A DNA stretch of 58,070 nucleotides from an uncultured Mycobacteriaceae bacterium (GTDB lineage: Bacteria; Actinomycetota; Actinomycetes; Mycobacteriales; Mycobacteriaceae). Below the pieces are notes generated by a model. That model was not told where the DNA came from and searched no databases. It saw only the letters and a list, made by a program, of their open reading frames with translations. Below, in pieces: positions 1 to 58,070 of this stretch; within the stretch, counting starts at the first letter, position 1, and each line of letters opens with the position of its first letter. Location of the stretch: assembly GCA_902826815.1 (NCBI GenBank), contig CADEGF010000048.1, positions 1 to 58,070 on the forward strand, read 5' to 3'. The position numbers were made by a program, and so were the translations under genes.

Positions 1-191
<191 letters not shown>

Positions 192-269
192 TCACTTTCT
201 CGGGACCACCCTAAGCAGAGGAGCGATCGAAAGTCCTGCCAGAAAGTCTCGCCAAACCGCCCAAAGAAG

Positions 270-1502
270 TTAACTGACCGGTCGGGCGCCGGCATCCAGG
301 GGAATCGTCACCGTGACGGTGGTTCCCGACCCGGGACGAGATTTGACCGACAGGCGACCGCCCACGAGTTCGGCGCGCTCAGACATCGACAGCATGCCGT
401 AGCCGCCGGGCCCGTATCCCAGCGCACGATTCGCCGCCGCATCGAACCCGCCACCATCGTCGGCGACAACAAGCCGGGCCTCGCCGCCGCAAACTGTGAA
501 CCGCACCGTTGCGACCTGGGCGCCCGAATGCTTGACGACGTTCTGCAAGCACTCCTGCGCGATTCGGTAGAGCGCGACCTCGATGTGCTCCGGCAGCCGG
601 TCGTCGGCAAGTTCGAGATCGACGTCGACCTGCGGGATTGTCCTGGCCAGGCTGCCCAGTCCGCCCGCGAGCCCCAGATCGTCGAGCACCGGCGGCCGCA
701 GGCCGCTGATGGCCGAGCGCGCCTCATCCATGGTCAGCTCGACCAGTTCGCGGGCCTTCTCGATCTGTTCGGCGGCTTCTGACGGATCATCGTGGATGGT
801 GTGCGCAGCGGCATCCAGCCGGTAGGTCAGTGTGATCAGCCTTTGCGAGATGCCGTCATGAATGTCGCCCGCCAGCCTGCGACGCTCGGTCTCCTGGGCG
901 GCGATCACCTGCTCGGCGAAGTTCTCGTGCGCGCGCTCCCGTGCGCCGAGTTGCCGGTGTAGCCGTGCATGTTGCAGGGCGCCTGCGATGAGCCGCCCGA
1001 TGACGAGCAGCAGCTCGATATCGCGAGCCGTGAAGTCGCGGCGATCGACGGTGTGGACGTTGAGAACGCCGACCAGACCACCAGCCCCAAACTCCATCGG
1101 TACGGACGCCATCGAGGTGAAGTCCGATCCGCGCAGCGACTCGATGGGCAGGTAGCGCGGATCGTCCTCCTTGTTGCTGCCGATCACGACCGATTGCCGG
1201 TGGCTGGCCACCCAGCCGGAGATCCCCGACCCGAGCGGCAGCCGGATTTGGCCGACCTGCTCATCAAACGGCGGCGTAGCGCCCGCCAAGGTAAGAGAGC
1301 GGTCGCCGTCATCGAGGACGTATACGAAACAGACGTCAGATGCGGTGGCCGCGGTGATCAACCGCGCGACCGCAGCCGCCAGCGACTCAACGCCTGGTCC
1401 GCTCGATGTTGCCGCGACGATGTCAAGCAGCAGGGCGACCTCGCGGTCGGCGTCAACCAGTCCGTGCACGCCGGGAGTGCCTGGCGCATCCGACGCCGTC
1501 AC
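270..1502 (-). CDS. GAF-domain sensor histidine kinase (HisKA_3, NarX/DevS-like)
   Basis: A 410-residue cytosolic sensor kinase. The N-terminal half (about residues 30-175) is a GAF domain. The phosphoacceptor helix carries ERRRLAGDIHDGISQRL (about residues 205-222), the HisKA_3 signature with the phosphorylatable His in the DIHDG motif. The C-terminal ATPase domain shows an N box (RIAQECLQNVVKHSG) and a G box (DDGGGFD). There are no membrane segments, so it senses an internal signal such as redox state or a small ligand. Its start overlaps the stop of the response regulator gene by four bases (ATGA), so the two are translationally coupled and form a two-component system. The gap gene lies downstream. 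It belongs to the class of DevS- and NarX-type kinases; the ligand is unknown. Confidence 0.9.
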   Translation of the reverse strand: MTASDAPGTPGVHGLVDADREVALLLDIVAATSSGPGVESLAAAVARLITAATASDVCFVYVLDDGDRSLTLAGATPPFDEQVGQIRLPLGSGISGWVASHRQSVVIGSNKEDDPRYLPIESLRGSDFTSMASVPMEFGAGGLVGVLNVHTVDRRDFTARDIELLLVIGRLIAGALQHARLHRQLGARERAHENFAEQVIAAQETERRRLAGDIHDGISQRLITLTYRLDAAAHTIHDDPSEAAEQIEKARELVELTMDEARSAISGLRPPVLDDLGLAGGLGSLARTIPQVDVDLELADDRLPEHIEVALYRIAQECLQNVVKHSGAQVATVRFTVCGGEARLVVADDGGGFDAAANRALGYGPGGYGMLSMSERAELVGGRLSVKSRPGSGTTVTVTIPLDAGARPVS

Positions 1503-2221
1503 TTGTAGATGCCCTCGCGAAGCGCCGCGGCCACCGCGGTTGTCCGGTCGCTGACCTCGAGTTTGCGGTAAATCGAACGCAGGTGGCTTTTGACCGTCTC
1601 GTCCCCGATGATGAGTTTGCCGGCGATCCCGCGGTTGGACAGGCCGGTCACCGCGAGAGACAGCACCTCACTCTCCCGTTGGGTGAGGCCCTGCCGGGCG
1701 CCCGGCCAGAACTCATCCCGCTCCAGCCGGGCGGCGGTGCCCACCGCACGAGCAGCCAGCCCTGCGTCGATCGCCGTCGATCCGCTGCGTACATGTTCGA
1801 GCTGACGCACCAGGTCGTCGCTACTGATTCCCTTCAGCAGATACCCCGAGGCGCCGACCCGCAGGGCCTGAAACAAATACTGCTCGTCGTCGTAGACCGA
1901 CAAGAGGATTACCTTGCGCTCCGGGTCCCGTTCGCGCACGAGCCGGCACAATTCCAATCCGGTGGCACCCTGCATCCGGACATCGCACAAAACAATATCG
2001 GGTTTGATGCTGGCAATAACCTCCATCGCATTTTCTGCACCGATCGCTTGTCCGACCACACGCACGCGATTCTGAAATGGCGCAAGCATGGCCTTGAGGC
2101 CCTCGATAACCATTTCATGATCATCGACAAGCACGACTCGCACGGGCCTTGCTAATGGCGCCACCATCTGTTCACGATAGTGCCGCGCTGTGACGGCGTC
2201 ACGGAGTTTTTTTGGACCCAT
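1499..2221 (-). CDS. NarL/FixJ-family response regulator
   Basis: A 240-residue response regulator. The receiver domain begins VRVVLVDDHEMV and has the phosphoacceptor Asp at about residue 80 (IVLCDVRM). The C-terminal LuxR-type helix-turn-helix is LTQRESEVLSLAVTGLSNRG followed by ETVKSHLRSIYRKL. A downstream Met at 2167 (MVAPLARPVRVV) is an alternative start nearer the usual receiver-domain boundary. The gene is divergent from transketolase with only about 120 bases between them, and it is coupled to the kinase gene. Calvin-cycle operons are usually controlled by the LysR regulator CbbR; none is visible here, so this system is a candidate controller of the flanking carbon-metabolism genes (inference from position). 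Confidence 0.9.
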   Translation of the reverse strand: MGPKKLRDAVTARHYREQMVAPLARPVRVVLVDDHEMVIEGLKAMLAPFQNRVRVVGQAIGAENAMEVIASIKPDIVLCDVRMQGATGLELCRLVRERDPERKVILLSVYDDEQYLFQALRVGASGYLLKGISSDDLVRQLEHVRSGSTAIDAGLAARAVGTAARLERDEFWPGARQGLTQRESEVLSLAVTGLSNRGIAGKLIIGDETVKSHLRSIYRKLEVSDRTTAVAAALREGIYK

Positions 2222-2235
2222 GGTTAACCCGACAT

Positions 2236-2254
2236 ATCCCCCGCTTCGGGGGAT
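2236..2254. promoter_or_regulatory. Perfect inverted repeat in the divergent regulator/tkt promoter region
   Basis: ATCCCCCG, a three-base centre, then CGGGGGAT: a perfect 8-bp inverted repeat in the short intergenic region between the response regulator and transketolase. Its central placement and tight spacer suit a dimeric activator site, and the neighbouring NarL-type regulator is the obvious candidate. It could also act as an RNA hairpin in the leader of the regulator transcript. Confidence 0.45.
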
Positions 2255-2341
2255 TCTCGCTCGGCGATGCTCCCTAGCGTGTCCCTAACGGCGAGGCCGT
2301 CCAACAACAAGCGTCCAAATACCAAGGAGGCCGGTCCGGTA

Positions 2342-4375
2342 ATGACCATCGCACCCAGCGAAACACTCTCGCGGACAGCCGAAATCGACCAGCTGGCCAT
2401 CAACACGCTGCGGTTCCTGGCGGCCGACGGGGTCGAGGCGGCCAACAGCGGTCATCCTGGTCTGCCGCTCGGCACCAGCCCAATCGCCTGGACGTTGTGG
2501 TCGCGGCACCTTCGCCACGACCCCGCCGATCCACGCTGGCCCGACCGCGACAGGTTCGTCCTATCGGCCGGCCACGGCTCGATGCTGCTCTACGCGCTGC
2601 TGCACGTGTTCGGCTACGACATGCCTGCCGACCAACTGCAGCGGTTCCGTCAACTCGGCTCCCGCACCCCCGGGCACCCGGAGTTCGGCCACACGCCCGG
2701 CGTGGAGACGACGACGGGACCCCTCGGTCAAGGCCTGGCGAACGCGGTCGGCATGGCGCTGGCCGAGCGAATGCTGGCTGCCCGGTGCAACACCGCGGCC
2801 CACACCGTCGTCGACCACCGGACCTGGGTGCTGGCCGGTGACGGCGACCTGATGGAGGGCATCTCGCACGAGGCGGCCTCCCTGGCGGGTCGGCTACAGC
2901 TCGGGAAGCTGACCGTCATCTTCGACGACAATGACATCACCATCGACGGCCCGGCACGGCAGAGCTGCGCAGACGACGCCGAGGGGCGTTTCGCGGCGTA
3001 CGGCTGGCAGGTTCTCGCCGTCGAGGACGGCAACGACATTCCCGCTCTTGACCGGGCGTTTGCGACCGCATCCGAATCCGCGGACCGGCCCACGTTCATC
3101 CGGGTGCGCACGACGATCGGTTATGGCGCGCCAGGCGTTGAGGGCACCTCGAAAGCGCATGGCAGCCCGCTGGGGTCAGAGACTTTGGCAGCGATGCGGA
3201 CCCGGCTCGACTGGCCAGAGGCAACCTTTCACGTGCCTATCGCGGTCGGTGCCACTGCGGCCGCGGTTGCGGTGAAAGGTGCTGCGGTCCATGCCGAATG
3301 GGCAGCCGCGCATGCCAGGTGGCAAGCCGATCATGCACAGCTCTCGGCGGACTTTCCTCTCGACGGCACACCGGCACCCGACGACATCGGCGTTCTGACC
3401 CCGCTCTCAGACGGTGCTGCGTCCGGCGGCAAGACCGCCACCCGCAAGGCGTCGGGCGCCGCCCTCACCGCGCTCTCGGCCGGTTACCCGGGACTCATCG
3501 GCGGCTCAGCGGACCTGGCCGGGTCGACGAATACCGCGATACCCGGCGGCTACGTCGGACCCGGCGAATATGCCGGGCGCACCGTTCATTTCGGGATCCG
3601 TGAACACGCAATGGCGGCCGTGATGAACGGAATCTCGCTGCACGGCGGACTGCGGCCGTTCGGCAGTACGTTCCTGGTCTTCGCCGACTACCTGCGACCG
3701 GCGCTGCGCTTGTCGGCGCTGATGAAACAGCCCGTCATCTACGTGTTCACCCACGATTCGATACACGTCGGCGAGGACGGACCGACCCACCAGCCGATCG
3801 AGCAACTCGAATCGCTGCGGTTGATCCCGGGCCTGACAGTATTGCGGCCCGCCGATGCCGCTGAAACCGCGTTGGCATGGGAGCTGGCCGCGTCGAATCT
3901 CGACGGTCCCACCGCATTGGTGCTGAGCCGCCAGGATCTGCCCGTCCTTGGCGGAGCCGGCCTCGACGAGATTCGCAGTCACGGCGCCCGGGTGGTCGAC
4001 GCGCGGCTGGGCCGGCCCGATGTGGTGTTGGCGGCCAGTGGATCCGAGGTGTCGCTGGCACTCGAGGCCGCCGAAGTGCTGGCCAACCTGGACGTCACTG
4101 CCGAGGTAGTTTCGGTGATGTGGCGCGAAAACCTCGACGAGGCGGTGAGCACCGGACGGCACGACCTGCCCGAGGTGCCCGTGGTGTGGGTCGAGGCCGG
4201 GGTGTCGATCGGCTGGCGTGCGCTTGCGCGGCCCAACGATACTGTCATCGGTATTCAGCGCTTCGGCGAGAGCGGCCCTGGCCGCGAAGTGGCCGAGCAC
4301 CTCGGACTGACGGCCACCGCCGTCGCGAATGCCGCACTTCACAGCATCGGTCGCGACGAGGGCATCTGCGGGTAG
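2342..4375 (+). CDS. tkt: Transketolase
   Basis: A 677-residue thiamine-diphosphate enzyme that moves two-carbon units between sugar phosphates in the pentose phosphate and Calvin cycles. Visible signatures are the N-terminal NSGHPGLPLG motif, the diphosphate-binding GDGDLMEGISHEA segment (about residue 160), the pyrimidine-domain segment FGIREHAMAAVMNG (about residue 420), and THDSIHVGEDGPTHQP. Length and domain order are normal for a full transketolase. The start chosen follows AAGGAGG by about 11 bases; an upstream ATG at 2267 would add a non-conserved leader. The gene is 13 bases upstream of phosphoribulokinase, which indicates a Calvin-cycle operon (CbbT role, inferred). Confidence 0.95.
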   Translation: MTIAPSETLSRTAEIDQLAINTLRFLAADGVEAANSGHPGLPLGTSPIAWTLWSRHLRHDPADPRWPDRDRFVLSAGHGSMLLYALLHVFGYDMPADQLQRFRQLGSRTPGHPEFGHTPGVETTTGPLGQGLANAVGMALAERMLAARCNTAAHTVVDHRTWVLAGDGDLMEGISHEAASLAGRLQLGKLTVIFDDNDITIDGPARQSCADDAEGRFAAYGWQVLAVEDGNDIPALDRAFATASESADRPTFIRVRTTIGYGAPGVEGTSKAHGSPLGSETLAAMRTRLDWPEATFHVPIAVGATAAAVAVKGAAVHAEWAAAHARWQADHAQLSADFPLDGTPAPDDIGVLTPLSDGAASGGKTATRKASGAALTALSAGYPGLIGGSADLAGSTNTAIPGGYVGPGEYAGRTVHFGIREHAMAAVMNGISLHGGLRPFGSTFLVFADYLRPALRLSALMKQPVIYVFTHDSIHVGEDGPTHQPIEQLESLRLIPGLTVLRPADAAETALAWELAASNLDGPTALVLSRQDLPVLGGAGLDEIRSHGARVVDARLGRPDVVLAASGSEVSLALEAAEVLANLDVTAEVVSVMWRENLDEAVSTGRHDLPEVPVVWVEAGVSIGWRALARPNDTVIGIQRFGESGPGREVAEHLGLTATAVANAALHSIGRDEGICG

Positions 4376-4388
4376 GCTGACTCTTCTG

Positions 4389-5333
4389 ATGCCTGACAAG
4401 GTCATCCGGATCCGCAACGCTTCCCGGCAGGGAACGCCGCGTCCAGTCATACTCGCCATCGCAGGCGACAGTGCATCAGGAAAGACGACCGTGACCGCGG
4501 GTCTCGTCGAGGCGCTCGGCTCGCACCGTTGTGTGTCGATCTCCACCGACGACTACCACCGGTTCGACCGGTTCGAGCGGGCGCACAAGCCTTACACGGC
4601 GCTGCACCCCGACTGCAACTACATCGATATCCTCAGCCAGCATCTACAGCTGCTGGCCACCGGTCAGCCGATCCTCAAGCCCGTGTACGACCACGCCACC
4701 GGCCTGCTGATCAGGCCGCAACTGGTGGAACCCAATGAGTTCATCATCGTCGAAGGACTACTCCCGCTGCACAGTAAACTTGCCAGGGCATGCTTCGACG
4801 TCACCGTGTTCCTTGACCCGTCAGAGGAGGTGCGGCGGCAGTGGAAAGTCAAGCGGGACACGACTACCCGCGGCTACACCGAGGCGCAGGTGCTCGCCGA
4901 ACTGGCCGAACGCGATGGCGAGTCCGCCGCTTACATCCGGCCGCAACGGGCGCATGCGGATATCGTGGTGCGGTTCGCGCCGATTGAAGCCCGCGACGAT
5001 CCGCCCGATACCCCGGTTTCAGCCGCACTGCTGTTGCGCCCGACCATTCAGCAGCCGGACCTCGGTGCCATCCTGCGGCCCGAGGTCACCCATACCATGC
5101 ACATGCGGCTGGCCAGGGACACTGACGGTCGGCCGGTCGACAGCGTGCACGTGCACGGCTATGTCAGCCCCGAAGAGAATGCCCGCATCGAGAAGTTGAT
5201 CTGGCATGCCTTGGGCGACGACGATATTGGTGTTCCAGAGCGACTGGGCCGGGTCGCGGCCGACGAACGCAGCACGCCGTTGGCCATCACCCAGATGATA
5301 TTGCTGCGCCACCTGCTCGACGGTGGCCGTTAG
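4389..5333 (+). CDS. prk: Phosphoribulokinase
   Basis: A 314-residue ATP-dependent kinase that converts ribulose 5-phosphate to ribulose 1,5-bisphosphate, the RuBisCO substrate. The P-loop GDSASGKT is at residues 26-33. It is followed by the family segments ISTDDYHRFDRFER, LHPDCNYID and KPVYDHATG, and by EFIIVEGLLPLHS with its Walker-B-like acidic pair. These residues distinguish it from uridine kinase, the main alternative. The ATG sits just after the transketolase stop. This enzyme has no role outside carbon fixation, so it is the best evidence in the window for a Calvin-Benson-Bassham cycle. Most commonly studied mycobacteria lack it. Confidence 0.92.
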   Translation: MPDKVIRIRNASRQGTPRPVILAIAGDSASGKTTVTAGLVEALGSHRCVSISTDDYHRFDRFERAHKPYTALHPDCNYIDILSQHLQLLATGQPILKPVYDHATGLLIRPQLVEPNEFIIVEGLLPLHSKLARACFDVTVFLDPSEEVRRQWKVKRDTTTRGYTEAQVLAELAERDGESAAYIRPQRAHADIVVRFAPIEARDDPPDTPVSAALLLRPTIQQPDLGAILRPEVTHTMHMRLARDTDGRPVDSVHVHGYVSPEENARIEKLIWHALGDDDIGVPERLGRVAADERSTPLAITQMILLRHLLDGGR

Positions 5334-6087
5334 CCCAATCTGCTGCGAGCACACTTCTCGAACGGAGACCGACATCGAAGAACTTGATGCGGTGATCTTC
5401 GATGTCGATGGCACCCTGGCGGATACCGAACGGGACGGCCACCGCCCGGCATTCAATGCGGCCTTTGCCGCACATCGGCTCGAGATCACCTGGGATCCCG
5501 ACGAATACGGCCGACTACTCAAGATCACCGGCGGCCGTCAGCGTATCGCCGCCGACCTGCGAGCACGAGGGTTCGGTGACGCTGCTGACCGGCTGGCCGC
5601 CGATGTGCACAAGACGAAGACCGCGCTGTTCCGGGACAGCGTCCTAAACGGCGAGATCGTCGCGCGGCCTGGATTGGCCGACCTCGTTGGCAGTCTGCGG
5701 AGCGCAGGCATTCGCGTGGCGGTGGCGACCACAGGACGGCGGGCCTGGGTCGAACCGTTGGTCAACCAGCTGCTCGGCGACGGGATCGTCGATGTCATGG
5801 TGACGGGCGAGGATGTGCGCAGGCTCAAACCCGATCCGGAGGTCTACGACCGAGCGTTGCGGGAGCTCGGGATAACGGCGGAAGCTGCTCTTGCGGTGGA
5901 AGATTCGGCGGTGGGCTTGCAGGCCGCCCTCGGGGCGGGCCTTGCGACGGTCGTGGTCACCAATCGCTACACCGCAGACCAGGACTTCGCTGGGGCAGCA
6001 GCGGTCCTGACAGCGTTCGACGGGTCGGCCCCACTCGTCGCCGAGCGCTGCCGATGGCTGCACCACCGGTGGTGGATCGACCGCTGA
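5323..6087 (+). CDS. CbbY-like HAD-family phosphatase
   Basis: A HAD-superfamily hydrolase of about 254 residues. Motif I is FDVDGTLADTE, motif II lies in VAVATTGRR, motif III is the Lys of RRLKPDPEVYDRAL, and motif IV is AVEDSAVGLQAA. This arrangement with an alpha-helical cap matches the CbbY group, which removes the RuBisCO inhibitor xylulose 1,5-bisphosphate. Overlap of the GTG start with the end of phosphoribulokinase supports a carbon-fixation role. The first 18 or so residues are not typical and the true start may be slightly downstream, but no better ATG or GTG is visible. A general sugar-phosphate phosphatase is the alternative. Confidence 0.8.
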   Translation: MAVSPICCEHTSRTETDIEELDAVIFDVDGTLADTERDGHRPAFNAAFAAHRLEITWDPDEYGRLLKITGGRQRIAADLRARGFGDAADRLAADVHKTKTALFRDSVLNGEIVARPGLADLVGSLRSAGIRVAVATTGRRAWVEPLVNQLLGDGIVDVMVTGEDVRRLKPDPEVYDRALRELGITAEAALAVEDSAVGLQAALGAGLATVVVTNRYTADQDFAGAAAVLTAFDGSAPLVAERCRWLHHRWWIDR

Positions 6088-6113
6088 AGCCACGCCGCCT
6101 TTCCCGCGATCGC

Positions 6114-6377
6114 TCAGGCGGTCGACGCGCGGCCGCCCTCGTCCTCACCGTCGAGGAGGCCCAAGTCGTCGAACATCCTCCGTGTCTCCAAAGCCGATTC
6201 CTCATCGAGGCGGCTGATCGCGAAGCCGGCGTGCACAATGGTGTAGTCCCCGACCTCCATCTCGGGAAGGTAGGCAAGGCACACGGTCTTGGTGTTGCCG
6301 CCGAAGTCGACGGTCGACATCCGGGTGCCTGCGGTCTCCCAGACATCGATCACCCTGCCGGGAATTCCGAGGCACAT
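6114..6377 (-). CDS. hypC: Hydrogenase maturation chaperone HypC (first copy)
   Basis: An 87-residue HypC/HupF family protein. It begins MCLGIPGRV, and the Cys2 exposed after Met removal carries the Fe(CN)2CO group between HypD and the hydrogenase large subunit. It is the only hydrogenase gene here on the minus strand, convergent with the CbbY-like gene and divergent from hypA with about 207 bases between them. A second hypC lies at 14998. In two-copy systems one copy may serve as the large-subunit-specific chaperone and the other as the general one; which does which cannot be told from sequence. Confidence 0.9.
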   Translation of the reverse strand: MCLGIPGRVIDVWETAGTRMSTVDFGGNTKTVCLAYLPEMEVGDYTIVHAGFAISRLDEESALETRRMFDDLGLLDGEDEGGRASTA

Positions 6378-6584
6378 ACGCCGCCCTTTCCGGCCAAGAA
6401 GATCCTGCGGGCTGTCCCCGCCAGTCGCTGAAGTTCAGGCTAGCCTCGCCCTACTGGGGCCCACAATCAGGATTTCGCACAGATTGTTTGCGCTTTTCTG
6501 CCTGCCATTTACCCAGGGATGACTGCTGCGGAGCGTTAGCGTTGTGGACGAGGGAGAGCACGATGAAAGCGGTGGTGAAACGTA

Positions 6585-6920
6585 GTGCATGAACTGTCGC
6601 TGTGTCATGCGATCGCCGGCGTGGTCAAGCCGTATGCCTCCGACCGGCATGTCGACGTCGTGCGCGTGCAGGTCGGCGCGCTCCGCCAAGTGGTTCCCGA
6701 GTCGTTGTCGTTCTGCTGGACCCTGGTCCGTGACCACGAGAGCATGCCCGACGCCGAACTCGAACTCGAACTGGTTACCGCCGAAGTGAAATGCCGGTCG
6801 TGCGGGCAACAGTCGGAGATCGCGTCGCGGTGGTCTGTGTGTTGCCCGGAATGCGAGAGCAGCGACGTCGAGGTGGTCCGCGGTAACGAGTTCCTGGTGA
6901 CCTCACTGGATGTCTCGTGA
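6585..6920 (+). CDS. hypA: Hydrogenase nickel-insertion protein HypA
   Basis: A 111-residue protein starting at GTG with the sequence MHELSLCHAIAG. His2 is the nickel ligand and the MHE start is diagnostic. The zinc-binding domain has CRSC (about residue 71) and CCPEC (about residues 87-91) pairs. HypA works with HypB to deliver Ni to the hydrogenase large subunit after iron insertion. The long intergenic region upstream presumably holds the promoter of the hypA-hypB-hydrogenase operon. Confidence 0.95.
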   Translation: MHELSLCHAIAGVVKPYASDRHVDVVRVQVGALRQVVPESLSFCWTLVRDHESMPDAELELELVTAEVKCRSCGQQSEIASRWSVCCPECESSDVEVVRGNEFLVTSLDVS

Positions 6921-6950
6921 CGCAGCGACGTTTCTTGAAAGGCGGCCATC

Positions 6951-7733
6951 ATGGGTAGATTTCACCGACACGACGACGGAACCGCGCATACCCACGACCA
7001 TGACGATCACGACCACACCAACGGCCATGGGGACCACAGCGGCTACGACACCGGGTCGCAGCGGGTTGAGGTGTTGGAATCAATATTCGCCGAGAACGAT
7101 GTCCGGGCCGACTTCAATCGGAATGCGTTCGAGAGCAACGGCATTCGCGCACTCAATCTGATGAGCTCACCTGGCTCGGGCAAGACCACCGTACTCGCAG
7201 CCACACTTGACGAACTCCGCGGCGATGTCGCCGTCGGGGTGATCGAAGGCGATATCGCCACCGACCTCGACGCGGCCAAGCTCGGTGGCCGGGGTGCACA
7301 GGTCTCACTGCTCAACACCAACAACGGCTTCGGTGGCGAATGCCATCTGGACGCACCCATGGTCAACCGAGCCCTGCAGGACCTGGACCTGCCCCGCCTT
7401 GACCTGGTCGTCATCGAGAACGTCGGCAACCTGGTCTGCCCCGCCGAGTTCGACGTCGGAGAGCATGCCAAGGCGATGGTCTACTCCGTCACCGAGGGTG
7501 AGGACAAGCCGCTGAAGTACCCGGTGATGTTTCGCTCGGTGGATGTCGTCCTGCTCAACAAGATCGATCTTGTGCCCCACCTGGACGCCGACGTCGACAC
7601 CTATATCGCCCACATCCGCCAGGTCAACCCGACCGCCGCAATCCTGCCGATGAGCGCCCGCACGGGCGCCGGTATGCCTGCGTGGTTCGACTGGTTACGC
7701 CGATTCGTCGCAGGCGCTTCCGCCGATATCTGA
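6951..7733 (+). CDS. hypB: Hydrogenase nickel-incorporation GTPase HypB
   Basis: A 260-residue SIMIBI-class GTPase. After about ten residues there is a histidine- and aspartate-rich stretch (about residues 13-30) suited to nickel storage. The P-loop is SSPGSGKTT (about residues 73-81), and NKIDLV is the guanine-specificity motif. The ECHLDAPM segment includes a conserved Cys-His metal site at the dimer interface. It lies 30 bases after hypA. The His-rich region may act as a nickel reserve, as in other extended HypB proteins. Confidence 0.95.
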   Translation: MGRFHRHDDGTAHTHDHDDHDHTNGHGDHSGYDTGSQRVEVLESIFAENDVRADFNRNAFESNGIRALNLMSSPGSGKTTVLAATLDELRGDVAVGVIEGDIATDLDAAKLGGRGAQVSLLNTNNGFGGECHLDAPMVNRALQDLDLPRLDLVVIENVGNLVCPAEFDVGEHAKAMVYSVTEGEDKPLKYPVMFRSVDVVLLNKIDLVPHLDADVDTYIAHIRQVNPTAAILPMSARTGAGMPAWFDWLRRFVAGASADI

Positions 7734-7781
7734 CCAGATCGCGAAGCATCTGCCCGGACACTGAAGGGTATTGAGATTTCG

Positions 7782-7810
7782 TTGACAACATGGTTTGCCG
7801 GGAGTAAACC
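7782..7810 (+). promoter_or_regulatory. Possible promoter for the hydrogenase structural genes
   Basis: TTGACA is a perfect -35 hexamer, followed after 17 bases by TAAACC, a weak -10 match. It lies in the 159-base gap between hypB and the small-subunit gene, so the structural genes could be transcribed apart from hypAB. The poor -10 suggests an activator or an alternative sigma factor; a chance match is possible. Confidence 0.35.
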
Positions 7811-7892
7811 CAGAAACTAGCGCCGCGCAAGTGGGCCGACGGTCGACTCCGGCGACGCGAGGGGCCGCAGCCCGGCCCCGGGAAGCTGCGAC

Positions 7893-8948
7893 ATGCCAAC
7901 GGAAGCAGCCGTCAAGGCAGAAGAGACATTGATCCATGTGCTGTGGATCAACGCCGGTTTAAGTTGTGACGGCGACTCGGTGGCGTTGACTGCCGCCACC
8001 CAACCCAGTGTCGAGGAGATCGCCCTTGGCGCGCTCCCCGGCCTGCCGCAGGTTGCCGTGCACTGGCCGTTGATCGATTTCGAATGCGGCCCGGAGGGCG
8101 GTGCAGACGACTTCCTGGAGTGGTTCTTCAAGGCCGATCGAGGTGAGCTGGAACCCTTCGTGCTCGTCGTTGAGGGCTCGATACCCAACGAGCGACTTCA
8201 CGACGAAGGCTACTGGTGCGGATTCGGCAACGATCCCGCAACGGGACAACCGATCACCACCAGCGAGTGGCTGGACCGGCTCGCGCCGAAGGCGACCGCG
8301 ATCGTCGCGGCCGGAACTTGCGCCACCTACGGGGGTATCCACGCCATGGCAGGCAACCCGACCGGCGCGATGGGGGTGCCCGACTACCTCGGGTGGCAGT
8401 GGAAGAGCAAGGCCGGAATTCCGATTGTCTGTGTGCCGGGTTGCCCGACACAACCCGACAACCTGTCGGAGACATTGACCTACCTGCTCTACATGGCGAC
8501 GGGTCAGGCTCCGATGATTCCGCTCGATGACGCGCTGCGGCCAAAGTGGTTGTTCGGCAACACCGTTCACGAAGGGTGCGACCGCGCGGGCTACTACGAA
8601 CAGGGCGATTTCGCCACCGAGTACGGATCGCCGAAATGCATTGTCAAGCTGGGCTGCTGGGGTCCGGTGGTGAAATGCAATGTGCCCAAACGAGGTTGGA
8701 TGAACGGCGTGGGCGGATGCCCGAACGTCGGTGGCATCTGCATCGGCTGCACCATGCCGGGCTTCCCGGACAAGTTCATGCCGTTCATGGATGAACCACC
8801 CGGCGGCAAGGTCTCCACCGCCGCGTCGGGTCTGTACGGCTCGCTGATCCGGCCCCTGCGCGGCGTGACGGGACGCACCCTCGACAAGGAGCCGACCTGG
8901 CGGCACAAGGGCAAAGAACTCACCACGGGCGCCCGTCGCACCTGGTAG
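7893..8948 (+). CDS. hhyS: [NiFe]-hydrogenase small subunit, group 1h (actinobacterial high-affinity) type
   Basis: A 351-residue iron-sulfur subunit. Typical features are AAGTCATYGG, CVPGCPTQPDN and the C-terminal cluster-binding segment with many Cys (GGCPNVGGICIGCTMPGFPDKF). The N-terminal proximal-cluster motif is SCDGDS: Asp28 stands where most small subunits have the second Cys of CxxC. This three-Cys, one-Asp set is the mark of oxygen-tolerant actinobacterial-type enzymes. There is no twin-arginine signal, so the enzyme is on the cytoplasmic side, as expected for group 1h. With the large subunit it oxidises H2 at low concentrations and feeds electrons to the respiratory chain. The symbol follows the mycobacterial Hhy naming. 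Confidence 0.93.
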   Translation: MPTEAAVKAEETLIHVLWINAGLSCDGDSVALTAATQPSVEEIALGALPGLPQVAVHWPLIDFECGPEGGADDFLEWFFKADRGELEPFVLVVEGSIPNERLHDEGYWCGFGNDPATGQPITTSEWLDRLAPKATAIVAAGTCATYGGIHAMAGNPTGAMGVPDYLGWQWKSKAGIPIVCVPGCPTQPDNLSETLTYLLYMATGQAPMIPLDDALRPKWLFGNTVHEGCDRAGYYEQGDFATEYGSPKCIVKLGCWGPVVKCNVPKRGWMNGVGGCPNVGGICIGCTMPGFPDKFMPFMDEPPGGKVSTAASGLYGSLIRPLRGVTGRTLDKEPTWRHKGKELTTGARRTW

Positions 8949-8994
8949 GTGCCGACCCGACCATTTCACCGGTACAGACAGAGAGCGAAGTCCG

Positions 8995-10791
8995 ATGACA
9001 ACGATCATTCCTCAGCCGTCACACGCGAAACGGGAACCTGGCCAACTGGTGGAAATGGCATGGGATCCCATCACCCGCATCGTCGGGAGTCTCGGCATCT
9101 ATACCAAGATCGACTTCGACAACAGGGAGGTCGTCGAGTGCCACAGCACCTCGTCGATCTTCCGCGGTTACTCGATATTCATGAAGGGCAAGGATCCGCG
9201 CGACGCGCACTTCATCACCAGCCGCATCTGCGGGATCTGCGGTGACAACCACGCGACCTGCTCGTGTTACGCGCAGAACATGGCGTACGGCGTTCAGCCG
9301 CCACACCTGGGCGAGTGGATTGTGAACCTGGGGGAGGCCGCCGAATACATGTTCGACCACAACATCTTCCAAGAGAATCTGGTCGGCGTGGACTACTGCG
9401 AGAAGATGGTTGCCGAAACGAATCCCAGTGTGTTGGCGAAGGCCGAGAACACACAGTCACCGCACGCCGACGCGCACGGGTATCGCACGATCGCTGACAT
9501 CATGCGGGCACTCAACCCGTTCACCGGCGATTTCTACCGCGAAGCCTTGCAGGTCAGCCGGTCGACTCGGGAGATGTTCTGCCTGATGGAAGGCCGGCAT
9601 GTCCATCCATCCACGCTGTATCCGGGCGGTGTCGGTACCGTCGCCACCATCCAGCTGATGACCGACTACATGTCACGGTTGATGCGCTACGTCGAGCTGA
9701 TGAAGAAGGTCGTGCCCATGCACGACGACCTGTTCGACTTCTTCTACGAGGCACTGCCCGGCTACGAGCAGGTCGGTCTGCGGCGCACACTGCTGGGCTG
9801 CTGGGGCTCGTTCCAGGATCCCGAAGTCTGCAACTTCGCCTATAAGGACATGGAGAAGTGGGGTCGCGCGATGTTCGTCACGCCGGGCATCGTCGTCGAC
9901 GGCAAGCTGGTGACCACATCGCTTGTCGACATCAACCTGGGCATCCGGATCCTTTTGGGGAGTTCGTATTACGACGACTGGACCGACCAGGAGATGTTCG
10001 TCAAAACCGATCCGTTGGGCAATCCGGTCGACCGGCGCCATCCGTGGAACCAGCACACCAACCCCAGGCCGCAGAAGCGCGATATGGATGACAAGTACAG
10101 CTGGGTGATGTCACCGCGCTGGTTCGACGGCAAGGACCACCTCGCACTGGACACCGGCGGCGGCCCCCTGGCCCGGCTGTGGGCGACCGCGCTGGCCGGT
10201 CTGGTCGACGTCGGCTATGTCAAGGCGACAGGTCACAGTGTGCAGATCAACCTGCCCAAGACCGCCCTGAAGGGTCCAGTCGAATTCGAGTGGAAGATCC
10301 CGGAGTACGGCAGCAACACGATCGAGCGCAACCGCGCCCGGACGTACTTCCAGGCCTACGCCGCCGCCTGCGCGCTGCATTTCGCCGAGAAGGCGCTGGT
10401 GGAGATTCGGGCGGGACGCACGAAGACGTGGGAGAAGTTCGAGGTTCCCGACGAAGCCATCGGATGCGGTTTCACCGAGGCGGTGCGTGGGGTGCTCAGC
10501 CACCACATGGTGATTCGTGACGGCAAGATTGCGAACTATCATCCGTACCCGCCGACACCGTGGAACGCCAACCCGCGGGACAGCTACGGGACGCCGGGCC
10601 CCTACGAGGACGCGGTGCAGGGCCAGCCGATCTTCGAGGAGAACAACCGGGACAATTTCAAGGGCATCGACATCATGCGCACCGTGCGCAGCTTCGACCC
10701 CTGCCTGCCCTGCGGGGTGCACATGTATCTCGGCGAGGGCAAGACGCTGCAGAAGCTGCACTCCCCCACCCAGTCCGTTACCGGGGAGTGA
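8995..10791 (+). CDS. hhyL: [NiFe]-hydrogenase large subunit, group 1h type
   Basis: A 598-residue catalytic subunit. The L1 motif is RICGICGDNH with Cys79 and Cys82; the L2 motif is DPCLPCGVH with Cys570 and Cys573. These four Cys bind the Ni-Fe centre. A 22-residue tail after His576 should be removed by the HupD-type protease encoded downstream. The GICGDNHATC form of L1 is the pattern I know from the actinobacterial group 1h enzymes. It is separated from the small subunit by 46 bases and is followed immediately by the NifU-domain gene. This is the site of H2 cleavage. Confidence 0.95.
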   Translation: MTTIIPQPSHAKREPGQLVEMAWDPITRIVGSLGIYTKIDFDNREVVECHSTSSIFRGYSIFMKGKDPRDAHFITSRICGICGDNHATCSCYAQNMAYGVQPPHLGEWIVNLGEAAEYMFDHNIFQENLVGVDYCEKMVAETNPSVLAKAENTQSPHADAHGYRTIADIMRALNPFTGDFYREALQVSRSTREMFCLMEGRHVHPSTLYPGGVGTVATIQLMTDYMSRLMRYVELMKKVVPMHDDLFDFFYEALPGYEQVGLRRTLLGCWGSFQDPEVCNFAYKDMEKWGRAMFVTPGIVVDGKLVTTSLVDINLGIRILLGSSYYDDWTDQEMFVKTDPLGNPVDRRHPWNQHTNPRPQKRDMDDKYSWVMSPRWFDGKDHLALDTGGGPLARLWATALAGLVDVGYVKATGHSVQINLPKTALKGPVEFEWKIPEYGSNTIERNRARTYFQAYAAACALHFAEKALVEIRAGRTKTWEKFEVPDEAIGCGFTEAVRGVLSHHMVIRDGKIANYHPYPPTPWNANPRDSYGTPGPYEDAVQGQPIFEENNRDNFKGIDIMRTVRSFDPCLPCGVHMYLGEGKTLQKLHSPTQSVTGE

Positions 10792-10794
10792 TGC

Positions 10795-11745
10795 ATGGGC
10801 CGACCTGGATCGGAAAGTCAGCCAGAAAAGCCAAGTGACTCTGCGGATTTCGCGGGAGACGCGCAATGGCGCGGGGCGGGTGATCGGATCCAGACACTGC
10901 TCGATGCGACCGCAGCGGGCGGCACCATCGCGCGCGAACGCGCCGAGCAGCTCGTCTGCGAGGTGGTTGACGTTTACGGGGCCGGCCTGCACCGGATCAT
11001 CGACCTGGTCGACGACCCGGCCACCCTGGCTCGACTGGTGGCCGATGATCTGGTGGCCAGCCTGCTGTTGGTGCACGGCCTGCACCCGCACGATGTGCAC
11101 CGGCGGGTGTCAGATGCGCTGGACAGCGTGCGGCCCTACCTCGGCTCCCACGGCGGCGACGTGTCCTTGCTCGGCGTCGACGACGGTGTCGTTCGGCTTC
11201 AATTCCAGGGCAGCTGCAAGAGCTGCCCGTCGTCGTCGGTGACACTGGAACTCGCGGTCGAAGACGCGGTGCGGGCCGCCGCGCCCGAGATTTCCTCGAT
11301 CGAAGTCGTCGCCGCAGAACCGGAGCTCACGGCCGCGGTGATTCCCGCCGAATCACTGCTGGCCCGGGTCCACGCCGACGGCCACGGCCCCACCACCTGG
11401 CATCAAGTTCCCGAACTTGGGAAGCTGTCACCCGGCGAGGTCGGGGGGTTTCTCGTCGCCGACACCACCGTGCTTGCCTGCCGCGTCGGGGACCAACTGT
11501 TCGCCTACCGCGACCACTGCCCGGGCTGCGACGGCTCCCTTGCGGGCGCGGCGTTGCATCGCGGCATGGGCGCCAGCGCCGACCCCGTGCTGCGGTGCCC
11601 CCGCTGCCACGCGCATTTCGACGTCGTCCACGCCGGTGCCGGCATGGACCAGCCCGATCTGCACCTCGATCCGATGCCGTTGCTGATCCGCGACGGTGTG
11701 CTGTCCGTCGCCCACCAGGACCTACCGACAGGCCTCTCGGCATGA
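10795..11745 (+). CDS. NifU-domain protein with Rieske-like C-terminal domain, hydrogenase-associated
   Basis: A 316-residue two-domain protein. Residues about 105-175 form an Nfu (NifU C-terminal) domain with the iron-sulfur-binding CKSC pair at Cys141/Cys144. Residues about 200-305 resemble a Rieske ferredoxin fold. Its metal-site motifs are HCPGCDGSL (Cys242, Cys245) and RCPRCHAHFDV (Cys268, Cys271, His272), where a Rieske centre needs CxH and CxxH; the spacing looks more like a four-Cys site. It starts four bases after the large-subunit stop. A role in electron transfer from the hydrogenase or in cluster assembly is likely by position. Confidence 0.82.
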   Translation: MGRPGSESQPEKPSDSADFAGDAQWRGAGDRIQTLLDATAAGGTIARERAEQLVCEVVDVYGAGLHRIIDLVDDPATLARLVADDLVASLLLVHGLHPHDVHRRVSDALDSVRPYLGSHGGDVSLLGVDDGVVRLQFQGSCKSCPSSSVTLELAVEDAVRAAAPEISSIEVVAAEPELTAAVIPAESLLARVHADGHGPTTWHQVPELGKLSPGEVGGFLVADTTVLACRVGDQLFAYRDHCPGCDGSLAGAALHRGMGASADPVLRCPRCHAHFDVVHAGAGMDQPDLHLDPMPLLIRDGVLSVAHQDLPTGLSA

Positions 11746-12371
11746 CGAGTCCCTACGACGTCCTGTCGCGCATCACCAACCGGCGAGCACCCGAGCCTGC
11801 CGGTGAGCGGTGCGAGATGTGTTCGGAGGCGATCGCCGACGAACATCAGCACGTCGTGAATGTCGCGGGCCGGCAACTGATGTGCGTCTGCCGTGGTTGC
11901 TACCTGCTGTTCACCGATGACCATGCCGAGCTTCGGTACCGTTCGGTGCCGGACAGGTATCTGGCGTTTCCCCGGTTCGCGCTGGACCGCCGCGCGTGGG
12001 AAGCACTGCAGATCCCGGTCGGCCTGGCGTTCTTCTTCCGTAACTCCGCGCTCGATCGCACTGTGGCGTTCTACCCCGGGCCGGCGGGCGCCACCGAGTC
12101 GGAGCTGGACCTCGACGCCTGGAACGCCATCAGCGCCGCTGACGCCCGGGTAGGTCTGCTCGCCGACGATGTGGAGGCGCTGCTCGTCCGCGTCCCGGAC
12201 GACGAGGGGAGCCCACCGGAGTGCTACCTGGTTCCGATCGACGCCTGTTACGAGTTCGTCGGCCGGCTCCGGACACTGTGGCGCGGCTTCGACGGTGGGC
12301 AGCAGGCCCGTGAGTACATCGACGGCTTCTTCGCTCAGATCGCCGCGCGCAGCAAGGAACGCGCGCCATGA
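11742..12371 (+). CDS. DUF5947-type hydrogenase-cluster protein
   Basis: A 209-residue protein with no membrane segment. Its N-terminal third has CEMC (about residue 24) and CVCRGC (about residue 50), a likely metal site resembling a zinc ribbon or small iron-sulfur site. The rest (AFPRFALDRRAWEALQIPVG and onwards) matches my memory of the actinobacterial family DUF5947 found beside group 1h hydrogenases. Its start overlaps the previous stop (ATGA) and its end overlaps the next start, so it is tightly coupled. The function is unknown; assembly or electron transfer of the enzyme is a guess from position. Confidence 0.75.
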   Translation: MTSPYDVLSRITNRRAPEPAGERCEMCSEAIADEHQHVVNVAGRQLMCVCRGCYLLFTDDHAELRYRSVPDRYLAFPRFALDRRAWEALQIPVGLAFFFRNSALDRTVAFYPGPAGATESELDLDAWNAISAADARVGLLADDVEALLVRVPDDEGSPPECYLVPIDACYEFVGRLRTLWRGFDGGQQAREYIDGFFAQIAARSKERAP

Positions 12372-13015
12372 GCGACGTGACATTCGCCGTTGTCGACGTG
12401 GCTCCGGAGCCGTACGCCGCCACGCCGGTGCTCATTGCACGCCTTGATGTGAGGGCCAGCGGCGACGAACCGGTGCATGCAATCGCGTTGCGTGCTCAGG
12501 TCCGCATCGAACCCTTGCGTCGCGGCTACTCCGACGATGAGGCCGCGGGGCTGACGGATCTGTTCGGCCCCCGGGAACGCTGGGCATCCACACAACGCAC
12601 GTTCCTGTGGCAGCACTGCGTGGCAATGGTGCCGGGATTCACTGGCCTCACCCAGATCTCGCTGCCGCTGGCATGCACCTATGACTTCGAGGTCACCGCG
12701 GCCAAGTACCTGCATGCGCTGCGTGACGGCCGCGTTCCGCTGCAATTCCTCTTCAGCGGAACGGTATTCGTCAGGGGCGAGCGAGGCTTCGCCGTCCAGC
12801 AGGTGCCATGGGATTGCGAAGACCACTACGATATGCCGGTATCGGTCTGGCGGGACCTCATCCGCCAGCATTACCCGAGCAGCGGCTGGGTGCGACTGGG
12901 CCACGACGCCGTCACTGCACTGGCCGCCTATAAGGCCTCGCATGGTCTGTTGGACTTCGATGAGGCAGTGGCCGCACTGCTGGCTGCGACCTCCGATCGG
13001 GAGGAGGTGCGGTGA
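12368..13015 (+). CDS. DUF6084-type hydrogenase-cluster protein
   Basis: A 215-residue soluble protein of unknown function. The N-terminal half looks beta-rich (VTFAVVDVAPEPYAATPVL; LRAQVRIEPLRR), followed by a mixed segment with FSGTVFVRGERGFAVQQVPW and a helical C-terminus. I place it in DUF6084, recorded almost only in actinobacterial group 1h hydrogenase clusters; this is recognition from memory. It is coupled to both neighbours by four-base overlaps, so the three cluster-specific proteins are probably made in fixed proportion. Confidence 0.72.
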   Translation: MSDVTFAVVDVAPEPYAATPVLIARLDVRASGDEPVHAIALRAQVRIEPLRRGYSDDEAAGLTDLFGPRERWASTQRTFLWQHCVAMVPGFTGLTQISLPLACTYDFEVTAAKYLHALRDGRVPLQFLFSGTVFVRGERGFAVQQVPWDCEDHYDMPVSVWRDLIRQHYPSSGWVRLGHDAVTALAAYKASHGLLDFDEAVAALLAATSDREEVR

Positions 13016-14367
13016 CTGCGAGCTGGGATCGGGTCCGCACCATCGCCGACGCCGTACTGTACGAGGGCTATCTGCTCTACCCGTACCGCGCGTCATCGAG
13101 CAAGAACCAGTCACGCTGGCAGTTCGGTGTTTTGGGACCGCCGGGAGCGGCCGAGGAGGGTATGGGCGAGGACGACACCCTGTCGGCGCAGTTCCTCGTC
13201 GACGTCCCCGCTGCGCTCACCGTGGTGGTCCGGTTCCTTCAACTGCAACGTCGCCAGGCCGAGCGCGATATCGGCGGAGGTCACTTCGAACCGGCGGACG
13301 AACTCACGACGGCCTCCGGGTCGTGGTTGACGTGGGACGAGGCGACCGAATGCGAACTGTCCTTCGGCCCCTTCGAACTCGGGGATCCCATGCAAAGGCG
13401 GACGCTGCCGGTGATCGCACCCGCAGGCACAGATATCGAACCGGTTGACGGTGGCCGGCTGGTCCGAACCCGGCAGGAGGTCCGCGCGACGCTGACCGTC
13501 GGCGTTGAGCGCGATGACGAGTTGCTCCGCGTCACCATCGCCGTGCGCAACACCGGCGCCGCCGCCGCCGACAAGGGCTCTGCGATCGCCACCTCGCTGA
13601 TCGGTACCCACGTCATCACCGAAATCGTTGGTGGGGAATTCATTTCGTTACTCCAGCCGTCGGACGATGCGGTTGCCGCGGCGGCGCGGTGTAAGCAGCA
13701 CCGATGTTTCCCGGTGTTGGCTGGTCGCCCCGGTGAACGTGACCTGCTTCTGATCTCGCCGATCATCCTCTACGACCATCCCGAGGTTGCCCAGGAGAGC
13801 GGCGGCGCACTGTATGACTCCACCGAAATCGACGAGATCCTGACGCTTCGCGTCATGACGATGACCGACGAGGAGAAGGCACAGGCCCGCGCGACTGATC
13901 CCCTGGCGGCGCAGATCATCGACAGGTGCGACGGCATGTCCCCGGAAGACATGCTCGGGCTGCACGGTGTGTTACGAACTCCGCGCACCGACGCAACGCC
14001 GCGGCTGATCCCGGAGGTTCCCGACGGTGTTGATTGGTGGGATCCGTTGGCCGACAACGCTGTCCAACCAGATGTTGATGCGGTGTTGGTGAACGGCGTT
14101 CGTGTCATGCGAGGTAGCCGGGTCCGGCTGCACCCGTCGCGACGTGCCGATGCCCAGGACATCTTCTTCGCAGGAAAGGTCGCCCACGTCACCTCGGTGC
14201 ACGAGGATGTCGAGGGCCACCAGCATGTCGGGGTCGTGGTCGACGATGATCCGGCCGCCGACCTGCACGACTGGTACGGCCGGTACCTGTATTTCGCACC
14301 TGACGAAATCGAGCCTCTCGATTTACAAGAGTTCAGCCCAGAAAGGAGTCCGACATGGAAGCAGTAG
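13012..14367 (+). CDS. Hydrogenase-cluster protein of unknown function (451 aa)
   Basis: A 451-residue soluble protein with a GTG start overlapping the previous stop. The opening ADAVLYEGYLLYPYRASSSK is characteristic of a conserved protein in actinobacterial hydrogenase loci, but I know no assigned reaction. No enzyme motif is clear. The C-terminal quarter includes GSRVRLHPSRRADAQDIFFAGKVAHV, which looks like a small beta-barrel domain and recalls HypC- or NifZ-like folds. Its last codons overlap the start of a 39-residue membrane peptide. A scaffold or assembly role for the hydrogenase is possible but not shown. Confidence 0.72.
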   Translation: MTASWDRVRTIADAVLYEGYLLYPYRASSSKNQSRWQFGVLGPPGAAEEGMGEDDTLSAQFLVDVPAALTVVVRFLQLQRRQAERDIGGGHFEPADELTTASGSWLTWDEATECELSFGPFELGDPMQRRTLPVIAPAGTDIEPVDGGRLVRTRQEVRATLTVGVERDDELLRVTIAVRNTGAAAADKGSAIATSLIGTHVITEIVGGEFISLLQPSDDAVAAAARCKQHRCFPVLAGRPGERDLLLISPIILYDHPEVAQESGGALYDSTEIDEILTLRVMTMTDEEKAQARATDPLAAQIIDRCDGMSPEDMLGLHGVLRTPRTDATPRLIPEVPDGVDWWDPLADNAVQPDVDAVLVNGVRVMRGSRVRLHPSRRADAQDIFFAGKVAHVTSVHEDVEGHQHVGVVVDDDPAADLHDWYGRYLYFAPDEIEPLDLQEFSPERSPTWKQ

Positions 14368-14474
14368 GTTGGGTCGCAACCGTCGTCGTAGCGGTGGTCG
14401 TGGTCGCGGGGGTGGCCGTGGGCCTCGCATCTGTACCGGATGTCCGGCGCTACCTGAAGATGCGGCGCATGTAG
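14355..14474 (+). CDS. 39-residue single-span membrane peptide of the hydrogenase cluster
   Basis: A short gene behind a good ribosome binding site (AAAGGAGT). The product has a hydrophobic segment from about residue 5 to 26 (VGWVATVVVAVVVVAGVAVG) and a basic C-terminus (DVRRYLKMRRM) that would stay in the cytoplasm. It overlaps the end of the preceding gene by 13 bases and precedes the protease gene, so it is part of the operon. It matches the small DUF6893-like proteins seen in these loci. As the only membrane-spanning product in the cluster, it could help anchor the soluble hydrogenase to the membrane or to the quinone pool. Confidence 0.7.
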   Translation: MEAVGWVATVVVAVVVVAGVAVGLASVPDVRRYLKMRRM

Positions 14475-14501
14475 CGCCCTTCGATCGATGATGGCGACGT
14501 T

Positions 14502-14993
14502 GTGACGTCCCAGATCCTGGTGGCCGGTATCGGCAACATCTTCCTCGGTGACGACGGGTTCGGCCCCGAGGTGGTGCGTCGTATGTCCGACCGGTTCACC
14601 GACACGGACGCCGTGCGGGTAGTCGATTACGGCATCCGCGGGATGCACCTGGCCTACGACCTGCTCGACGAATGGGATGCATTGGTGATCATCGACGCGG
14701 TGCCCGACCGGGGATCGCCGGGCACCGTGCATGTCTTCGAGGCCGACCACGAATCGCTGGGCTCGACAACGGCTCTCGATGCCCACGGAATGGATCCGGA
14801 TGCGGTGTTCGCGAGCCTACGCGCCCTGGACGGAAAGCCGCCCCGCACCATCGTCGTCGGGTGCGAGGTCGCCGACATCCAGGACGGCATCGGCCTCAGC
14901 GCCCCCGTCGGCGCCGCGGTTGAAGACGCGATACGGGCCGTCGAGGCGGCGGTGACAATGCTGCGTTCCGCGGATGCGGTGCAGGAGGGCTGA
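14502..14993 (+). CDS. hupD: Hydrogenase maturation endopeptidase (HupD/HycI family)
   Basis: A 163-residue protease with a GTG start. It shows the family start GIGNIFLGDDGFGPEVVRRM with a nickel-sensing acidic residue, a DYGIRGMHLAYDL segment, and an Asp in VIIDAVPDRG. These enzymes check nickel insertion and then cut off the C-terminal tail of the large subunit, here predicted after His576 of the hydrogenase. Its location between the structural genes and the second hypC fits. Confidence 0.93.
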   Translation: MTSQILVAGIGNIFLGDDGFGPEVVRRMSDRFTDTDAVRVVDYGIRGMHLAYDLLDEWDALVIIDAVPDRGSPGTVHVFEADHESLGSTTALDAHGMDPDAVFASLRALDGKPPRTIVVGCEVADIQDGIGLSAPVGAAVEDAIRAVEAAVTMLRSADAVQEG

Positions 14994-14997
14994 AACG

Positions 14998-15285
14998 ATG
15001 TGTCTTGGAATCCCGGGCCAGGTGGTCCGGATGCTGGACGGTTACGGTGGGCAGCTTGCCCTTGTCGACGTGGCAGGCGAGAGCCGCAAGGTGAACATCG
15101 GCATGCTGCCGGATGAGACGTTCACCCCTGGCGACTGGGTCATCATCCACATGGGTTTCGTCGTTGAGAAGACTGATCGGGCCGGTGCCGACCGGGCTCT
15201 GGCAAGCCTCGAACTGATGGGCGCGGGATCGCCTGAAGGAGGCGATCCGGAGTCCCAGCGTGGATTAGACGGTGCGCCGCTCTGA
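14998..15285 (+). CDS. hypC: Hydrogenase maturation chaperone HypC (second copy)
   Basis: A 95-residue HypC/HupF protein beginning MCLGIPGQVVRM, with the conserved Cys2 and the GDWVIIHMGFVVEK segment. The start is four bases after the protease stop. Compared with the copy at 6114 it has a longer, acidic, Gly-rich tail, and the two differ enough to suggest separate tasks. It closes the hydrogenase operon; its stop lies inside the end of a gene on the other strand, a 21-base convergent overlap. Confidence 0.92.
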   Translation: MCLGIPGQVVRMLDGYGGQLALVDVAGESRKVNIGMLPDETFTPGDWVIIHMGFVVEKTDRAGADRALASLELMGAGSPEGGDPESQRGLDGAPL

Positions 15286-15576
15286 GTGCCGGTCGGAATG
15301 TTCAGCCACCCAACGGCTATCCATGTGCCGCACACGACGCTGCTCGAGGACAATCCAGAGGACGCCGAAGACGATCGCAAGCACCGCGACCACCCCGGTC
15401 ATCAGGGTGTATTCGCGTTCGTTGTAGGCGACGGAGGCAATACAACCGACCAGCGAAATCACCCCGAGTGCGATTGACAGGAAGCCCGGCCAGCAATAGC
15501 CGTCAATGAACGACTCGCCTGCGTGCTGATGGGTCGTGCGGAAGTGATCAACGGGATCGCGGTGCGCTTTACTCAT
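15265..15576 (-). CDS. UsfY-like small membrane protein
   Basis: A 103-residue protein starting at an ATG behind GGAGG. An upstream in-frame extension to 15693 exists but lacks a ribosome binding site and conservation. The opening (DPVDHFRTTHQHAGESFIDG) matches my recollection of UsfY, a mycobacterial protein encoded near sigF. Two membrane segments follow (FLSIALGVISLVGCIASVAY and YTLMTGVVAVLAIVFGVLWIV), then a charged tail. The function is unknown; relatives are often sigma-F or stress regulated. It converges with and overlaps the second hypC, so transcripts of the two may form an antisense pair. Confidence 0.72.
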   Translation of the reverse strand: MSKAHRDPVDHFRTTHQHAGESFIDGYCWPGFLSIALGVISLVGCIASVAYNEREYTLMTGVVAVLAIVFGVLWIVLEQRRVRHMDSRWVAEHSDRHSERRTV

Positions 15577-15809
15577 TGCGCCTCCAATGTCGAGGTAACG
15601 AAGAATCAAACCAGCCGCCTGGCAACGCTGCGAAACGGCGTACGCGCGACCACAACTCGCGTCATCGAGAGGATGCACGAGCGGTGTAGTCACCCAAGTA
15701 CGGCAGAAAGCATCGCGCGTCGAGCGACAACCTCCATCCCCTTGAAGGGTGATTGCGCGGGTGTCGCAGCAGTTAGGCTGGTTGTTCGGTTCGGCATCGG
15801 GAGCGGCTC

Positions 15810-17336
15810 GTGGTCACGTTAGACCGACTGGTGAATGTGTTGGGGAGCTACGGCGTCCGATTGCGTTTCTGCCCGATACCGCGGTCCACGGAGCTGCGCA
15901 GCGTCATCCTGCACGAGGTGACCGACGATCGCACGGTTATCGGCGACGTGTTGCTCGGCATCGGCGCCCGCTCAGTCAAAGAAGCGGTGCGCTGGGCGGC
16001 CTCGGCGCACGCGGTTGTCGTGCTGATTCGCGGCGGCGACGACGACACCACGTTCGATGGCGCGGACGAAGGCGTCGCGGTGATGGCGGTGGACCCGGCG
16101 GTGTCGTGGAGTGAATTGGCTGCAGTCATCTACGGCTTGGTGATGGAAGGCCGCGAAACCGAATCCGGCCGTGGCCCAACGGATCTGTTCGCGTTGGCCG
16201 ACAGCCTGGCGGACGCCATCGGAGGTGCGGTCACCATTGAGGACCGGCTGGCTCGGCTGCTGGCGTATTCGAAGCTGCAGGAACACGCCGACCCGGCTCG
16301 GCTGGCGACCATCGTGGGCCGCCAAGCACCGGAGCAATTGCGCGCACTTTTCGATGCCCGGGGGGTGTTAGCACATCTGGCGGCCTCCGACGATCCGTTG
16401 TTTGTCGCCGAGGACTCCGAACTGGGCTTGACCGGGCGCATGGTGGTGGCGGTGCGCTCGGGGCGAGAGCTGATGGGGTCGATATGGGTGGCGTGCCCGG
16501 CGCCGTTGGGCGGGACCGCGCGCACGGCATTGGCCGACGGTGCCCGCACGGTCGCCCTGCACCTGTTGCGCTCCCGCGCCAGCGCCGACCTGGAGCGCCA
16601 GGTCGAGTCCGAACTGGTGATCCGGTTGTTGGAGGGCACCGCCGATGCCGCGACGGCGGCCAGCAGACTGGGCCTTCCGCACAGCCCGTTACGGGTGATC
16701 GCGGTCCAGGCGTTCATCGGCGCCCAACGCGACGCCGCATTGCTGGTGGCATTCGAGCGCGCCACCACCGGATTCGGGTGGTCCCGGCCCGGGCGCAGTG
16801 CGCTGGCGGGCAACACCGTCTACACCCTTCTGCCCGGCGAGCAGGCGGAGCCAGCGCGGGGCTGGGTCAGCGGTCTGCGCGCGGCCCTCCCCGACGGTAT
16901 GACCATGGTGGCCGGGATCAGCGGCGCCGCGCTGGTGACAGAACTGGCCAGCGCACGCCATGAGGCCGACGAGTGTCTGGCGCTGCACGAGGGCTTCCGG
17001 CCCCGCGCAGCGCCCGCGGTCTACGACGAGTCGTGGGACGACATCCTGCTACAGCGGCTGCGCGCCGCTGCGCGGTCGGGTCGCGCCCCGGACCGCGGTC
17101 CGGTGGCCGAGTTGCGCCGCCACGACGGCGCCCACGCCACCGAGTACGTGGCGACGCTGCAGGCCTGGCTGGCGGCCCAGGGCGACCCCACCGAGGCCGG
17201 CGAGCGGTTGGGAATCCACGAGAACACCGTGCGATACCGGCTGCGCAAGATGGCCGAGATCGCCAACCTGCAACTGGACGACGCCAGAAAGCGGCTGGCC
17301 ATGACGATCGAACTCGCGGCCAGCGACAGCGACTGA
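15810..17336 (+). CDS. PucR/CdaR-family transcriptional regulator
   Basis: A 508-residue regulator with a GTG start. The N-terminal third resembles the PucR sensory domain, the middle has a GGDEF-like segment (SELVIRLLEGTADAATAASRLGLP onward), and the C-terminus has the PucR helix-turn-helix (AGERLGIHENTVRYRLRKMAEIANL, about residues 465-490). Regulators of this family control purine, proline, alanine or GABA use in response to the substrate. The downstream DadA-like amino-acid dehydrogenase gene suggests an amino-acid or amine signal. The stop is just upstream of one copy of a conserved promoter block that recurs before the DadA-like gene, making this protein the natural candidate to bind it. 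Confidence 0.85.
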   Translation: MVTLDRLVNVLGSYGVRLRFCPIPRSTELRSVILHEVTDDRTVIGDVLLGIGARSVKEAVRWAASAHAVVVLIRGGDDDTTFDGADEGVAVMAVDPAVSWSELAAVIYGLVMEGRETESGRGPTDLFALADSLADAIGGAVTIEDRLARLLAYSKLQEHADPARLATIVGRQAPEQLRALFDARGVLAHLAASDDPLFVAEDSELGLTGRMVVAVRSGRELMGSIWVACPAPLGGTARTALADGARTVALHLLRSRASADLERQVESELVIRLLEGTADAATAASRLGLPHSPLRVIAVQAFIGAQRDAALLVAFERATTGFGWSRPGRSALAGNTVYTLLPGEQAEPARGWVSGLRAALPDGMTMVAGISGAALVTELASARHEADECLALHEGFRPRAAPAVYDESWDDILLQRLRAAARSGRAPDRGPVAELRRHDGAHATEYVATLQAWLAAQGDPTEAGERLGIHENTVRYRLRKMAEIANLQLDDARKRLAMTIELAASDSD

Positions 17337-17346
17337 CGATGCGCGC

Positions 17347-17427
17347 TGTCGAAACACGACAAAGCGCCGCGGCCCCGTTGTCTGGTTGTGGCAAACCATC
17401 CGAGGGCCGGCTGCACCACGATGGAGA
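17347..17427 (+). promoter_or_regulatory. Conserved promoter/operator block, copy A
   Basis: Three half-sites occur in fixed array: TGTC (17347), GACAA (17358-17362) and TTGTC (17378-17382), followed by GCAAAC (17391-17396) and the string GCACCAC-N-ATGGAGA ending at 17427. The same array with the same spacing lies before the DadA-like gene (offset exactly 1248 bases, no gaps; about 55 of 81 positions identical by my count). It ends 36 bases before the start of the Rv1733c-like gene. Shared spacing points to a common regulator, most simply the adjacent PucR protein. Confidence 0.65.
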
Positions 17428-17463
17428 CATCCGGTGGTCGAGCTGTGGAGAGGGGTGCTGTCG

Positions 17464-18126
17464 ATGAACCCCCACGATCACCGCAGGACTGCCCACTTGC
17501 GCCCCGACGACGCCGCGATGGACACCTTCACCCTGCGCCTGCCCCGGTGGCCCGTTCTGTTGCGCCTGCGTGGCCGCGATCCACTGGTACGCACCATTGA
17601 CCGGATCGAGGCACTGACCTTGGTGCTGGCTGTCGTTGTTGCGCTGCTCGCCATCCCGATCGCAGCCGCGGTGGGCACCGCGGTCAATGACTCCCGCCGC
17701 CACGTCTACGCCGAGCAGGCCAGCACTCGCCATACTGTGACCGCGACGGTCAACGACGTCTCCGTCCCCGAAGTCTTGCGAACGGGCGCCACCACCGTGA
17801 AGGCCCGATGGACCGCCAACGGAGAGGAACACACCGGCGCGGTCGGGGCGCAATCGACAACGGAAATTGGCGACCCCATTCAAATCTGGGTCGACAACGA
17901 CGGAGCACAGACCCACGCGCCAACCCCGACCAGTCGCGCCGCCGTGGAGGCTGTGACGGGCGCACTCGCGATCTGGATATGCGTTGCCGCAGCGGCAGCG
18001 ACCCTGTTCGCCGTCACCCGCTCAGTTTGTGACCGCATCCGCTCGACCGGATGGCAACACGACCTCGACAACCTGGTCGGCAACGGCGACGGACACGAGC
18101 ATCCGGGCCGCACTGCAGAACGGTGA
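17464..18126 (+). CDS. Rv1733c-family membrane protein
   Basis: A 220-residue protein starting at an ATG after GAGAGGGG. After MDTFTLRLPRWP it has RDPLVRTIDRIEAL, a membrane span (LVLAVVVALLAIPIAAAVGTAV), then DSRRHVYAEQASTRHTVTATV, an external domain with VKARWTANGEEHTG, and a second span near residue 175. The order and motifs match the mycobacterial Rv1733c family, whose M. tuberculosis member is induced under hypoxia as part of the DosR regulon. No DosR box is visible upstream; instead the gene carries the TTGTC/GACAA promoter block. Role unknown, probably envelope associated. Confidence 0.82.
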   Translation: MNPHDHRRTAHLRPDDAAMDTFTLRLPRWPVLLRLRGRDPLVRTIDRIEALTLVLAVVVALLAIPIAAAVGTAVNDSRRHVYAEQASTRHTVTATVNDVSVPEVLRTGATTVKARWTANGEEHTGAVGAQSTTEIGDPIQIWVDNDGAQTHAPTPTSRAAVEAVTGALAIWICVAAAAATLFAVTRSVCDRIRSTGWQHDLDNLVGNGDGHEHPGRTAER

Positions 18127-18159
18127 CCGATCGCTGTAAAAGGCAATGAAGGAGGAGAC

Positions 18160-18351
18160 ATGCGTGTCGCGGTGGACCGCGATCGCTGTGAGGGCAATGC
18201 CATCTGCGTGAGAATCGCGCCCGAGGTGTTCACACTCGACGATGACGAATACGCAACGGTCACAGCCGATCCCGTTCCGGTCGAGCAGGAGGCGCTCGCT
18301 GAGGAGGCCATCGCCGAGTGTCCGCGTGCGGCCCTGTCGCGAAAAGACTAG
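18160..18351 (+). CDS. 3Fe-4S ferredoxin
   Basis: A 63-residue ferredoxin: MRVAVDRDRCEGNAICVRIAPEVF and later AIAECPRAAL supply three Cys (10, 16, 54), the pattern of single-[3Fe-4S] ferredoxins that serve cytochrome P450s and similar oxidases. A strong site (AAGGAGGAG) precedes the start. No P450 lies nearby; it follows the Rv1733c-like gene by 34 bases and could share its transcript. The partner is unknown. Confidence 0.88.
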   Translation: MRVAVDRDRCEGNAICVRIAPEVFTLDDDEYATVTADPVPVEQEALAEEAIAECPRAALSRKD

Positions 18352-18370
18352 GGCCGTGAGTCGCTAATGC

Positions 18371-18493
18371 TCAGCGCTTCCGCTTCCGCACGATGGGCGT
18401 CGACTCAATGGTCTTGGCGCGCTTGGCAGCCCGGCGCTCCTTGATGGACAGGGCGGGCCGTCGAAGACTCTTACCCGGAGATTTGTCAGCCAT
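18371..18493 (-). CDS. Small highly basic protein (40 aa)
   Basis: ATG behind AAGGAGCG on the minus strand, encoding MADKSPGKSLRRPALSIKER and then a Lys/Arg-rich tail ending RKRKR. About 16 of 40 residues are Lys or Arg, so it is likely to bind nucleic acid or ribosomes. I believe similar short basic proteins are common in mycobacterial genomes, but I cannot name the family. It converges with the ferredoxin gene, 19 bases apart, and its start backs on to promoter block B. Confidence 0.65.
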   Translation of the reverse strand: MADKSPGKSLRRPALSIKERRAAKRAKTIESTPIVRKRKR

Positions 18494-18593
18494 TGTCGCT
18501 CCTTAATTCGAAGTGGCAACCACCTGCCTCCGACCATACGTCAGAAAAAATAAACCGCCAGTTTGCGCCTTTCACGTGGCTCTTCGAGCGGCG

Positions 18594-18675
18594 TTGTCGA
18601 ATCCGGACAACGGGGCATCGGCGGGTTGTCCGGATTGCGCAAACGTTGCGGGGTCGGTCAGCACCACCATGGAGA
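18594..18675 (+). promoter_or_regulatory. Conserved promoter/operator block, copy B
   Basis: Half-sites TTGTC (18594-18598), GACAA (18606-18610) and TTGTC (18626-18630) are followed by GCAAAC (18639-18644) and GCACCACC-ATGGAGA to 18675. Within it, 18600-18611 (AATCCGGACAAC) and 18625-18636 (GTTGTCCGGATT) form a perfect 12-bp inverted repeat with a 13-base spacer. It ends 32 bases before the DadA-like gene. See copy A for the paired site and the case for a shared regulator. Confidence 0.68.
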
Positions 18676-18707
18676 TGACAACAAACGTTCAACTGTGGAG
18701 GTAAGTG

Positions 18708-19973
18708 ATGGTCGACGTCGAGCGCATGGACGGCGGACCGCGGTCGGCGATCGTGGTCGGTGCGGGCATCGTCGGATTGTCGACGGCGTGGTTCCTGCAG
18801 GAGCGCGGAGTCGCTGTCACCGTGGTGGACCGCGCCGGCGTGGCCGCAGGCGCCTCCTGGGGCAACGCCGGTTGGATCGCGCCTGCGCTGACCCTCCCGC
18901 TGAACTCGCCTGCGGTGCTGCGCTACGGGCTGCGCTCGCTGCGCAACCCGGCCGCGCCCCTGCACATTCCGTTGACCGCCGACTCCGCACTGGCCAGCTT
19001 CCTTGTCCAGTTCGCCGCCAACTGCAGGCGGTCGTCGTGGAAGCGGGCGGTGCGGGCCAACGTACCCCTCAACGAGGAATGCATCGAAGCCTTCGATGTG
19101 CTGACCGCCAACGGTGTCGACGCGCCGATGACCGACGCCCCGATCACCGCCTTGTTTCGCAGCACCGACGCCGCAGAACACATGATGCGTGAGCTTCGCG
19201 CGCTCGAAAACGCCGGACAGACAATGTCTGTCACCGGACTGTGCGGCGAAGCGTTGCGCGAACAGGTGCCCCTGGCATCACCGGCGATCAGCGCCGCGAT
19301 CAACATCAACGGTCAGCGCTTCATCGACCCCGGCCGCTTCGTACATGCCCTTGGACGAGCGGTCGAGGAGCGGGGCGCAATCATGCGCACGCTGGAAATC
19401 GACGACGTGCTGTCCTCCGGGCGCGGCATCACCGTCTACCCGCACAGCGGCAAGCCGTTAACCGCCGACACCGCGGTCATCGCTACCGGCGCATGGATAT
19501 CCCGGCTGGCGGGCAGACGGGTGCGCGTCCCGGTACAGGCCGGCCGTGGCTACTCGTTCACGGTGCCCGTGGACCGTCCCATCCCCGGCCCCATCTACCT
19601 ACCCGACGTGCGGGTGGCGTGCACGCCGTACCAAGGCGGCCTGCGTGTGTCGGGCACCATGGAGTTCCGCAACCCCGACGAACCGGCGGTGCCGGCCCGG
19701 GTTGGCGCCATCGTCGACTCCGCAAGGCCGTTGCTGGACGGAGTGCGTTGGGCCGAGCGCAGCGACATCTGGGTTGGCCCACGCCCCGTCACCCCCGATG
19801 GCCGGCCCTTGATCGGGGAGATGTCACGCGGCGTCTTCGTCGCAGGCGGCCACGGCATGTGGGGACTGGCGCACGGCCCGGTGACCGGTCGACTGCTGGC
19901 CGAATACATCACCACCGGAAAGCAACCCGAAGGTCTGCGCGCGTTCGACCCGCTGCGCCGAACCGGCCGCTAG
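18708..19973 (+). CDS. FAD-dependent oxidoreductase, D-amino-acid dehydrogenase (DadA)-like
   Basis: A 421-residue DAO-superfamily flavoprotein. The N-terminal FAD site is AIVVGAGIVGLSTAWFLQERG; the C-terminal FAD motif is VTPDGRPLIGEMSRGVFVAGGHGMWGLAHGP. DadA-type enzymes oxidise D-amino acids to keto acids with electrons going to the respiratory chain; related enzymes act on glycine, sarcosine or hydroxyproline. ATG at 18708 is preferred; GTG three bases earlier is equally close to the GGAGG site. The PucR gene and shared promoter block suggest substrate-induced expression. The exact substrate is not deducible. Confidence 0.8.
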   Translation: MVDVERMDGGPRSAIVVGAGIVGLSTAWFLQERGVAVTVVDRAGVAAGASWGNAGWIAPALTLPLNSPAVLRYGLRSLRNPAAPLHIPLTADSALASFLVQFAANCRRSSWKRAVRANVPLNEECIEAFDVLTANGVDAPMTDAPITALFRSTDAAEHMMRELRALENAGQTMSVTGLCGEALREQVPLASPAISAAININGQRFIDPGRFVHALGRAVEERGAIMRTLEIDDVLSSGRGITVYPHSGKPLTADTAVIATGAWISRLAGRRVRVPVQAGRGYSFTVPVDRPIPGPIYLPDVRVACTPYQGGLRVSGTMEFRNPDEPAVPARVGAIVDSARPLLDGVRWAERSDIWVGPRPVTPDGRPLIGEMSRGVFVAGGHGMWGLAHGPVTGRLLAEYITTGKQPEGLRAFDPLRRTGR

Positions 19974-19999
19974 ACCCGCGCCCGATTACGGGCTCCCGA

Positions 20000-20040
20000 G
20001 TCGTCAGGGGCGGCGTGGATTCCAGCCCGCCCCTGACGAC
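20000..20040 (+). terminator. Stem-loop terminator after the DadA-like gene
   Basis: A perfect 14-bp stem (GTCGTCAGGGGCGG with its complement) around a 13-base loop, 27 bases after the stop codon. There is no T-run, which is common for mycobacterial terminators. It also precedes the first Gre-like gene, so it could act in that leader instead. Confidence 0.65.
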
Positions 20041-20073
20041 AACCTCTGCTTCAACGGAAGGACGCAACCCAAA

Positions 20074-20547
20074 ATGACTAGCACCGAACGTCTTTGGATG
20101 ACGCGAGAAGCTCACATCCGGCTAAAGGCCGAACTGGACGCGCTGCGTTCACGCCCAAGCGTCGAAGTCCCCGACGACTTCATGGACCACGACGAAGACC
20201 TTGTCGCCAACTACGCAGCGCGACAAGCGCGTATCCGCCAGATTCAAGACCTGCTGAACAATGCCGTGGTCGGCGAGAATCCGCCGGACGACGGCATCGC
20301 CGAACCTGGAATGGTTTTGACTGTCCGCTACGACGACACAGGTGAACTCGAAACGTTTCTGCTCGGCATCCGCGGGGCTGAAGACGCCGACATCGACGTG
20401 TACTCGATGCAATCGCCGCTCGGCACGGCGATAGCTGGGGCACGCCCCGGCGAACAGCGCACATACACGATCCCCAGCGGGGCAAGCCTGCCCGTCACGC
20501 TCCTCAAGGCAGTGCCCTACTCGTGCAATGACACTGAAAGGAATTGA
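20074..20547 (+). CDS. GreA/GreB-like transcription factor, first tandem copy
   Basis: A 157-residue protein. Residues about 10-70 form the predicted N-terminal coiled coil (REAHIRLKAELDALRSR; NYAARQARIRQIQDLL), and the C-terminal domain has the GreA/GreB FKBP-like signature SPLGTAIAGARPGEQRTYTIPSG. It resembles the mycobacterial Gre-fold proteins (Rv3788 type) that bind RNA polymerase in the secondary channel and inhibit rather than stimulate transcript cleavage. Acidic residues (DHDED) lie near the expected coiled-coil tip, but the GreA tip motif is not intact. The next gene is a clear paralogue. Confidence 0.8.
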   Translation: MTSTERLWMTREAHIRLKAELDALRSRPSVEVPDDFMDHDEDLVANYAARQARIRQIQDLLNNAVVGENPPDDGIAEPGMVLTVRYDDTGELETFLLGIRGAEDADIDVYSMQSPLGTAIAGARPGEQRTYTIPSGASLPVTLLKAVPYSCNDTERN

Positions 20548-20548
20548 C

Positions 20549-21031
20549 ATGCCCACCACCACCACACGTGTCTGGATCTCACCGCAGGCCCACGAGCGAC
20601 TACACCGGGAACTGGACACTCTGCGGTTTCTGTTCTCCGCTGGAATCGGCGATGCGGAGGCCGACGAGAACGCCACCGTTGTCCAGCGCGCCTGGGAGAC
20701 ACGGATTCAGCAGATTCACGATCTGCTGATCAACGCCGTCGTGGGTGAGGACCCACCCAACGACGGGATAGCCGAACCCGGGATGGTAGTCACCGTCCGC
20801 CACGACGACACCGGTGATACAGACACATTCCTGCTGGGGGTGAAGGGCGCCGAATACGCCGATATGACGGTCTATTCCATCCAATCCCCGTTGGGTGCCG
20901 CCATCGCGGGCGCACGCCCCGGTGAACGCCGCACCTACCAATTGCCCAATGGTCCCGACCTGGCCGTCACGCTCCTCAACGCAGTGCCCTACGGCCTTCA
21001 CGCTCACCTGAACCAGCGCGCATCGCGGTGA
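20549..21031 (+). CDS. GreA/GreB-like transcription factor, second tandem copy
   Basis: A 160-residue paralogue of the preceding gene, starting at an ATG after AAAGGAATTGAC one base beyond the previous stop. It shares VVGEDPPNDGIAEPGMV, the DTFLLGVKGAEYAD segment and SPLGAAIAGARPGERRTYQLP, while the coiled-coil tip differs (GDAEADENATVVQRAW). The C-terminal half is far more conserved between the two than the tip, as if they dock on polymerase alike but act differently in the secondary channel. The pair and the small downstream genes form one likely transcript. Confidence 0.8.
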   Translation: MPTTTTRVWISPQAHERLHRELDTLRFLFSAGIGDAEADENATVVQRAWETRIQQIHDLLINAVVGEDPPNDGIAEPGMVVTVRHDDTGDTDTFLLGVKGAEYADMTVYSIQSPLGAAIAGARPGERRTYQLPNGPDLAVTLLNAVPYGLHAHLNQRASR

Positions 21032-21082
21032 GATCACCCGACGCCAAAAGTGAACGCCCACAGGCGGTTAAGAGGAATTATC

Positions 21083-21256
21083 ATGTCTCCAACACCTCCC
21101 ACTTATGTCCTTCTGAACGACCGACTCATCAAGGCTCACCACCGGATCCGTGAACTCGAAGCCGGCGAAGCTGAGCTACTCGCCCAAATCAGAATCCTCT
21201 GCGCTGTCATCACCGAACACGAAGACCACATCGACAGCAGGAAGACACCAGCATGA
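21083..21256 (+). CDS. Small coiled-coil protein (57 aa)
   Basis: ATG behind AGAGGAAT. The product is mostly one predicted helix with heptad spacing (LIKAHHRIRELEAGEAELLAQIRILCAVI) and no recognisable domain. Its stop overlaps the start of the DUF5994 gene (ATGA), so the two are coupled. I do not recognise the family; a dimeric accessory to its neighbour is a reasonable guess. Confidence 0.6.
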   Translation: MSPTPPTYVLLNDRLIKAHHRIRELEAGEAELLAQIRILCAVITEHEDHIDSRKTPA

Positions 21257-21765
21257 CTGCAACACTTGAACGCCCCGTCACCGCACGAAGAGGCCGACCG
21301 ACGACCGGAGCCTTGCGATTGCGGCTGAAAACCGCACACCAAACCTGCGGGTTTGTACAAGGAGCTTGGTGGCCACGATCAACGCTACTGACCGCCGAGC
21401 TACCACCGCTGCTCCAGGCACTCTCATTGCGGTTCGGCACGATCGACCGCGTGCAGTATCACGAAAGCGACTGGTCCCACCCACCCCAACGGGTCGGGCC
21501 CCAGTCCAGAAGCGTCGTGCTTGACGACAGCGAAGACACGCCGAGAGTCATATCGGTATCGGGGCCGCATATCGGAAAGTTGACCCTGCTCGTGGTACCG
21601 CCGTACACCGATGCCAACCACGCCTACAACGTGGTGATGACCGCGACCAGCGCCAACGATTCGTCCACCCCCGACCAACTACTCGGAATCGCCGCGCAAA
21701 GCGCCACTGCCCCGCTGGCCCCAATCGCCCTCCATCGATGGGAATCCGACGGGGGCGCCTGCTGA
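21253..21765 (+). CDS. DUF5994 family protein
   Basis: A 170-residue protein of unknown function. RLRLKTAHQTCGFVQGAWWP, ELPPLLQALSLRFGTIDRV and the later KLTLLVVPP segment match DUF5994 as I recall it from mycobacteria, where several paralogues are usual. No catalytic motif, signal or membrane segment is evident. It is translationally coupled to the 57-residue coiled-coil gene and follows the two Gre-like genes. Confidence 0.78.
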   Translation: MTATLERPVTARRGRPTTGALRLRLKTAHQTCGFVQGAWWPRSTLLTAELPPLLQALSLRFGTIDRVQYHESDWSHPPQRVGPQSRSVVLDDSEDTPRVISVSGPHIGKLTLLVVPPYTDANHAYNVVMTATSANDSSTPDQLLGIAAQSATAPLAPIALHRWESDGGAC

Positions 21766-21847
21766 TCTTCGACTGACCAGCTTCTCGATTTCCTGCAGCC
21801 GCGCCCATCCCCTGAGTCATGATCACAAATGACCCGAGGAGGACGCC

Positions 21848-23296
21848 ATGGCAGCACTTCGTGAACAGGTATTGCGGCGCAAACCCGTAGAGGAAATGGC
21901 GGCCGAGACCGGCGCCGACTCCGGGAAGAGTGAGCTGAAGCGGACGATCGGCCTGTGGAGCCTGTCCGCGATCGGCATCGGCGGCACGATCGGTACCGGC
22001 ATCTTCTTCATCCTCAGCCAAGCGGTGCCGATGGCCGGACCGGCGGTGATCTTCTCGTTCCTGATCGCGGGAATCGTCGCCGGGCTGACCGCCGTCTGCT
22101 ACGCCGAATTGGCGGGCGCCGTGCCGGTTGCAGGCTCGTCGTATTCCTACACCTACGCGACGCTTGGCGAGTTCGTCGCCATGGGCGTCGGCGCCTGTCT
22201 GCTTCTGGAATGGGGGGTGGCAGGCGCGGCTGTCGCGGTGGGCTGGTCGGAGTACCTCAACCAGTTCATCGGCAACGTCTTCGGTGTCCAGATACCCGAA
22301 GCGCTTTCGAACGCTCCCGAACAGGGCGGCATCATCAACCTGCCCGCGATGGTCCTGATCCTCATGTGCGCCGCACTGCTCATCCGCGGCGTCAGCGAGT
22401 CGGCGAAGACCAACGCCGTCATGGTGGTCATCAAGATCTGCGTGCTCCTCATGTTCATCGTGATCGGCGTCCAGGGCTGGAACTCCGACAACCTGGCCAG
22501 CTTCGCGCCGTTCGGCTTCGCAGGCATCTCAGCGGCGGCGGGCGTCATCTTCTTCAGCTTCGTCGGACTGGACAGCGTCGCCGCCGCGGGCGAGGAAGCG
22601 AAGAACCCGAGGCGAAACCTTCCGCTGGCGATCATGATCGCGCTGGTAACAGTGACCGTGCTCTATGTGCTGACGGCGCTCATCGGCGTGGCTGCTCAAC
22701 CGAGCGCTGAATTCGAAGGCCAGGAGGCCGGACTGGCCCAGATCCTCGAGAAGGTGGTCGGGGCGTCCTGGCCTGGCACCGTGCTTGCCGCCGGAGCGAT
22801 CATCTCGATCTTCAGCGTCACGCTGGTGTCGATCTACGGGCAGACCCGAATCCTGTTCGCGATGTCGCGTGACGGCATGATCCCCGAGATCTTCCACAGG
22901 GTGAATCCGCGCACGCTGACCCCGGTCCACAACACGGTCATCGTCGCGGTGGTGATCGGCCTGATGGCCGGCCTGATCCCGATCAACTTCCTGGCAGAGA
23001 TGACCAGCATCGGCACGCTCGTGGCGTTCATCGCCGTCTCGATCGGGGTGATGGTGCTGCGGAAGCGGGCCCCCGACCTGCCCCGCAGCTTCAAGGTTCC
23101 GGGGTACCCGGTGACCCCGATCCTGTCCATCCTCGGTGCGCTGTGGATCATCCTCAGCCTGCGGCCGATCACGATCTACGTGTTCCTGGTCTGGGTCGCG
23201 GTCGCCTTCCTCTGGTACTTCTTCTACTCGCGCCACCATTCTCACCTCGGTCGAAGTGAGCACGTCGGCCTCGCCGTGGAGGACAACGAGCCGTGA
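21848..23296 (+). CDS. APC-family amino-acid permease
   Basis: A 482-residue transporter with about twelve membrane spans. The first span carries the APC signature IGIGGTIGTGIFFI (about residues 39-52), and the family segment FFSFVGLDSVAAAGEEAKNP is near residue 240. This arrangement fits the cationic amino-acid transporter subgroup (YfnA/CAT type). It has a GAGGAGGA ribosome binding site, and its stop overlaps the start of the universal stress protein gene, a pairing often seen for amino-acid importers. The substrate cannot be fixed from sequence. Confidence 0.88.
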   Translation: MAALREQVLRRKPVEEMAAETGADSGKSELKRTIGLWSLSAIGIGGTIGTGIFFILSQAVPMAGPAVIFSFLIAGIVAGLTAVCYAELAGAVPVAGSSYSYTYATLGEFVAMGVGACLLLEWGVAGAAVAVGWSEYLNQFIGNVFGVQIPEALSNAPEQGGIINLPAMVLILMCAALLIRGVSESAKTNAVMVVIKICVLLMFIVIGVQGWNSDNLASFAPFGFAGISAAAGVIFFSFVGLDSVAAAGEEAKNPRRNLPLAIMIALVTVTVLYVLTALIGVAAQPSAEFEGQEAGLAQILEKVVGASWPGTVLAAGAIISIFSVTLVSIYGQTRILFAMSRDGMIPEIFHRVNPRTLTPVHNTVIVAVVIGLMAGLIPINFLAEMTSIGTLVAFIAVSIGVMVLRKRAPDLPRSFKVPGYPVTPILSILGALWIILSLRPITIYVFLVWVAVAFLWYFFYSRHHSHLGRSEHVGLAVEDNEP

Positions 23297-24162
23297 CAAT
23301 CGTCGTTGGCTATCCCCCGAACCGGAAGGGCAAGGCGGCACTGAACCTCGGTGCCCTGCTGTCCCGCTCCAGCGGTCAGGACCTCGTCGTGTGCACCGTC
23401 GCACCCCCACCATGGCTGCCTGGAGTGGTCAGGGAGGACGACGCGTTCCAGAGCCAGGTGGACGAGATGACCCGCGGCGCACTGGATCAGGCGCGTTCCG
23501 AACTGCCCCCGGACGTGTCCGCGACGTTCACGACGGTGAAGGCGCGGTCGACTCCCGTCGGCCTGCTCCAGGCGGCCGAGCAGCACAAGGCCAGCCTGGT
23601 CGTGGTCGGCTCGTCGACCGCCGGACTCTTCGGCCGCATCTCGTTGAGCAGTGTCGCCGACCGGCTGTTGCACAGTTCGCACGTTCCGGTTGCGTTGGCG
23701 CCCCGCGGTTTTCGGGTGGGCGATACCGACCAGGTCGACTGCGTGACGGTGGCCTACACCGGCACCGAACAGTGCGACTCGTTGCTGCGGACGGCGGCTG
23801 ACCTGGTCACCCAGCTCGACACGAAGATGCGGTTGGCGTCGTTCGCCGTTCGGCCCGCACCACCGGTGACGGCGATGTTCCGGACCGAAGAGGCCGAAGT
23901 GGTCGCCGAGTGGACTACGGCCATCGAGTCGTCGGCCCGCCGGGTGCTCGGCGACTCGAAGGAGCCGGGCGCCGGAGTGTCCATCGGAAGGGGCCACGAC
24001 TGGGAGACCGCACTCAACGACATCTCCTGGCACGACGGCGATCTGCTCTTGATCGGGTCGAGCGAGTCGGGTCCCGTCGCGAAGGTGTTCCTTGGCTCGA
24101 GGGCCGCCAAGATCGTCCGCCACGCGCCTGTGCCTGTGCTGGTGGTTCCGCGCGACGCGTAG
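23293..24162 (+). CDS. Universal stress protein with two Usp domains
   Basis: A 289-residue tandem UspA-domain protein with a GTG start coupled to the permease. Each half ends with a Usp-type strand-loop: LVVVGSSTAGLFGRISLSSVADRLL in domain one and LLLIGSSESGPVAKVFLGSRAAKIV in domain two. The classic ATP-binding G-2x-G-9x-G(S/T) spacing is only partly kept, so nucleotide binding is uncertain. Coupling to the permease suggests regulation of transport by energy or stress state (inference). Confidence 0.87.
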   Translation: MTIVVGYPPNRKGKAALNLGALLSRSSGQDLVVCTVAPPPWLPGVVREDDAFQSQVDEMTRGALDQARSELPPDVSATFTTVKARSTPVGLLQAAEQHKASLVVVGSSTAGLFGRISLSSVADRLLHSSHVPVALAPRGFRVGDTDQVDCVTVAYTGTEQCDSLLRTAADLVTQLDTKMRLASFAVRPAPPVTAMFRTEEAEVVAEWTTAIESSARRVLGDSKEPGAGVSIGRGHDWETALNDISWHDGDLLLIGSSESGPVAKVFLGSRAAKIVRHAPVPVLVVPRDA

Positions 24163-24177
24163 GGGTGCCTGGTCTCG

Positions 24178-24873
24178 TCACCGGCTGCCGTCGCCGCGCG
24201 TGTCGATGACGCGTACGGCGATGTCGGACAGCCGGGTATTGCTGTCCTGGGACAGCTTGCGCAGCATCTCGAAGGCGCGCACGTCGTCGACGTTGTAGCG
24301 CTCCATGATGATGCCCTTGGCCTGACCGATGCGATCGCGGGTGGAAAGCGCCGACTGAAGCTCCTCACCTTCGCGGCTCGCCAGGATCGCCGCCGCGGCG
24401 TGGGCGGCAAGAACCGTCCCGAACGTCTCGGACTCGCCGTCGAATGCGTTGGCCTTGAACGAGAACAAGTTGAGCGCCCCCGCGGTCCGGCTGGCCGTGT
24501 AGAGCTTGAACGACACTCCGCTCAGCACGCCGAGTTCGGCGACCGCGGGCGAGTACTTCGGGAACCGCTGGTCGGTGCGGAAGTCGTCGGTGCGCACGAT
24601 CACGTCGTCGAGCGCGGCCTCCACGCACGGCCCCTCGTTGAACTTCATCTGCAGCTCGTCGAGGAGATGTGGCAGCTCAGAGGTGCCCCCGACCGAATTC
24701 CACTTGCCACCCTTGCCGATCAGCAGCACTCCGCCGGTGTCCGCGCCGGGGATCAGTTCCATCGCCGTCTTGGTCACGTCGGTCAGCACTTCGTCGACGC
24801 TGCGCGGCGCGGCGACTGTGCGGGCCAGTTCGGCCATCCGCATCGCCAGATCGTGGTTCCGCTCATCAGTCAT
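24178..24873 (-). CDS. GAF-ANTAR regulator
   Basis: A 231-residue protein. Residues about 25-160 are a GAF domain; residues about 170-225 are an ANTAR RNA-binding domain (LQSALSTRDRIGQAKGIIMERYNVDDVRAFEMLRKLSQ). ANTAR proteins prevent premature transcription termination by binding paired hexanucleotide stem-loops in leaders. The start chosen is the ATG at 24873 behind GGGGAA; a 20-residue upstream extension exists but is Cys-rich and unlikely. The gene converges with the stress-protein gene. Its RNA targets are not evident in this window. Confidence 0.87.
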   Translation of the reverse strand: MTDERNHDLAMRMAELARTVAAPRSVDEVLTDVTKTAMELIPGADTGGVLLIGKGGKWNSVGGTSELPHLLDELQMKFNEGPCVEAALDDVIVRTDDFRTDQRFPKYSPAVAELGVLSGVSFKLYTASRTAGALNLFSFKANAFDGESETFGTVLAAHAAAAILASREGEELQSALSTRDRIGQAKGIIMERYNVDDVRAFEMLRKLSQDSNTRLSDIAVRVIDTRGDGSR

Positions 24874-25016
24874 GATCGAAGTGTTCCCCTTCGAGCGGCC
24901 AGGCACACCGCTGTTGACACAGTCGGCGCACAAAATGCCTGATCAACGTTTGCCTTGTGCCCCGCTTGGTAATGCTGCGGTTCAGGTGCATGCGGCGGTC
25001 GACCTTCGCACGCACT

Positions 25017-25113
25017 GAGGTCTCGTCGGTTCAGACCTCGAGCCGGCGGGACCGCCCTACCCGCCCTACCCGGCTTCCGATTACCCCTTAAGTCACTCTG
25101 TTAGTTGTAGTAT
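25017..25113 (+). promoter_or_regulatory. Intergenic region upstream of the thiolase gene
   Basis: The roughly 250-base gap between the GAF-ANTAR and thiolase genes contains a 7-bp inverted repeat (GAGGTCT, nine-base loop, AGACCTC at 25017-25039) and, just before the thiolase ATG, a possible -10 element TAGTAT (25108-25113). The ATG is only 10 bases beyond it, so the thiolase message would have almost no leader; leaderless starts are common in mycobacteria. I see no coding sequence here. Confidence 0.35.
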
Positions 25114-25123
25114 CGTCGCCGCC

Positions 25124-26359
25124 ATGGCGAACGCCACCAATGTCTGGATTCTCGGCGGCTATCAGAGCGACTTCAGCCGCAATCTGACCCGCGAGGGCCT
25201 CGACTACGCCGACCTGACCACCGAGGTGATCGACTCGACGCTCGCCTCTGCAAGCGTCGACCCCGACGCGATCGAGGTCATCCACGTCGCCAACGCGTTC
25301 GGTGAGTTGTTCGCACGCCAGGCTCACCTCGGCGCAATGCCCGCGACCGTGCACGAAGGGCTGTGGGACACACCGTCGTCACGTCACGAGGCGGCGTGCG
25401 CGTCCGGAAGCATCGCCACCCTTGCCGCGATCGCCGATCTGCGCTCCGGCGCGTACGAGACCGCGTTGGTGGTCGGCATCGAGTTGGAGAAGACCGTGCC
25501 TGGCGACACCGCGGCACAGCACCTCGGCGCAGCGGCCTGGATCGGGCACGAGGGCGCCGACGCCAAATTCATGTGGCCCAGCATGTTCGCCCGCGTCGCC
25601 GACGAGTACGACAAGAGGTACGGCCTCGACGAGAGCCACCTGCGCGCGATCGCCCAACTGAACTTCGCCAACGCGCGGTCGAACCCGAACGCGCAAACGC
25701 GCGGTTGGACCGTCCCGGACCTGCGGGCGGGGCGCGAGGCCGACGATGAGGTCAACCCCGTCATCGAGGGTCGGTTGCGCCGGTTCGACTGCAGCCAGAT
25801 GACCGACGGAGGCGCGGGCGTCGTGCTGGTTACCGACGACTATCTGCGGGATCACCCCGATGCACGCCCGATCGGACGGATCGACGGCTGGGGTCACCGC
25901 ACCGTCGGGCTGGGACTGGAGCAGAAGCTCGACCGCTCTGCCGCCGATCCCTATGTTCTGCCCCACGTCCGCGGCGCGGTGCTCGACGCCTTCGGCCGCG
26001 CAGGCGTCGGCCTCGATGACGTCGACGGTTTCGAGGTGCACGATTGCTTCACGCCGAGTGAGTACCTGGCGATCGACCACATCGGCCTCACCGGACCCGG
26101 CGAATCGTGGAAGGCCATCGAGAACGGCGAGATCGAGATCGGCGGCGCGCTGCCGATCAACCCCAGCGGCGGGCTCATCGGCGGCGGGCATCCCGTCGGC
26201 GCATCGGGCGTGCGGATGCTTCTCGACGCGGCCAAACAGGTCAGCGACGGCGCGGGCGAGTACCAGATCGAGGGCGCAAAGACGTTCGGCACGTTGAACT
26301 TCGGCGGCAGCACGGCGACCACCGTCAGCTTCGTCGTCGGATCGGCAAAGGAGTTGTAG
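25124..26359 (+). CDS. Thiolase-family acetyl-CoA acetyltransferase (Rv0914c-like)
   Basis: A 411-residue thiolase of the lipid-transfer (SCP-x) type. The nucleophilic Cys lies in HEAACASGS (about residue 90), and the C-terminal part has EVHDCFTPSEYLAIDHIGL and GGLIGGGHPVGASG, which contribute catalytic His. The Cys of the usual C-terminal CxG motif is not obvious. M. tuberculosis Rv0914c is a thiolase next to the carotenoid oxygenase Rv0913c, and the same pair is adjacent here. The role is probably in lipid or sterol side-chain breakdown. Confidence 0.85.
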   Translation: MANATNVWILGGYQSDFSRNLTREGLDYADLTTEVIDSTLASASVDPDAIEVIHVANAFGELFARQAHLGAMPATVHEGLWDTPSSRHEAACASGSIATLAAIADLRSGAYETALVVGIELEKTVPGDTAAQHLGAAAWIGHEGADAKFMWPSMFARVADEYDKRYGLDESHLRAIAQLNFANARSNPNAQTRGWTVPDLRAGREADDEVNPVIEGRLRRFDCSQMTDGGAGVVLVTDDYLRDHPDARPIGRIDGWGHRTVGLGLEQKLDRSAADPYVLPHVRGAVLDAFGRAGVGLDDVDGFEVHDCFTPSEYLAIDHIGLTGPGESWKAIENGEIEIGGALPINPSGGLIGGGHPVGASGVRMLLDAAKQVSDGAGEYQIEGAKTFGTLNFGGSTATTVSFVVGSAKEL

Positions 26360-27898
26360 ATGGACGTAGAGGTCGTCGGCAAGTTCCTGTCGACACTGCC
26401 AGAAGACGATGACCACCCGTACCGGACCGGACCGTGGCGGCCACAGACCACCGAATGGGATGCAGACAACCTGACCGTCGTCGAAGGCGACATCCCGCGG
26501 GACCTCGACGGGGTGTACCTGCGCAACACTGAGAACCCGCTGCACCCTTCGCTGAAGTTCTACCATCCGTTCGACGGTGACGGGATGATCCACGTCGTCG
26601 GCTTCCGGAACGGAAAAGCGTTCTACCGCAACCGGTTCATCCGCACCGACGGCCTTGCTGCCGAGGAGGAAGCGGGCGGCGCGCTGTGGCCGGGTCTCGC
26701 CGAACCCGTGCAGGTCGCCAAGCGCGACCACGGCTGGGGCGCGCGAACGTTGATGAAGGACGCCTCCAGCACCGATGTGATCGTGCACCGCGGTACGGCA
26801 CTGACGAGCTTCTACCAGTGCGGAGATCTGTATCGCGTCAACCCGTTGACCGCCGAGACCACCGGGAAAGAGGACTTCAACGGAGGCTTCCCGTTCGAGT
26901 GGGGCGTCTCGGCACATCCGAAGGTCGACGACGCCACAGGCGAATTGCTGTTCTTCACCTACAGCAAGCAGGCCCCGTACATGCGGTACGGCGTGGTCGA
27001 CGCCGACAACGACCTGGTGCACCTGACCGATATCCCGCTGCCGGGTCCGCGGCTGCCCCACGACATGGCGTTCACCCCGAATTACGCCATCCTCAATGAC
27101 TTTCCGCTGTTCTGGGATCCCAAGCTGCTCGAGGCGAACATCCACCTGCCGGGCTTCCACGCCGACATGCCGTCGCGGTTCGCGGTCATCCCGAGACGCG
27201 GCGGACCCGACGACATCAAGTGGTTCGAGGCCGACCCGACGTTCGTGCTGCACTTTACCAACGCCTATGAGGACGGCGACGAGATCGTGCTCGACGGCTT
27301 CTACGAGGGCGATCCCGCGCCGGTCGACAGCCTGTCTGGGCCCCCAGCTTGCGAGGGGAGTGACCGGTGGGAGAAGGCATTTCGCTTCCTCGCACTTGAT
27401 CGGCTGCAGACGCGGCTGCGCCGCTGGCGTTTCAACCTGGTCACCGGCGCCACCACAGAGGAGCAGCTGACCGACAGCATCACCGAGTTCGGCATGATCA
27501 ACTCCGGCTACGCCGGCCGCGACTATCGCTACACCTACGCCGCAACGGGCAAGCCGGGTTGGTTCCTGTTCGACGGGCTAGTGAAGCACGACCTGAAGAC
27601 CGGGGCCGAGGAGCGCTACGCGTTCGACGACGGGGTCTACGGCAGTGAGACGGCCGTGGCGCCGCGCGTCGGCGGCAGCGCTGAGGACGACGGCTATCTG
27701 GTCACCCTCACCACCGATATGAATGACGACGCGTCGTACTGTCTGGTGTTCGATGCGGCCAGGGTGACCGACGGCCCGGTATGCAAACTGCTACTGCCCG
27801 AACGGGTCTCCAGCGGAACACACTCTACGTGGGCCGACGGGTCAGCGCTGCGGCGCTGGCACGAAACCGACGACGCAGCCGCCGCGATCGGGTTGTAG
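26360..27898 (+). CDS. Carotenoid oxygenase family dioxygenase (Rv0913c-like)
   Basis: A 512-residue RPE65/lignostilbene-dioxygenase family protein. The opening GDIPRDLDGVYLRNTENPLHP and HPFDGDGMIHVVGFRNGKAFYRN are diagnostic, and His residues in SAHPKVD, PHDMAF, LHFTN and STHST near the C-terminus are the likely Fe(II) ligands. Family enzymes cut a double bond in carotenoids, apocarotenoids or stilbenes with O2. The start immediately follows the thiolase stop. Its order with the thiolase is conserved with M. tuberculosis. Confidence 0.9.
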   Translation: MDVEVVGKFLSTLPEDDDHPYRTGPWRPQTTEWDADNLTVVEGDIPRDLDGVYLRNTENPLHPSLKFYHPFDGDGMIHVVGFRNGKAFYRNRFIRTDGLAAEEEAGGALWPGLAEPVQVAKRDHGWGARTLMKDASSTDVIVHRGTALTSFYQCGDLYRVNPLTAETTGKEDFNGGFPFEWGVSAHPKVDDATGELLFFTYSKQAPYMRYGVVDADNDLVHLTDIPLPGPRLPHDMAFTPNYAILNDFPLFWDPKLLEANIHLPGFHADMPSRFAVIPRRGGPDDIKWFEADPTFVLHFTNAYEDGDEIVLDGFYEGDPAPVDSLSGPPACEGSDRWEKAFRFLALDRLQTRLRRWRFNLVTGATTEEQLTDSITEFGMINSGYAGRDYRYTYAATGKPGWFLFDGLVKHDLKTGAEERYAFDDGVYGSETAVAPRVGGSAEDDGYLVTLTTDMNDDASYCLVFDAARVTDGPVCKLLLPERVSSGTHSTWADGSALRRWHETDDAAAAIGL

Positions 27899-28777
27899 GT
27901 GAAGAAACCCGAGCCCAATGCCGTCGCACGCATGCTCGGCCTGCTTGGTGACGAGTGGACGCTGCTGGTGGTTCAACAGGCTCTCATGGGCGTGACGCGC
28001 TATGGCGATTTCCGGTCTCACCTGCCGATCTCGCACTCGGTTCTGTCGAGTCGCCTTCGCTCGCTTTCTGACGACGGCTTGTTGGAACCCCGTCCCTATC
28101 AATCGAATCCGCCGCGTTACGAGTATCTGACCACTGCTCGCGGCCGCTCGCTGTGGCCGATGCTGGTTTCGATCTGGGACTGGGAACAGCGCTGGGTTCC
28201 TGAACACACCGGCGACTTGCCGCGGATGCACCACACCGTGTGCGACGAGGACTTCGTTCCGCGTGTCACCTGCCGCTCATGCACTGAACCGGTCAGTGAG
28301 AAAGACCTCGTCGCGCAGTGGGGTCCGAGCGGCTCGTGGGCGCGGTCGGTGCCCGCTGCCGGGAACCGGCGACGATCCGCATCGGGCCAGGCTGGGCTTT
28401 TCCCGCAGACGATGACGGTGCTCGGCAACAGGTGGGCGTTCGCGATTCTGGTCGCGGCGTTCGTAGGGGTCAGCCGGTTCACCGACCTTCAGAGGCAGCT
28501 CTCCGCACCGCCGGGGTCCATCGCAGACCGGCTGTCGATCTTCAGGGTGAACGGTGTGCTGGAGGCCGCGCACCATCGCTATCGCCTCACGGAGAAGGGC
28601 CGTGACCTGTTCCCCGTGTTGATAACGGCGCTGCAGTGGGCGCAGCGATGGTTCGACACACCCGAAGGACCCGCGGTGGAGTTGACTCACACAGCGTGCG
28701 GCGAGCGGTTCACCGCGGTGATGACCTGCGGCCGGTGCGCCGGGCCGCTGCGCGGTTCAGAGATCTCTGCGGTCTAG
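27899..28777 (+). CDS. HxlR-family transcriptional regulator with two winged-helix domains
   Basis: A 292-residue protein whose GTG start abuts the carotenoid oxygenase stop. Two HxlR domains are visible: residues 5-105 (ARMLGLLGDEWTLLVVQQALMG; HSVLSSRLRSLSDDGLLEP) and about 150-260 (FPQTMTVLGNRWAFAILVAAFVGVSRF). Each ends with a short Cys pair segment (CRSC; CGRC), possibly a zinc or redox site. HxlR proteins often respond to aldehydes, oxidants or aromatic compounds. It may control the carotenoid oxygenase/thiolase genes upstream. A decayed paralogue lies at 32973. Confidence 0.87.
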   Translation: MKKPEPNAVARMLGLLGDEWTLLVVQQALMGVTRYGDFRSHLPISHSVLSSRLRSLSDDGLLEPRPYQSNPPRYEYLTTARGRSLWPMLVSIWDWEQRWVPEHTGDLPRMHHTVCDEDFVPRVTCRSCTEPVSEKDLVAQWGPSGSWARSVPAAGNRRRSASGQAGLFPQTMTVLGNRWAFAILVAAFVGVSRFTDLQRQLSAPPGSIADRLSIFRVNGVLEAAHHRYRLTEKGRDLFPVLITALQWAQRWFDTPEGPAVELTHTACGERFTAVMTCGRCAGPLRGSEISAV

Positions 28778-28808
28778 GGCTAAAAAGCGATCTGTCAGCA
28801 GTTTTGAT

Positions 28809-28835
28809 CTGGCACTCTCGGGGTGAGAGTGCTAA
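28809..28835 (+). promoter_or_regulatory. CIRCE operator (HrcA binding site)
   Basis: Left arm CTGGCACTC, nine-base spacer, right arm GAGTGCTAA: the right arm is a perfect CIRCE half-site and the left arm matches seven of nine positions. It overlaps a -10 like TAATAT (28833-28838) with CTGGCA as a possible -35 18 bases upstream. This predicts HrcA repression of the hsp20 gene, the same control used for groEL in mycobacteria. Confidence 0.88.
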
Positions 28836-28860
28836 TATCGCGGTTGCACAGTGATTGGTC

Positions 28861-28879
28861 GCCCGCCAGGGTGGCGGGC
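28861..28879 (+). promoter_or_regulatory. Leader hairpin before hsp20
   Basis: GCCCGCCA, three-base loop, TGGCGGGC: a perfect 8-bp GC stem between the CIRCE promoter and the ribosome binding site (AGGAGGTG, about 28893-28900). It lies about 15 bases upstream of the site and does not cover it. It could stabilise the message 5' end or influence translation on heating. Confidence 0.5.
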
Positions 28880-28907
28880 TCTGAGACGACATAGGAGGTG
28901 AATTGCT

Positions 28908-29354
28908 GTGCTTCGTTTTGATCCGTTCAGTGACCTTGATGCTCTGACCCGGGGCCTGTTGACCAGCCAGACCGGATCGAGTCGCACCCCACGGTTCATG
29001 CCGATGGATCTGTGCAAAATCGATGACCACTACGTGTTGACCGCCGATCTGCCCGGCATCGACCCGGGTTCGGTCGACGTCGATGTCGACAACGGCAACC
29101 TGACGATCTCGGCGCACCGCACCGCACGTAGCGACGATTCGGTTCAGTGGCTGACCAACGAACGCTTCTTCGGCAGCTACCGGCGCCAGCTATCGCTCGG
29201 CGAGGGCGTGGACACCACCGCGATCTCCGCGACGTATGAGAACGGAGTGCTCACGGTGACCATCCCGATGGCCGAACGGGCGAAGCCCCGCAAGATCGAC
29301 ATCGCGCACGGCGGCGGGCAGAAGAGAATTCCAACCACCGTCGACGCCGAATAG
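28908..29354 (+). CDS. Hsp20/alpha-crystallin family small heat-shock protein
   Basis: A 148-residue small chaperone with a GTG start after a strong AGGAGGTG site. The alpha-crystallin domain spans about residues 35-130 (MDLCKIDDHYVLTADLPGIDPGSVDVDVDNGNLTI in pieces; ENGVLTVTIPMAE is the conserved C-terminal motif). It holds unfolded proteins in oligomers until refolding. CIRCE control upstream and a strong terminator downstream make it a stand-alone heat-shock gene. It resembles the mycobacterial Acr2 type more than the hypoxic HspX. Confidence 0.9.
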   Translation: MLRFDPFSDLDALTRGLLTSQTGSSRTPRFMPMDLCKIDDHYVLTADLPGIDPGSVDVDVDNGNLTISAHRTARSDDSVQWLTNERFFGSYRRQLSLGEGVDTTAISATYENGVLTVTIPMAERAKPRKIDIAHGGGQKRIPTTVDAE

Positions 29355-29371
29355 GCGAAGTCCGTTCGACA

Positions 29372-29420
29372 CTGCGGTCAGATCGCACAAGCTCGTATGT
29401 GCGATCTGGCCGCAGGTTTT
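29372..29420 (+). terminator. Rho-independent terminator of hsp20
   Basis: An 18-bp stem (29372-29389 with 29398-29415, one G-T pair) and an 8-base loop followed by GTTTT. This is the best canonical terminator in the window. Confidence 0.88.
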
Positions 29421-29504
29421 CGTGTACACCTACGCGCAGTCTCAACACAGATCTACGCGTCTGTGCTGACGTTTGCGGCCTGTGCTCGTCGCAAGCTGGT
29501 TAGC

Positions 29505-32500
29505 ATGAGCGAACTTGACACGGCCATGCTGAACTGGAGCGATCTGGGCGTGAACGACCTGGTACCGACGGGAACCGTGACGCTGCTGTTGGCAGACGTC
29601 GAGGGCTCGACACGGCTATGGGAAGCCCAGGCCGAGGAGATGACCGCCGCCTTCGCGAACCTCGACCATGTTCTGGCCGCACTGGTGCCGGACCATCGCG
29701 GAGTGCGGCCAATCGAACAGGGTGAGGGCGACAGCTTCGTCATCGCCTTCGGCCGCGCCAGCGACGCTGTGGCGTGCGCACTGGAGCTGCAGCGTGCACC
29801 GCTGGCGCCGATCAAGCTGCGCATCGGCCTTCACACCGGCGAAGTGCAGCTTCGCGATGAGTCCAACTACATTGGGCCCACGATCAACCGCACCGCACGC
29901 ATTCGCGATTTGGCGCACGGGGGTCAGACAGTATTATCGGGCACCACAACAGATTTGGTGTGTGATCGGCTACCAGATGATGCGTGGCTGGCCGAACTCG
30001 GCACCCACCCCGTTCGTGACATGCCCCGGCCCGAACGAGTCGTGCAAATATGCCACCCCGACATCCGCAACGAGTTTCCACCGCTGCGAACCGCCAAAAC
30101 CGTCCGCTCTAACAATCTTCCGGCGCAATTGACGACCTTCGTCGGGCGGCTCGGGCAGGTCGACGAAGTACGCCGACTTCTGCTCGACAACCGGCTGATG
30201 ACCCTTACCGGGGCAGGGGGCGCGGGTAAGACACGGCTTTCCGTCGAGGTGGCATCTCAGGTCTCCGACGAATTCTCAGACGGCGTGTGGTGGGTCGACC
30301 TCGCGGCGATCGCTGATCCCCTCGTCGTCTCCTTGACCATCGCCAGGACTCTAGGGCTGCCAGACCAGGCTGGCAGGACGCCGCTGGAAACGGTGCGGCG
30401 GTTCATCGGCGACCGGCAAATGCTTCTACTGCTGGACAATTGCGAACATCTGCTGGACACGTGCGGTGATGTGATCACTCGCCTGTTGAACGGCTGTCCG
30501 CGGTTGACGATCCTGGCTACCAGTCGAGAACCGATTTCAGTGTCAGGTGAGGTCACGTGGCGCGTCCCCTCGCTTTCACTGCGTGACGAGGCCGTCGCGC
30601 TGTTCACCGATAGAGCCCTGCGCGCACGGCCCACTTTCCACGCCACCGGCGACGATATCGATCTGGTGGCTGATATCTGCCAGCGACTCGACGGAATGCC
30701 CCTTGCGATCGAATTGGCTGCCGCACGCGTGCGCGCGCTGTCGTTGCGGCAGATCGCCGACAGTCTGCACGACAGATTCCGTCTCCTGACGGGTGGCGCC
30801 AGGAACACCATGCGACGCCAGCAGACGTTGCGGGCCTCAGTGGACTGGTCTCACGCGCTGTTGACCGAAGCGGAGCAGGTCCTGTTTCGCAGACTCGGTG
30901 TGTTCATGGACGGATTCGACCTCGACGGCGCGCGCGCTGTGGCCGCAACGAGTGAGGCCGAGCAGTTCCAGATTCTCGACCAGCTCAGCCTGCTCGTCGA
31001 CAAATCGCTGGTCGTCGCCGACGAAGAGTCGGACACCATGCGCTATCGCCTACTCGAAACCGTCCGCCAGTACGCGCTGGAAAAGCTCGCCGAGTCAGGT
31101 GAAGCCAGCGAGATGCGCAATCGCCACCGTGACCACTACGTCGCATCCGCCGTCGAACTCGAAGGCGAGGAGCTAGTCGGTTGGGCTGAACGGGAAACCG
31201 GCAACCTACTCGCGTCGCATGCGTGGAGCATCGACTGCGCGGAGTTCGAGCCCGCGCTGCGATTGGTTTCGGCACTGCAACGGCTTTGGGAGACCCGCGG
31301 CAGGATGGGTGAAGGGATGGTCGCTTTCGATCTCGTCTTCGACGACATGCGCTATCGAGATGCCGACGTCCTACCCGCCGTGTGGGCTCGTGCGGTTGCC
31401 GACAAGAGCGTCTTGGCGGCGTGGACCGGCACTCCTACGAGTCTGGACCGCGCAGAGGAGGCTTTGGCCTGTGCACGTGAACTGGGCGACTCCGCTCTGA
31501 CCGCTTCATGCCTGGCCGCCTGCGGTGCGGCGGCGTACTACACCCCCGACGTAGCGACGATGTACTTGACCGACGCAATCGAGCTGTTGCGGGCGTCGGG
31601 TGATCGGTCGAAGCTGTGTCACATCCTCAGCTACCTGGCCGTCGCAGCACATGTCGCCGGCCGGCCGATCGCATCCCAGCTCGCGGCTGAAGAAGGGCGC
31701 GACATCGCTGAGGCCGTCGGTGATTCGTTCATGTCGCGGCACTGCCGGGTGTGGCTAGCAACCGCGCTGGTGTGGGAGCGCGGCCTTGCCGACGGCGCCG
31801 ACGCGATGACGCGGGCGGTGACCGAGCAGGCGCGCGCTACCGGCGAGCGCATGCTCACCGAGTTCGGGCTCAACGTCGAGAGTTTCTCACTCGCTCACCA
31901 GGGAAAGGTGGCGGCAGCTCGCGCGAAGGTGAAGGAGGCGCACGAAGCGTCGGTGGGAATGGGCGGCTTTCACGAGGACACGGTTTACGCGTTATCGGCT
32001 TATGCAGCGCTTGCTGCCGGGGATGCCGACGAGGCCAAGGCCGCATGCGAATCGGCGATAGCGCACACCGTTCCCAACCGATCGCTGTACGTGAGAGGCA
32101 TTACTCCGATGACCGAGGCGCTACTGGCGTGTGGCGAATTGGCCGCCGCGCGCCGGTGGGCGGATGACACCGTTGCGGTGACGCCCGGCTGCTTCCAGAT
32201 GAACGGATTCGTCGCGCGCGCTCATGTTGCGATGGCTCAGGGCGAAACCGACCAGGCCGAGCAGGACGGTCACGCCGCCCTGGCGCTCGGCGTCGAAACA
32301 GGCGGGCAGCTGCGTGTGCCCGAGACACTCGAGGTCCTGGCGCGGGCGGCCGGTAGCCAGCAGAACCACCGTCATGCGGCGCGACTCTTCGGCGCTGCGG
32401 CAGCCAGCCGCGCCGCGATGGGCGGGGTCCGATTCCCGGTGTACTCGATGGGCTACGAGGCCGCAGTCACCGCTACCCGGGAAGCGCTGGGCGATGCCGA

Positions 32501-32789
32501 CTTCGACGCCGCATGGGCGGAGGGTGCGGCGATGTCGACCGAGGAGGCGATCGCCTACGTCCAGCGCGGGCGCGGTGAGCGCAAGCGGCCTGCGAGCGGC
32601 TGGGAATCACTGACCCCGACCGAACACGAGGTCGTCGGTCTCGTTACAGAAGGGCTCGGCAACAAGGACATCGCCGAAAGGATGTTCATCTCACCGCGGA
32701 CCGTGCAGACACACCTCACGCATGTCTACGCCAAACTGGGTCTGGATTCGCGGATCCAGCTCGTTCAGGAGGCCGCCCGTCACGTGTGA
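29505..32789 (+). CDS. Adenylate-cyclase-like / AAA ATPase / LuxR-type regulator (Rv0386-like)
   Basis: A 1094-residue multidomain regulator. Residues about 22-185 are a class III nucleotide cyclase domain: metal-binding Asp31 (LADVEGSTRLW) and Asp76 (EGDSF) are present and the transition-state Asn128/Arg132 pair is kept, but the purine-specifying positions are Gln72 and Asn121 rather than Lys and Asp, as in M. tuberculosis Rv0386. The Walker A motif GAGGAGKT is at 236-243, then an NB-ARC/STAND-type ATPase with LLLDNCEH, a TPR-like region, and a C-terminal LuxR helix-turn-helix (LTPTEHEVVGLVTEGLGNKDIAERM). Start chosen at MSELDTAM, where conservation begins. Signal and targets unknown. Confidence 0.9.
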   Translation: MSELDTAMLNWSDLGVNDLVPTGTVTLLLADVEGSTRLWEAQAEEMTAAFANLDHVLAALVPDHRGVRPIEQGEGDSFVIAFGRASDAVACALELQRAPLAPIKLRIGLHTGEVQLRDESNYIGPTINRTARIRDLAHGGQTVLSGTTTDLVCDRLPDDAWLAELGTHPVRDMPRPERVVQICHPDIRNEFPPLRTAKTVRSNNLPAQLTTFVGRLGQVDEVRRLLLDNRLMTLTGAGGAGKTRLSVEVASQVSDEFSDGVWWVDLAAIADPLVVSLTIARTLGLPDQAGRTPLETVRRFIGDRQMLLLLDNCEHLLDTCGDVITRLLNGCPRLTILATSREPISVSGEVTWRVPSLSLRDEAVALFTDRALRARPTFHATGDDIDLVADICQRLDGMPLAIELAAARVRALSLRQIADSLHDRFRLLTGGARNTMRRQQTLRASVDWSHALLTEAEQVLFRRLGVFMDGFDLDGARAVAATSEAEQFQILDQLSLLVDKSLVVADEESDTMRYRLLETVRQYALEKLAESGEASEMRNRHRDHYVASAVELEGEELVGWAERETGNLLASHAWSIDCAEFEPALRLVSALQRLWETRGRMGEGMVAFDLVFDDMRYRDADVLPAVWARAVADKSVLAAWTGTPTSLDRAEEALACARELGDSALTASCLAACGAAAYYTPDVATMYLTDAIELLRASGDRSKLCHILSYLAVAAHVAGRPIASQLAAEEGRDIAEAVGDSFMSRHCRVWLATALVWERGLADGADAMTRAVTEQARATGERMLTEFGLNVESFSLAHQGKVAAARAKVKEAHEASVGMGGFHEDTVYALSAYAALAAGDADEAKAACESAIAHTVPNRSLYVRGITPMTEALLACGELAAARRWADDTVAVTPGCFQMNGFVARAHVAMAQGETDQAEQDGHAALALGVETGGQLRVPETLEVLARAAGSQQNHRHAARLFGAAAASRAAMGGVRFPVYSMGYEAAVTATREALGDADFDAAWAEGAAMSTEEAIAYVQRGRGERKRPASGWESLTPTEHEVVGLVTEGLGNKDIAERMFISPRTVQTHLTHVYAKLGLDSRIQLVQEAARHV

Positions 32790-32805
32790 CGCCAGCTAGC
32801 GGGGG

Positions 32806-32972
32806 CGGTCCAGGCGGAACTGCAGATGCGTTCGCACCGTTGGCCATTCGACGTCGAGTATCGAATAGACGACGGTGTCCCGCCGGGTCCCATCCGGCAC
32901 GAGTTGATGGCTGCGCAGGATTCCGTCGAGTTTGGCGCCGAGCCGCTCGATCCCCGTCCGGCTGGCGAAGTT
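32806..32972. repeat. 167-bp exact direct repeat, left copy (fragment of acetyltransferase gene 3' end)
   Basis: Identical base for base to 41901-42067. It is the last 56 or so codons of the GNAT acetyltransferase gene (minus strand) and even retains a stop codon (CTA at 32796-32798) at the matching position, after five differing bases. On the right it joins the body of an HxlR pseudogene. It marks the left boundary of the catabolic island. Confidence 0.95.
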
Positions 32973-33434
32973 TCGGAACCGAACGCTGTCGCCCGCATGC
33001 TCGGGCTGCTCGGCGACGAGTGGACGCTGCTGGTGATTCAGCAAGCGTTGATGGGCGCCACCCGGTACAGCGATTTCCAGTCACGCTGCCGATCTCGCAT
33101 TCGGTTCTGTCGAAACGCCTTCGATCGCTGGCCGACGACGGGCTGCTGGAACCTCGTGTGTATCAGACGAATCCGTCTCGCGCCGAGTATGTGACCAAAC
33201 CACTCAGCCGCTCGCTGTGGCCGATGCTGGTGTCGATCTGGAACTGCGAGCGGGCCTGCGCGGCCTGCTCCTGTTCTCGTGACGGCTCTGCAGTGGGCGC
33301 AGCGGTGGTACGACGCACCCGAAGGGCATGCGGTGGAGTTGACACATACCGCCTGTGGTCAGCCGTTCACCGCCGTCATGATCTGCGACCAATGCACCAG
33401 GCCGCTGCGCGGGGCCGCGATCTCGGCGGCCTAG
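32973..33434 (+). pseudogene. HxlR-family regulator remnant
   Basis: Translation from 32975 gives EPNAVARMLGLLGDEWTLLV, matching codon 5 onwards of the intact HxlR gene at 27899, but the start codon is replaced by the 167-bp repeat. A one-base deletion near 33083 shifts the frame (then LPISHSVLSKRLRSLADDGL and SLWPMLVSIWN continue in another frame), and about 430 bases encoding the middle of the protein are missing before the C-terminal VTALQWAQRWYDAPEG to CTRPLRGAAISAA. At least three lesions, so it is not functional. Divergence from the intact paralogue is substantial, so it is not a recent copy. Confidence 0.9.
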
Positions 33435-33537
33435 CTGCCCGCGTCCCTTCGTTCGGTCGGCGGCGCATCGCAGCGCCGAAAGCTCGCCGGAAATTGGGGC
33501 TGGTGCGCCGCCGCAGCACGGTGTACGGTCGCCGGAA

Positions 33538-33554
33538 AGATTATATTATAATCT
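33538..33554 (+). promoter_or_regulatory. AT-rich palindrome before the catabolic operon
   Basis: AGATTATA-T-TATAATCT is a perfect 8-bp inverted repeat about one base-pair centre, only a few bases upstream of the GGAGGAG ribosome binding site (33558-33564) of the first operon gene. Such AT-rich sequence is exceptional in this GC-rich window. It includes TATAAT-like -10 hexamers. It may be the operator for the GntR-family regulator encoded at the end of the island. Confidence 0.6.
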
Positions 33555-33569
33555 CTACGGAGGAGTTTG

Positions 33570-34991
33570 ATGGCCCGCTGGCTGCTCATCGACCGCGGCG
33601 ATGTGTTGGACGCGACAGGCGCACCTCTGGCCCTCGAAAGTTCGATCCTGGTGCGCGACAACCGCATCCATGCAGTAGGTCCGAATGTCACGCATGCGGA
33701 CGTGCCCAGGAGCGAACCGGTGACGGTGGTGGACGCCCGCGGCAAGACAGTGATGCCGGGCCTCATCGACGCCCATTGCCACATGACCTACGGCGAGTCG
33801 CGGACCGAGGAAGAGATCGACCTCTACACCAGCGCCGAACTGCGGACCTTGAAAGCCGCGTTCAACGCCCAGAAGGTGCTCCGCGCGGGTGTCACCGGCA
33901 TCTCGCAACCCGGCGGCAGCTACTACATCGGGGTCGGCCTGCGGGAGGCCATCGCAGACGGCATCGTCCAGGGCCCTCGGATGACCACGGCCGGCCGCTA
34001 CATAACCACCAGCAACGGCCTCACCGACTGGTATCCCGACTCCGTCGGGGTACCAGCGGGATCCATTGGGATCCTTGCTAATTCGTTAACCGAGATGATC
34101 AGCGAAGTCCGGCACCAGGTAAAAAACGGCGTCGATCTGATCAAACTGGCCGACAGTCCCTACGGCAACTACCAGGCCTTCACCGACGACGAGCTCAAGG
34201 CTGTCGCCGACCTCGCCCACCAACTCGGCAAGCAGGTGACCATTCATGCCAGGGGCTCTGCCGAGGTCGGTGCCGCCAACGCGGCGGGTATCGACTGGAT
34301 CATGCACGGCAACATGATGACCGACGAGGTGATCGCCGACCTCGCCGCGCGCGGGACACCGCTGGTCCCGACACTGTTGCTGCTGGCGAACATCGTCGAC
34401 TGGGGAGACGCTGTCGGCGCACCAGTCGACCTGCGCGACGGAATGGCGCGCACACTGGACAAGACCGCCGACTCACTGCACCGCGCCCATGCGGCGGGCG
34501 TGTCGTTCGTGATGGGTACCGACAGCGGATTCTCGGTGAACCCCTACGGCGAGTGGCACGCACGCGAACTCGAACTGCTGATGACCTACGCGGGGCTTTC
34601 GGCCATGGAAGCCGTCCAGGCCGCAACCCGCAACGCGGCCGTGACGCTGAACCTCGAGGGCCAGATTGGCACCCTCGTGCCGGGGGCCATCGCCGATATC
34701 CTTGTGGTGGAGGGCAATCCGCTCGACGACATCCGCGTCCTCCAGGACAAGCGCCGTATCGAGATCGTGATCCAGGACGGTCAACCCGTCTCGTTCAACG
34801 AAGAGGCGCTCGCCCGTCGTTGGCCCCACGAGCGCGGGCAGACTTACTCCACGAGCGACCTCACCTATGAGTTGATCAATGGCGATGACGAGAGCCGAGG
34901 GCAACCGTCGATTCCGGACTGGGAACCGGAGCATGCGATGGATATCGTCCGCACCGTTCAGGTCCGCGAGCGCGTCGGTGAGCATGACTAG
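33570..34991 (+). CDS. Amidohydrolase-superfamily metal-dependent hydrolase
   Basis: A 473-residue amidohydrolase. The N-terminal metal motif is DAHCHMTYGE (HxH, about residues 69-71), with further metal ligands in TIHARGSAEVG and MHGNMM and the catalytic Asp in MGTDSGF. The pattern fits the imidazolonepropionase/aryl-dipeptidase-like branch that acts on cyclic amides or N-acyl compounds. The ATG is placed after a good GGAGGAG site. It is the first gene of an eight-gene operon; the next start overlaps its stop by eight bases. The substrate is unknown, but the linked flavin hydroxylase suggests a ring compound. Confidence 0.85.
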   Translation: MARWLLIDRGDVLDATGAPLALESSILVRDNRIHAVGPNVTHADVPRSEPVTVVDARGKTVMPGLIDAHCHMTYGESRTEEEIDLYTSAELRTLKAAFNAQKVLRAGVTGISQPGGSYYIGVGLREAIADGIVQGPRMTTAGRYITTSNGLTDWYPDSVGVPAGSIGILANSLTEMISEVRHQVKNGVDLIKLADSPYGNYQAFTDDELKAVADLAHQLGKQVTIHARGSAEVGAANAAGIDWIMHGNMMTDEVIADLAARGTPLVPTLLLLANIVDWGDAVGAPVDLRDGMARTLDKTADSLHRAHAAGVSFVMGTDSGFSVNPYGEWHARELELLMTYAGLSAMEAVQAATRNAAVTLNLEGQIGTLVPGAIADILVVEGNPLDDIRVLQDKRRIEIVIQDGQPVSFNEEALARRWPHERGQTYSTSDLTYELINGDDESRGQPSIPDWEPEHAMDIVRTVQVRERVGEHD

Positions 34992-35931
34992 CGACGCCAC
35001 TCGGCCAGGGCCGGAAGTACGGACACATACCTGCGACGTGTCGCCCGAGATGTCGCTGCGGGTGCTGTCGGCAGGCAACCGCTTGCAGAACCGAGGCACC
35101 GTCCTCTTCCTGCACGGCGTCGGCGCGCATGCCGACAGATGGACCCAGAGCCTGCGGGCCTGCGCCGACGCCGACTGGTTGGCGGTCGCGCTCGACTTCC
35201 CCGGTCACGGGTACGCGACGAAGGGGCGGTCCCGGTATCTCTCGGTGCCGGGCTTCGCCGAATGCGCCAGGAAGGTGCGCCAGATGTTCGGCGCCGAGCA
35301 CCTTTCCCTGGTCGGGACCTCGCTCGGCGGCCATGTCGCGGCGGAGATGACCGCGGCCGAACCCGCCCTGACGCGACGTCTCGTGCTCATCGGCCCGATC
35401 GGCATTGCCGCGGAGACAATGGAATTGCGCACCCGGATCGCGAATGCGATCGCCGACACCACGCGACAGGGAATCGCGGACAAGCTACACCGTGTCCTGT
35501 TCGACGACACGCTGGTGACCGACGACTGGGTCGACGAGGAATTCGTGGTCAACAACAGCGACGGTGCCGCCGACAGCTTCGCCGCTCTCGCCGACTACTT
35601 CCGCACCGGATACAGCGAGCACACCATCGGAACCAGGCTCCGCGACGCGGCGCCGCGCCTGCCCTGCCTGCTTGTCTGGGGTGCCGCCGATCAGCTGGTG
35701 CCCGCCAGCAACGCTGACAAGGTCAAGCGGCTACTGCCATCGGGCACCCGCACACACCTCATCGAAAAGACCGGCCATGCACCATATTTCGAGCGACCAG
35801 ACGAGTTCCACACCGTGCTACTGGACTTCCTCAACCATGACGATGACCACCATCGGTCGTCGCAGGCACCCTCGACCATGCCCAACAACCCGAAGGAGCA
35901 ATCGATTGAGAGCCGCAACAACCCGGCGTGA
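34984..35931 (+). CDS. Alpha/beta-fold hydrolase (MhpC-like)
   Basis: A 315-residue alpha/beta hydrolase: oxyanion region FLHGVGAHADRW, nucleophile elbow LVGTSLGGHVA (Ser), acid in VWGAADQLVP and His in KTGHAPYFERP. This is the arrangement of carbon-carbon bond hydrolases of aromatic ring cleavage and of amide or ester hydrolases such as RutD and NicD. The ATG overlaps the amidohydrolase stop. An extra basic/polar tail after the last conserved helix overlaps the following gene's start. Confidence 0.85.
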   Translation: MTSDATRPGPEVRTHTCDVSPEMSLRVLSAGNRLQNRGTVLFLHGVGAHADRWTQSLRACADADWLAVALDFPGHGYATKGRSRYLSVPGFAECARKVRQMFGAEHLSLVGTSLGGHVAAEMTAAEPALTRRLVLIGPIGIAAETMELRTRIANAIADTTRQGIADKLHRVLFDDTLVTDDWVDEEFVVNNSDGAADSFAALADYFRTGYSEHTIGTRLRDAAPRLPCLLVWGAADQLVPASNADKVKRLLPSGTRTHLIEKTGHAPYFERPDEFHTVLLDFLNHDDDHHRSSQAPSTMPNNPKEQSIESRNNPA

Positions 35932-36334
35932 ATTCCGAGTTCCGGGCCTACCGGAACCGGTTAGTCACTACACGGATGCCGTGACGGTGGGCGATCTGGC
36001 CTTCATCTCGGGAATGATCGCGCTCGGCGCCGACGGCCGGATCATCGGCAGCGGCGACGTCATCAAACAGACTGAGGTCGTGCACGACTACCTCGAATTG
36101 GCGCTCGACGCCGTCGGTAGCTCGTTACAGGATGTGGTAAAGGTCACCGTGTACCTCACCGATGTCGATGACCGCACACCCGTCAACGAGGTCCGCAAGC
36201 GCCGCTTCGGCACTCCCCGCCCGGCAAGCACACTGGTACAGGTGGCCGCTTTGGTCGCGCCGGAGGCGAAGGTCGAGATCGACGCGGTCGCGGTGATCCG
36301 CCGGCCGGTCGCACCGGAAGCCGACGTCCAGTGA
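35906..36334 (+). CDS. RidA/YjgF-family deaminase-like protein
   Basis: A 142-residue RidA-fold protein. Matching segments are VGDLAFISGMIALGADGRI, VVKVTVYLTDVDDRTPVNEV and RPASTLVQVAALVAPEAKVEIDAVAVI. The start is TTG behind GAAGGAGC; no ATG or GTG lies at the expected place, so it is easy to miss. The Arg that hydrolyses enamines in RidA (usually before PAR) appears replaced by RPAS, so it is more like the catabolic RutC/aminomuconate-deaminase side of the family than housekeeping RidA. It overlaps genes on both sides. Confidence 0.82.
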   Translation: MRAATTRREFRVPGLPEPVSHYTDAVTVGDLAFISGMIALGADGRIIGSGDVIKQTEVVHDYLELALDAVGSSLQDVVKVTVYLTDVDDRTPVNEVRKRRFGTPRPASTLVQVAALVAPEAKVEIDAVAVIRRPVAPEADVQ

Positions 36335-37179
36335 GACTCGGCACAGTCGACGGCAGGGCGGTGCTCGTGGTGGACCGTCGCGCGATCGACATCCATCGAG
36401 CCAGCGAGCAGCGGTTCGGGCCCGCGATGGCCGACATCCTCGATGACTGGCGCGACTTCCTTCGGTGGTACGAACTCCGCCAACCGATGCCGGAAGCCGA
36501 CTACGACGTCGGCCGGCTCGGCCCACCCGTTCCGCAACCGCGTCAGATCTTCGCCGTCGGGCTGAATTACGTCGGCCATGCCAGGGAGACCGGCTGGGAA
36601 CCGCCCTCGGCGCCGATGATTTTCACGAAGTTCGCATCGGCGGTATGTGGACCCGACGAAACGGTCGAATTACCACCCGGCAACGTCGACTGGGAGGTCG
36701 AACTTGTCGTCGTCATCGGCATCGGCGGACACCGCATTGACGCAGCCGACGCGTTGAGGCATGTGGCCGGTGTAATGGTCGGCCAGGACTTGTCCGAACG
36801 TGTGGCCCAGATGCAAGGCACACCACCTCAATTCAGCCTGGCGAAGTCGCATCCGCGATTCGCCCCCACCGGGCCGACCCTGGTGTCTCTCGACGAGATC
36901 CCGCCGATTGACGCGCTGAACATCGAATGCACCGTGAACGGTCAGACCGTGCAGCGCGGTTCGACCGGCGACATGGTATTCGGGGTGCGCGAACTCATCG
37001 CCGCCATCTCGGACACGGTCACGCTGCTCTCAGGCGATCTGATCTTCACGGGGACACCAGACGGGGTGGGAATGGGTAGAACCCCACCCGTCTACCTCGG
37101 CGACGGAGACATCGTGGTGAGCACCATCGAGGGAATCGGTCAGATCACCCAGCGGTGCACGGCAAGGGTTCAGCGATGA
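36331..37179 (+). CDS. Fumarylacetoacetate-hydrolase (FAH) family protein
   Basis: A 282-residue FAH-fold enzyme with a GTG start coupled to the RidA gene. Motifs: IFAVGLNYVGHARETG, PPGNVDWEVELVVVIG (metal-binding Glu pair), GVMVGQDLSER and LLSGDLIFTGTPDGVGMG. The family hydrolyses acylpyruvates or isomerises ring-cleavage products, which makes it a typical late step in aromatic breakdown. The stop overlaps the flavin hydroxylase start (ATGA). Confidence 0.9.
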   Translation: MRLGTVDGRAVLVVDRRAIDIHRASEQRFGPAMADILDDWRDFLRWYELRQPMPEADYDVGRLGPPVPQPRQIFAVGLNYVGHARETGWEPPSAPMIFTKFASAVCGPDETVELPPGNVDWEVELVVVIGIGGHRIDAADALRHVAGVMVGQDLSERVAQMQGTPPQFSLAKSHPRFAPTGPTLVSLDEIPPIDALNIECTVNGQTVQRGSTGDMVFGVRELIAAISDTVTLLSGDLIFTGTPDGVGMGRTPPVYLGDGDIVVSTIEGIGQITQRCTARVQR

Positions 37180-38390
37180 CGATACGAGTTGCAGTGATAG
37201 GCGCGGGAATCGGCGGATTGACCGTCGCCGCCACCCTAGCGGCCCGCGGCGCCGTCGTCGACGTCTACGAGCAGGCACCGGAACTCACCGAGATCGGCGC
37301 GGGTCTGTCGCTGTTCGCCAACGGCCAACGCGTGCTCCACGAACTCGGAGCCCTCGATGGTCTTGCCGGGGTCGCGGGCGAACCCGGCCACGTTGTGATT
37401 CGCGACGGCCTGACCGGTGAGCCGATGGTTGCTCACCCGCTCGGACACCTGGGCTGGTATCGCGAGCAGACGGGCTTCCCCTATCTTGGCGTGCACCGCG
37501 CCGAAATTCTCGAACGACTGGCCCATGCGACCGGTCGCGAGCGGGTGCACCTGGAGCACCGCCTTGTCAACCTGCGCCTGCTTGGAGACGGCGTGCAGCT
37601 TGCCTGGGATCACGGCGGAATCTCCACGGCCGATGTTGTCATCGGCGCTGATGGCGCTCGCTCGACCGTGCGCAGGTGGATGTTCGGTGATGATCGCACC
37701 GTGTACACCGGCAACAGCGGATTCCGCGGCATCATCGATTCGAAACTTGCCCCGTCCCTGGCCAATCCGGCTGACCTACAGTTCTGGGTCAGTCCAACCG
37801 CTCATCTCCTGCATTTCCCGATCACTCCACACGGTGAGCGGATCACCTTCCTCGCCGCGGTCGAAGCGCCGGCACAGTGGCCAAGCGCCGAGGACTGGCG
37901 GGTGCCGACGACGATCGACGAGGCACTTGCCCCCTTCACCGGATGGCATCCGACTGTCACCGAGATCGTCGGCGCTGTACAGCATTCCGAACGATGGGGC
38001 CTCTTCCGGATGGAATCTCTTCCGACCTGGAGCCGCGGACAGGTGACGCTGCTCGGCGACGCCGCCCACACCATGCTGCCGCATCACGGCCAGGGTGCGA
38101 ACCTGTCGATAGAGGATGCCTATGTGCTGGCCTGCCTACTCACCGCCGGTGAGGGTGGTTCGATCGAAGATCGGTTGAGGAGGTACGAGCTGCTCCGAAA
38201 GAAGCGCGCCGACAGGGTCCAGTTGGCGTCGTGGCGCGCCAACCGTCTTCTCCACTTCCCCTCTGATGAAGATCGGACAGAACAGGACACCGCCTTCGCC
38301 AACATCCCACACGATATTCGCTGGATCCATGAATACGACGCTCGCAAAGTAGCCGTTGATGCCAACCTCATTGCCTCACAGATGGATTGA
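37176..38390 (+). CDS. FAD-dependent aromatic hydroxylase (3-hydroxybenzoate 6-hydroxylase/salicylate hydroxylase-like)
   Basis: A 404-residue class A flavin monooxygenase. The ADP-binding motif VAVIGAGIGGLTVAATLAAR starts at residue 5; the DG motif is VIGADGARSTVR; the second FAD motif is LLGDAAHTMLPHHGQGANLSIEDA (about residues 290-312). These enzymes use NAD(P)H and O2 to hydroxylate a phenolic or N-heteroaromatic ring; urate hydroxylase (HpxO) and 6-hydroxynicotinate hydroxylase belong to the same group. It is probably the ring-activating step of the operon. Confidence 0.88.
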   Translation: MTIRVAVIGAGIGGLTVAATLAARGAVVDVYEQAPELTEIGAGLSLFANGQRVLHELGALDGLAGVAGEPGHVVIRDGLTGEPMVAHPLGHLGWYREQTGFPYLGVHRAEILERLAHATGRERVHLEHRLVNLRLLGDGVQLAWDHGGISTADVVIGADGARSTVRRWMFGDDRTVYTGNSGFRGIIDSKLAPSLANPADLQFWVSPTAHLLHFPITPHGERITFLAAVEAPAQWPSAEDWRVPTTIDEALAPFTGWHPTVTEIVGAVQHSERWGLFRMESLPTWSRGQVTLLGDAAHTMLPHHGQGANLSIEDAYVLACLLTAGEGGSIEDRLRRYELLRKKRADRVQLASWRANRLLHFPSDEDRTEQDTAFANIPHDIRWIHEYDARKVAVDANLIASQMD

Positions 38391-39470
38391 ATGCACATGA
38401 AATTACTGACGATCTCCGCAGCTCTGCTCACCGCGGTCGGCCTGACCTCATGTGGCTCGGCCGACTCTCCGCAGGAGGGAGGCCCCGAAAACCTCCGCGT
38501 ACTCCTGTCCTACCACGAAGGCCTCTCCTGGCTGCCCCTGCCCGTCGCCAAGAAGCTGGGCTATTTCGGCGACGACCTCACCCTGAACATCGAGTCCGCC
38601 AACGGGTCGGGCTACGTCACACAGCAGGTCCTCGCAGGCAATGTCGATGCCGGGTGGGCCGGCGCCGCCGACACCATCGTGGCGTTTTCGAAGGATCAGT
38701 CGATTCGGGCGTTCATGTGCCAGCCGCCCGGCCAGCTCTTTCAGATCGTCACCAAGGCTGATTCCGATATCGCACAGATGGCCGACCTCAAGGGTCGCAA
38801 ACTCGGGATCACCGAGAAGGGAGGCGGCGAGGAGCCGATCGTCAATGCCGCTCTCAACGATGCCGGAATCGACCCGAAATCGCCGTCGGACATCACAATT
38901 CTTCCCATCGGCGCAGCTGGCCCACAGACGCTTTCGGCGATCAAGGACGGTACCGTCGATGCCTACGCGTCGAGCTACCCCGACATCATCTCGCTGGAGG
39001 TGGAGGGCCTCGATTTTCGCGTCATCACCCCGGAGAAGTATCAAGGTGTGCCGGGTGACTGCTTGATCACCACCACCAAGGTGCTCGACGACGACCAAAA
39101 GCGGGCGAATATCGAGAAGTTCGCGCGCGCATGGGCCATGGGTGGAACCTTCTCGGTGGCCAACTTCGATGCGGCACTGGCGATCGGCTGCCAAGCGTAT
39201 CCCAGCGAGTGCGAGAATCCAGACTTCGCCAAGGCGTACGTGACCGAGTTCCTCACGCTGTCCAAGGGCGACGGCACACAACCGTTCGGTTACGTCCCCA
39301 TCGAGGACTGGCAGATCACCAACGAACTGCTGGCGCAATCGGGAATCGTGCCGGAAGGACTGGACGTAACCGAACTCGCGGGCAGCGAGATCGTCGAATC
39401 GGTGCAGAAGGCGGCCGATGATTTCGATGCCGAAGAAGTCCGACAGCAGGCTGCGGAATATGCCGGCTAA
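38391..39470 (+). CDS. ABC-importer substrate-binding lipoprotein (NMT1/THI5-like)
   Basis: A 359-residue lipoprotein: signal MHMKLLTISAALLTAVGLTS ending in lipobox Cys21. The mature domain (LSYHEGLSWLPLPVAKKLGYFGDDLTLN; QQVLAGNVDAGWAGAADTIVAF) matches the NMT1/THI5-like group that binds nitrate, sulfonates, pyrimidine precursors, phthalate or riboflavin. It starts on the base after the hydroxylase stop. With the next two genes it forms a complete importer, presumably for the compound degraded by the upstream enzymes. Confidence 0.9.
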   Translation: MHMKLLTISAALLTAVGLTSCGSADSPQEGGPENLRVLLSYHEGLSWLPLPVAKKLGYFGDDLTLNIESANGSGYVTQQVLAGNVDAGWAGAADTIVAFSKDQSIRAFMCQPPGQLFQIVTKADSDIAQMADLKGRKLGITEKGGGEEPIVNAALNDAGIDPKSPSDITILPIGAAGPQTLSAIKDGTVDAYASSYPDIISLEVEGLDFRVITPEKYQGVPGDCLITTTKVLDDDQKRANIEKFARAWAMGGTFSVANFDAALAIGCQAYPSECENPDFAKAYVTEFLTLSKGDGTQPFGYVPIEDWQITNELLAQSGIVPEGLDVTELAGSEIVESVQKAADDFDAEEVRQQAAEYAG

Positions 39471-40269
39471 CGCAGTAGCCGCGGTCCCCACCGACGGGTC
39501 GGCCGCAGAGTCCCAAGGTGTCCGGATCCGGGGTGTCAGCAAGGTCTACGCAGCGCGCAGCGGTGCCGTCGACGCACTCCGCAGCATCGACCTCGAAGTC
39601 AAGGAAGGTGAATTCGTCGCAATCGTCGGGCCAAGCGGATGCGGTAAGTCCACCCTGTTGCACATCGTCGCCGGGCTCATCGAAATGTCATGTGGACGGG
39701 TCGATGTTCACGGCCTGCCTGCCCGTGCGGGCAGGTCCGACATCGGCATCATGCTGCAGCGCGCCGTTCTCCTGCCCTGGCGTACCGTGATCGCGAATGT
39801 TCTGATGCCCGCGGTGATTCAGCGCCGCGATGCGACCGAATCCCGGCACCGGGCCGAGGAACTCCTACAGATGATGGATATCGCCGAGTTCGCCGACAAG
39901 CACGTGTGGGAACTGTCGGGCGGAATGCGGCAACGCGCCAGCTTGGCTCAGGCACTCGTCACCGACCCGGCCGTATTACTGATGGACGAACCCTTCTCCG
40001 CCGTCGACGAATTCACCCGGGAACGGCTCAACATCGAAGTGGCCAGGCTCCATGCGGCGCGCGGACGCACCACGCTCTACGTGACACACAACATCCAGGA
40101 AGCCGTGTTTCTGGCCGACCGCGTTGTCGTCATGCGCCCCAGGCCGGGCGAGATCGAAGAGATCGTCACCATCGACCTACCGCACCCACGCACAGCGGAG
40201 GTTCTCGACCTCCCGCACACGTCCAATTTGACCTCGAACATCAGACGGCTGATCGGAAAATATGTCTAG
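39460..40269 (+). CDS. ABC-importer ATPase (SsuB/TauB/NrtD-like)
   Basis: A 269-residue ATPase: Walker A GPSGCGKST (about residue 62), signature LSGGMRQRASLAQAL, Walker B VLLMDEPFSAVD and switch His in THNIQEAVFLAD. The ATG overlaps the binding-protein stop by 11 bases. The sequence class matches the taurine/nitrate/sulfonate group, consistent with its partners. Confidence 0.93.
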   Translation: MPANAVAAVPTDGSAAESQGVRIRGVSKVYAARSGAVDALRSIDLEVKEGEFVAIVGPSGCGKSTLLHIVAGLIEMSCGRVDVHGLPARAGRSDIGIMLQRAVLLPWRTVIANVLMPAVIQRRDATESRHRAEELLQMMDIAEFADKHVWELSGGMRQRASLAQALVTDPAVLLMDEPFSAVDEFTRERLNIEVARLHAARGRTTLYVTHNIQEAVFLADRVVVMRPRPGEIEEIVTIDLPHPRTAEVLDLPHTSNLTSNIRRLIGKYV

Positions 40270-41101
40270 TAACAACACGATCGTCGAGACCCAGCTCCCG
40301 GCGACATCCACGCTGCCGCGACGACGCTTGCGGTTGGCCGAGAAGAATTCGGTTCTGGCGTTCCTAGCTCCGACGATGGTGCTCGTCGGAGCCTTGGTGC
40401 TGTGGGAGGCGGCAGTGCGCATCGGGCTTGCCAACCCCGTCATAATCCCGCCACCAACCGAGGTGGCCGTCCGGCTCGTCGAACTCTCCCAGGAGGGGTT
40501 CTTCTGGCAGGCCACCGCCACGACGATGACCGAGACGATCCTTGGCTTCGTCATCGGTTCGGCCATCGCCTGGGTTCTCGGCACCTGGGTCGGCATCGTG
40601 GATTGGGCCCGCAAGGCGCTGTACCCGTTGCTGGTGGCGATACAGATCATGCCCCGAGTCGCACTGGCGCCGGTGTTTCTGACCTGGTTCGGGTTCGGTA
40701 TCACCTCCAAAGTCGTGATGGCCGCGACCATCTGCTTCTTCCCGGTGTTCATCAATGTGGTCGTGGGTCTGGAGACCGTCGACAGGGATGCCCGAACGCT
40801 GATGCGTTCGTTGGGAGCCACCAGGATGCAAACGTATCGGCTGCTGTCTCTGCCGTCGTCCATGCCGTTGATCTTCGCGGGGCTCAAGACGGCGATGACC
40901 CTCGCCCTTATCGGTGCGATCGTGGCCGAATTCGTTGGTGCATCAAAGGGAATGGGCGTGCTGATCTCAACTTTCAACTTTCAGCTCGATGTGGCGTCCG
41001 CTTTCGCCGTGATCGTTGCGCTGATGTTGGCCGGATTGGTGCTCTATGCCATCGTCGATGTGATTGATCGCAAGCTGGTGTTCTGGCGGTCGCACACATG
41101 A
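40262..41101 (+). CDS. ABC-importer permease (SsuC/TauC-like)
   Basis: A 279-residue inner-membrane permease with about six spans. The EAA loop that contacts the ATPase is TLMRSLGATRMQTYRLLSLPSSMPLIFAGLK (about residues 178-208). The start overlaps the ATPase stop by eight bases. It completes the importer and is the last gene of the coupled operon. Confidence 0.92.
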   Translation: MSSNNTIVETQLPATSTLPRRRLRLAEKNSVLAFLAPTMVLVGALVLWEAAVRIGLANPVIIPPPTEVAVRLVELSQEGFFWQATATTMTETILGFVIGSAIAWVLGTWVGIVDWARKALYPLLVAIQIMPRVALAPVFLTWFGFGITSKVVMAATICFFPVFINVVVGLETVDRDARTLMRSLGATRMQTYRLLSLPSSMPLIFAGLKTAMTLALIGAIVAEFVGASKGMGVLISTFNFQLDVASAFAVIVALMLAGLVLYAIVDVIDRKLVFWRSHT

Positions 41102-41164
41102 TCGACGGCGGGCCACCGTCACGGCATTATCCAGGCCCCGGCCTCCCCCGATTTAGTATGAAGC

Positions 41165-41878
41165 GTGCCTGTGTCTGACGATGTCCGTCCCTCACGACGT
41201 CGGCAACCCAACAACCGGGGTGTCACCGCATCGCAGCGCCTCGTCGTGGCATTGCGCGAACGGATCCTGGTGGGCGACCTCCGCCCGGGCTCACGCCTCA
41301 TGATCGACAACCTCTGCGACCGCTACAACGTGTCACATATTCCAGTGCGTGAAGCGCTGCGTGTCCTGGAGGCCGAGGGTCTGCTCACCCATGTGGCCAA
41401 TCACGGCACGCACGTCGCCGAGCTCAGCGCGACCGAGATCGACAGTCTGTACGACGTGCGGCTGATGATGGAGCCGGCTCTGATCGCCAGATCGTGCCTG
41501 TCCAAATCGCCTGCCGATATCGACTTCGCACAGAACGCGCTGGACAAGATGTCGGTGCTGGATCCATCGGCGGACGCCGTCGCATTTCAGAACGCTCACC
41601 GCGACTTCCACGCGGCGTTGGTACTACCCGCGGCGACCCCAGTCGCGCGACGTACTCTGGAACCGATCTGGCAGCAGGTGCTGCGTTACCTCGTGCTGAT
41701 GTATCAACTTCCCGATGTGCCGCCACTCGGCGGAGTTCAGCACGAGGAAATCATAAAGGCATGGCGGAGCGGCGACACCGCATGCGCGGAACTGCTGCGC
41801 GCCCACCTCGAGGACGGGCGTGCTCAACTGGCCAAAAGCCTCACCGTCGCCCCGTGGAGCGCACTGACGTCCGATTGA
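41165..41878 (+). CDS. GntR-family regulator (FCD/FadR subfamily)
   Basis: A 237-residue regulator with a GTG start. The winged helix (LVVALRERILVGDLRPGSRL; YNVSHIPVREALRVLEAEGLL) occupies residues 25-90; the FCD ligand domain follows with metal-binding His/Asp residues (ALIARSCL; QNAHRDFHAAL; HEEIIKAWRSGD). FCD regulators bind small organic acids and often control an adjacent catabolic operon. It lies 63 bases after the permease and is the last gene inside the island. Its likely target is the operon starting at 33570. Confidence 0.9.
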   Translation: MPVSDDVRPSRRRQPNNRGVTASQRLVVALRERILVGDLRPGSRLMIDNLCDRYNVSHIPVREALRVLEAEGLLTHVANHGTHVAELSATEIDSLYDVRLMMEPALIARSCLSKSPADIDFAQNALDKMSVLDPSADAVAFQNAHRDFHAALVLPAATPVARRTLEPIWQQVLRYLVLMYQLPDVPPLGGVQHEEIIKAWRSGDTACAELLRAHLEDGRAQLAKSLTVAPWSALTSD

Positions 41879-41890
41879 CGACTCGCGACA

Positions 41891-42487
41891 CTAGCTGTTT
41901 CGGTCCAGGCGGAACTGCAGATGCGTTCGCACCGTTGGCCATTCGACGTCGAGTATCGAATAGACGACGGTGTCCCGCCGGGTCCCATCCGGCACGAGTT
42001 GATGGCTGCGCAGGATTCCGTCGAGTTTGGCGCCGAGCCGCTCGATCCCCGTCCGGCTGGCGAAGTTGAAGAAATGTGTGCGGAATTCGACTGCCACGCA
42101 GCCCAACACGTCAAACGCATGGCCGAGCATCAGCAGCTTGGTCTCGGAGTTGACCCCGCTGCGCCGCGCCGAAGCGGCATACCAGGTGTTGCCGATCTCG
42201 AGTCGGCGGTTGGGTGGGTCGACGTTCATGAAGCTCGACGAGCCGATCACAGTGCCGTCGAGGCGGCGCACCACGAACGTCAGTCCGGTGTCGGGGGCCT
42301 GCACTCCAAGCCGCATGTCCACCCATTGCTCGGCGGTCTGCGGAGACGGCGCACCGGTGAACCATAGGCTGCCGACATCACCGTCGGCCGACGCCGTCGC
42401 GATCTCCGGAACATGGTCACGGGTAAGGGGTTCCAGCGTCACCCAGCGCTGACCGGTCAGCGTCACCGGCTCGATGAAACCGCTCAT
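41891..42487 (-). CDS. GNAT-family N-acetyltransferase (RimJ-like)
   Basis: A 198-residue GNAT protein: VTLTGQRWVTLEPLTRDHVPEI, a central GSSSFMNVDPPNRRLEIGNTWYAASARRSGVN segment, and KLLMLGHAFDVLGCVAVEFRTHFFN, typical of RimJ/RimL-like acetyltransferases. The ATG overlaps the stop of the membrane-protein gene upstream (ATGA). Its 3' end is duplicated exactly 9095 bases to the left, and its stop is 12 bases from the last gene of the catabolic island, so it appears to be the insertion target. Confidence 0.88.
   Translation of the reverse strand: MSGFIEPVTLTGQRWVTLEPLTRDHVPEIATASADGDVGSLWFTGAPSPQTAEQWVDMRLGVQAPDTGLTFVVRRLDGTVIGSSSFMNVDPPNRRLEIGNTWYAASARRSGVNSETKLLMLGHAFDVLGCVAVEFRTHFFNFASRTGIERLGAKLDGILRSHQLVPDGTRRDTVVYSILDVEWPTVRTHLQFRLDRNS
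41901..42067. repeat. 167-bp exact direct repeat, right copy (native acetyltransferase 3' end)
   Basis: Identical to 32806-32972. This copy is continuous with the intact acetyltransferase coding sequence and so is the original context. The two copies bracket about 8.9 kb. Confidence 0.95.
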
Positions 42488-42915
42488 GCCCGCCTCCCTG
42501 CCGACGCCCACGCCGCCACCATCGCCCACACCGACAATACGATCGCAAGCACTGTCACGGCCGCGCCGATATAGAAGCCGATGCCCGCGGACACCGGTCC
42601 ATGGACGTATATCCGGTAGTACCACATCGTCAGCACCGCGATCAGCACCGAGATCGCCAGCGCCGCAGACGATGCCACGCGCGCCGAGAATCCGCGCGCA
42701 GCCATGGCGCCCGCGACGAGAAGCGCCGACGCCAGCAGCGCGATGAGCTGGCCCGCGCCGAAGTGCGGCGGCAGCGTCAGGCTTCCCTGAACCCCTCCGA
42801 CGGCGTTGGCCCGGCCGCCACCTTCCGCGCGGGTGGTCAGCCAGGGCAGCCATACGGTGACCGCGAGGATCGCGGCACAGAAGGCGACCAGCCAGCCGGG
42901 GCTCAGTCGAAGCAT
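42484..42915 (-). CDS. Four-span membrane protein of unknown function
   Basis: A 143-residue protein with hydrophobic segments at about 8-25, 58-75, 82-100 and 112-134; a Gly/Ala-rich loop (TTRAEGGGRANAVGG) lies outside. No known domain. It is coupled to the acetyltransferase and follows the alpha/beta hydrolase by nine bases. In M. tuberculosis a membrane protein (Rv0912) lies between the glyoxalase and the carotenoid oxygenase, and this gene is in the equivalent place; I cannot confirm sequence orthology. Confidence 0.75.
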   Translation of the reverse strand: MLRLSPGWLVAFCAAILAVTVWLPWLTTRAEGGGRANAVGGVQGSLTLPPHFGAGQLIALLASALLVAGAMAARGFSARVASSAALAISVLIAVLTMWYYRIYVHGPVSAGIGFYIGAAVTVLAIVLSVWAMVAAWASAGRRA

Positions 42916-42924
42916 GCACCGAGA

Positions 42925-43689
42925 CTATCGGGTGTGGTGCGTGGTCCAGGTCAGCGCGTGATCGGCCACGTCCTCCCACCCGTCGACGACGGTGATGAGG
43001 TGCGGCGTGCCGCGAAACACCTTGAAGTCCGTCGGCGCCGACGAACGGCGGTATCGGTTGAAGTTCTCGTAGACCACCGACGCGGGCATGACGCGGTCGC
43101 GGTCGCCTGCGACCAACAACAGCGGCGCTCGATCGGGGTTCGCGAAGTCGATCGCGCTCGCCGCCTTCGATCTCAGCCTGAAATCTGCGGTGGCGATGTC
43201 GAAGATCACCCCGCCGGGCGCCGGGATCGCGAGTTCCGCGTGCCACCGGTCGGACTCGGAGCGCGAGACCGTGTTGGCGAATACGTAGTGGAAGTGCGCC
43301 GGGCTGATCGGGACCGCCTTGCCTCGATTGCGCGGATCGCGCAGCCACGGCCACGCCGAACGCCACACCGTCGGCGGTGCGCGCAACACTCCGCGCGGCT
43401 TCGACGGTGCGATGGCGACTCCCGCAAGGCCCAGTCCGCGATCGAGTAGCAACTGGGCGATCAGGCCGCCGGTCGCATGACCGACGATGATCGGCACGTC
43501 GGGCAGTGAGCGGATGAACGCGTCGAAGTGGTCAGTGGCTGCGACCAATCCGGTCCCGGGATCGGTGGGCCAGTCCGGTGCGTGCACGATATGGCCCGCC
43601 GCCCGGTATCTGTCGGCCCAGCCCCGCCAGCTATCGGCCGATAACCACAGTCCGTGGATCAGCACAATTGGCGGCGCAACATTCGACAT
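42925..43689 (-). CDS. Alpha/beta-fold hydrolase
   Basis: A 254-residue hydrolase: oxyanion loop IVLIHGLWLSADSW and the acid in VAGDRDRVMP are clear. The nucleophile elbow appears as VGHATGGL, with Thr and no Ser at the nucleophile position; FRGTPHLITVV supplies the His. The missing Ser suggests altered or absent hydrolase activity unless another residue acts. It is the first gene of a three-gene minus-strand operon with the membrane protein and the acetyltransferase. Confidence 0.8.
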   Translation of the reverse strand: MSNVAPPIVLIHGLWLSADSWRGWADRYRAAGHIVHAPDWPTDPGTGLVAATDHFDAFIRSLPDVPIIVGHATGGLIAQLLLDRGLGLAGVAIAPSKPRGVLRAPPTVWRSAWPWLRDPRNRGKAVPISPAHFHYVFANTVSRSESDRWHAELAIPAPGGVIFDIATADFRLRSKAASAIDFANPDRAPLLLVAGDRDRVMPASVVYENFNRYRRSSAPTDFKVFRGTPHLITVVDGWEDVADHALTWTTHHTR

Positions 43690-43735
43690 CGTCTCTAGTG
43701 TGGGTCTTTGACACGAGATTGAGGGCGGTAATGCG

Positions 43736-44182
43736 ATGAGCGAACTCCCCGATTGGGCGCAGCGGCTCGATTTGTCCCCTCATCCCGAGGGTGGCTGGTA
43801 CCGGGAAACCTGGCGAAGTGGACTGTTGACGCCGCAGTCCGCGCTGCCGCCTGATTACGCCGGCGCACGCAACGCCGGGACCGCGATCCTCTTCCTGCTG
43901 ATGCCCGGCCAGCAGTCCGCCTGGCACACCGTGCGCAGCGCAGAGCTGTGGCTCTACCATCGGGGTAGCCCGCTGGTGCTCGAGGTCGGCGCCGAACACA
44001 ACAGTGCCGCAACATATTTGCTCGGGGCAGACATCGCCGCGGGTGAGCAGCCGCAGCTGGTCGTTCCCGAAGGGCACTGGCAGCGCGCCCGCCCGCGGGA
44101 CAACGAGCCGTCACTGGTCAGCTGTGTCGTGGTGCCCGGATTCGACTTCGCCGACTTCGAATTGGGCGCCCCTAGCGACTGA
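43736..44182 (+). CDS. DUF985 cupin-fold protein
   Basis: A 148-residue cupin_5 protein: LDLSPHPEGGWYRETWRSG opening, AILFLLMPGQQSAWHTVRSAELWLYHRGSPL with metal-binding His, and WQRARPRDNEPSLVSCVVVPGFDFADFEL closing motif. Members resemble epimerase-like cupins; no function is established. The last 11 bases overlap the end of the convergent BKACE-like gene. Confidence 0.88.
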   Translation: MSELPDWAQRLDLSPHPEGGWYRETWRSGLLTPQSALPPDYAGARNAGTAILFLLMPGQQSAWHTVRSAELWLYHRGSPLVLEVGAEHNSAATYLLGADIAAGEQPQLVVPEGHWQRARPRDNEPSLVSCVVVPGFDFADFELGAPSD

Positions 44183-44789
44183 GCAGCTGCACCGCCGCAG
44201 ACACCAACGCGGCGTTGTCGGGAGCGGGTGAGCCGTCGGGCAGCACCAGCGTGTCCTCCATTCCGATCCGCGTCTGCAGACCCCTCGCGCCCGCGTGTTG
44301 CAGCAGCGGCCAACAACTTTCGTTGAAACCGTGCAACAGAACAGGCGCAGGCGATCCCGCTGCCGCCTCAGCGTGAAAGATGCCGACCTCCACGCCGACG
44401 CCCGTCTGAAGCAACTGGCGCGCCAACGGCTCGGAACCGGGCTCATGCCAGTTCACCGACGCGAAGTCGGGCAGCACCGTCCAGCCCTGCACCGTGCGGA
44501 GACGTTCGTCGGGATCCGACAGCGCCCAGAAGCCCGTCGTCACCCCCAGCGGTAGACCGGGCACGGCATGCCGCACCGACTCGACCGCCGCCGCCACGAC
44601 CTCCGGCTGCAGCGAGTCGACGCCGTCGGCGGTCTTGGAGTGCATGTGCACAGCCTTGGCGCCCGCCTGGTGGGCGGCCAGAGCCGCGGCCGCGATCTGG
44701 CCGGGGGTTACCGGCAGATTCGGGTGCTGATCAGGGGTGCGGGCGCCGTTGATGCATGCCTTGAGATGAGTCGCTGGGCTGTTGGGCAT
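44172..44789 (-). CDS. BKACE/DUF849-like beta-keto acid cleavage enzyme, short form
   Basis: A 205-residue protein with the opening KACINGARTPDQHPNLPVTP and metal-binding AVHMHSKTADG (HxH), then a late VGIFHAEAA and GLQTRIGMEDTLVLPDG. These are features of the 3-keto-5-aminohexanoate cleavage family, which splits beta-keto acids with acetyl-CoA. Typical members are about 270-310 residues, so about a third of the barrel is missing, yet both ends look intact, suggesting a compact variant. It follows the frameshifted glyoxalase by 16 bases. Confidence 0.75.
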   Translation of the reverse strand: MPNSPATHLKACINGARTPDQHPNLPVTPGQIAAAALAAHQAGAKAVHMHSKTADGVDSLQPEVVAAAVESVRHAVPGLPLGVTTGFWALSDPDERLRTVQGWTVLPDFASVNWHEPGSEPLARQLLQTGVGVEVGIFHAEAAAGSPAPVLLHGFNESCWPLLQHAGARGLQTRIGMEDTLVLPDGSPAPDNAALVSAAVQLLSR

Positions 44790-44805
44790 GCCTCCATCTT
44801 CGCCC

Positions 44806-45584
44806 CTATTCCAGCGACGACAGGTTGAAGCCCGCACCGGTCGGGTCGGCGACGGCCGCCAGCCGGCCGTACGGCGTGTCCTCCGCGTCGCGGACCACGC
44901 TGCCGCCGTTGTCCGTGACCTGCGCGACCGTCTTGTCGACGTCGTCGCTGCCGAGGAAGAAGCCCAGTTCGACGGCGCGCCTTCGGACAGATACGTCGAC
45001 CCGTCCATGATCCCGACAAGCGCTTCACCGTCGAAACTCGCGGTGCTGTACCGGAATTCGTCGGTGTCGGCAACAGTGTCGACGTGCCAGTCGAAGACTT
45101 TGCCGTAGAAATCGAGCGCCTTGGTGTAGTCGCAGGTGGTCAGCTGGTGGTAAATCGGCGCGCCGGCCTCGCCGAACGCCTCGAAGCCGTGGTGCTCGAT
45201 CGGCTGCCACAGTCCGAAGAACGCTCCCGTCGGATCGGACAGCATCGCCATCCAGCCCTTGTCAGGGACCTCCATCGGCTCGACGGGTTGCACGCATGTC
45301 ACGGCTCCCGCGGCGATGGCCGTCGCCAACGTGATCCTGATATCCGCGGTGTGCAGGTAGGTGGTCCAGCCGTCCGGGCTGTTCCACTGTGGGTCGTTGT
45401 GCATCAGGCCGGCGACGGGATGGCCGCCGGAGAAGGCGTTGACGTAGCCGCCGTACTCGGGTCCGGCGGTCTCGAACGTCCACCCGAACACGTTGCCGTA
45501 GAACTGCTTGGCGCGCTCGAGGTCCGAGGTTGCGAGGTCGATCCAGGTCGGGGCACCTACGGGTGCGCCTTGGCGGGTGGGCAC
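44806..45584 (-). pseudogene. Glyoxalase/VOC-family protein with a frameshift (Rv0911-like)
   Basis: Two vicinal-oxygen-chelate domains are visible: APTWIDLATSDLERAKQFYG (first) and IYHQLTTCDYTKALDFYGKV (second). At about 44965 the frame breaks after EGAPSNWA: one base appears missing from the codons for the expected FFLGSDDVD. The correct ending resumes in another frame (to FNLSSLE and a stop at 44806). In the broken frame translation runs on into the next gene. GTG at 45584 after GGAGAG is the likely start. The rest of the coding sequence is intact, so this is either a very recent mutation or a sequencing error. Confidence 0.85.
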
Positions 45585-45747
45585 GATGGGTTCTCTCCTT
45601 GCACTGGTGGGGCCGGTCATCAAAGCAGACAACCGCGGCCCCTAAAACTCATCGCCATCTCCGCCGAGCTGGGCCCACACCGAAGGTAGGGGAACGCAAA
45701 CGCATGCGACACGCCGCGAAAACGCGTGCATATGCGTCTGCTCGCGC

Positions 45748-46638
45748 TTAGGAGGTAACCCCCAGGACGCGCAGGGCGTTCTCCTTGAAGATCAGCGGCA
45801 GCACCTCGGGCTTCATGTCCAGCGCCTCGAAGTCCCGACGCCAGCGGTCCACCTCGATGTAGGGGTAGTCGGTGCCGAACAACACCTTGGTGCGCAGCTG
45901 ACGGTTGGCCGCGCGGACCAACTGCTGCGGAAAGTACTTCGGCGACCAGCCGGACAGGTCGACGTAGACATTCGCCTTGTGCTGGGCGATGGAGATCTGC
46001 TCATCGACCCACGGCACCGCGGGGTGGGCCATCACGATCGTCAGCTCCGGGAAGTCGGCCGCGACGTCGTCGAGCAGCATCGGATCGGAATACCGCAGCT
46101 TCACGCGGTGCCCGCCGGGCAGGCCCGACCCGATTCCCGTCTGGCCGGTGTGGAACAGCGCGGGCACGCCTGCTTCGGCGATCGCGGAGTAGATCGGGTA
46201 GTAGGCGCGGTCGTTGGGCTCGAACCCCTGCAGGCTCGGATGAAACTTGAAGCCCTTGACGCCCAGGCCTAACTGCTGCTGCACCGCGCTCACGGCCCGG
46301 CCGCCGGTCAACGGGTCGACGGAGCCGAACGGGATCAGGATGTCGTTGTTGCGCGTCGCGCCCTCGATCAGGTTCTCGACGGAGTTCGGCGGATGCCCGG
46401 ATACCGTCTGCGAGTCGATGGTGAACACCACCGCCGCGGTGTTGCGCTGCCGGTAGTACTCGGCCACCGAGTCGACGGTGGTCGGCTCGGAGTCCAGCTT
46501 GAAGTACTGCTTGGTCGCCGTGATCAGCTCGTCGTCGTATGCGCAGTGGCCGTGATCATCGGCCTCGACGTGAGCATGGATGTCGATCGCATCGACAGCA
46601 TCGAAATCTATGCCGTAGGCGTAGGTTTCACCGGCCAT
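45748..46638 (-). CDS. Amidohydrolase-related (ACMSD-like) metal-dependent hydrolase
   Basis: A 296-residue amidohydrolase_2 protein: IDIHAHVEAD (HxH metal motif, residues about 19-23), KGFKFHPSLQGF, ALFHTGQTG, TIVMAHPAVPW and FGTDYPYIE (catalytic Asp). The set matches the ACMSD/4-sulfomuconolactonase group of decarboxylases and hydrolases. It is nine bases from the methyltransferase upstream, so the two share a transcript. Substrate unknown; mycobacteria have several paralogues used in sterol or aromatic breakdown. Confidence 0.85.
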   Translation of the reverse strand: MAGETYAYGIDFDAVDAIDIHAHVEADDHGHCAYDDELITATKQYFKLDSEPTTVDSVAEYYRQRNTAAVVFTIDSQTVSGHPPNSVENLIEGATRNNDILIPFGSVDPLTGGRAVSAVQQQLGLGVKGFKFHPSLQGFEPNDRAYYPIYSAIAEAGVPALFHTGQTGIGSGLPGGHRVKLRYSDPMLLDDVAADFPELTIVMAHPAVPWVDEQISIAQHKANVYVDLSGWSPKYFPQQLVRAANRQLRTKVLFGTDYPYIEVDRWRRDFEALDMKPEVLPLIFKENALRVLGVTS

Positions 46639-46647
46639 TGGTCCAGC

Positions 46648-47868
46648 CTACGACTTGGTGGCCAGGATCTGATCGACGCCCATCCGGCCCTGCTCGAAGG
46701 CCAGCGCGCCACCGACGAGGTACAGCCGCCAGACACGGGCCACCTCGTCGCCCTGCAACGCGACGAATCGGTCGAAGTCACGCTCGAGTGTGGCCAGCCA
46801 GTGCTCGGCGGTGCGGACGTAGTGCTCGCGCATCGCCTCGACGTGGCGGACCTCGAAGCCTCCCTCCTGCACGAACTTCACCGTCCGCCACAGCGGCCGC
46901 ATATGCATGTCCGGAGCGATGTACGCCTCGATGAACGGACCGCCGCCCGGCGCGGTGCTCTCGGCCCGCGACATCTGTTGCAACAGCAACCCGCCGCCGC
47001 GTTTGAGCGCACGATGCATGACGTCGACATAGGTCGGGTACTGATCTTCGCCGACGTGCTCCCCCATCTCGATGGAGCTGACCGCGTCGAATTGGGCCCG
47101 CTGGCCTACCAATTCGCGGTAGTCCTGCCGACGCACCTCGACGCGATCGGACAGACCCCGCTTGGCGACGCGCTCGGCTACGAAGATGCGCTGCTCGGCC
47201 GACAGCGTGACGCCGACGGCGTTCACCCCGTAATGCTCTGCGGCGTGCAGGATCAGCGAACCCCAGCCGCATCCAACGTCAAGCAGTCGCCGCCCAGGCT
47301 GCAGGTCGAGCTTGCGGCAGATCATGTCCAGCTTCGTGGTCTGCGCATCGTGCAGCGACTGGTCGTCGTCGGTGTAGAAGGCCGACGAGTACGCCATGTG
47401 CTCGTCGAGCAGCAGTTCGTAGAACTCGTTGGACAAGTCGTAGTGGTGTGCGATCGCCGCGACGTCGCGCTTGCGGGTGTGCAGACGCCCAGTCAGCCGC
47501 GCCTCGGACGCCGGTCGTTTCGGCGGCGGGCCGAGGGCACCGAGACGGGCCGCGAGCGCAGCGGCCTTGACCGACTGCCCAAGCCCCAGCCGTGCAGGTG
47601 ACGGCCGAGTCCCTTCGATCGCCCACGCGCGGCGCAGTCCGTCAGCGAGATCGCCCTCGATGTTGAGATCACCCGTCACATACGCGCGGGCAAGTCCCAT
47701 CTCGCCTGGCGCCCAGAGCAATCGGCGCAGAGCCCGTCGCGACCGCAGGACCAGCACCGGTCCGTCGGCCGGCCCTGCTTCGCTGCCGTCCCACGCGCGG
47801 ATACGGACCGGCAGGTCGACCCCCGCGACAGCGTTCACCACCGCAGCGAGCCGATCAGCGACCTTCAT
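46648..47868 (-). CDS. Cyclopropane-fatty-acyl-phospholipid synthase family methyltransferase (UfaA1/CfaA-like)
   Basis: A 406-residue SAM-dependent enzyme. The N-terminal region with WAPGEMGLARAYVTGDLNIEGDL is the lipid-binding part; AHHYDLSNEFYELLLDEHMAYSSAFY is diagnostic; SAM motif I is LLDVGCGWGSL (about residue 199); GEHVGEDQYPTY carries active-site residues. The family methylates double bonds of membrane lipids to cyclopropane or 10-methyl branches. In mycobacteria UfaA1-type proteins make 10-methyl-stearate, so this is a candidate paralogue. It is divergent from the ERG2-like gene over 79 bases. Confidence 0.88.
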   Translation of the reverse strand: MKVADRLAAVVNAVAGVDLPVRIRAWDGSEAGPADGPVLVLRSRRALRRLLWAPGEMGLARAYVTGDLNIEGDLADGLRRAWAIEGTRPSPARLGLGQSVKAAALAARLGALGPPPKRPASEARLTGRLHTRKRDVAAIAHHYDLSNEFYELLLDEHMAYSSAFYTDDDQSLHDAQTTKLDMICRKLDLQPGRRLLDVGCGWGSLILHAAEHYGVNAVGVTLSAEQRIFVAERVAKRGLSDRVEVRRQDYRELVGQRAQFDAVSSIEMGEHVGEDQYPTYVDVMHRALKRGGGLLLQQMSRAESTAPGGGPFIEAYIAPDMHMRPLWRTVKFVQEGGFEVRHVEAMREHYVRTAEHWLATLERDFDRFVALQGDEVARVWRLYLVGGALAFEQGRMGVDQILATKS

Positions 47869-47882
47869 CCGTGCCCTCCTCT

Positions 47883-47935
47883 GCGATTTCGGCGTGATTT
47901 CCTGCGCTGTTCGATGGTTGTCACGCCGAAATCGC
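47883..47935. promoter_or_regulatory. 15-bp perfect inverted repeat between divergent lipid-enzyme and ERG2-like genes
   Basis: GCGATTTCGGCGTGA (47883-47897) and its exact complement TCACGCCGAAATCGC (47921-47935), spacer 23 bases, in a 79-base divergent intergenic region. The arms would place two operator half-sites about 3.6 helical turns apart, or form a cruciform. The right arm lies directly before the ERG2-like start, so it could also be a hairpin in one or both leaders. Confidence 0.65.
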
Positions 47936-47947
47936 TAATCTCTAGCG

Positions 47948-48520
47948 ATGCCGATGCCGTACAAGATCGACCCGGACGTGCTGGCCACCGTCGCCAAGGA
48001 GGTGGTCGGGCAGCCCCTGGCAGGTGGCGAGCTCATCTCGCATACGACCCAACTGCTTGCGCAGGCGTACCCCGATCTCATCGATTCCACGCCCGGCCGC
48101 TGGGTGGGCAGCAAGGCGGGAGGCATCCTCGGTAAAGTCCGCTTCCTCTACTTCAGCCCCCGTGAATACGTGGTGTTGTTCGGATCCCCAACCGGCACAC
48201 AGGGATTCTCGGGCCGCTACAAGCACGTCGATATCCACAAATTCCTCATCGCAGGCCAGATCGACTGGTATGACCTGGAATCCGACGAGCTGACGGGCAA
48301 GACGCTGCGCCCGGGCGAACACACTCACACAGAGCGGGGTCACGCGCGCGGCATGACCATCCATCCCGGCTCATTTCACATCGAATACGGTCGCGGAGCG
48401 GTCGCGACAACGCTGCCGTTCGCCATGATCGACACTCTTTTCGTCTCGCTCGAACTCGAATCCGTCCGGCGGTCGACGGCCGAATTCACCAAGCTCGTCA
48501 CCAGGCGGCTCCGTCGCTAG
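47948..48520 (+). CDS. ERG2/sigma-1-receptor family protein (soluble)
   Basis: A 190-residue protein clearly homologous to eukaryotic ERG2 C8-C7 sterol isomerase and the sigma-1 receptor. Shared features in order: REYVVLFGSPTGTQGFSGRY (about 72-91; the receptor has EYVLLFGTALGSRGHSGRY), a PGE motif at 122-124, IEYGRGAVATTLPFAMIDTLF (about 145-165; receptor [21 protein letters not shown]). Glu146 equals the catalytic/ligand Glu172 of the receptor. The position of receptor Asp126 appears to be His97 here with Asp95 nearby. There is no N-terminal membrane helix. A sterol- or lipid-binding or isomerising role is likely. ATG at 47954 is an alternative start. Confidence 0.85.
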   Translation: MPMPYKIDPDVLATVAKEVVGQPLAGGELISHTTQLLAQAYPDLIDSTPGRWVGSKAGGILGKVRFLYFSPREYVVLFGSPTGTQGFSGRYKHVDIHKFLIAGQIDWYDLESDELTGKTLRPGEHTHTERGHARGMTIHPGSFHIEYGRGAVATTLPFAMIDTLFVSLELESVRRSTAEFTKLVTRRLRR

Positions 48521-48525
48521 CCATT

Positions 48526-48963
48526 TCAGGCCGTAGCGAAGACACGCTTGAATTTATTCAGTGACTCGCGGATATCGCCCTTGAGCGCGGCGGCCACCAC
48601 CATGCCGATGGGGCCGAACAGCGCGGCGCCGCCGAGATGGACGTCGAAAGTGACGGTCGAGCCGTCACCCGACGGCTTGACCTTTCCGATCAGCTTGACC
48701 TTTACGCCGCCGACGCCCTCGCCGTCGAGTGTCATCGCCTCCGGCGGCTTGAATCTGACGATGGTCCACTTGATCCGGTTCGGCATGCCCTTCACCTCGA
48801 CGATGGACTCGATAACCGTGCCCTTTTCCAGGGTTTCGGGCAGCTTGCTGCGCCAAACCCGGTGAATGGTCAGCCATTCCTTGAAGCGCGACAGGTCCGA
48901 CGCGCACTCCCATGCCGTCTCCGGCGGCAGTGGAACATCAACGGAGACAGACAGTTTGGCCAT
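48526..48963 (-). CDS. SRPBCC-family protein, Rv0910-like toxin
   Basis: A 145-residue polyketide-cyclase/START-fold protein: SVDVPLPPETAWECASDLSRFKEWLTIHRVW at the N-terminus and a long C-terminal helix (ALKGDIRESLNKFKRVF). It matches M. tuberculosis Rv0910, reported as the toxin partner of Rv0909. The fold has a hydrophobic cavity for a small lipid. Three bases separate it from the small helical gene upstream, the Rv0909-like antitoxin. Confidence 0.85.
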   Translation of the reverse strand: MAKLSVSVDVPLPPETAWECASDLSRFKEWLTIHRVWRSKLPETLEKGTVIESIVEVKGMPNRIKWTIVRFKPPEAMTLDGEGVGGVKVKLIGKVKPSGDGSTVTFDVHLGGAALFGPIGMVVAAALKGDIRESLNKFKRVFATA

Positions 48964-48966
48964 ATG

Positions 48967-49149
48967 TCAGGGTTTCTGCGGATCCGTCTTGTCGACGGCC
49001 TTCTTTGCGGCGTCCTGCACCTTGTCGACCTGGCTGGCGTACTTGCCTTGAGTCTTCTGGTCGACGACGTCGCCAGCCTTGTCGATCGCCTGATCGACCT
49101 TGTCGGCATTCTTCGATACCAGGCCCTTGACCTTGTCTAGAAATCCCAT
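48967..49149 (-). CDS. Rv0909-like antitoxin
   Basis: A 60-residue, highly charged, Lys/Asp-rich helical protein: MGFLDKVKGLVSKNADKVDQ then AIDKAGDVVDQKTQGKYASQV. This strongly recalls the Rv0909 family. It is encoded directly before the Rv0910-like gene, the same order and strand as in M. tuberculosis, and downstream of the ctpE homologue. Confidence 0.85.
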   Translation of the reverse strand: MGFLDKVKGLVSKNADKVDQAIDKAGDVVDQKTQGKYASQVDKVQDAAKKAVDKTDPQKP

Positions 49150-49171
49150 GGGGTCACCCTAACAGCCGTAG

Positions 49172-51547
49172 CTATTTCCAGAGCCGTCGTCGTTCACCGA
49201 TGAACGCACCTTGAAGCCACCACAACACCTCGATGACAACCGCTCCAGCGACCCCGATGACCAGCGCCAACGTCGTCACGCCGACGTTCGACGGATCGAG
49301 CATGAACATCTTCTGAGCCAGGGGAATTGAAAAGATCACCACATATGCCAGAGCCGATGTGGCGACCAGCGCCACCCGCCACCACTCGTAGGGCCGCGCC
49401 ACCACCGCCAGCACCCAGATCGATGTCACCAGCAACGTAATTAGCGCCGCCGTAGATGCCTGCGTCTGCTGTTCTGCGCTGGCCTCGCGGCCCTGGTAGG
49501 CCGCCAGGTAGGACGCGAATGTGGCGATGCCGACGACGCTCCCGGACGGCAGCGCCTGGGTCATCACGCGGCGGACGAAGCCGGGGTGCGCCCGTTCGTT
49601 GTTGGGCGCGAGCGACAGGATGAACGCGGGGATGCCGATGGTGAACCAGGCGGCGATCGTGACGTGGATCGGCTGGAACGGGAACAGCAGCGGGTCTGAG
49701 CCGAAGAGCTTCGAGGACAGCCCCGCCAGCCCGACCAGTACCGCCAGCAGCACGGAGTAGACCGTCTTGGTGAGGAACAGGTTGGATACCCGTTCGATGT
49801 TGCCGATGACTCGGCGGCCCTCGCCCACCACATGGGGAAGTGTCGCGAACTTGTTGTCCAACAAGACAATCTGCGCGACAGCCCGCGACGCCGCACTGCC
49901 GGCTCCCATCGCGACGCCGATGTCGGCGTCCTTGAGCGCCAGCACGTCGTTGACGCCGTCGCCGGTCATTGCGACGGTGTGGCCGCGCGACTGCAGCGCG
50001 TGGACCATCGCCCGCTTCTGGTCGGGCCGCACCCGGCCGAAGGTGGTGCACTCGTCCAAGGTGTCGGCGAGTTGCGCAGGATCCGACGGCAGCTCGCGGG
50101 CGTCCATGGTCTCACCTTCGAGCCCGAGCGAACCCGCAACCGCACCTACCGACACCGCGTTGTCGCCGGAGATCACCTTGATCGAAACCTTCTGGGAGGC
50201 AAAGTAATCGAGGGTGTCTCTGGCGTCGGGGCGGACCCGCTGCTCGAGCACCACAAGCGCGACGGGTGTCACCGTTCCCGGCGCGCGCGGATCGTCGACG
50301 CGCAGGTCGCTGGAGCCAAGCAGCAGCACCCGGAGACCCTGACTGCCGATCTGCTCGGCCTGCTCGGCGGCGGCAGACGTCGGATCGAGCAGCACGTCGG
50401 GTGCGCCGATCACCCAGTTTCCGTTGTCGCCGTATGAGGTTCCGCTCCATTTGGTCGCCGACTTGAACGGCGCACTCGCAGTGGCGGTCCAGCCCGGTGG
50501 CATCTTGTAGGCCTCGCCGATGGCCTGCATGCTGGCGTTCGGCCGTGGGTCGTCGGCGGCCAGCTGCGCGAGCACGTTTCCGACGTCGCCCTCGTCGATC
50601 TGCTGCAGATCCGATACCCGCATGCCGCTCTCGGTCAGCGTGCCGGTCTTGTCGGCACAGACGACGTCGACGCGCGCCAGACCCTCGATCGCGGGCAGCT
50701 CGTTGACCAGACACTGCCGACGTCCGAGCCGGACGACGCCGACCGCGAACGCTATCGACGTCATCAGCACCAGGCCTTCGGGCACCATCGGCACCAGCGC
50801 ACCGACCATGCGCAGCACCGACTCCCGCCACCCCGCGTCGGTGGTGAACAGCTGGGTGTAGATGATCAGCAGCCCCGCCGGGACGAGAAGGTAGGTGATG
50901 AACTGCAGGATCCTGTTGATGCCGCTGCGCAGTTCGGATTTCACCAGCGTGAACTTGCTCGCCTCCTCGGCGAGCTTGGCGGCGTACGCTTCCCGGCCGA
51001 CCTTGGTGGCACGGTAGGCGCCGATGCCTGCGACGACGAAGCTTCCCGACATCACCTTGTCGCCTGCGTCCTTCGCGATCGGGTCGGCCTCGCCGGTGAG
51101 CAGCGACTCGTCGACCTCGAGGTTGGTCTCCTCGACGATGTCGCCGTCGACGACGATCTGGTCACCGGGGCCGAGCTCGATGATGTCGTCGAGCACCACT
51201 TCGCTCGGCGCCCGCGCTTCGGTGCCCGATTGCCTGCGCACCGTCGGTTTCGCCTGCCCCACGATCGCGAGCTTGTCCAGCGTCTGCTTGGCGCGCAGTT
51301 CCTGGATGATGCCGATCGCGCTGTTGGCGATGATCAACAGCCCGAACGCGCCGTTGATCACCGACCCGGTGGACAAGACAATGATCAGCAGCACACTGAG
51401 GATCGCATTGATCCGGGTGAAAACGTTGGCGCGCACGATCTCTGAGACGCTGCGAGCGGCCCTGGTCGGGACGTCGTTGGTCTTGCCCTCGGCGACCCGT
51501 TGTGCGACTTCGGCGTCGGTCAACCCGGTGGCAACCGCGATACTCAT
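49172..51547 (-). CDS. ctpE: P-type cation-transporting ATPase (CtpE)
   Basis: A 791-residue P-type ATPase. Phosphorylation site [10 protein letters not shown], hinge [20 protein letters not shown], actuator loop near [12 protein letters not shown]; about eight to ten membrane spans. Its place between the Rv0909- and Rv0907-like genes identifies it as ctpE; in mycobacteria CtpE has been linked to calcium uptake. The start at MSIAVATG overlaps the stop of the lipoprotein gene upstream (ATGA). An upstream in-frame extension lacks conservation. Confidence 0.92.
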
Positions 51548-53142
51548 CGGGTGAACGTCCCCTTGCCCAGGTCGTCGTAGTACTCCAATGTCAGCTTCTT
51601 CCCGTCGAAGGTCGCCTTGCCGATCGATCCCGGCGGCGAGTTCTCGCTGACCCATTCATAGGTGAATACGTTTCCGTCCCAATTGATCAGCGGCACAGAG
51701 AGCTTCGACCCCAGTTCGAGGTGCAGGTTGCCGTCTTTCTGGCTGACCTCGGCCGGACCCCAGTAGTCGTTGTTGTATGTGCCGACATAGGACGACAGCG
51801 GCTCTGACGGGGAAGGGTTCGCCGGTGGCTTCTTACCGACGAGGGAGCCGACCGGCCGCTCGTCCGGCGCGAGCAGTTGTTGGTACAGGTCGAACCACTT
51901 CTCGCGCACCTCGCCGAACTGGACGAGATCGGCGAACTGCGCGTTGAGCGCTTCTGGCACACCGGATGCTGTGCCGTTGGTCAGCGCGATGATCGCCACG
52001 TCGGCGGACGGCAGGATGACGAAGTTGGTTCCTGTGCCGAGCTCGAATGCCCCGGAGTGGCTGATCTGCATGCGGCCCGCCGATGTCGACGACACGTTGA
52101 AACCGAACCCGTAGAAGCCCGACCGCATGGCTGGCTCACTGGCTGGGCTGGACACGATCTGTGGTGTGAGCGCAGGCAGCAGGGCTTTGGGGTCGACGAT
52201 CTGCTTTCCTTGGTAGCTGCCGTTTCCGAGGATCATCGCCAGCCAGTGCGACATATCGTTCACTGAGGCGCTTGCACCGCCCGCCGGCGCTTCGGGTTGC
52301 GGGTCCCGGTTGTACAGCGGCTCGTAGCGGCCGTCGATGTGGATGTGGCCGAGCGCGCGGTTCTTCCTGGCTTCGAAATCGGAGAACCGATAGCTCGCCG
52401 TCTTCATGCCCAGCGGCGTCAGCACCGCTTCGTCTGCGAGGTCCTCCCACGACTTGCCCGCGCTCACGGCCACCGATTCCGCGCCCGCGGTCAGCCCGAA
52501 GTTGGTGTAGGCGTACGAGATTCGGAACGGATCGAGCGGCTGGTCACGTAGCCGGTCGAGCACGTAGCGGCGGTCATAGCCGAGGTCCTCTAGCATGTCG
52601 CCCGCGTGGTCGGGCAGCCCTGACCGGTGGGAGAACATGTCACCGACGGTGACCATCTTGGTGACGACCGGGTCGGACAATGCGAACCACGGCAGCTTCG
52701 ACACGATCGGCGTATCCCAGCCGATCGCGTTCGCGCCGACCTGGTGAGCCACCACTGTCGACGAGACCGACTTGGACACCGAAGCGAGCTGGAACACGGT
52801 GTCCGCGTCCACCTTGTCCCCGGTTTTTGTGTCGCGCACGCCAAAGCCCTTGGCGTAGACGGTCTTCCCGCCGTGCACGACGGCCACCGCCATACCGGGT
52901 ATGCCGGTTTTCTTCATCAGGTCATCGGCGATGCCGTCGAGCTTGGCGACGGCGTTCTCAACGGCGTTGTCCGGCAGCGGCACTCCCGGCACCAGCGGCG
53001 GCAGCACGTCCGAGAGCGTCGGCTTCGGTTCTTCTGCCGACGGCTTCGACTCTGCGGCGGGTCCGGAGTCGCAGGCGGCCACCATCGATATCGCCGCGGC
53101 GAGAACGATGACGGGGGCAAACGCGAGGCGGGCTCTGATCAC
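51544..53142 (-). CDS. Beta-lactamase-fold serine hydrolase lipoprotein (Rv0907-like)
   Basis: A 532-residue secreted protein: signal and lipobox at VAACDSG (Cys about residue 24). The class C beta-lactamase/DD-peptidase motifs are SVSK (SxxK, about residue 120) and YTN (YxN, in SYAYTNFGL). A C-terminal beta domain after residue 430 ([15 protein letters not shown]) resembles the DUF3471 type. Probably a peptidase or esterase of the cell envelope. It is coupled to ctpE and next to the metallo-hydrolase, as in M. tuberculosis. Confidence 0.88.
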
Positions 53143-53160
53143 AGCCAGAACGCTAGCCGG

Positions 53161-54291
53161 TTATCTCTGCCACCACGGGTCGAACGCCTCCGACGGGGCG
53201 CTGGGTGTCGCGGGGTCGACCCGTTCGCCCGGGCGAGGCACCACCACCTCGACACCCGCCGGATCCGCAGCGGCGAGAAGCCGTTCGATGGGCTCGGCCC
53301 ACGGGTGCGGGGCGAGCCGGAACGTGGCCCAGTGGATGGGCAGCAGCAGGCCCTTGCCGGGTTCGGCGATGTCGAGATGTGCCCGCACGGCCTCTTCGGG
53401 ATTCATGTGGATATCGGGCCACGCGGGATGGTAGGCGCCGACGGGGAGCAGCGATACGTCGAACGGCCCGTGATCCATCCCGATCTCGGCGAAGCTTTTC
53501 GTGTAGCCGGTGTCGCCGCCGAAGAACGCCCGGTGCCGCGGCCCGATGATGACCCAGGACCCCCACAGCGTGGTGTTGCGAGTGAGCAGCCGCCCGGAGA
53601 AGTGCCTGGCCGGGGTGCACACCAGCGTCAGGTCACCGATCCGGTGGCTCTCATGCCAGTCGAGTTCGACGATGCGGCGCTCAGGGATCCGCCACTTGCG
53701 AAGGTGCGCGCCGACGCCGAGCGGGACGACGAACGGCGCCCGCTGGCTGTGGGCGAGGCCGACGATCGTGTCCATGTCGAGGTGGTCGTAGTGGTCGTGG
53801 CTGATGATCACCGCGTCCAGCGCGGGCAGCGCCTCAAGCGGCACAGGCACTTCGTGCATCCGCTCGGGGCCGACGGTCCGTGACGGCGAGCAGCGTCTGC
53901 TCCAGACCGGGTCGGCGAGCACGCGGTAGCCGTCGACCTCGATCAGCGCCGTGGAGTGGCCGTACCAGCTGGCAGCGAGGTCCAGCGGCGTGGTGTCCAC
54001 TTTCGGCAGCACCGCGAGCGGGATGGGCTTGTGCGGGCGGGTCGCATCGCGCGAGCCGACCAGCTGCCGGATGAGCAGGCTGCGCTGCTCGCCCTCGAGA
54101 TTGATCGACGCCGCGGGGTCGACGTTGACGAACACGCCGTCCTGATAGTTCGGCGACCGCCGGGCGACGGGCCAGATCTCATCGGGGCGCGCGCCGACCG
54201 CGGTCGGCGATCCCTGCAGTGCCCGCAGCACCCAGCCGCTGGCCGCGACGGTGGCCGTCCCGACCGCAAATCGCAGCGCAGCGCCCAGCAT
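53161..54291 (-). CDS. Metallo-beta-lactamase-fold hydrolase (Rv0906-like, NAPE-PLD/UlaG type)
   Basis: A 376-residue protein with a short hydrophobic N-terminus. Zinc motif HDHYDHLD (about residue 165), then CTPARHFSGR and GDTGYTKSF supply the other ligands; the late ILPIHWATF-like segment (LLPIHWATFRLAPHPW) carries the last His. The pattern is the lipid-phosphodiesterase-like group (NAPE-PLD related). Gene order matches Rv0906 between Rv0907 and echA6. Confidence 0.88.
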   Translation of the reverse strand: MLGAALRFAVGTATVAASGWVLRALQGSPTAVGARPDEIWPVARRSPNYQDGVFVNVDPAASINLEGEQRSLLIRQLVGSRDATRPHKPIPLAVLPKVDTTPLDLAASWYGHSTALIEVDGYRVLADPVWSRRCSPSRTVGPERMHEVPVPLEALPALDAVIISHDHYDHLDMDTIVGLAHSQRAPFVVPLGVGAHLRKWRIPERRIVELDWHESHRIGDLTLVCTPARHFSGRLLTRNTTLWGSWVIIGPRHRAFFGGDTGYTKSFAEIGMDHGPFDVSLLPVGAYHPAWPDIHMNPEEAVRAHLDIAEPGKGLLLPIHWATFRLAPHPWAEPIERLLAAADPAGVEVVVPRPGERVDPATPSAPSEAFDPWWQR

Positions 54292-54297
54292 GTGGGA

Positions 54298-55032
54298 TCA
54301 GGCTCCCTGGAAGTTCGGTGGCCGCTTCTCGATGCGGGCGACCTGCGCCTCGATCACGTCCTGGCTGCCCCACGCCCTGTCGAACATCTCCTGGTGCTCG
54401 GGCCGGGGATCCTCGTAGGCGCCGTCGTCGTTGAGCACCCTCTTGGCGTGCTGCAGGGCGAGGGGGGCGAACCCCGCGATCTCGGCGGCCCAGGCCTGCG
54501 CATCGGCGAGTGTTCCGATCCGGTTGGCCATCCCGGTCTGCAGCGCGACGTCGGAGGTGAGCCGTTCGGCACCGAAAAGCATGCCTCTGGCGCGGCCAGC
54601 ACCGACAAGGGAGGTCAATCGACGGATACTCCAGTTGTCCAGCGCCAGACCGTATTTCGCGACGGGAAACTGGAAGTACGCCTCGGGTGCGACGACGCGG
54701 AGATCGCAGATCAACGACAGGATGACGCCCGCCCCGATAGCGGGTCCATTGATGGCGCCGATGACGAGAAGCGGTGCGGCGTCGATGGCGAGGTTGAGCG
54801 CCTTGGCCTTGTCGGGAAGCTCCTCGGCGACGCCCGAGGGGTCGGTCAGGTCGGCACCCGAGCTGAACACGTGGCCTTCACCGGTCAGCACGATCGCGCG
54901 GACGTCATCGGCGGCGGCCTTCTCGATCGCCTCGCGCAGCCCATCGACCAGCGCGCCGTTGAGCGCGTTGCGGCGCTCGGCGCGCTGCATCTCCAGGGTC
55001 AAGACGTCGCCGTCGCGGGTCACTCCAATCAT
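54298..55032 (-). CDS. echA6: Enoyl-CoA hydratase/isomerase-family protein (EchA6)
   Basis: A 244-residue crotonase-fold protein: [17 protein letters not shown], the oxyanion segment [10 protein letters not shown], and [20 protein letters not shown]. The usual catalytic Glu pair of hydratases is not evident, as in M. tuberculosis EchA6, which binds acyl-CoA and feeds FAS-II instead of hydrating. The neighbours Rv0906 and accD3 are conserved. Confidence 0.9.
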
Positions 55033-55195
55033 GGGGCCAGCCTATTAGCGCGCGCCAGGCAACTCATCCCGGGTGTTAAGCCTTCCCAACCGTTCACGCG
55101 CCTGGCAATTCCATGGTTAGATCAGCATCCTGGTTTGCTACGGCGATCGGCTAGCGGTATTGCGCCGTAGGGTTGGAAGGGAAGGTAACAACGAC

Positions 55196-55600
55196 ATGTT
55201 GAAGTCCATCGGCACTGCCGCGGTCATCTCGGCCGCCGTTCTTGCCCTCGCGCCGAGCGCACAGGCCGACACAACGCTGACGGTGCAGCAAATTTGCTCA
55301 GAGGCCGGGAACCTGGTGCCGATGACCGTGGTGGCGTCCCCCGAACTGGCATGCGGCGATCCGGCGTACTGGCAAAGCACCGGCACCGTGCCTGGTTTGT
55401 TCATCGCGGCACCACCGCCGCTCAGTAAGACGGCCACCCGGCTTCATCAAGGCGCGTATTCCACCGACGCCGCGAACCCATGGGCGGACTGGGTGGTTCC
55501 CGCCGGATCGCAGCCCGCTCCTCCGAAGGGGCCGGAACCGTACATGTGGCAGACAGATCCCGGTGCGTGGCAAGGGCCGTGCCCGCCGACCTGCCCGTAG
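55196..55600 (+). CDS. Secreted protein of unknown function
   Basis: A 134-residue protein with an N-terminal signal peptide (MLKSIGTAAVISAAVLALAP, cleavage probably after SAQA). The mature part has two cysteine pairs at wide spacing (CSEAGN and CGDPAYW; CPPTCP at the end) and is Pro/Trp-rich. I do not recognise a family. The ATG follows GGGAAGG. It is 20 bases before accD3, which may be co-transcribed. Confidence 0.72.
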   Translation: MLKSIGTAAVISAAVLALAPSAQADTTLTVQQICSEAGNLVPMTVVASPELACGDPAYWQSTGTVPGLFIAAPPPLSKTATRLHQGAYSTDAANPWADWVVPAGSQPAPPKGPEPYMWQTDPGAWQGPCPPTCP

Positions 55601-55620
55601 CGAGCTATTAGCCTCATCAT

Positions 55621-57093
55621 GTGAGCCGCATCGGTGCCCTTGAGCTGCGGGATGCCGTGCTGGATGAGGGATCGTTCCGGAGCTGGGACGACGCTCCGGT
55701 CGCCGTTGCGAAAAGTGACGAGTACCGCCGCGAACTGGCGGCGGCCGAGGCCGCGACCGGGCTAGACGAATCGGTCATCACCGGCGAGGGCCGCGTCCTC
55801 GGGCGGCGCGTCGCGGTGGTGGCGTGCGAGTTCGACTTCCTGGCCGGCTCGATCGGGGTGGCCGCCGCCGAGCGCATCACGGCCGCCGTGGCGCGGGCCA
55901 CCGCCGAGCGCCTGCCGCTGCTGGCGTCGCCGAGCTCTGGGGGCACCCGCATGCAGGAGGGCACGGTCGCGTTCCTGCAGATGGTCAAGATCGCGGCGGC
56001 CGTCGAACTGCACAAGCGCGCCCATCTGCCCTACCTGGTGTACCTGCGCCACCCGACCACCGGCGGGGTGTTCGCGTCATGGGGCTCGCTCGGTCACATC
56101 ACGGTCGCAGAACCGGGCGCGCTCATCGGCTTCCTCGGCCCGCGCGTCTACGAGCACCTGTACGGCGAGCCGTTCCCGTCCGGCATCCAGACTGCGGAGA
56201 ACCTGCAGCGGCACGGTGTCATCGACGCCGTCGTCCCGCTGGATCGTCTGCGCGCCGTTCTGGACCGCGCGCTGAAGGTCGTCGCCGACGAACCCGAGCC
56301 TCCGCCGCCCGCGCCGCCGACCGAGCCGGTACCCGATGTGCCCGCATGGGTTTCGGTGGAGGCCTCGCGCAGGCCGGACCGGCCCGGTGTCGCGCAGCTG
56401 CTTCGGCACGGTACGACGGAGTGGGCCTTGTTGTCCGGCACCGCACTCGGTGAGGGCGCCACGACGCTGCTCGCGCTTGCCCGGTTCGGCGGCCAACCCG
56501 CTGTGGTGCTCGGCCAACAACGGGTCGTCGGCGGCCTTGTCGGTCCCATCGCACTGCGCGAAGCCCGCCGCGGTATGGCGCTGGCCGCGGGGCTGAAGCT
56601 GCCGCTGGTGTCGGTCATCGACACGGCCGGACCTGCGCTGTCGGCTGAAGCAGAGCAGGGCGGACTGGCCGGCGAGATCGCGCGGTGCCTTGCCGACCTG
56701 GTCACCCTCGATACGCCGACGGTGTCGGTGTTGCTCGGTCAGGGCAGCGGTGGGCCTGCGCTGGCCATGGTGCCCGCCGATCGTGTGCTGGCTGCGCTGC
56801 ACGGCTGGCTCGCGCCGCTACCGCCCGAGGGGGCAAGCGCGATCGTCTTCCGCGATGTCGACCATGCCCCCGAACTTGCTGCCACACAGGGTGTTCGGTC
56901 GGCGGATCTGCTGCGCGACGGCATCGTCGACGTCGTCGTCGGTGAGCATCCCGATGCGGCGGACGAACCCGTCGAGTTCACTGAGCGGCTATCCGCCGTC
57001 ATCGCCGGTGAGCTGCACCGGCTGCGCGCGATCCCGGACGAGCAGCGCATGGCGGCCAGGCTGGAGCGCTACCGTCGCATCGGCCTGCGTTGA
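55621..57093 (+). CDS. accD3: Acyl-CoA carboxylase carboxyltransferase subunit (AccD3)
   Basis: A 490-residue carboxyltransferase with a GTG start. N-half: GRRVAVVACEFDFLAGSIGVAAAERI, SPSSGGTRMQEG and PTTGGVFASWGSLGH (oxyanion glycines). C-half: LAGEIARCLADL and VLLGQGSGGPALAMVPAD. It moves carboxyl from biotin to an acyl-CoA, supplying malonyl-CoA-like units for lipid synthesis. The place after the divergent echA6 matches M. tuberculosis accD3 (Rv0904c). Confidence 0.92.
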   Translation: MSRIGALELRDAVLDEGSFRSWDDAPVAVAKSDEYRRELAAAEAATGLDESVITGEGRVLGRRVAVVACEFDFLAGSIGVAAAERITAAVARATAERLPLLASPSSGGTRMQEGTVAFLQMVKIAAAVELHKRAHLPYLVYLRHPTTGGVFASWGSLGHITVAEPGALIGFLGPRVYEHLYGEPFPSGIQTAENLQRHGVIDAVVPLDRLRAVLDRALKVVADEPEPPPPAPPTEPVPDVPAWVSVEASRRPDRPGVAQLLRHGTTEWALLSGTALGEGATTLLALARFGGQPAVVLGQQRVVGGLVGPIALREARRGMALAAGLKLPLVSVIDTAGPALSAEAEQGGLAGEIARCLADLVTLDTPTVSVLLGQGSGGPALAMVPADRVLAALHGWLAPLPPEGASAIVFRDVDHAPELAATQGVRSADLLRDGIVDVVVGEHPDAADEPVEFTERLSAVIAGELHRLRAIPDEQRMAARLERYRRIGLR

Positions 57094-57107
57094 GCTAAGC
57101 GACCCGG

Positions 57108-57134
57108 TTATCCACAGTTGCGGTTTTATCCACA
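57108..57134 (+). other. Pair of perfect DnaA-box 9-mers
   Basis: TTATCCACA at 57108-57116 and again at 57126-57134, same orientation, 18 bases apart start to start, in the 93-base gap before the DUF222 gene. These match the DnaA consensus exactly. With no dnaA or dnaN near, this is not oriC. It may titrate DnaA, couple expression of the next gene to replication, or belong to the mobile history of 13E12-type genes. Confidence 0.6.
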
Positions 57135-57186
57135 GCTCGCTGTTCGGCGGTAGCTGTTAGCACATCTGTTCGAATACCGTGGTGGC

Positions 57187-58070
57187 ATGAAGTCGCAGCA
57201 GCAAGACGAGATCCGCGCCGCCCTCGATGCGGTCGACGCGGCCTACCTCCGGCTGCGCGCCGCCTGCTCGGACTCCGTCGGCAATGCGTTTCGCGTCGAG
57301 GTCGCCGAGGAGTTGGAACGCCAGCACCGCGTCAACCGCGCGCTGATGTACCGGTTCTTCGGCGAACTCATCGAACCCCCCGACGGCCCCGCCGACCCCG
57401 ACCTGCCCGCAGGCACCGTCATCTCCAAACTACTGTGGCAGCGGCTACGCATCACCACCGCCGAAGTCAAACACCGCGTCGCCGTCGCCGCCCGGATCCG
57501 GCCCCGCCGCACCCTCACCGGCCCCCAGCTGCCACCCGAGCTGCCCCGGCTGGCCGCCGCCGTCGACAACGGCGACCTCGACGACGACCACATCGCTGCG
57601 GTCTGCAAAGGCGTCGACGAACTACCGTCGGCCCTGGCCCACAAAAAAGACGTCGCCGAGCGCATCCTGGTCGGCCACTGCAGGGACCAAGACGCCGGGT
57701 ACGTCGCGAAACTCGCCCGCGACATCGCCGCGCACCTCAACCCCGACACCGAGTTCGACGAACACGACCGCAGGCGCCGCAGCGGACTGACCCTGGGCCC
57801 GCAACGCGCCGACGGCATGAGCTACCTGTCGGGCTGGATCGACCCCGAAACCCGCTCCTACCTCGAAGCAGCCAACGCCGCCGTCCGGCCCGGCCGCCAC
57901 CAACCCGCCGACCCCCAGCCCAGCGAGGACACCCGTCCCGAACCCCAGCCCGGCGAGGACACCCGTCCCGAACCCCAGCCTGATTCCGACGAGCCGGCGC
58001 CCACATCCAACGAGCCCGAACCCACCGACCAAGCCGGGCACGTCGAGATCACACCCGACACCCGCACCGC
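57187..58070 (+). CDS. DUF222 (13E12-type) protein, HNH endonuclease expected beyond window edge
   Basis: The reading frame is open from ATG 57187 to the window end (294 codons seen). MKSQQQDEIRAALDAVDAAY, LYRFF-like segment ALMYRFFGELIEPPDGPA and VAARIRPRRTLTGPQLPPELP are typical of the DUF222 domain of mycobacterial 13E12/REP13E12 family proteins, which usually end in an HNH nuclease domain. After residue 240 a Pro/Glu-rich linker has two 10-residue repeats. The HNH part should lie after 58070. Members are multicopy and linked to phage-like repeats; function not settled. Confidence 0.85.
   Translation, partial: MKSQQQDEIRAALDAVDAAYLRLRAACSDSVGNAFRVEVAEELERQHRVNRALMYRFFGELIEPPDGPADPDLPAGTVISKLLWQRLRITTAEVKHRVAVAARIRPRRTLTGPQLPPELPRLAAAVDNGDLDDDHIAAVCKGVDELPSALAHKKDVAERILVGHCRDQDAGYVAKLARDIAAHLNPDTEFDEHDRRRRSGLTLGPQRADGMSYLSGWIDPETRSYLEAANAAVRPGRHQPADPQPSEDTRPEPQPGEDTRPEPQPDSDEPAPTSNEPEPTDQAGHVEITPDTRT
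57913..57981 (+). repeat. 30-bp tandem repeat in the DUF222 linker
   Basis: Two full 30-bp units (57913-57942 and 57943-57972) encode PQPSEDTRPE and PQPGEDTRPE, followed by a partial PQP. In-frame units like these change length readily by replication slippage, so linker length may vary between strains. Confidence 0.9.

Follow-up and report, generated by a model that had tools for sequence, protein, structure and literature searches.

Chromosomal hotspots at which genes are exchanged without an integrase, by homologous recombination at the conserved genes that flank them, have been described previously (Oliveira et al., 2017; PMC5635113). Homology-facilitated illegitimate recombination has been reported as well, together with the integration by a single crossover of linear DNA that has become circular (PMC3240628), and products of one-sided homologous integration have been proposed for the immunity-gene arrays of Vibrio (PMC5361080). 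In pneumococcus, interchromatid integration bridges sister chromosomes and produces merodiploids that carry a duplication (PMC3784515), and distributive conjugal transfer is known in mycobacteria (PMC4202316).

Here, we analyzed a window of 58,070 nucleotides, the whole of one contig (C48) in a 6.87-Mb draft genome of 141 contigs, in which an operon has been gained at the 3' end of a GNAT acetyltransferase gene. The genome probably belongs to Mycobacterium, as the GNAT of Mycobacterium sp. NAZ190054 has the contig position found in G367, a genome assigned to the genus of our own. The event clearly exemplifies a type already known, that of the integrase-free exchange hotspot or one-sided homologous integration. 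As in the hotspots described by Oliveira et al. (PMC5635113), the flanks are conserved, the content between them is variable and no mobile-element gene is found in the cargo scanned, which here comprises the ten proteins of the insert; unlike what is described there, the present locus has an apparently illegitimate junction, a duplicated stretch of 167 bp and a second HxlR gene that is truncated. With homology-facilitated illegitimate recombination, as presented in PMC3240628 and PMC5361080, it shares homology at one end, a non-homologous joint at the other and a displaced gene end that was kept, although in our case the process is inferred from sequence and the anchoring crossover would sit at the very edge of the homology. 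The pneumococcal merodiploids described in PMC3784515 are comparable in that duplications arise where two chromosome copies are bridged, but there they span about 100-900 kb between repeats, whereas here 167 bp are duplicated with foreign DNA inside. Distributive conjugal transfer could have brought the DNA in.

Direct repeat and enclosed genes

Bases 32806-32972 and 41901-42067 are identical over 167 bp, and the identity breaks off at both ends, as computed within the 58-kb window of this draft assembly. A preliminary description of the same DNA had reported this repeat, taking its right copy for the true 3' end of an intact GNAT gene and its left copy for an orphan fragment that keeps the stop codon position; the identity is exact as described, the coordinates of the GNAT gene (41891-42487) agree with the former assignment and the stop codon at 32797-32799 with the latter. 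All exact direct repeats of at least 40 bp in the window are part of this GNAT-end repeat. When mismatches are allowed, it extends to 177 nt at 98% identity (32796-32972 and 41891-42067) and includes both GNAT stop codons. These two are the only sites of the repeat in the genome, as searched with 32700-33560 as query (40 of 88 candidates scored). The features of the locus are as follows.

27899-28777, + strand: resident HxlR-type regulator, intact; forms the left border of the variable interval and has an orthologue at the corresponding position in relatives
28908-29354, + strand: Hsp20-like gene, usual occupant of the interval (tblastn to relatives)
29397-32789, + strand: LuxR-type regulator; in the empty site it converges with GNAT (alignment in 11 relatives)
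32806-32972, - strand: left copy of the 167-bp repeat, orphan GNAT 3' end, ending RLDRPR* (stop codon at 32797-32799)
32973-33435, + strand: remnant of a second, putatively xenologous HxlR gene, first codons absent
33538-33554, no strand assigned: perfect 17-bp palindrome AGATTATATTATAATCT, candidate operator upstream of the operon
33570-34991, + strand: amidohydrolase (Amidohydro_1)
34879-35931, + strand: alpha/beta hydrolase; true start probably further in, as homology to Mycobacterium sp. NAZ190054 (L036) begins at residue 46
35930-36334, + strand: RidA family protein, start codon not fixed
36331-37179, + strand: FAA hydrolase family protein
37155-38390, + strand: FAD-dependent aromatic monooxygenase
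38391-39470, + strand: ABC transporter substrate-binding protein (NMT1/THI5-like)
39418-40269, + strand: ABC transporter ATPase
40262-41101, + strand: ABC transporter permease
41165-41878, + strand: GntR/FCD regulator
41901-42067, - strand: right repeat copy (167 bp), forming the 3' end of the intact GNAT gene (repeat comparison)
41891-42487, - strand: intact GNAT acetyltransferase, ending RLDRNS*, right border of the variable interval

While the 167 bp show no difference between the copies, four or five are found in the last two codons, so that the left copy, beside LuxR, ends RLDRPR* and the right copy, beside GntR, ends RLDRNS*, an ending also present in the GNAT of two relatives (L011 and L017). 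Among the loci compared, the GNAT genes of relatives are at most 86% identical to the repeat, and the chance of finding zero differences over 167 bp at 14% divergence is about 1e-11. The identity of the two copies is therefore neither a matter of chance nor that of an old paralogy left alone.

Between the copies lie the HxlR remnant, eight enzyme and transport genes, and the GntR gene. Our family scan (Pfam, NCBIfam) agrees with the preliminary description on the eight-gene operon and its GntR regulator, and likewise finds no integrase or transposase among the ten proteins scanned; no replication or transfer gene was recognized among them either. The best solved relatives of the FAD monooxygenase are tropone 2-monooxygenase and 6-hydroxynicotinate 3-monooxygenase, that of the FAA hydrolase is an HpcE protein, and no ring-cleaving dioxygenase was recognized among the eight operon genes. 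Judging from these families, the operon most likely imports and degrades a hydroxylated (hetero)aromatic compound under the control of GntR, and breakdown would probably proceed via flavin-dependent attack on a hydroxylated aromatic or N-heteroaromatic compound. The palindrome AGATTATATTATAATCT, which is AT-rich and immediately precedes the amidohydrolase gene, has a single match in the window against 0.01 expected, and a similar TATATTATA core is present at the same position in L036, which makes it a candidate operator on which GntR may act.

The GC content of the operon is 0.637, compared to 0.651 in the left flank and 0.669 in the right flank. A comparison of this kind had been proposed in the preliminary description and turns out to be uninformative on origin; GC and GC3 were discarded as a mark of foreign DNA, given that neither contrasts clearly with the flanks.

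The HxlR-GNAT interval in related genomes

In at least 11 relatives (G435, G038, G280, G239, G360, G161, G426, G163, G173, G039 and G430), a single alignment spans position 32806 and connects the LuxR end with the GNAT end. This is the empty site, with LuxR directly followed by an intact GNAT gene, that the preliminary description had suggested looking for, and the arrangement with the island was not seen in any of the relatives examined.

The interval delimited by HxlR and GNAT is a hotspot of variable content. In a survey of the best 150 GNAT and the best 150 HxlR matches, each of 396 genomes, 117 genomes had both genes, and in 111 of these, our own included, the two are convergent on one contig. 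The convergent interval measures 2-5,627 bp in the 110 relatives and 13,119 bp here; left out of this range are G282, G216, G208 and G393, in which the genes lie on one contig in another orientation, and G430 and G019, in which they lie on different contigs. In relatives the interval contains nothing, Hsp20, Hsp20 together with LuxR, or other genes. The latter are located between Hsp20 and GNAT in G326, G402 and G256 (L109, L110 and L111), and in G256 they include proteins that read, by eye, as a sensor kinase and a response regulator. Four genomes share the nearest GNAT (87%), of which G435 has LuxR and the other three (G203, G230 and G432) have Hsp20 alone. The LuxR gene of our genome is nearest to that of G038 (78%), while its neighboring genes are nearest to those of G432 and G203, both without LuxR; LuxR itself may have come or gone by exchange.

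A GntR gene beside GNAT was found in none of the 70 other GNAT loci fetched, several of which come from the same genomes and many of which reach only 1.5 kb beyond GNAT. Somewhat speculatively, the HxlR-GNAT interval might constitute a genus-wide, integrase-free cargo slot of Mycobacterium, in which whole operons would move between species as alleles of a chromosomal locus. Through the short perfect repeats left by one-sided integrations such as the present one, ordinary recombination would then be able to amplify the new cargo or remove it precisely. In this regard, the variable interval offers a place to study chromosomal cargo exchange among mycobacteria.

The truncated HxlR gene and the relatives of the operon

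The HxlR remnant named in the preliminary description is indeed present, but its kinship to the resident HxlR of the same locus had been missed. Of an HxlR gene it retains 274 bp at the 5' end and 148 bp at the 3' end; one nucleotide is deleted, and about 440 bp are absent from the interior. It is a diverged version of the intact gene at 27899-28777 (80-81% identity); its 5' part is 83% identical to the HxlR of G432 and 81% to that of G203. Differences between remnant and resident gene are distributed over the three codon positions as 19/14/49 (p 2e-6 against a uniform distribution), and those between the working HxlR genes of our genome and G203 as 20/13/52. Since the third-position excess is like that of working genes, most of the divergence of the remnant arose while the gene worked, and the remnant is a once-working relative of the resident HxlR. 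Most likely, as this pattern suggests, it diverged in another species and broke later.

In a tree built on separately aligned segments of the remnant, this gene groups with the HxlR of our genome, G203 and G432 (support 97/89), and neither its placement as sister of our own HxlR (p-AU 0.19) nor that as sister of G432 (p-AU 0.12) is rejected. Taken together, the remnant would be a xenologue of the HxlR bordering the same locus, and this speaks for a chromosomal allele of that locus and not for a mobile element; a long-lived working HxlR paralogue in the same genome is also compatible with the tree.

Close relatives of the GntR regulator (E 1e-60) occur in 3 of the 396 genomes of the genus, our own included, and outside our genome they are not at GNAT; in G055, part of a related cluster accompanies the GntR gene, away from GNAT. 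In a scan of named genomes, 23 amidohydrolase loci were found when only close relatives are counted, one of them in Mycobacterium. The nearest operon is that of Mycobacterium sp. NAZ190054 (L036), with all eight genes in the same order at 49-83% identity, but it lies elsewhere in the genome, with GNAT on another contig next to Hsp20, and it has no close GntR, the best relative being 32% identical. The neighbors of that operon are an aminotransferase and a transposase-like fragment; the fragment, located upstream (L036:1686-2006), presumably belongs to an IS630-type transposase.

A plasmid of Rhodococcus rhodochrous BX2 (NZ_CP027558.1) has GntR, amidohydrolase (74%), alpha/beta hydrolase, RidA and FAH genes in a cluster, which differs from ours in that the FAD monooxygenase is replaced by a gene of the 4-hydroxyphenylacetate 3-hydroxylase type, in a divergent GntR and in its location on a catabolic plasmid among IS elements. 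With the exception of this plasmid, plasmid relatives of the amidohydrolase (650 of 650 records) and of the FAD monooxygenase (356 of 357) are mostly under 60%, and a plasmid origin was rejected. No donor genome with the order HxlR-operon-GntR-GNAT was found in these searches.

Origin of the insertion

On balance, we consider it probable that the insert derives from the same locus in a related Mycobacterium and was attached to the GNAT 3' end by recombination and end joining without the participation of an integrase. The cargo is flanked by relatives of both border genes, as is expected of the same chromosomal locus and not of a phage, a plasmid or a transposon. The left repeat copy stops at the base where HxlR homology starts, and, if the donor resembled G432, the GNAT interior and the HxlR start share about 1 bp there; judged against G432, the left joint would thus be non-homologous (illegitimate), with the GNAT interior fused to the start of HxlR. 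At the other end, the donor probably carried the last codons of GNAT, as the right copy ends RLDRNS* like that of two relatives. Given the lack of differences in the 167 bp and the four or five in the last two codons, either the switch between donor and resident DNA lies close to 41901 or later gene conversion removed the other differences.

We propose that a donor piece composed of the HxlR gene, the eight-gene catabolic operon, GntR and the last codons of GNAT would have been inserted at the resident GNAT 3' end by the recombination and end joining of the cell itself. The right joint would rest on homology between donor and resident GNAT at the extreme end of the gene, and the left joint would connect the donor HxlR, starting at roughly the fourth codon, to resident GNAT sequence 167 bp inside the gene. 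As these joining points are 167 bp apart, 167 bp would have been duplicated, leaving the old GNAT end (RLDRPR*) beside LuxR and the GNAT gene intact. This could have occurred in two ways: by homologous integration on one side, the other end being captured on a sister chromosome, or by circularization of a linear fragment through ligation and a subsequent single crossover; the genome itself encodes Ku. The donor, the order of the steps and the enzymes involved are what we infer in this model. A homologous joint at the extreme edge of the homology is odd, and later gene conversion between the copies would look alike. A recent event is plausible, although gene conversion would imitate recency.

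The preliminary description had explained the repeat by Campbell-type recombination. Its horizontally acquired catabolic segment at the GNAT 3' end is borne out by the empty site and by the absence of the segment from the relatives examined, but the exchange through the repeat is the less likely part of this proposal. Integration of a pre-existing circle carrying the GNAT 3' end, by a single crossover within the 167 bp, would agree with the differing downstream ends of the copies, the intact GNAT gene and the empty site of relatives. However, no replication, integrase or transfer gene was recognized among the proteins scanned, and a donor GNAT as diverged as the HxlR remnant predicts many differences, whereas only the last two codons differ; the near-identity of the copies means that a Campbell exchange needs added gene conversion or a recipient-like donor GNAT. 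We regard this course of events as rather unlikely, if still deserving consideration.

There is a small chance that a short-read assembler threaded a 9.1-kb circle or tandem array through the perfect 167-bp repeat, since, with the four flanks paired the other way, a native LuxR-GNAT locus and a separate circle of 9,095 bp would result and the genome is a draft in 141 contigs; against this, the island DNA occurs once in the assembly, and a free circle is unlikely, as no recognized replication gene is found among the ten proteins scanned.

Marginally less credible still is an old tandem duplication of the HxlR-GNAT segment within our genome, in which the operon would later have taken the place of the central part of the second copy, the GNAT ends being kept identical by gene conversion. 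The grouping of the remnant in the tree, with a sister position to our own HxlR not rejected, agrees with it, but the differences in the remnant resemble those of working genes and not those of a decaying copy, and no second Hsp20 or LuxR is present.

Site-specific islands typically sit at the 3' end of a gene, restore that gene and displace its old end. An island of this kind, with the GNAT 3' end serving as attB and its integrase lost after insertion, would account for the direct repeats, the empty site and the restored target gene, but is very improbable here, with no integrase among the island proteins scanned, no tRNA gene in the window, a repeat as long as 167 bp and a relative of the locus's own HxlR as one flank of the cargo. 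A composite transposon was rejected on examination of the flanking repeats themselves, which are GNAT 3' ends and not insertion sequences.

If integration of an allele of the same locus is the correct reading, the locus preserves well one step in which an operon was gained without the help of a mobile element, and both junctions, the empty site and the broken gene of the donor locus can be read. Should the repeat prove genuine, recombination could remove the 9.1-kb unit or increase its copy number.

Two further observations concern other parts of the window. Positions 7819-7891 match the Rfam family hya RNA with 81 bits, against a gathering score of 56.8, and 44172-45632 form one open frame in which a glyoxalase-like protein runs into a second enzyme, the glyoxalase part leaving the frame near its end, perhaps through a frameshift.
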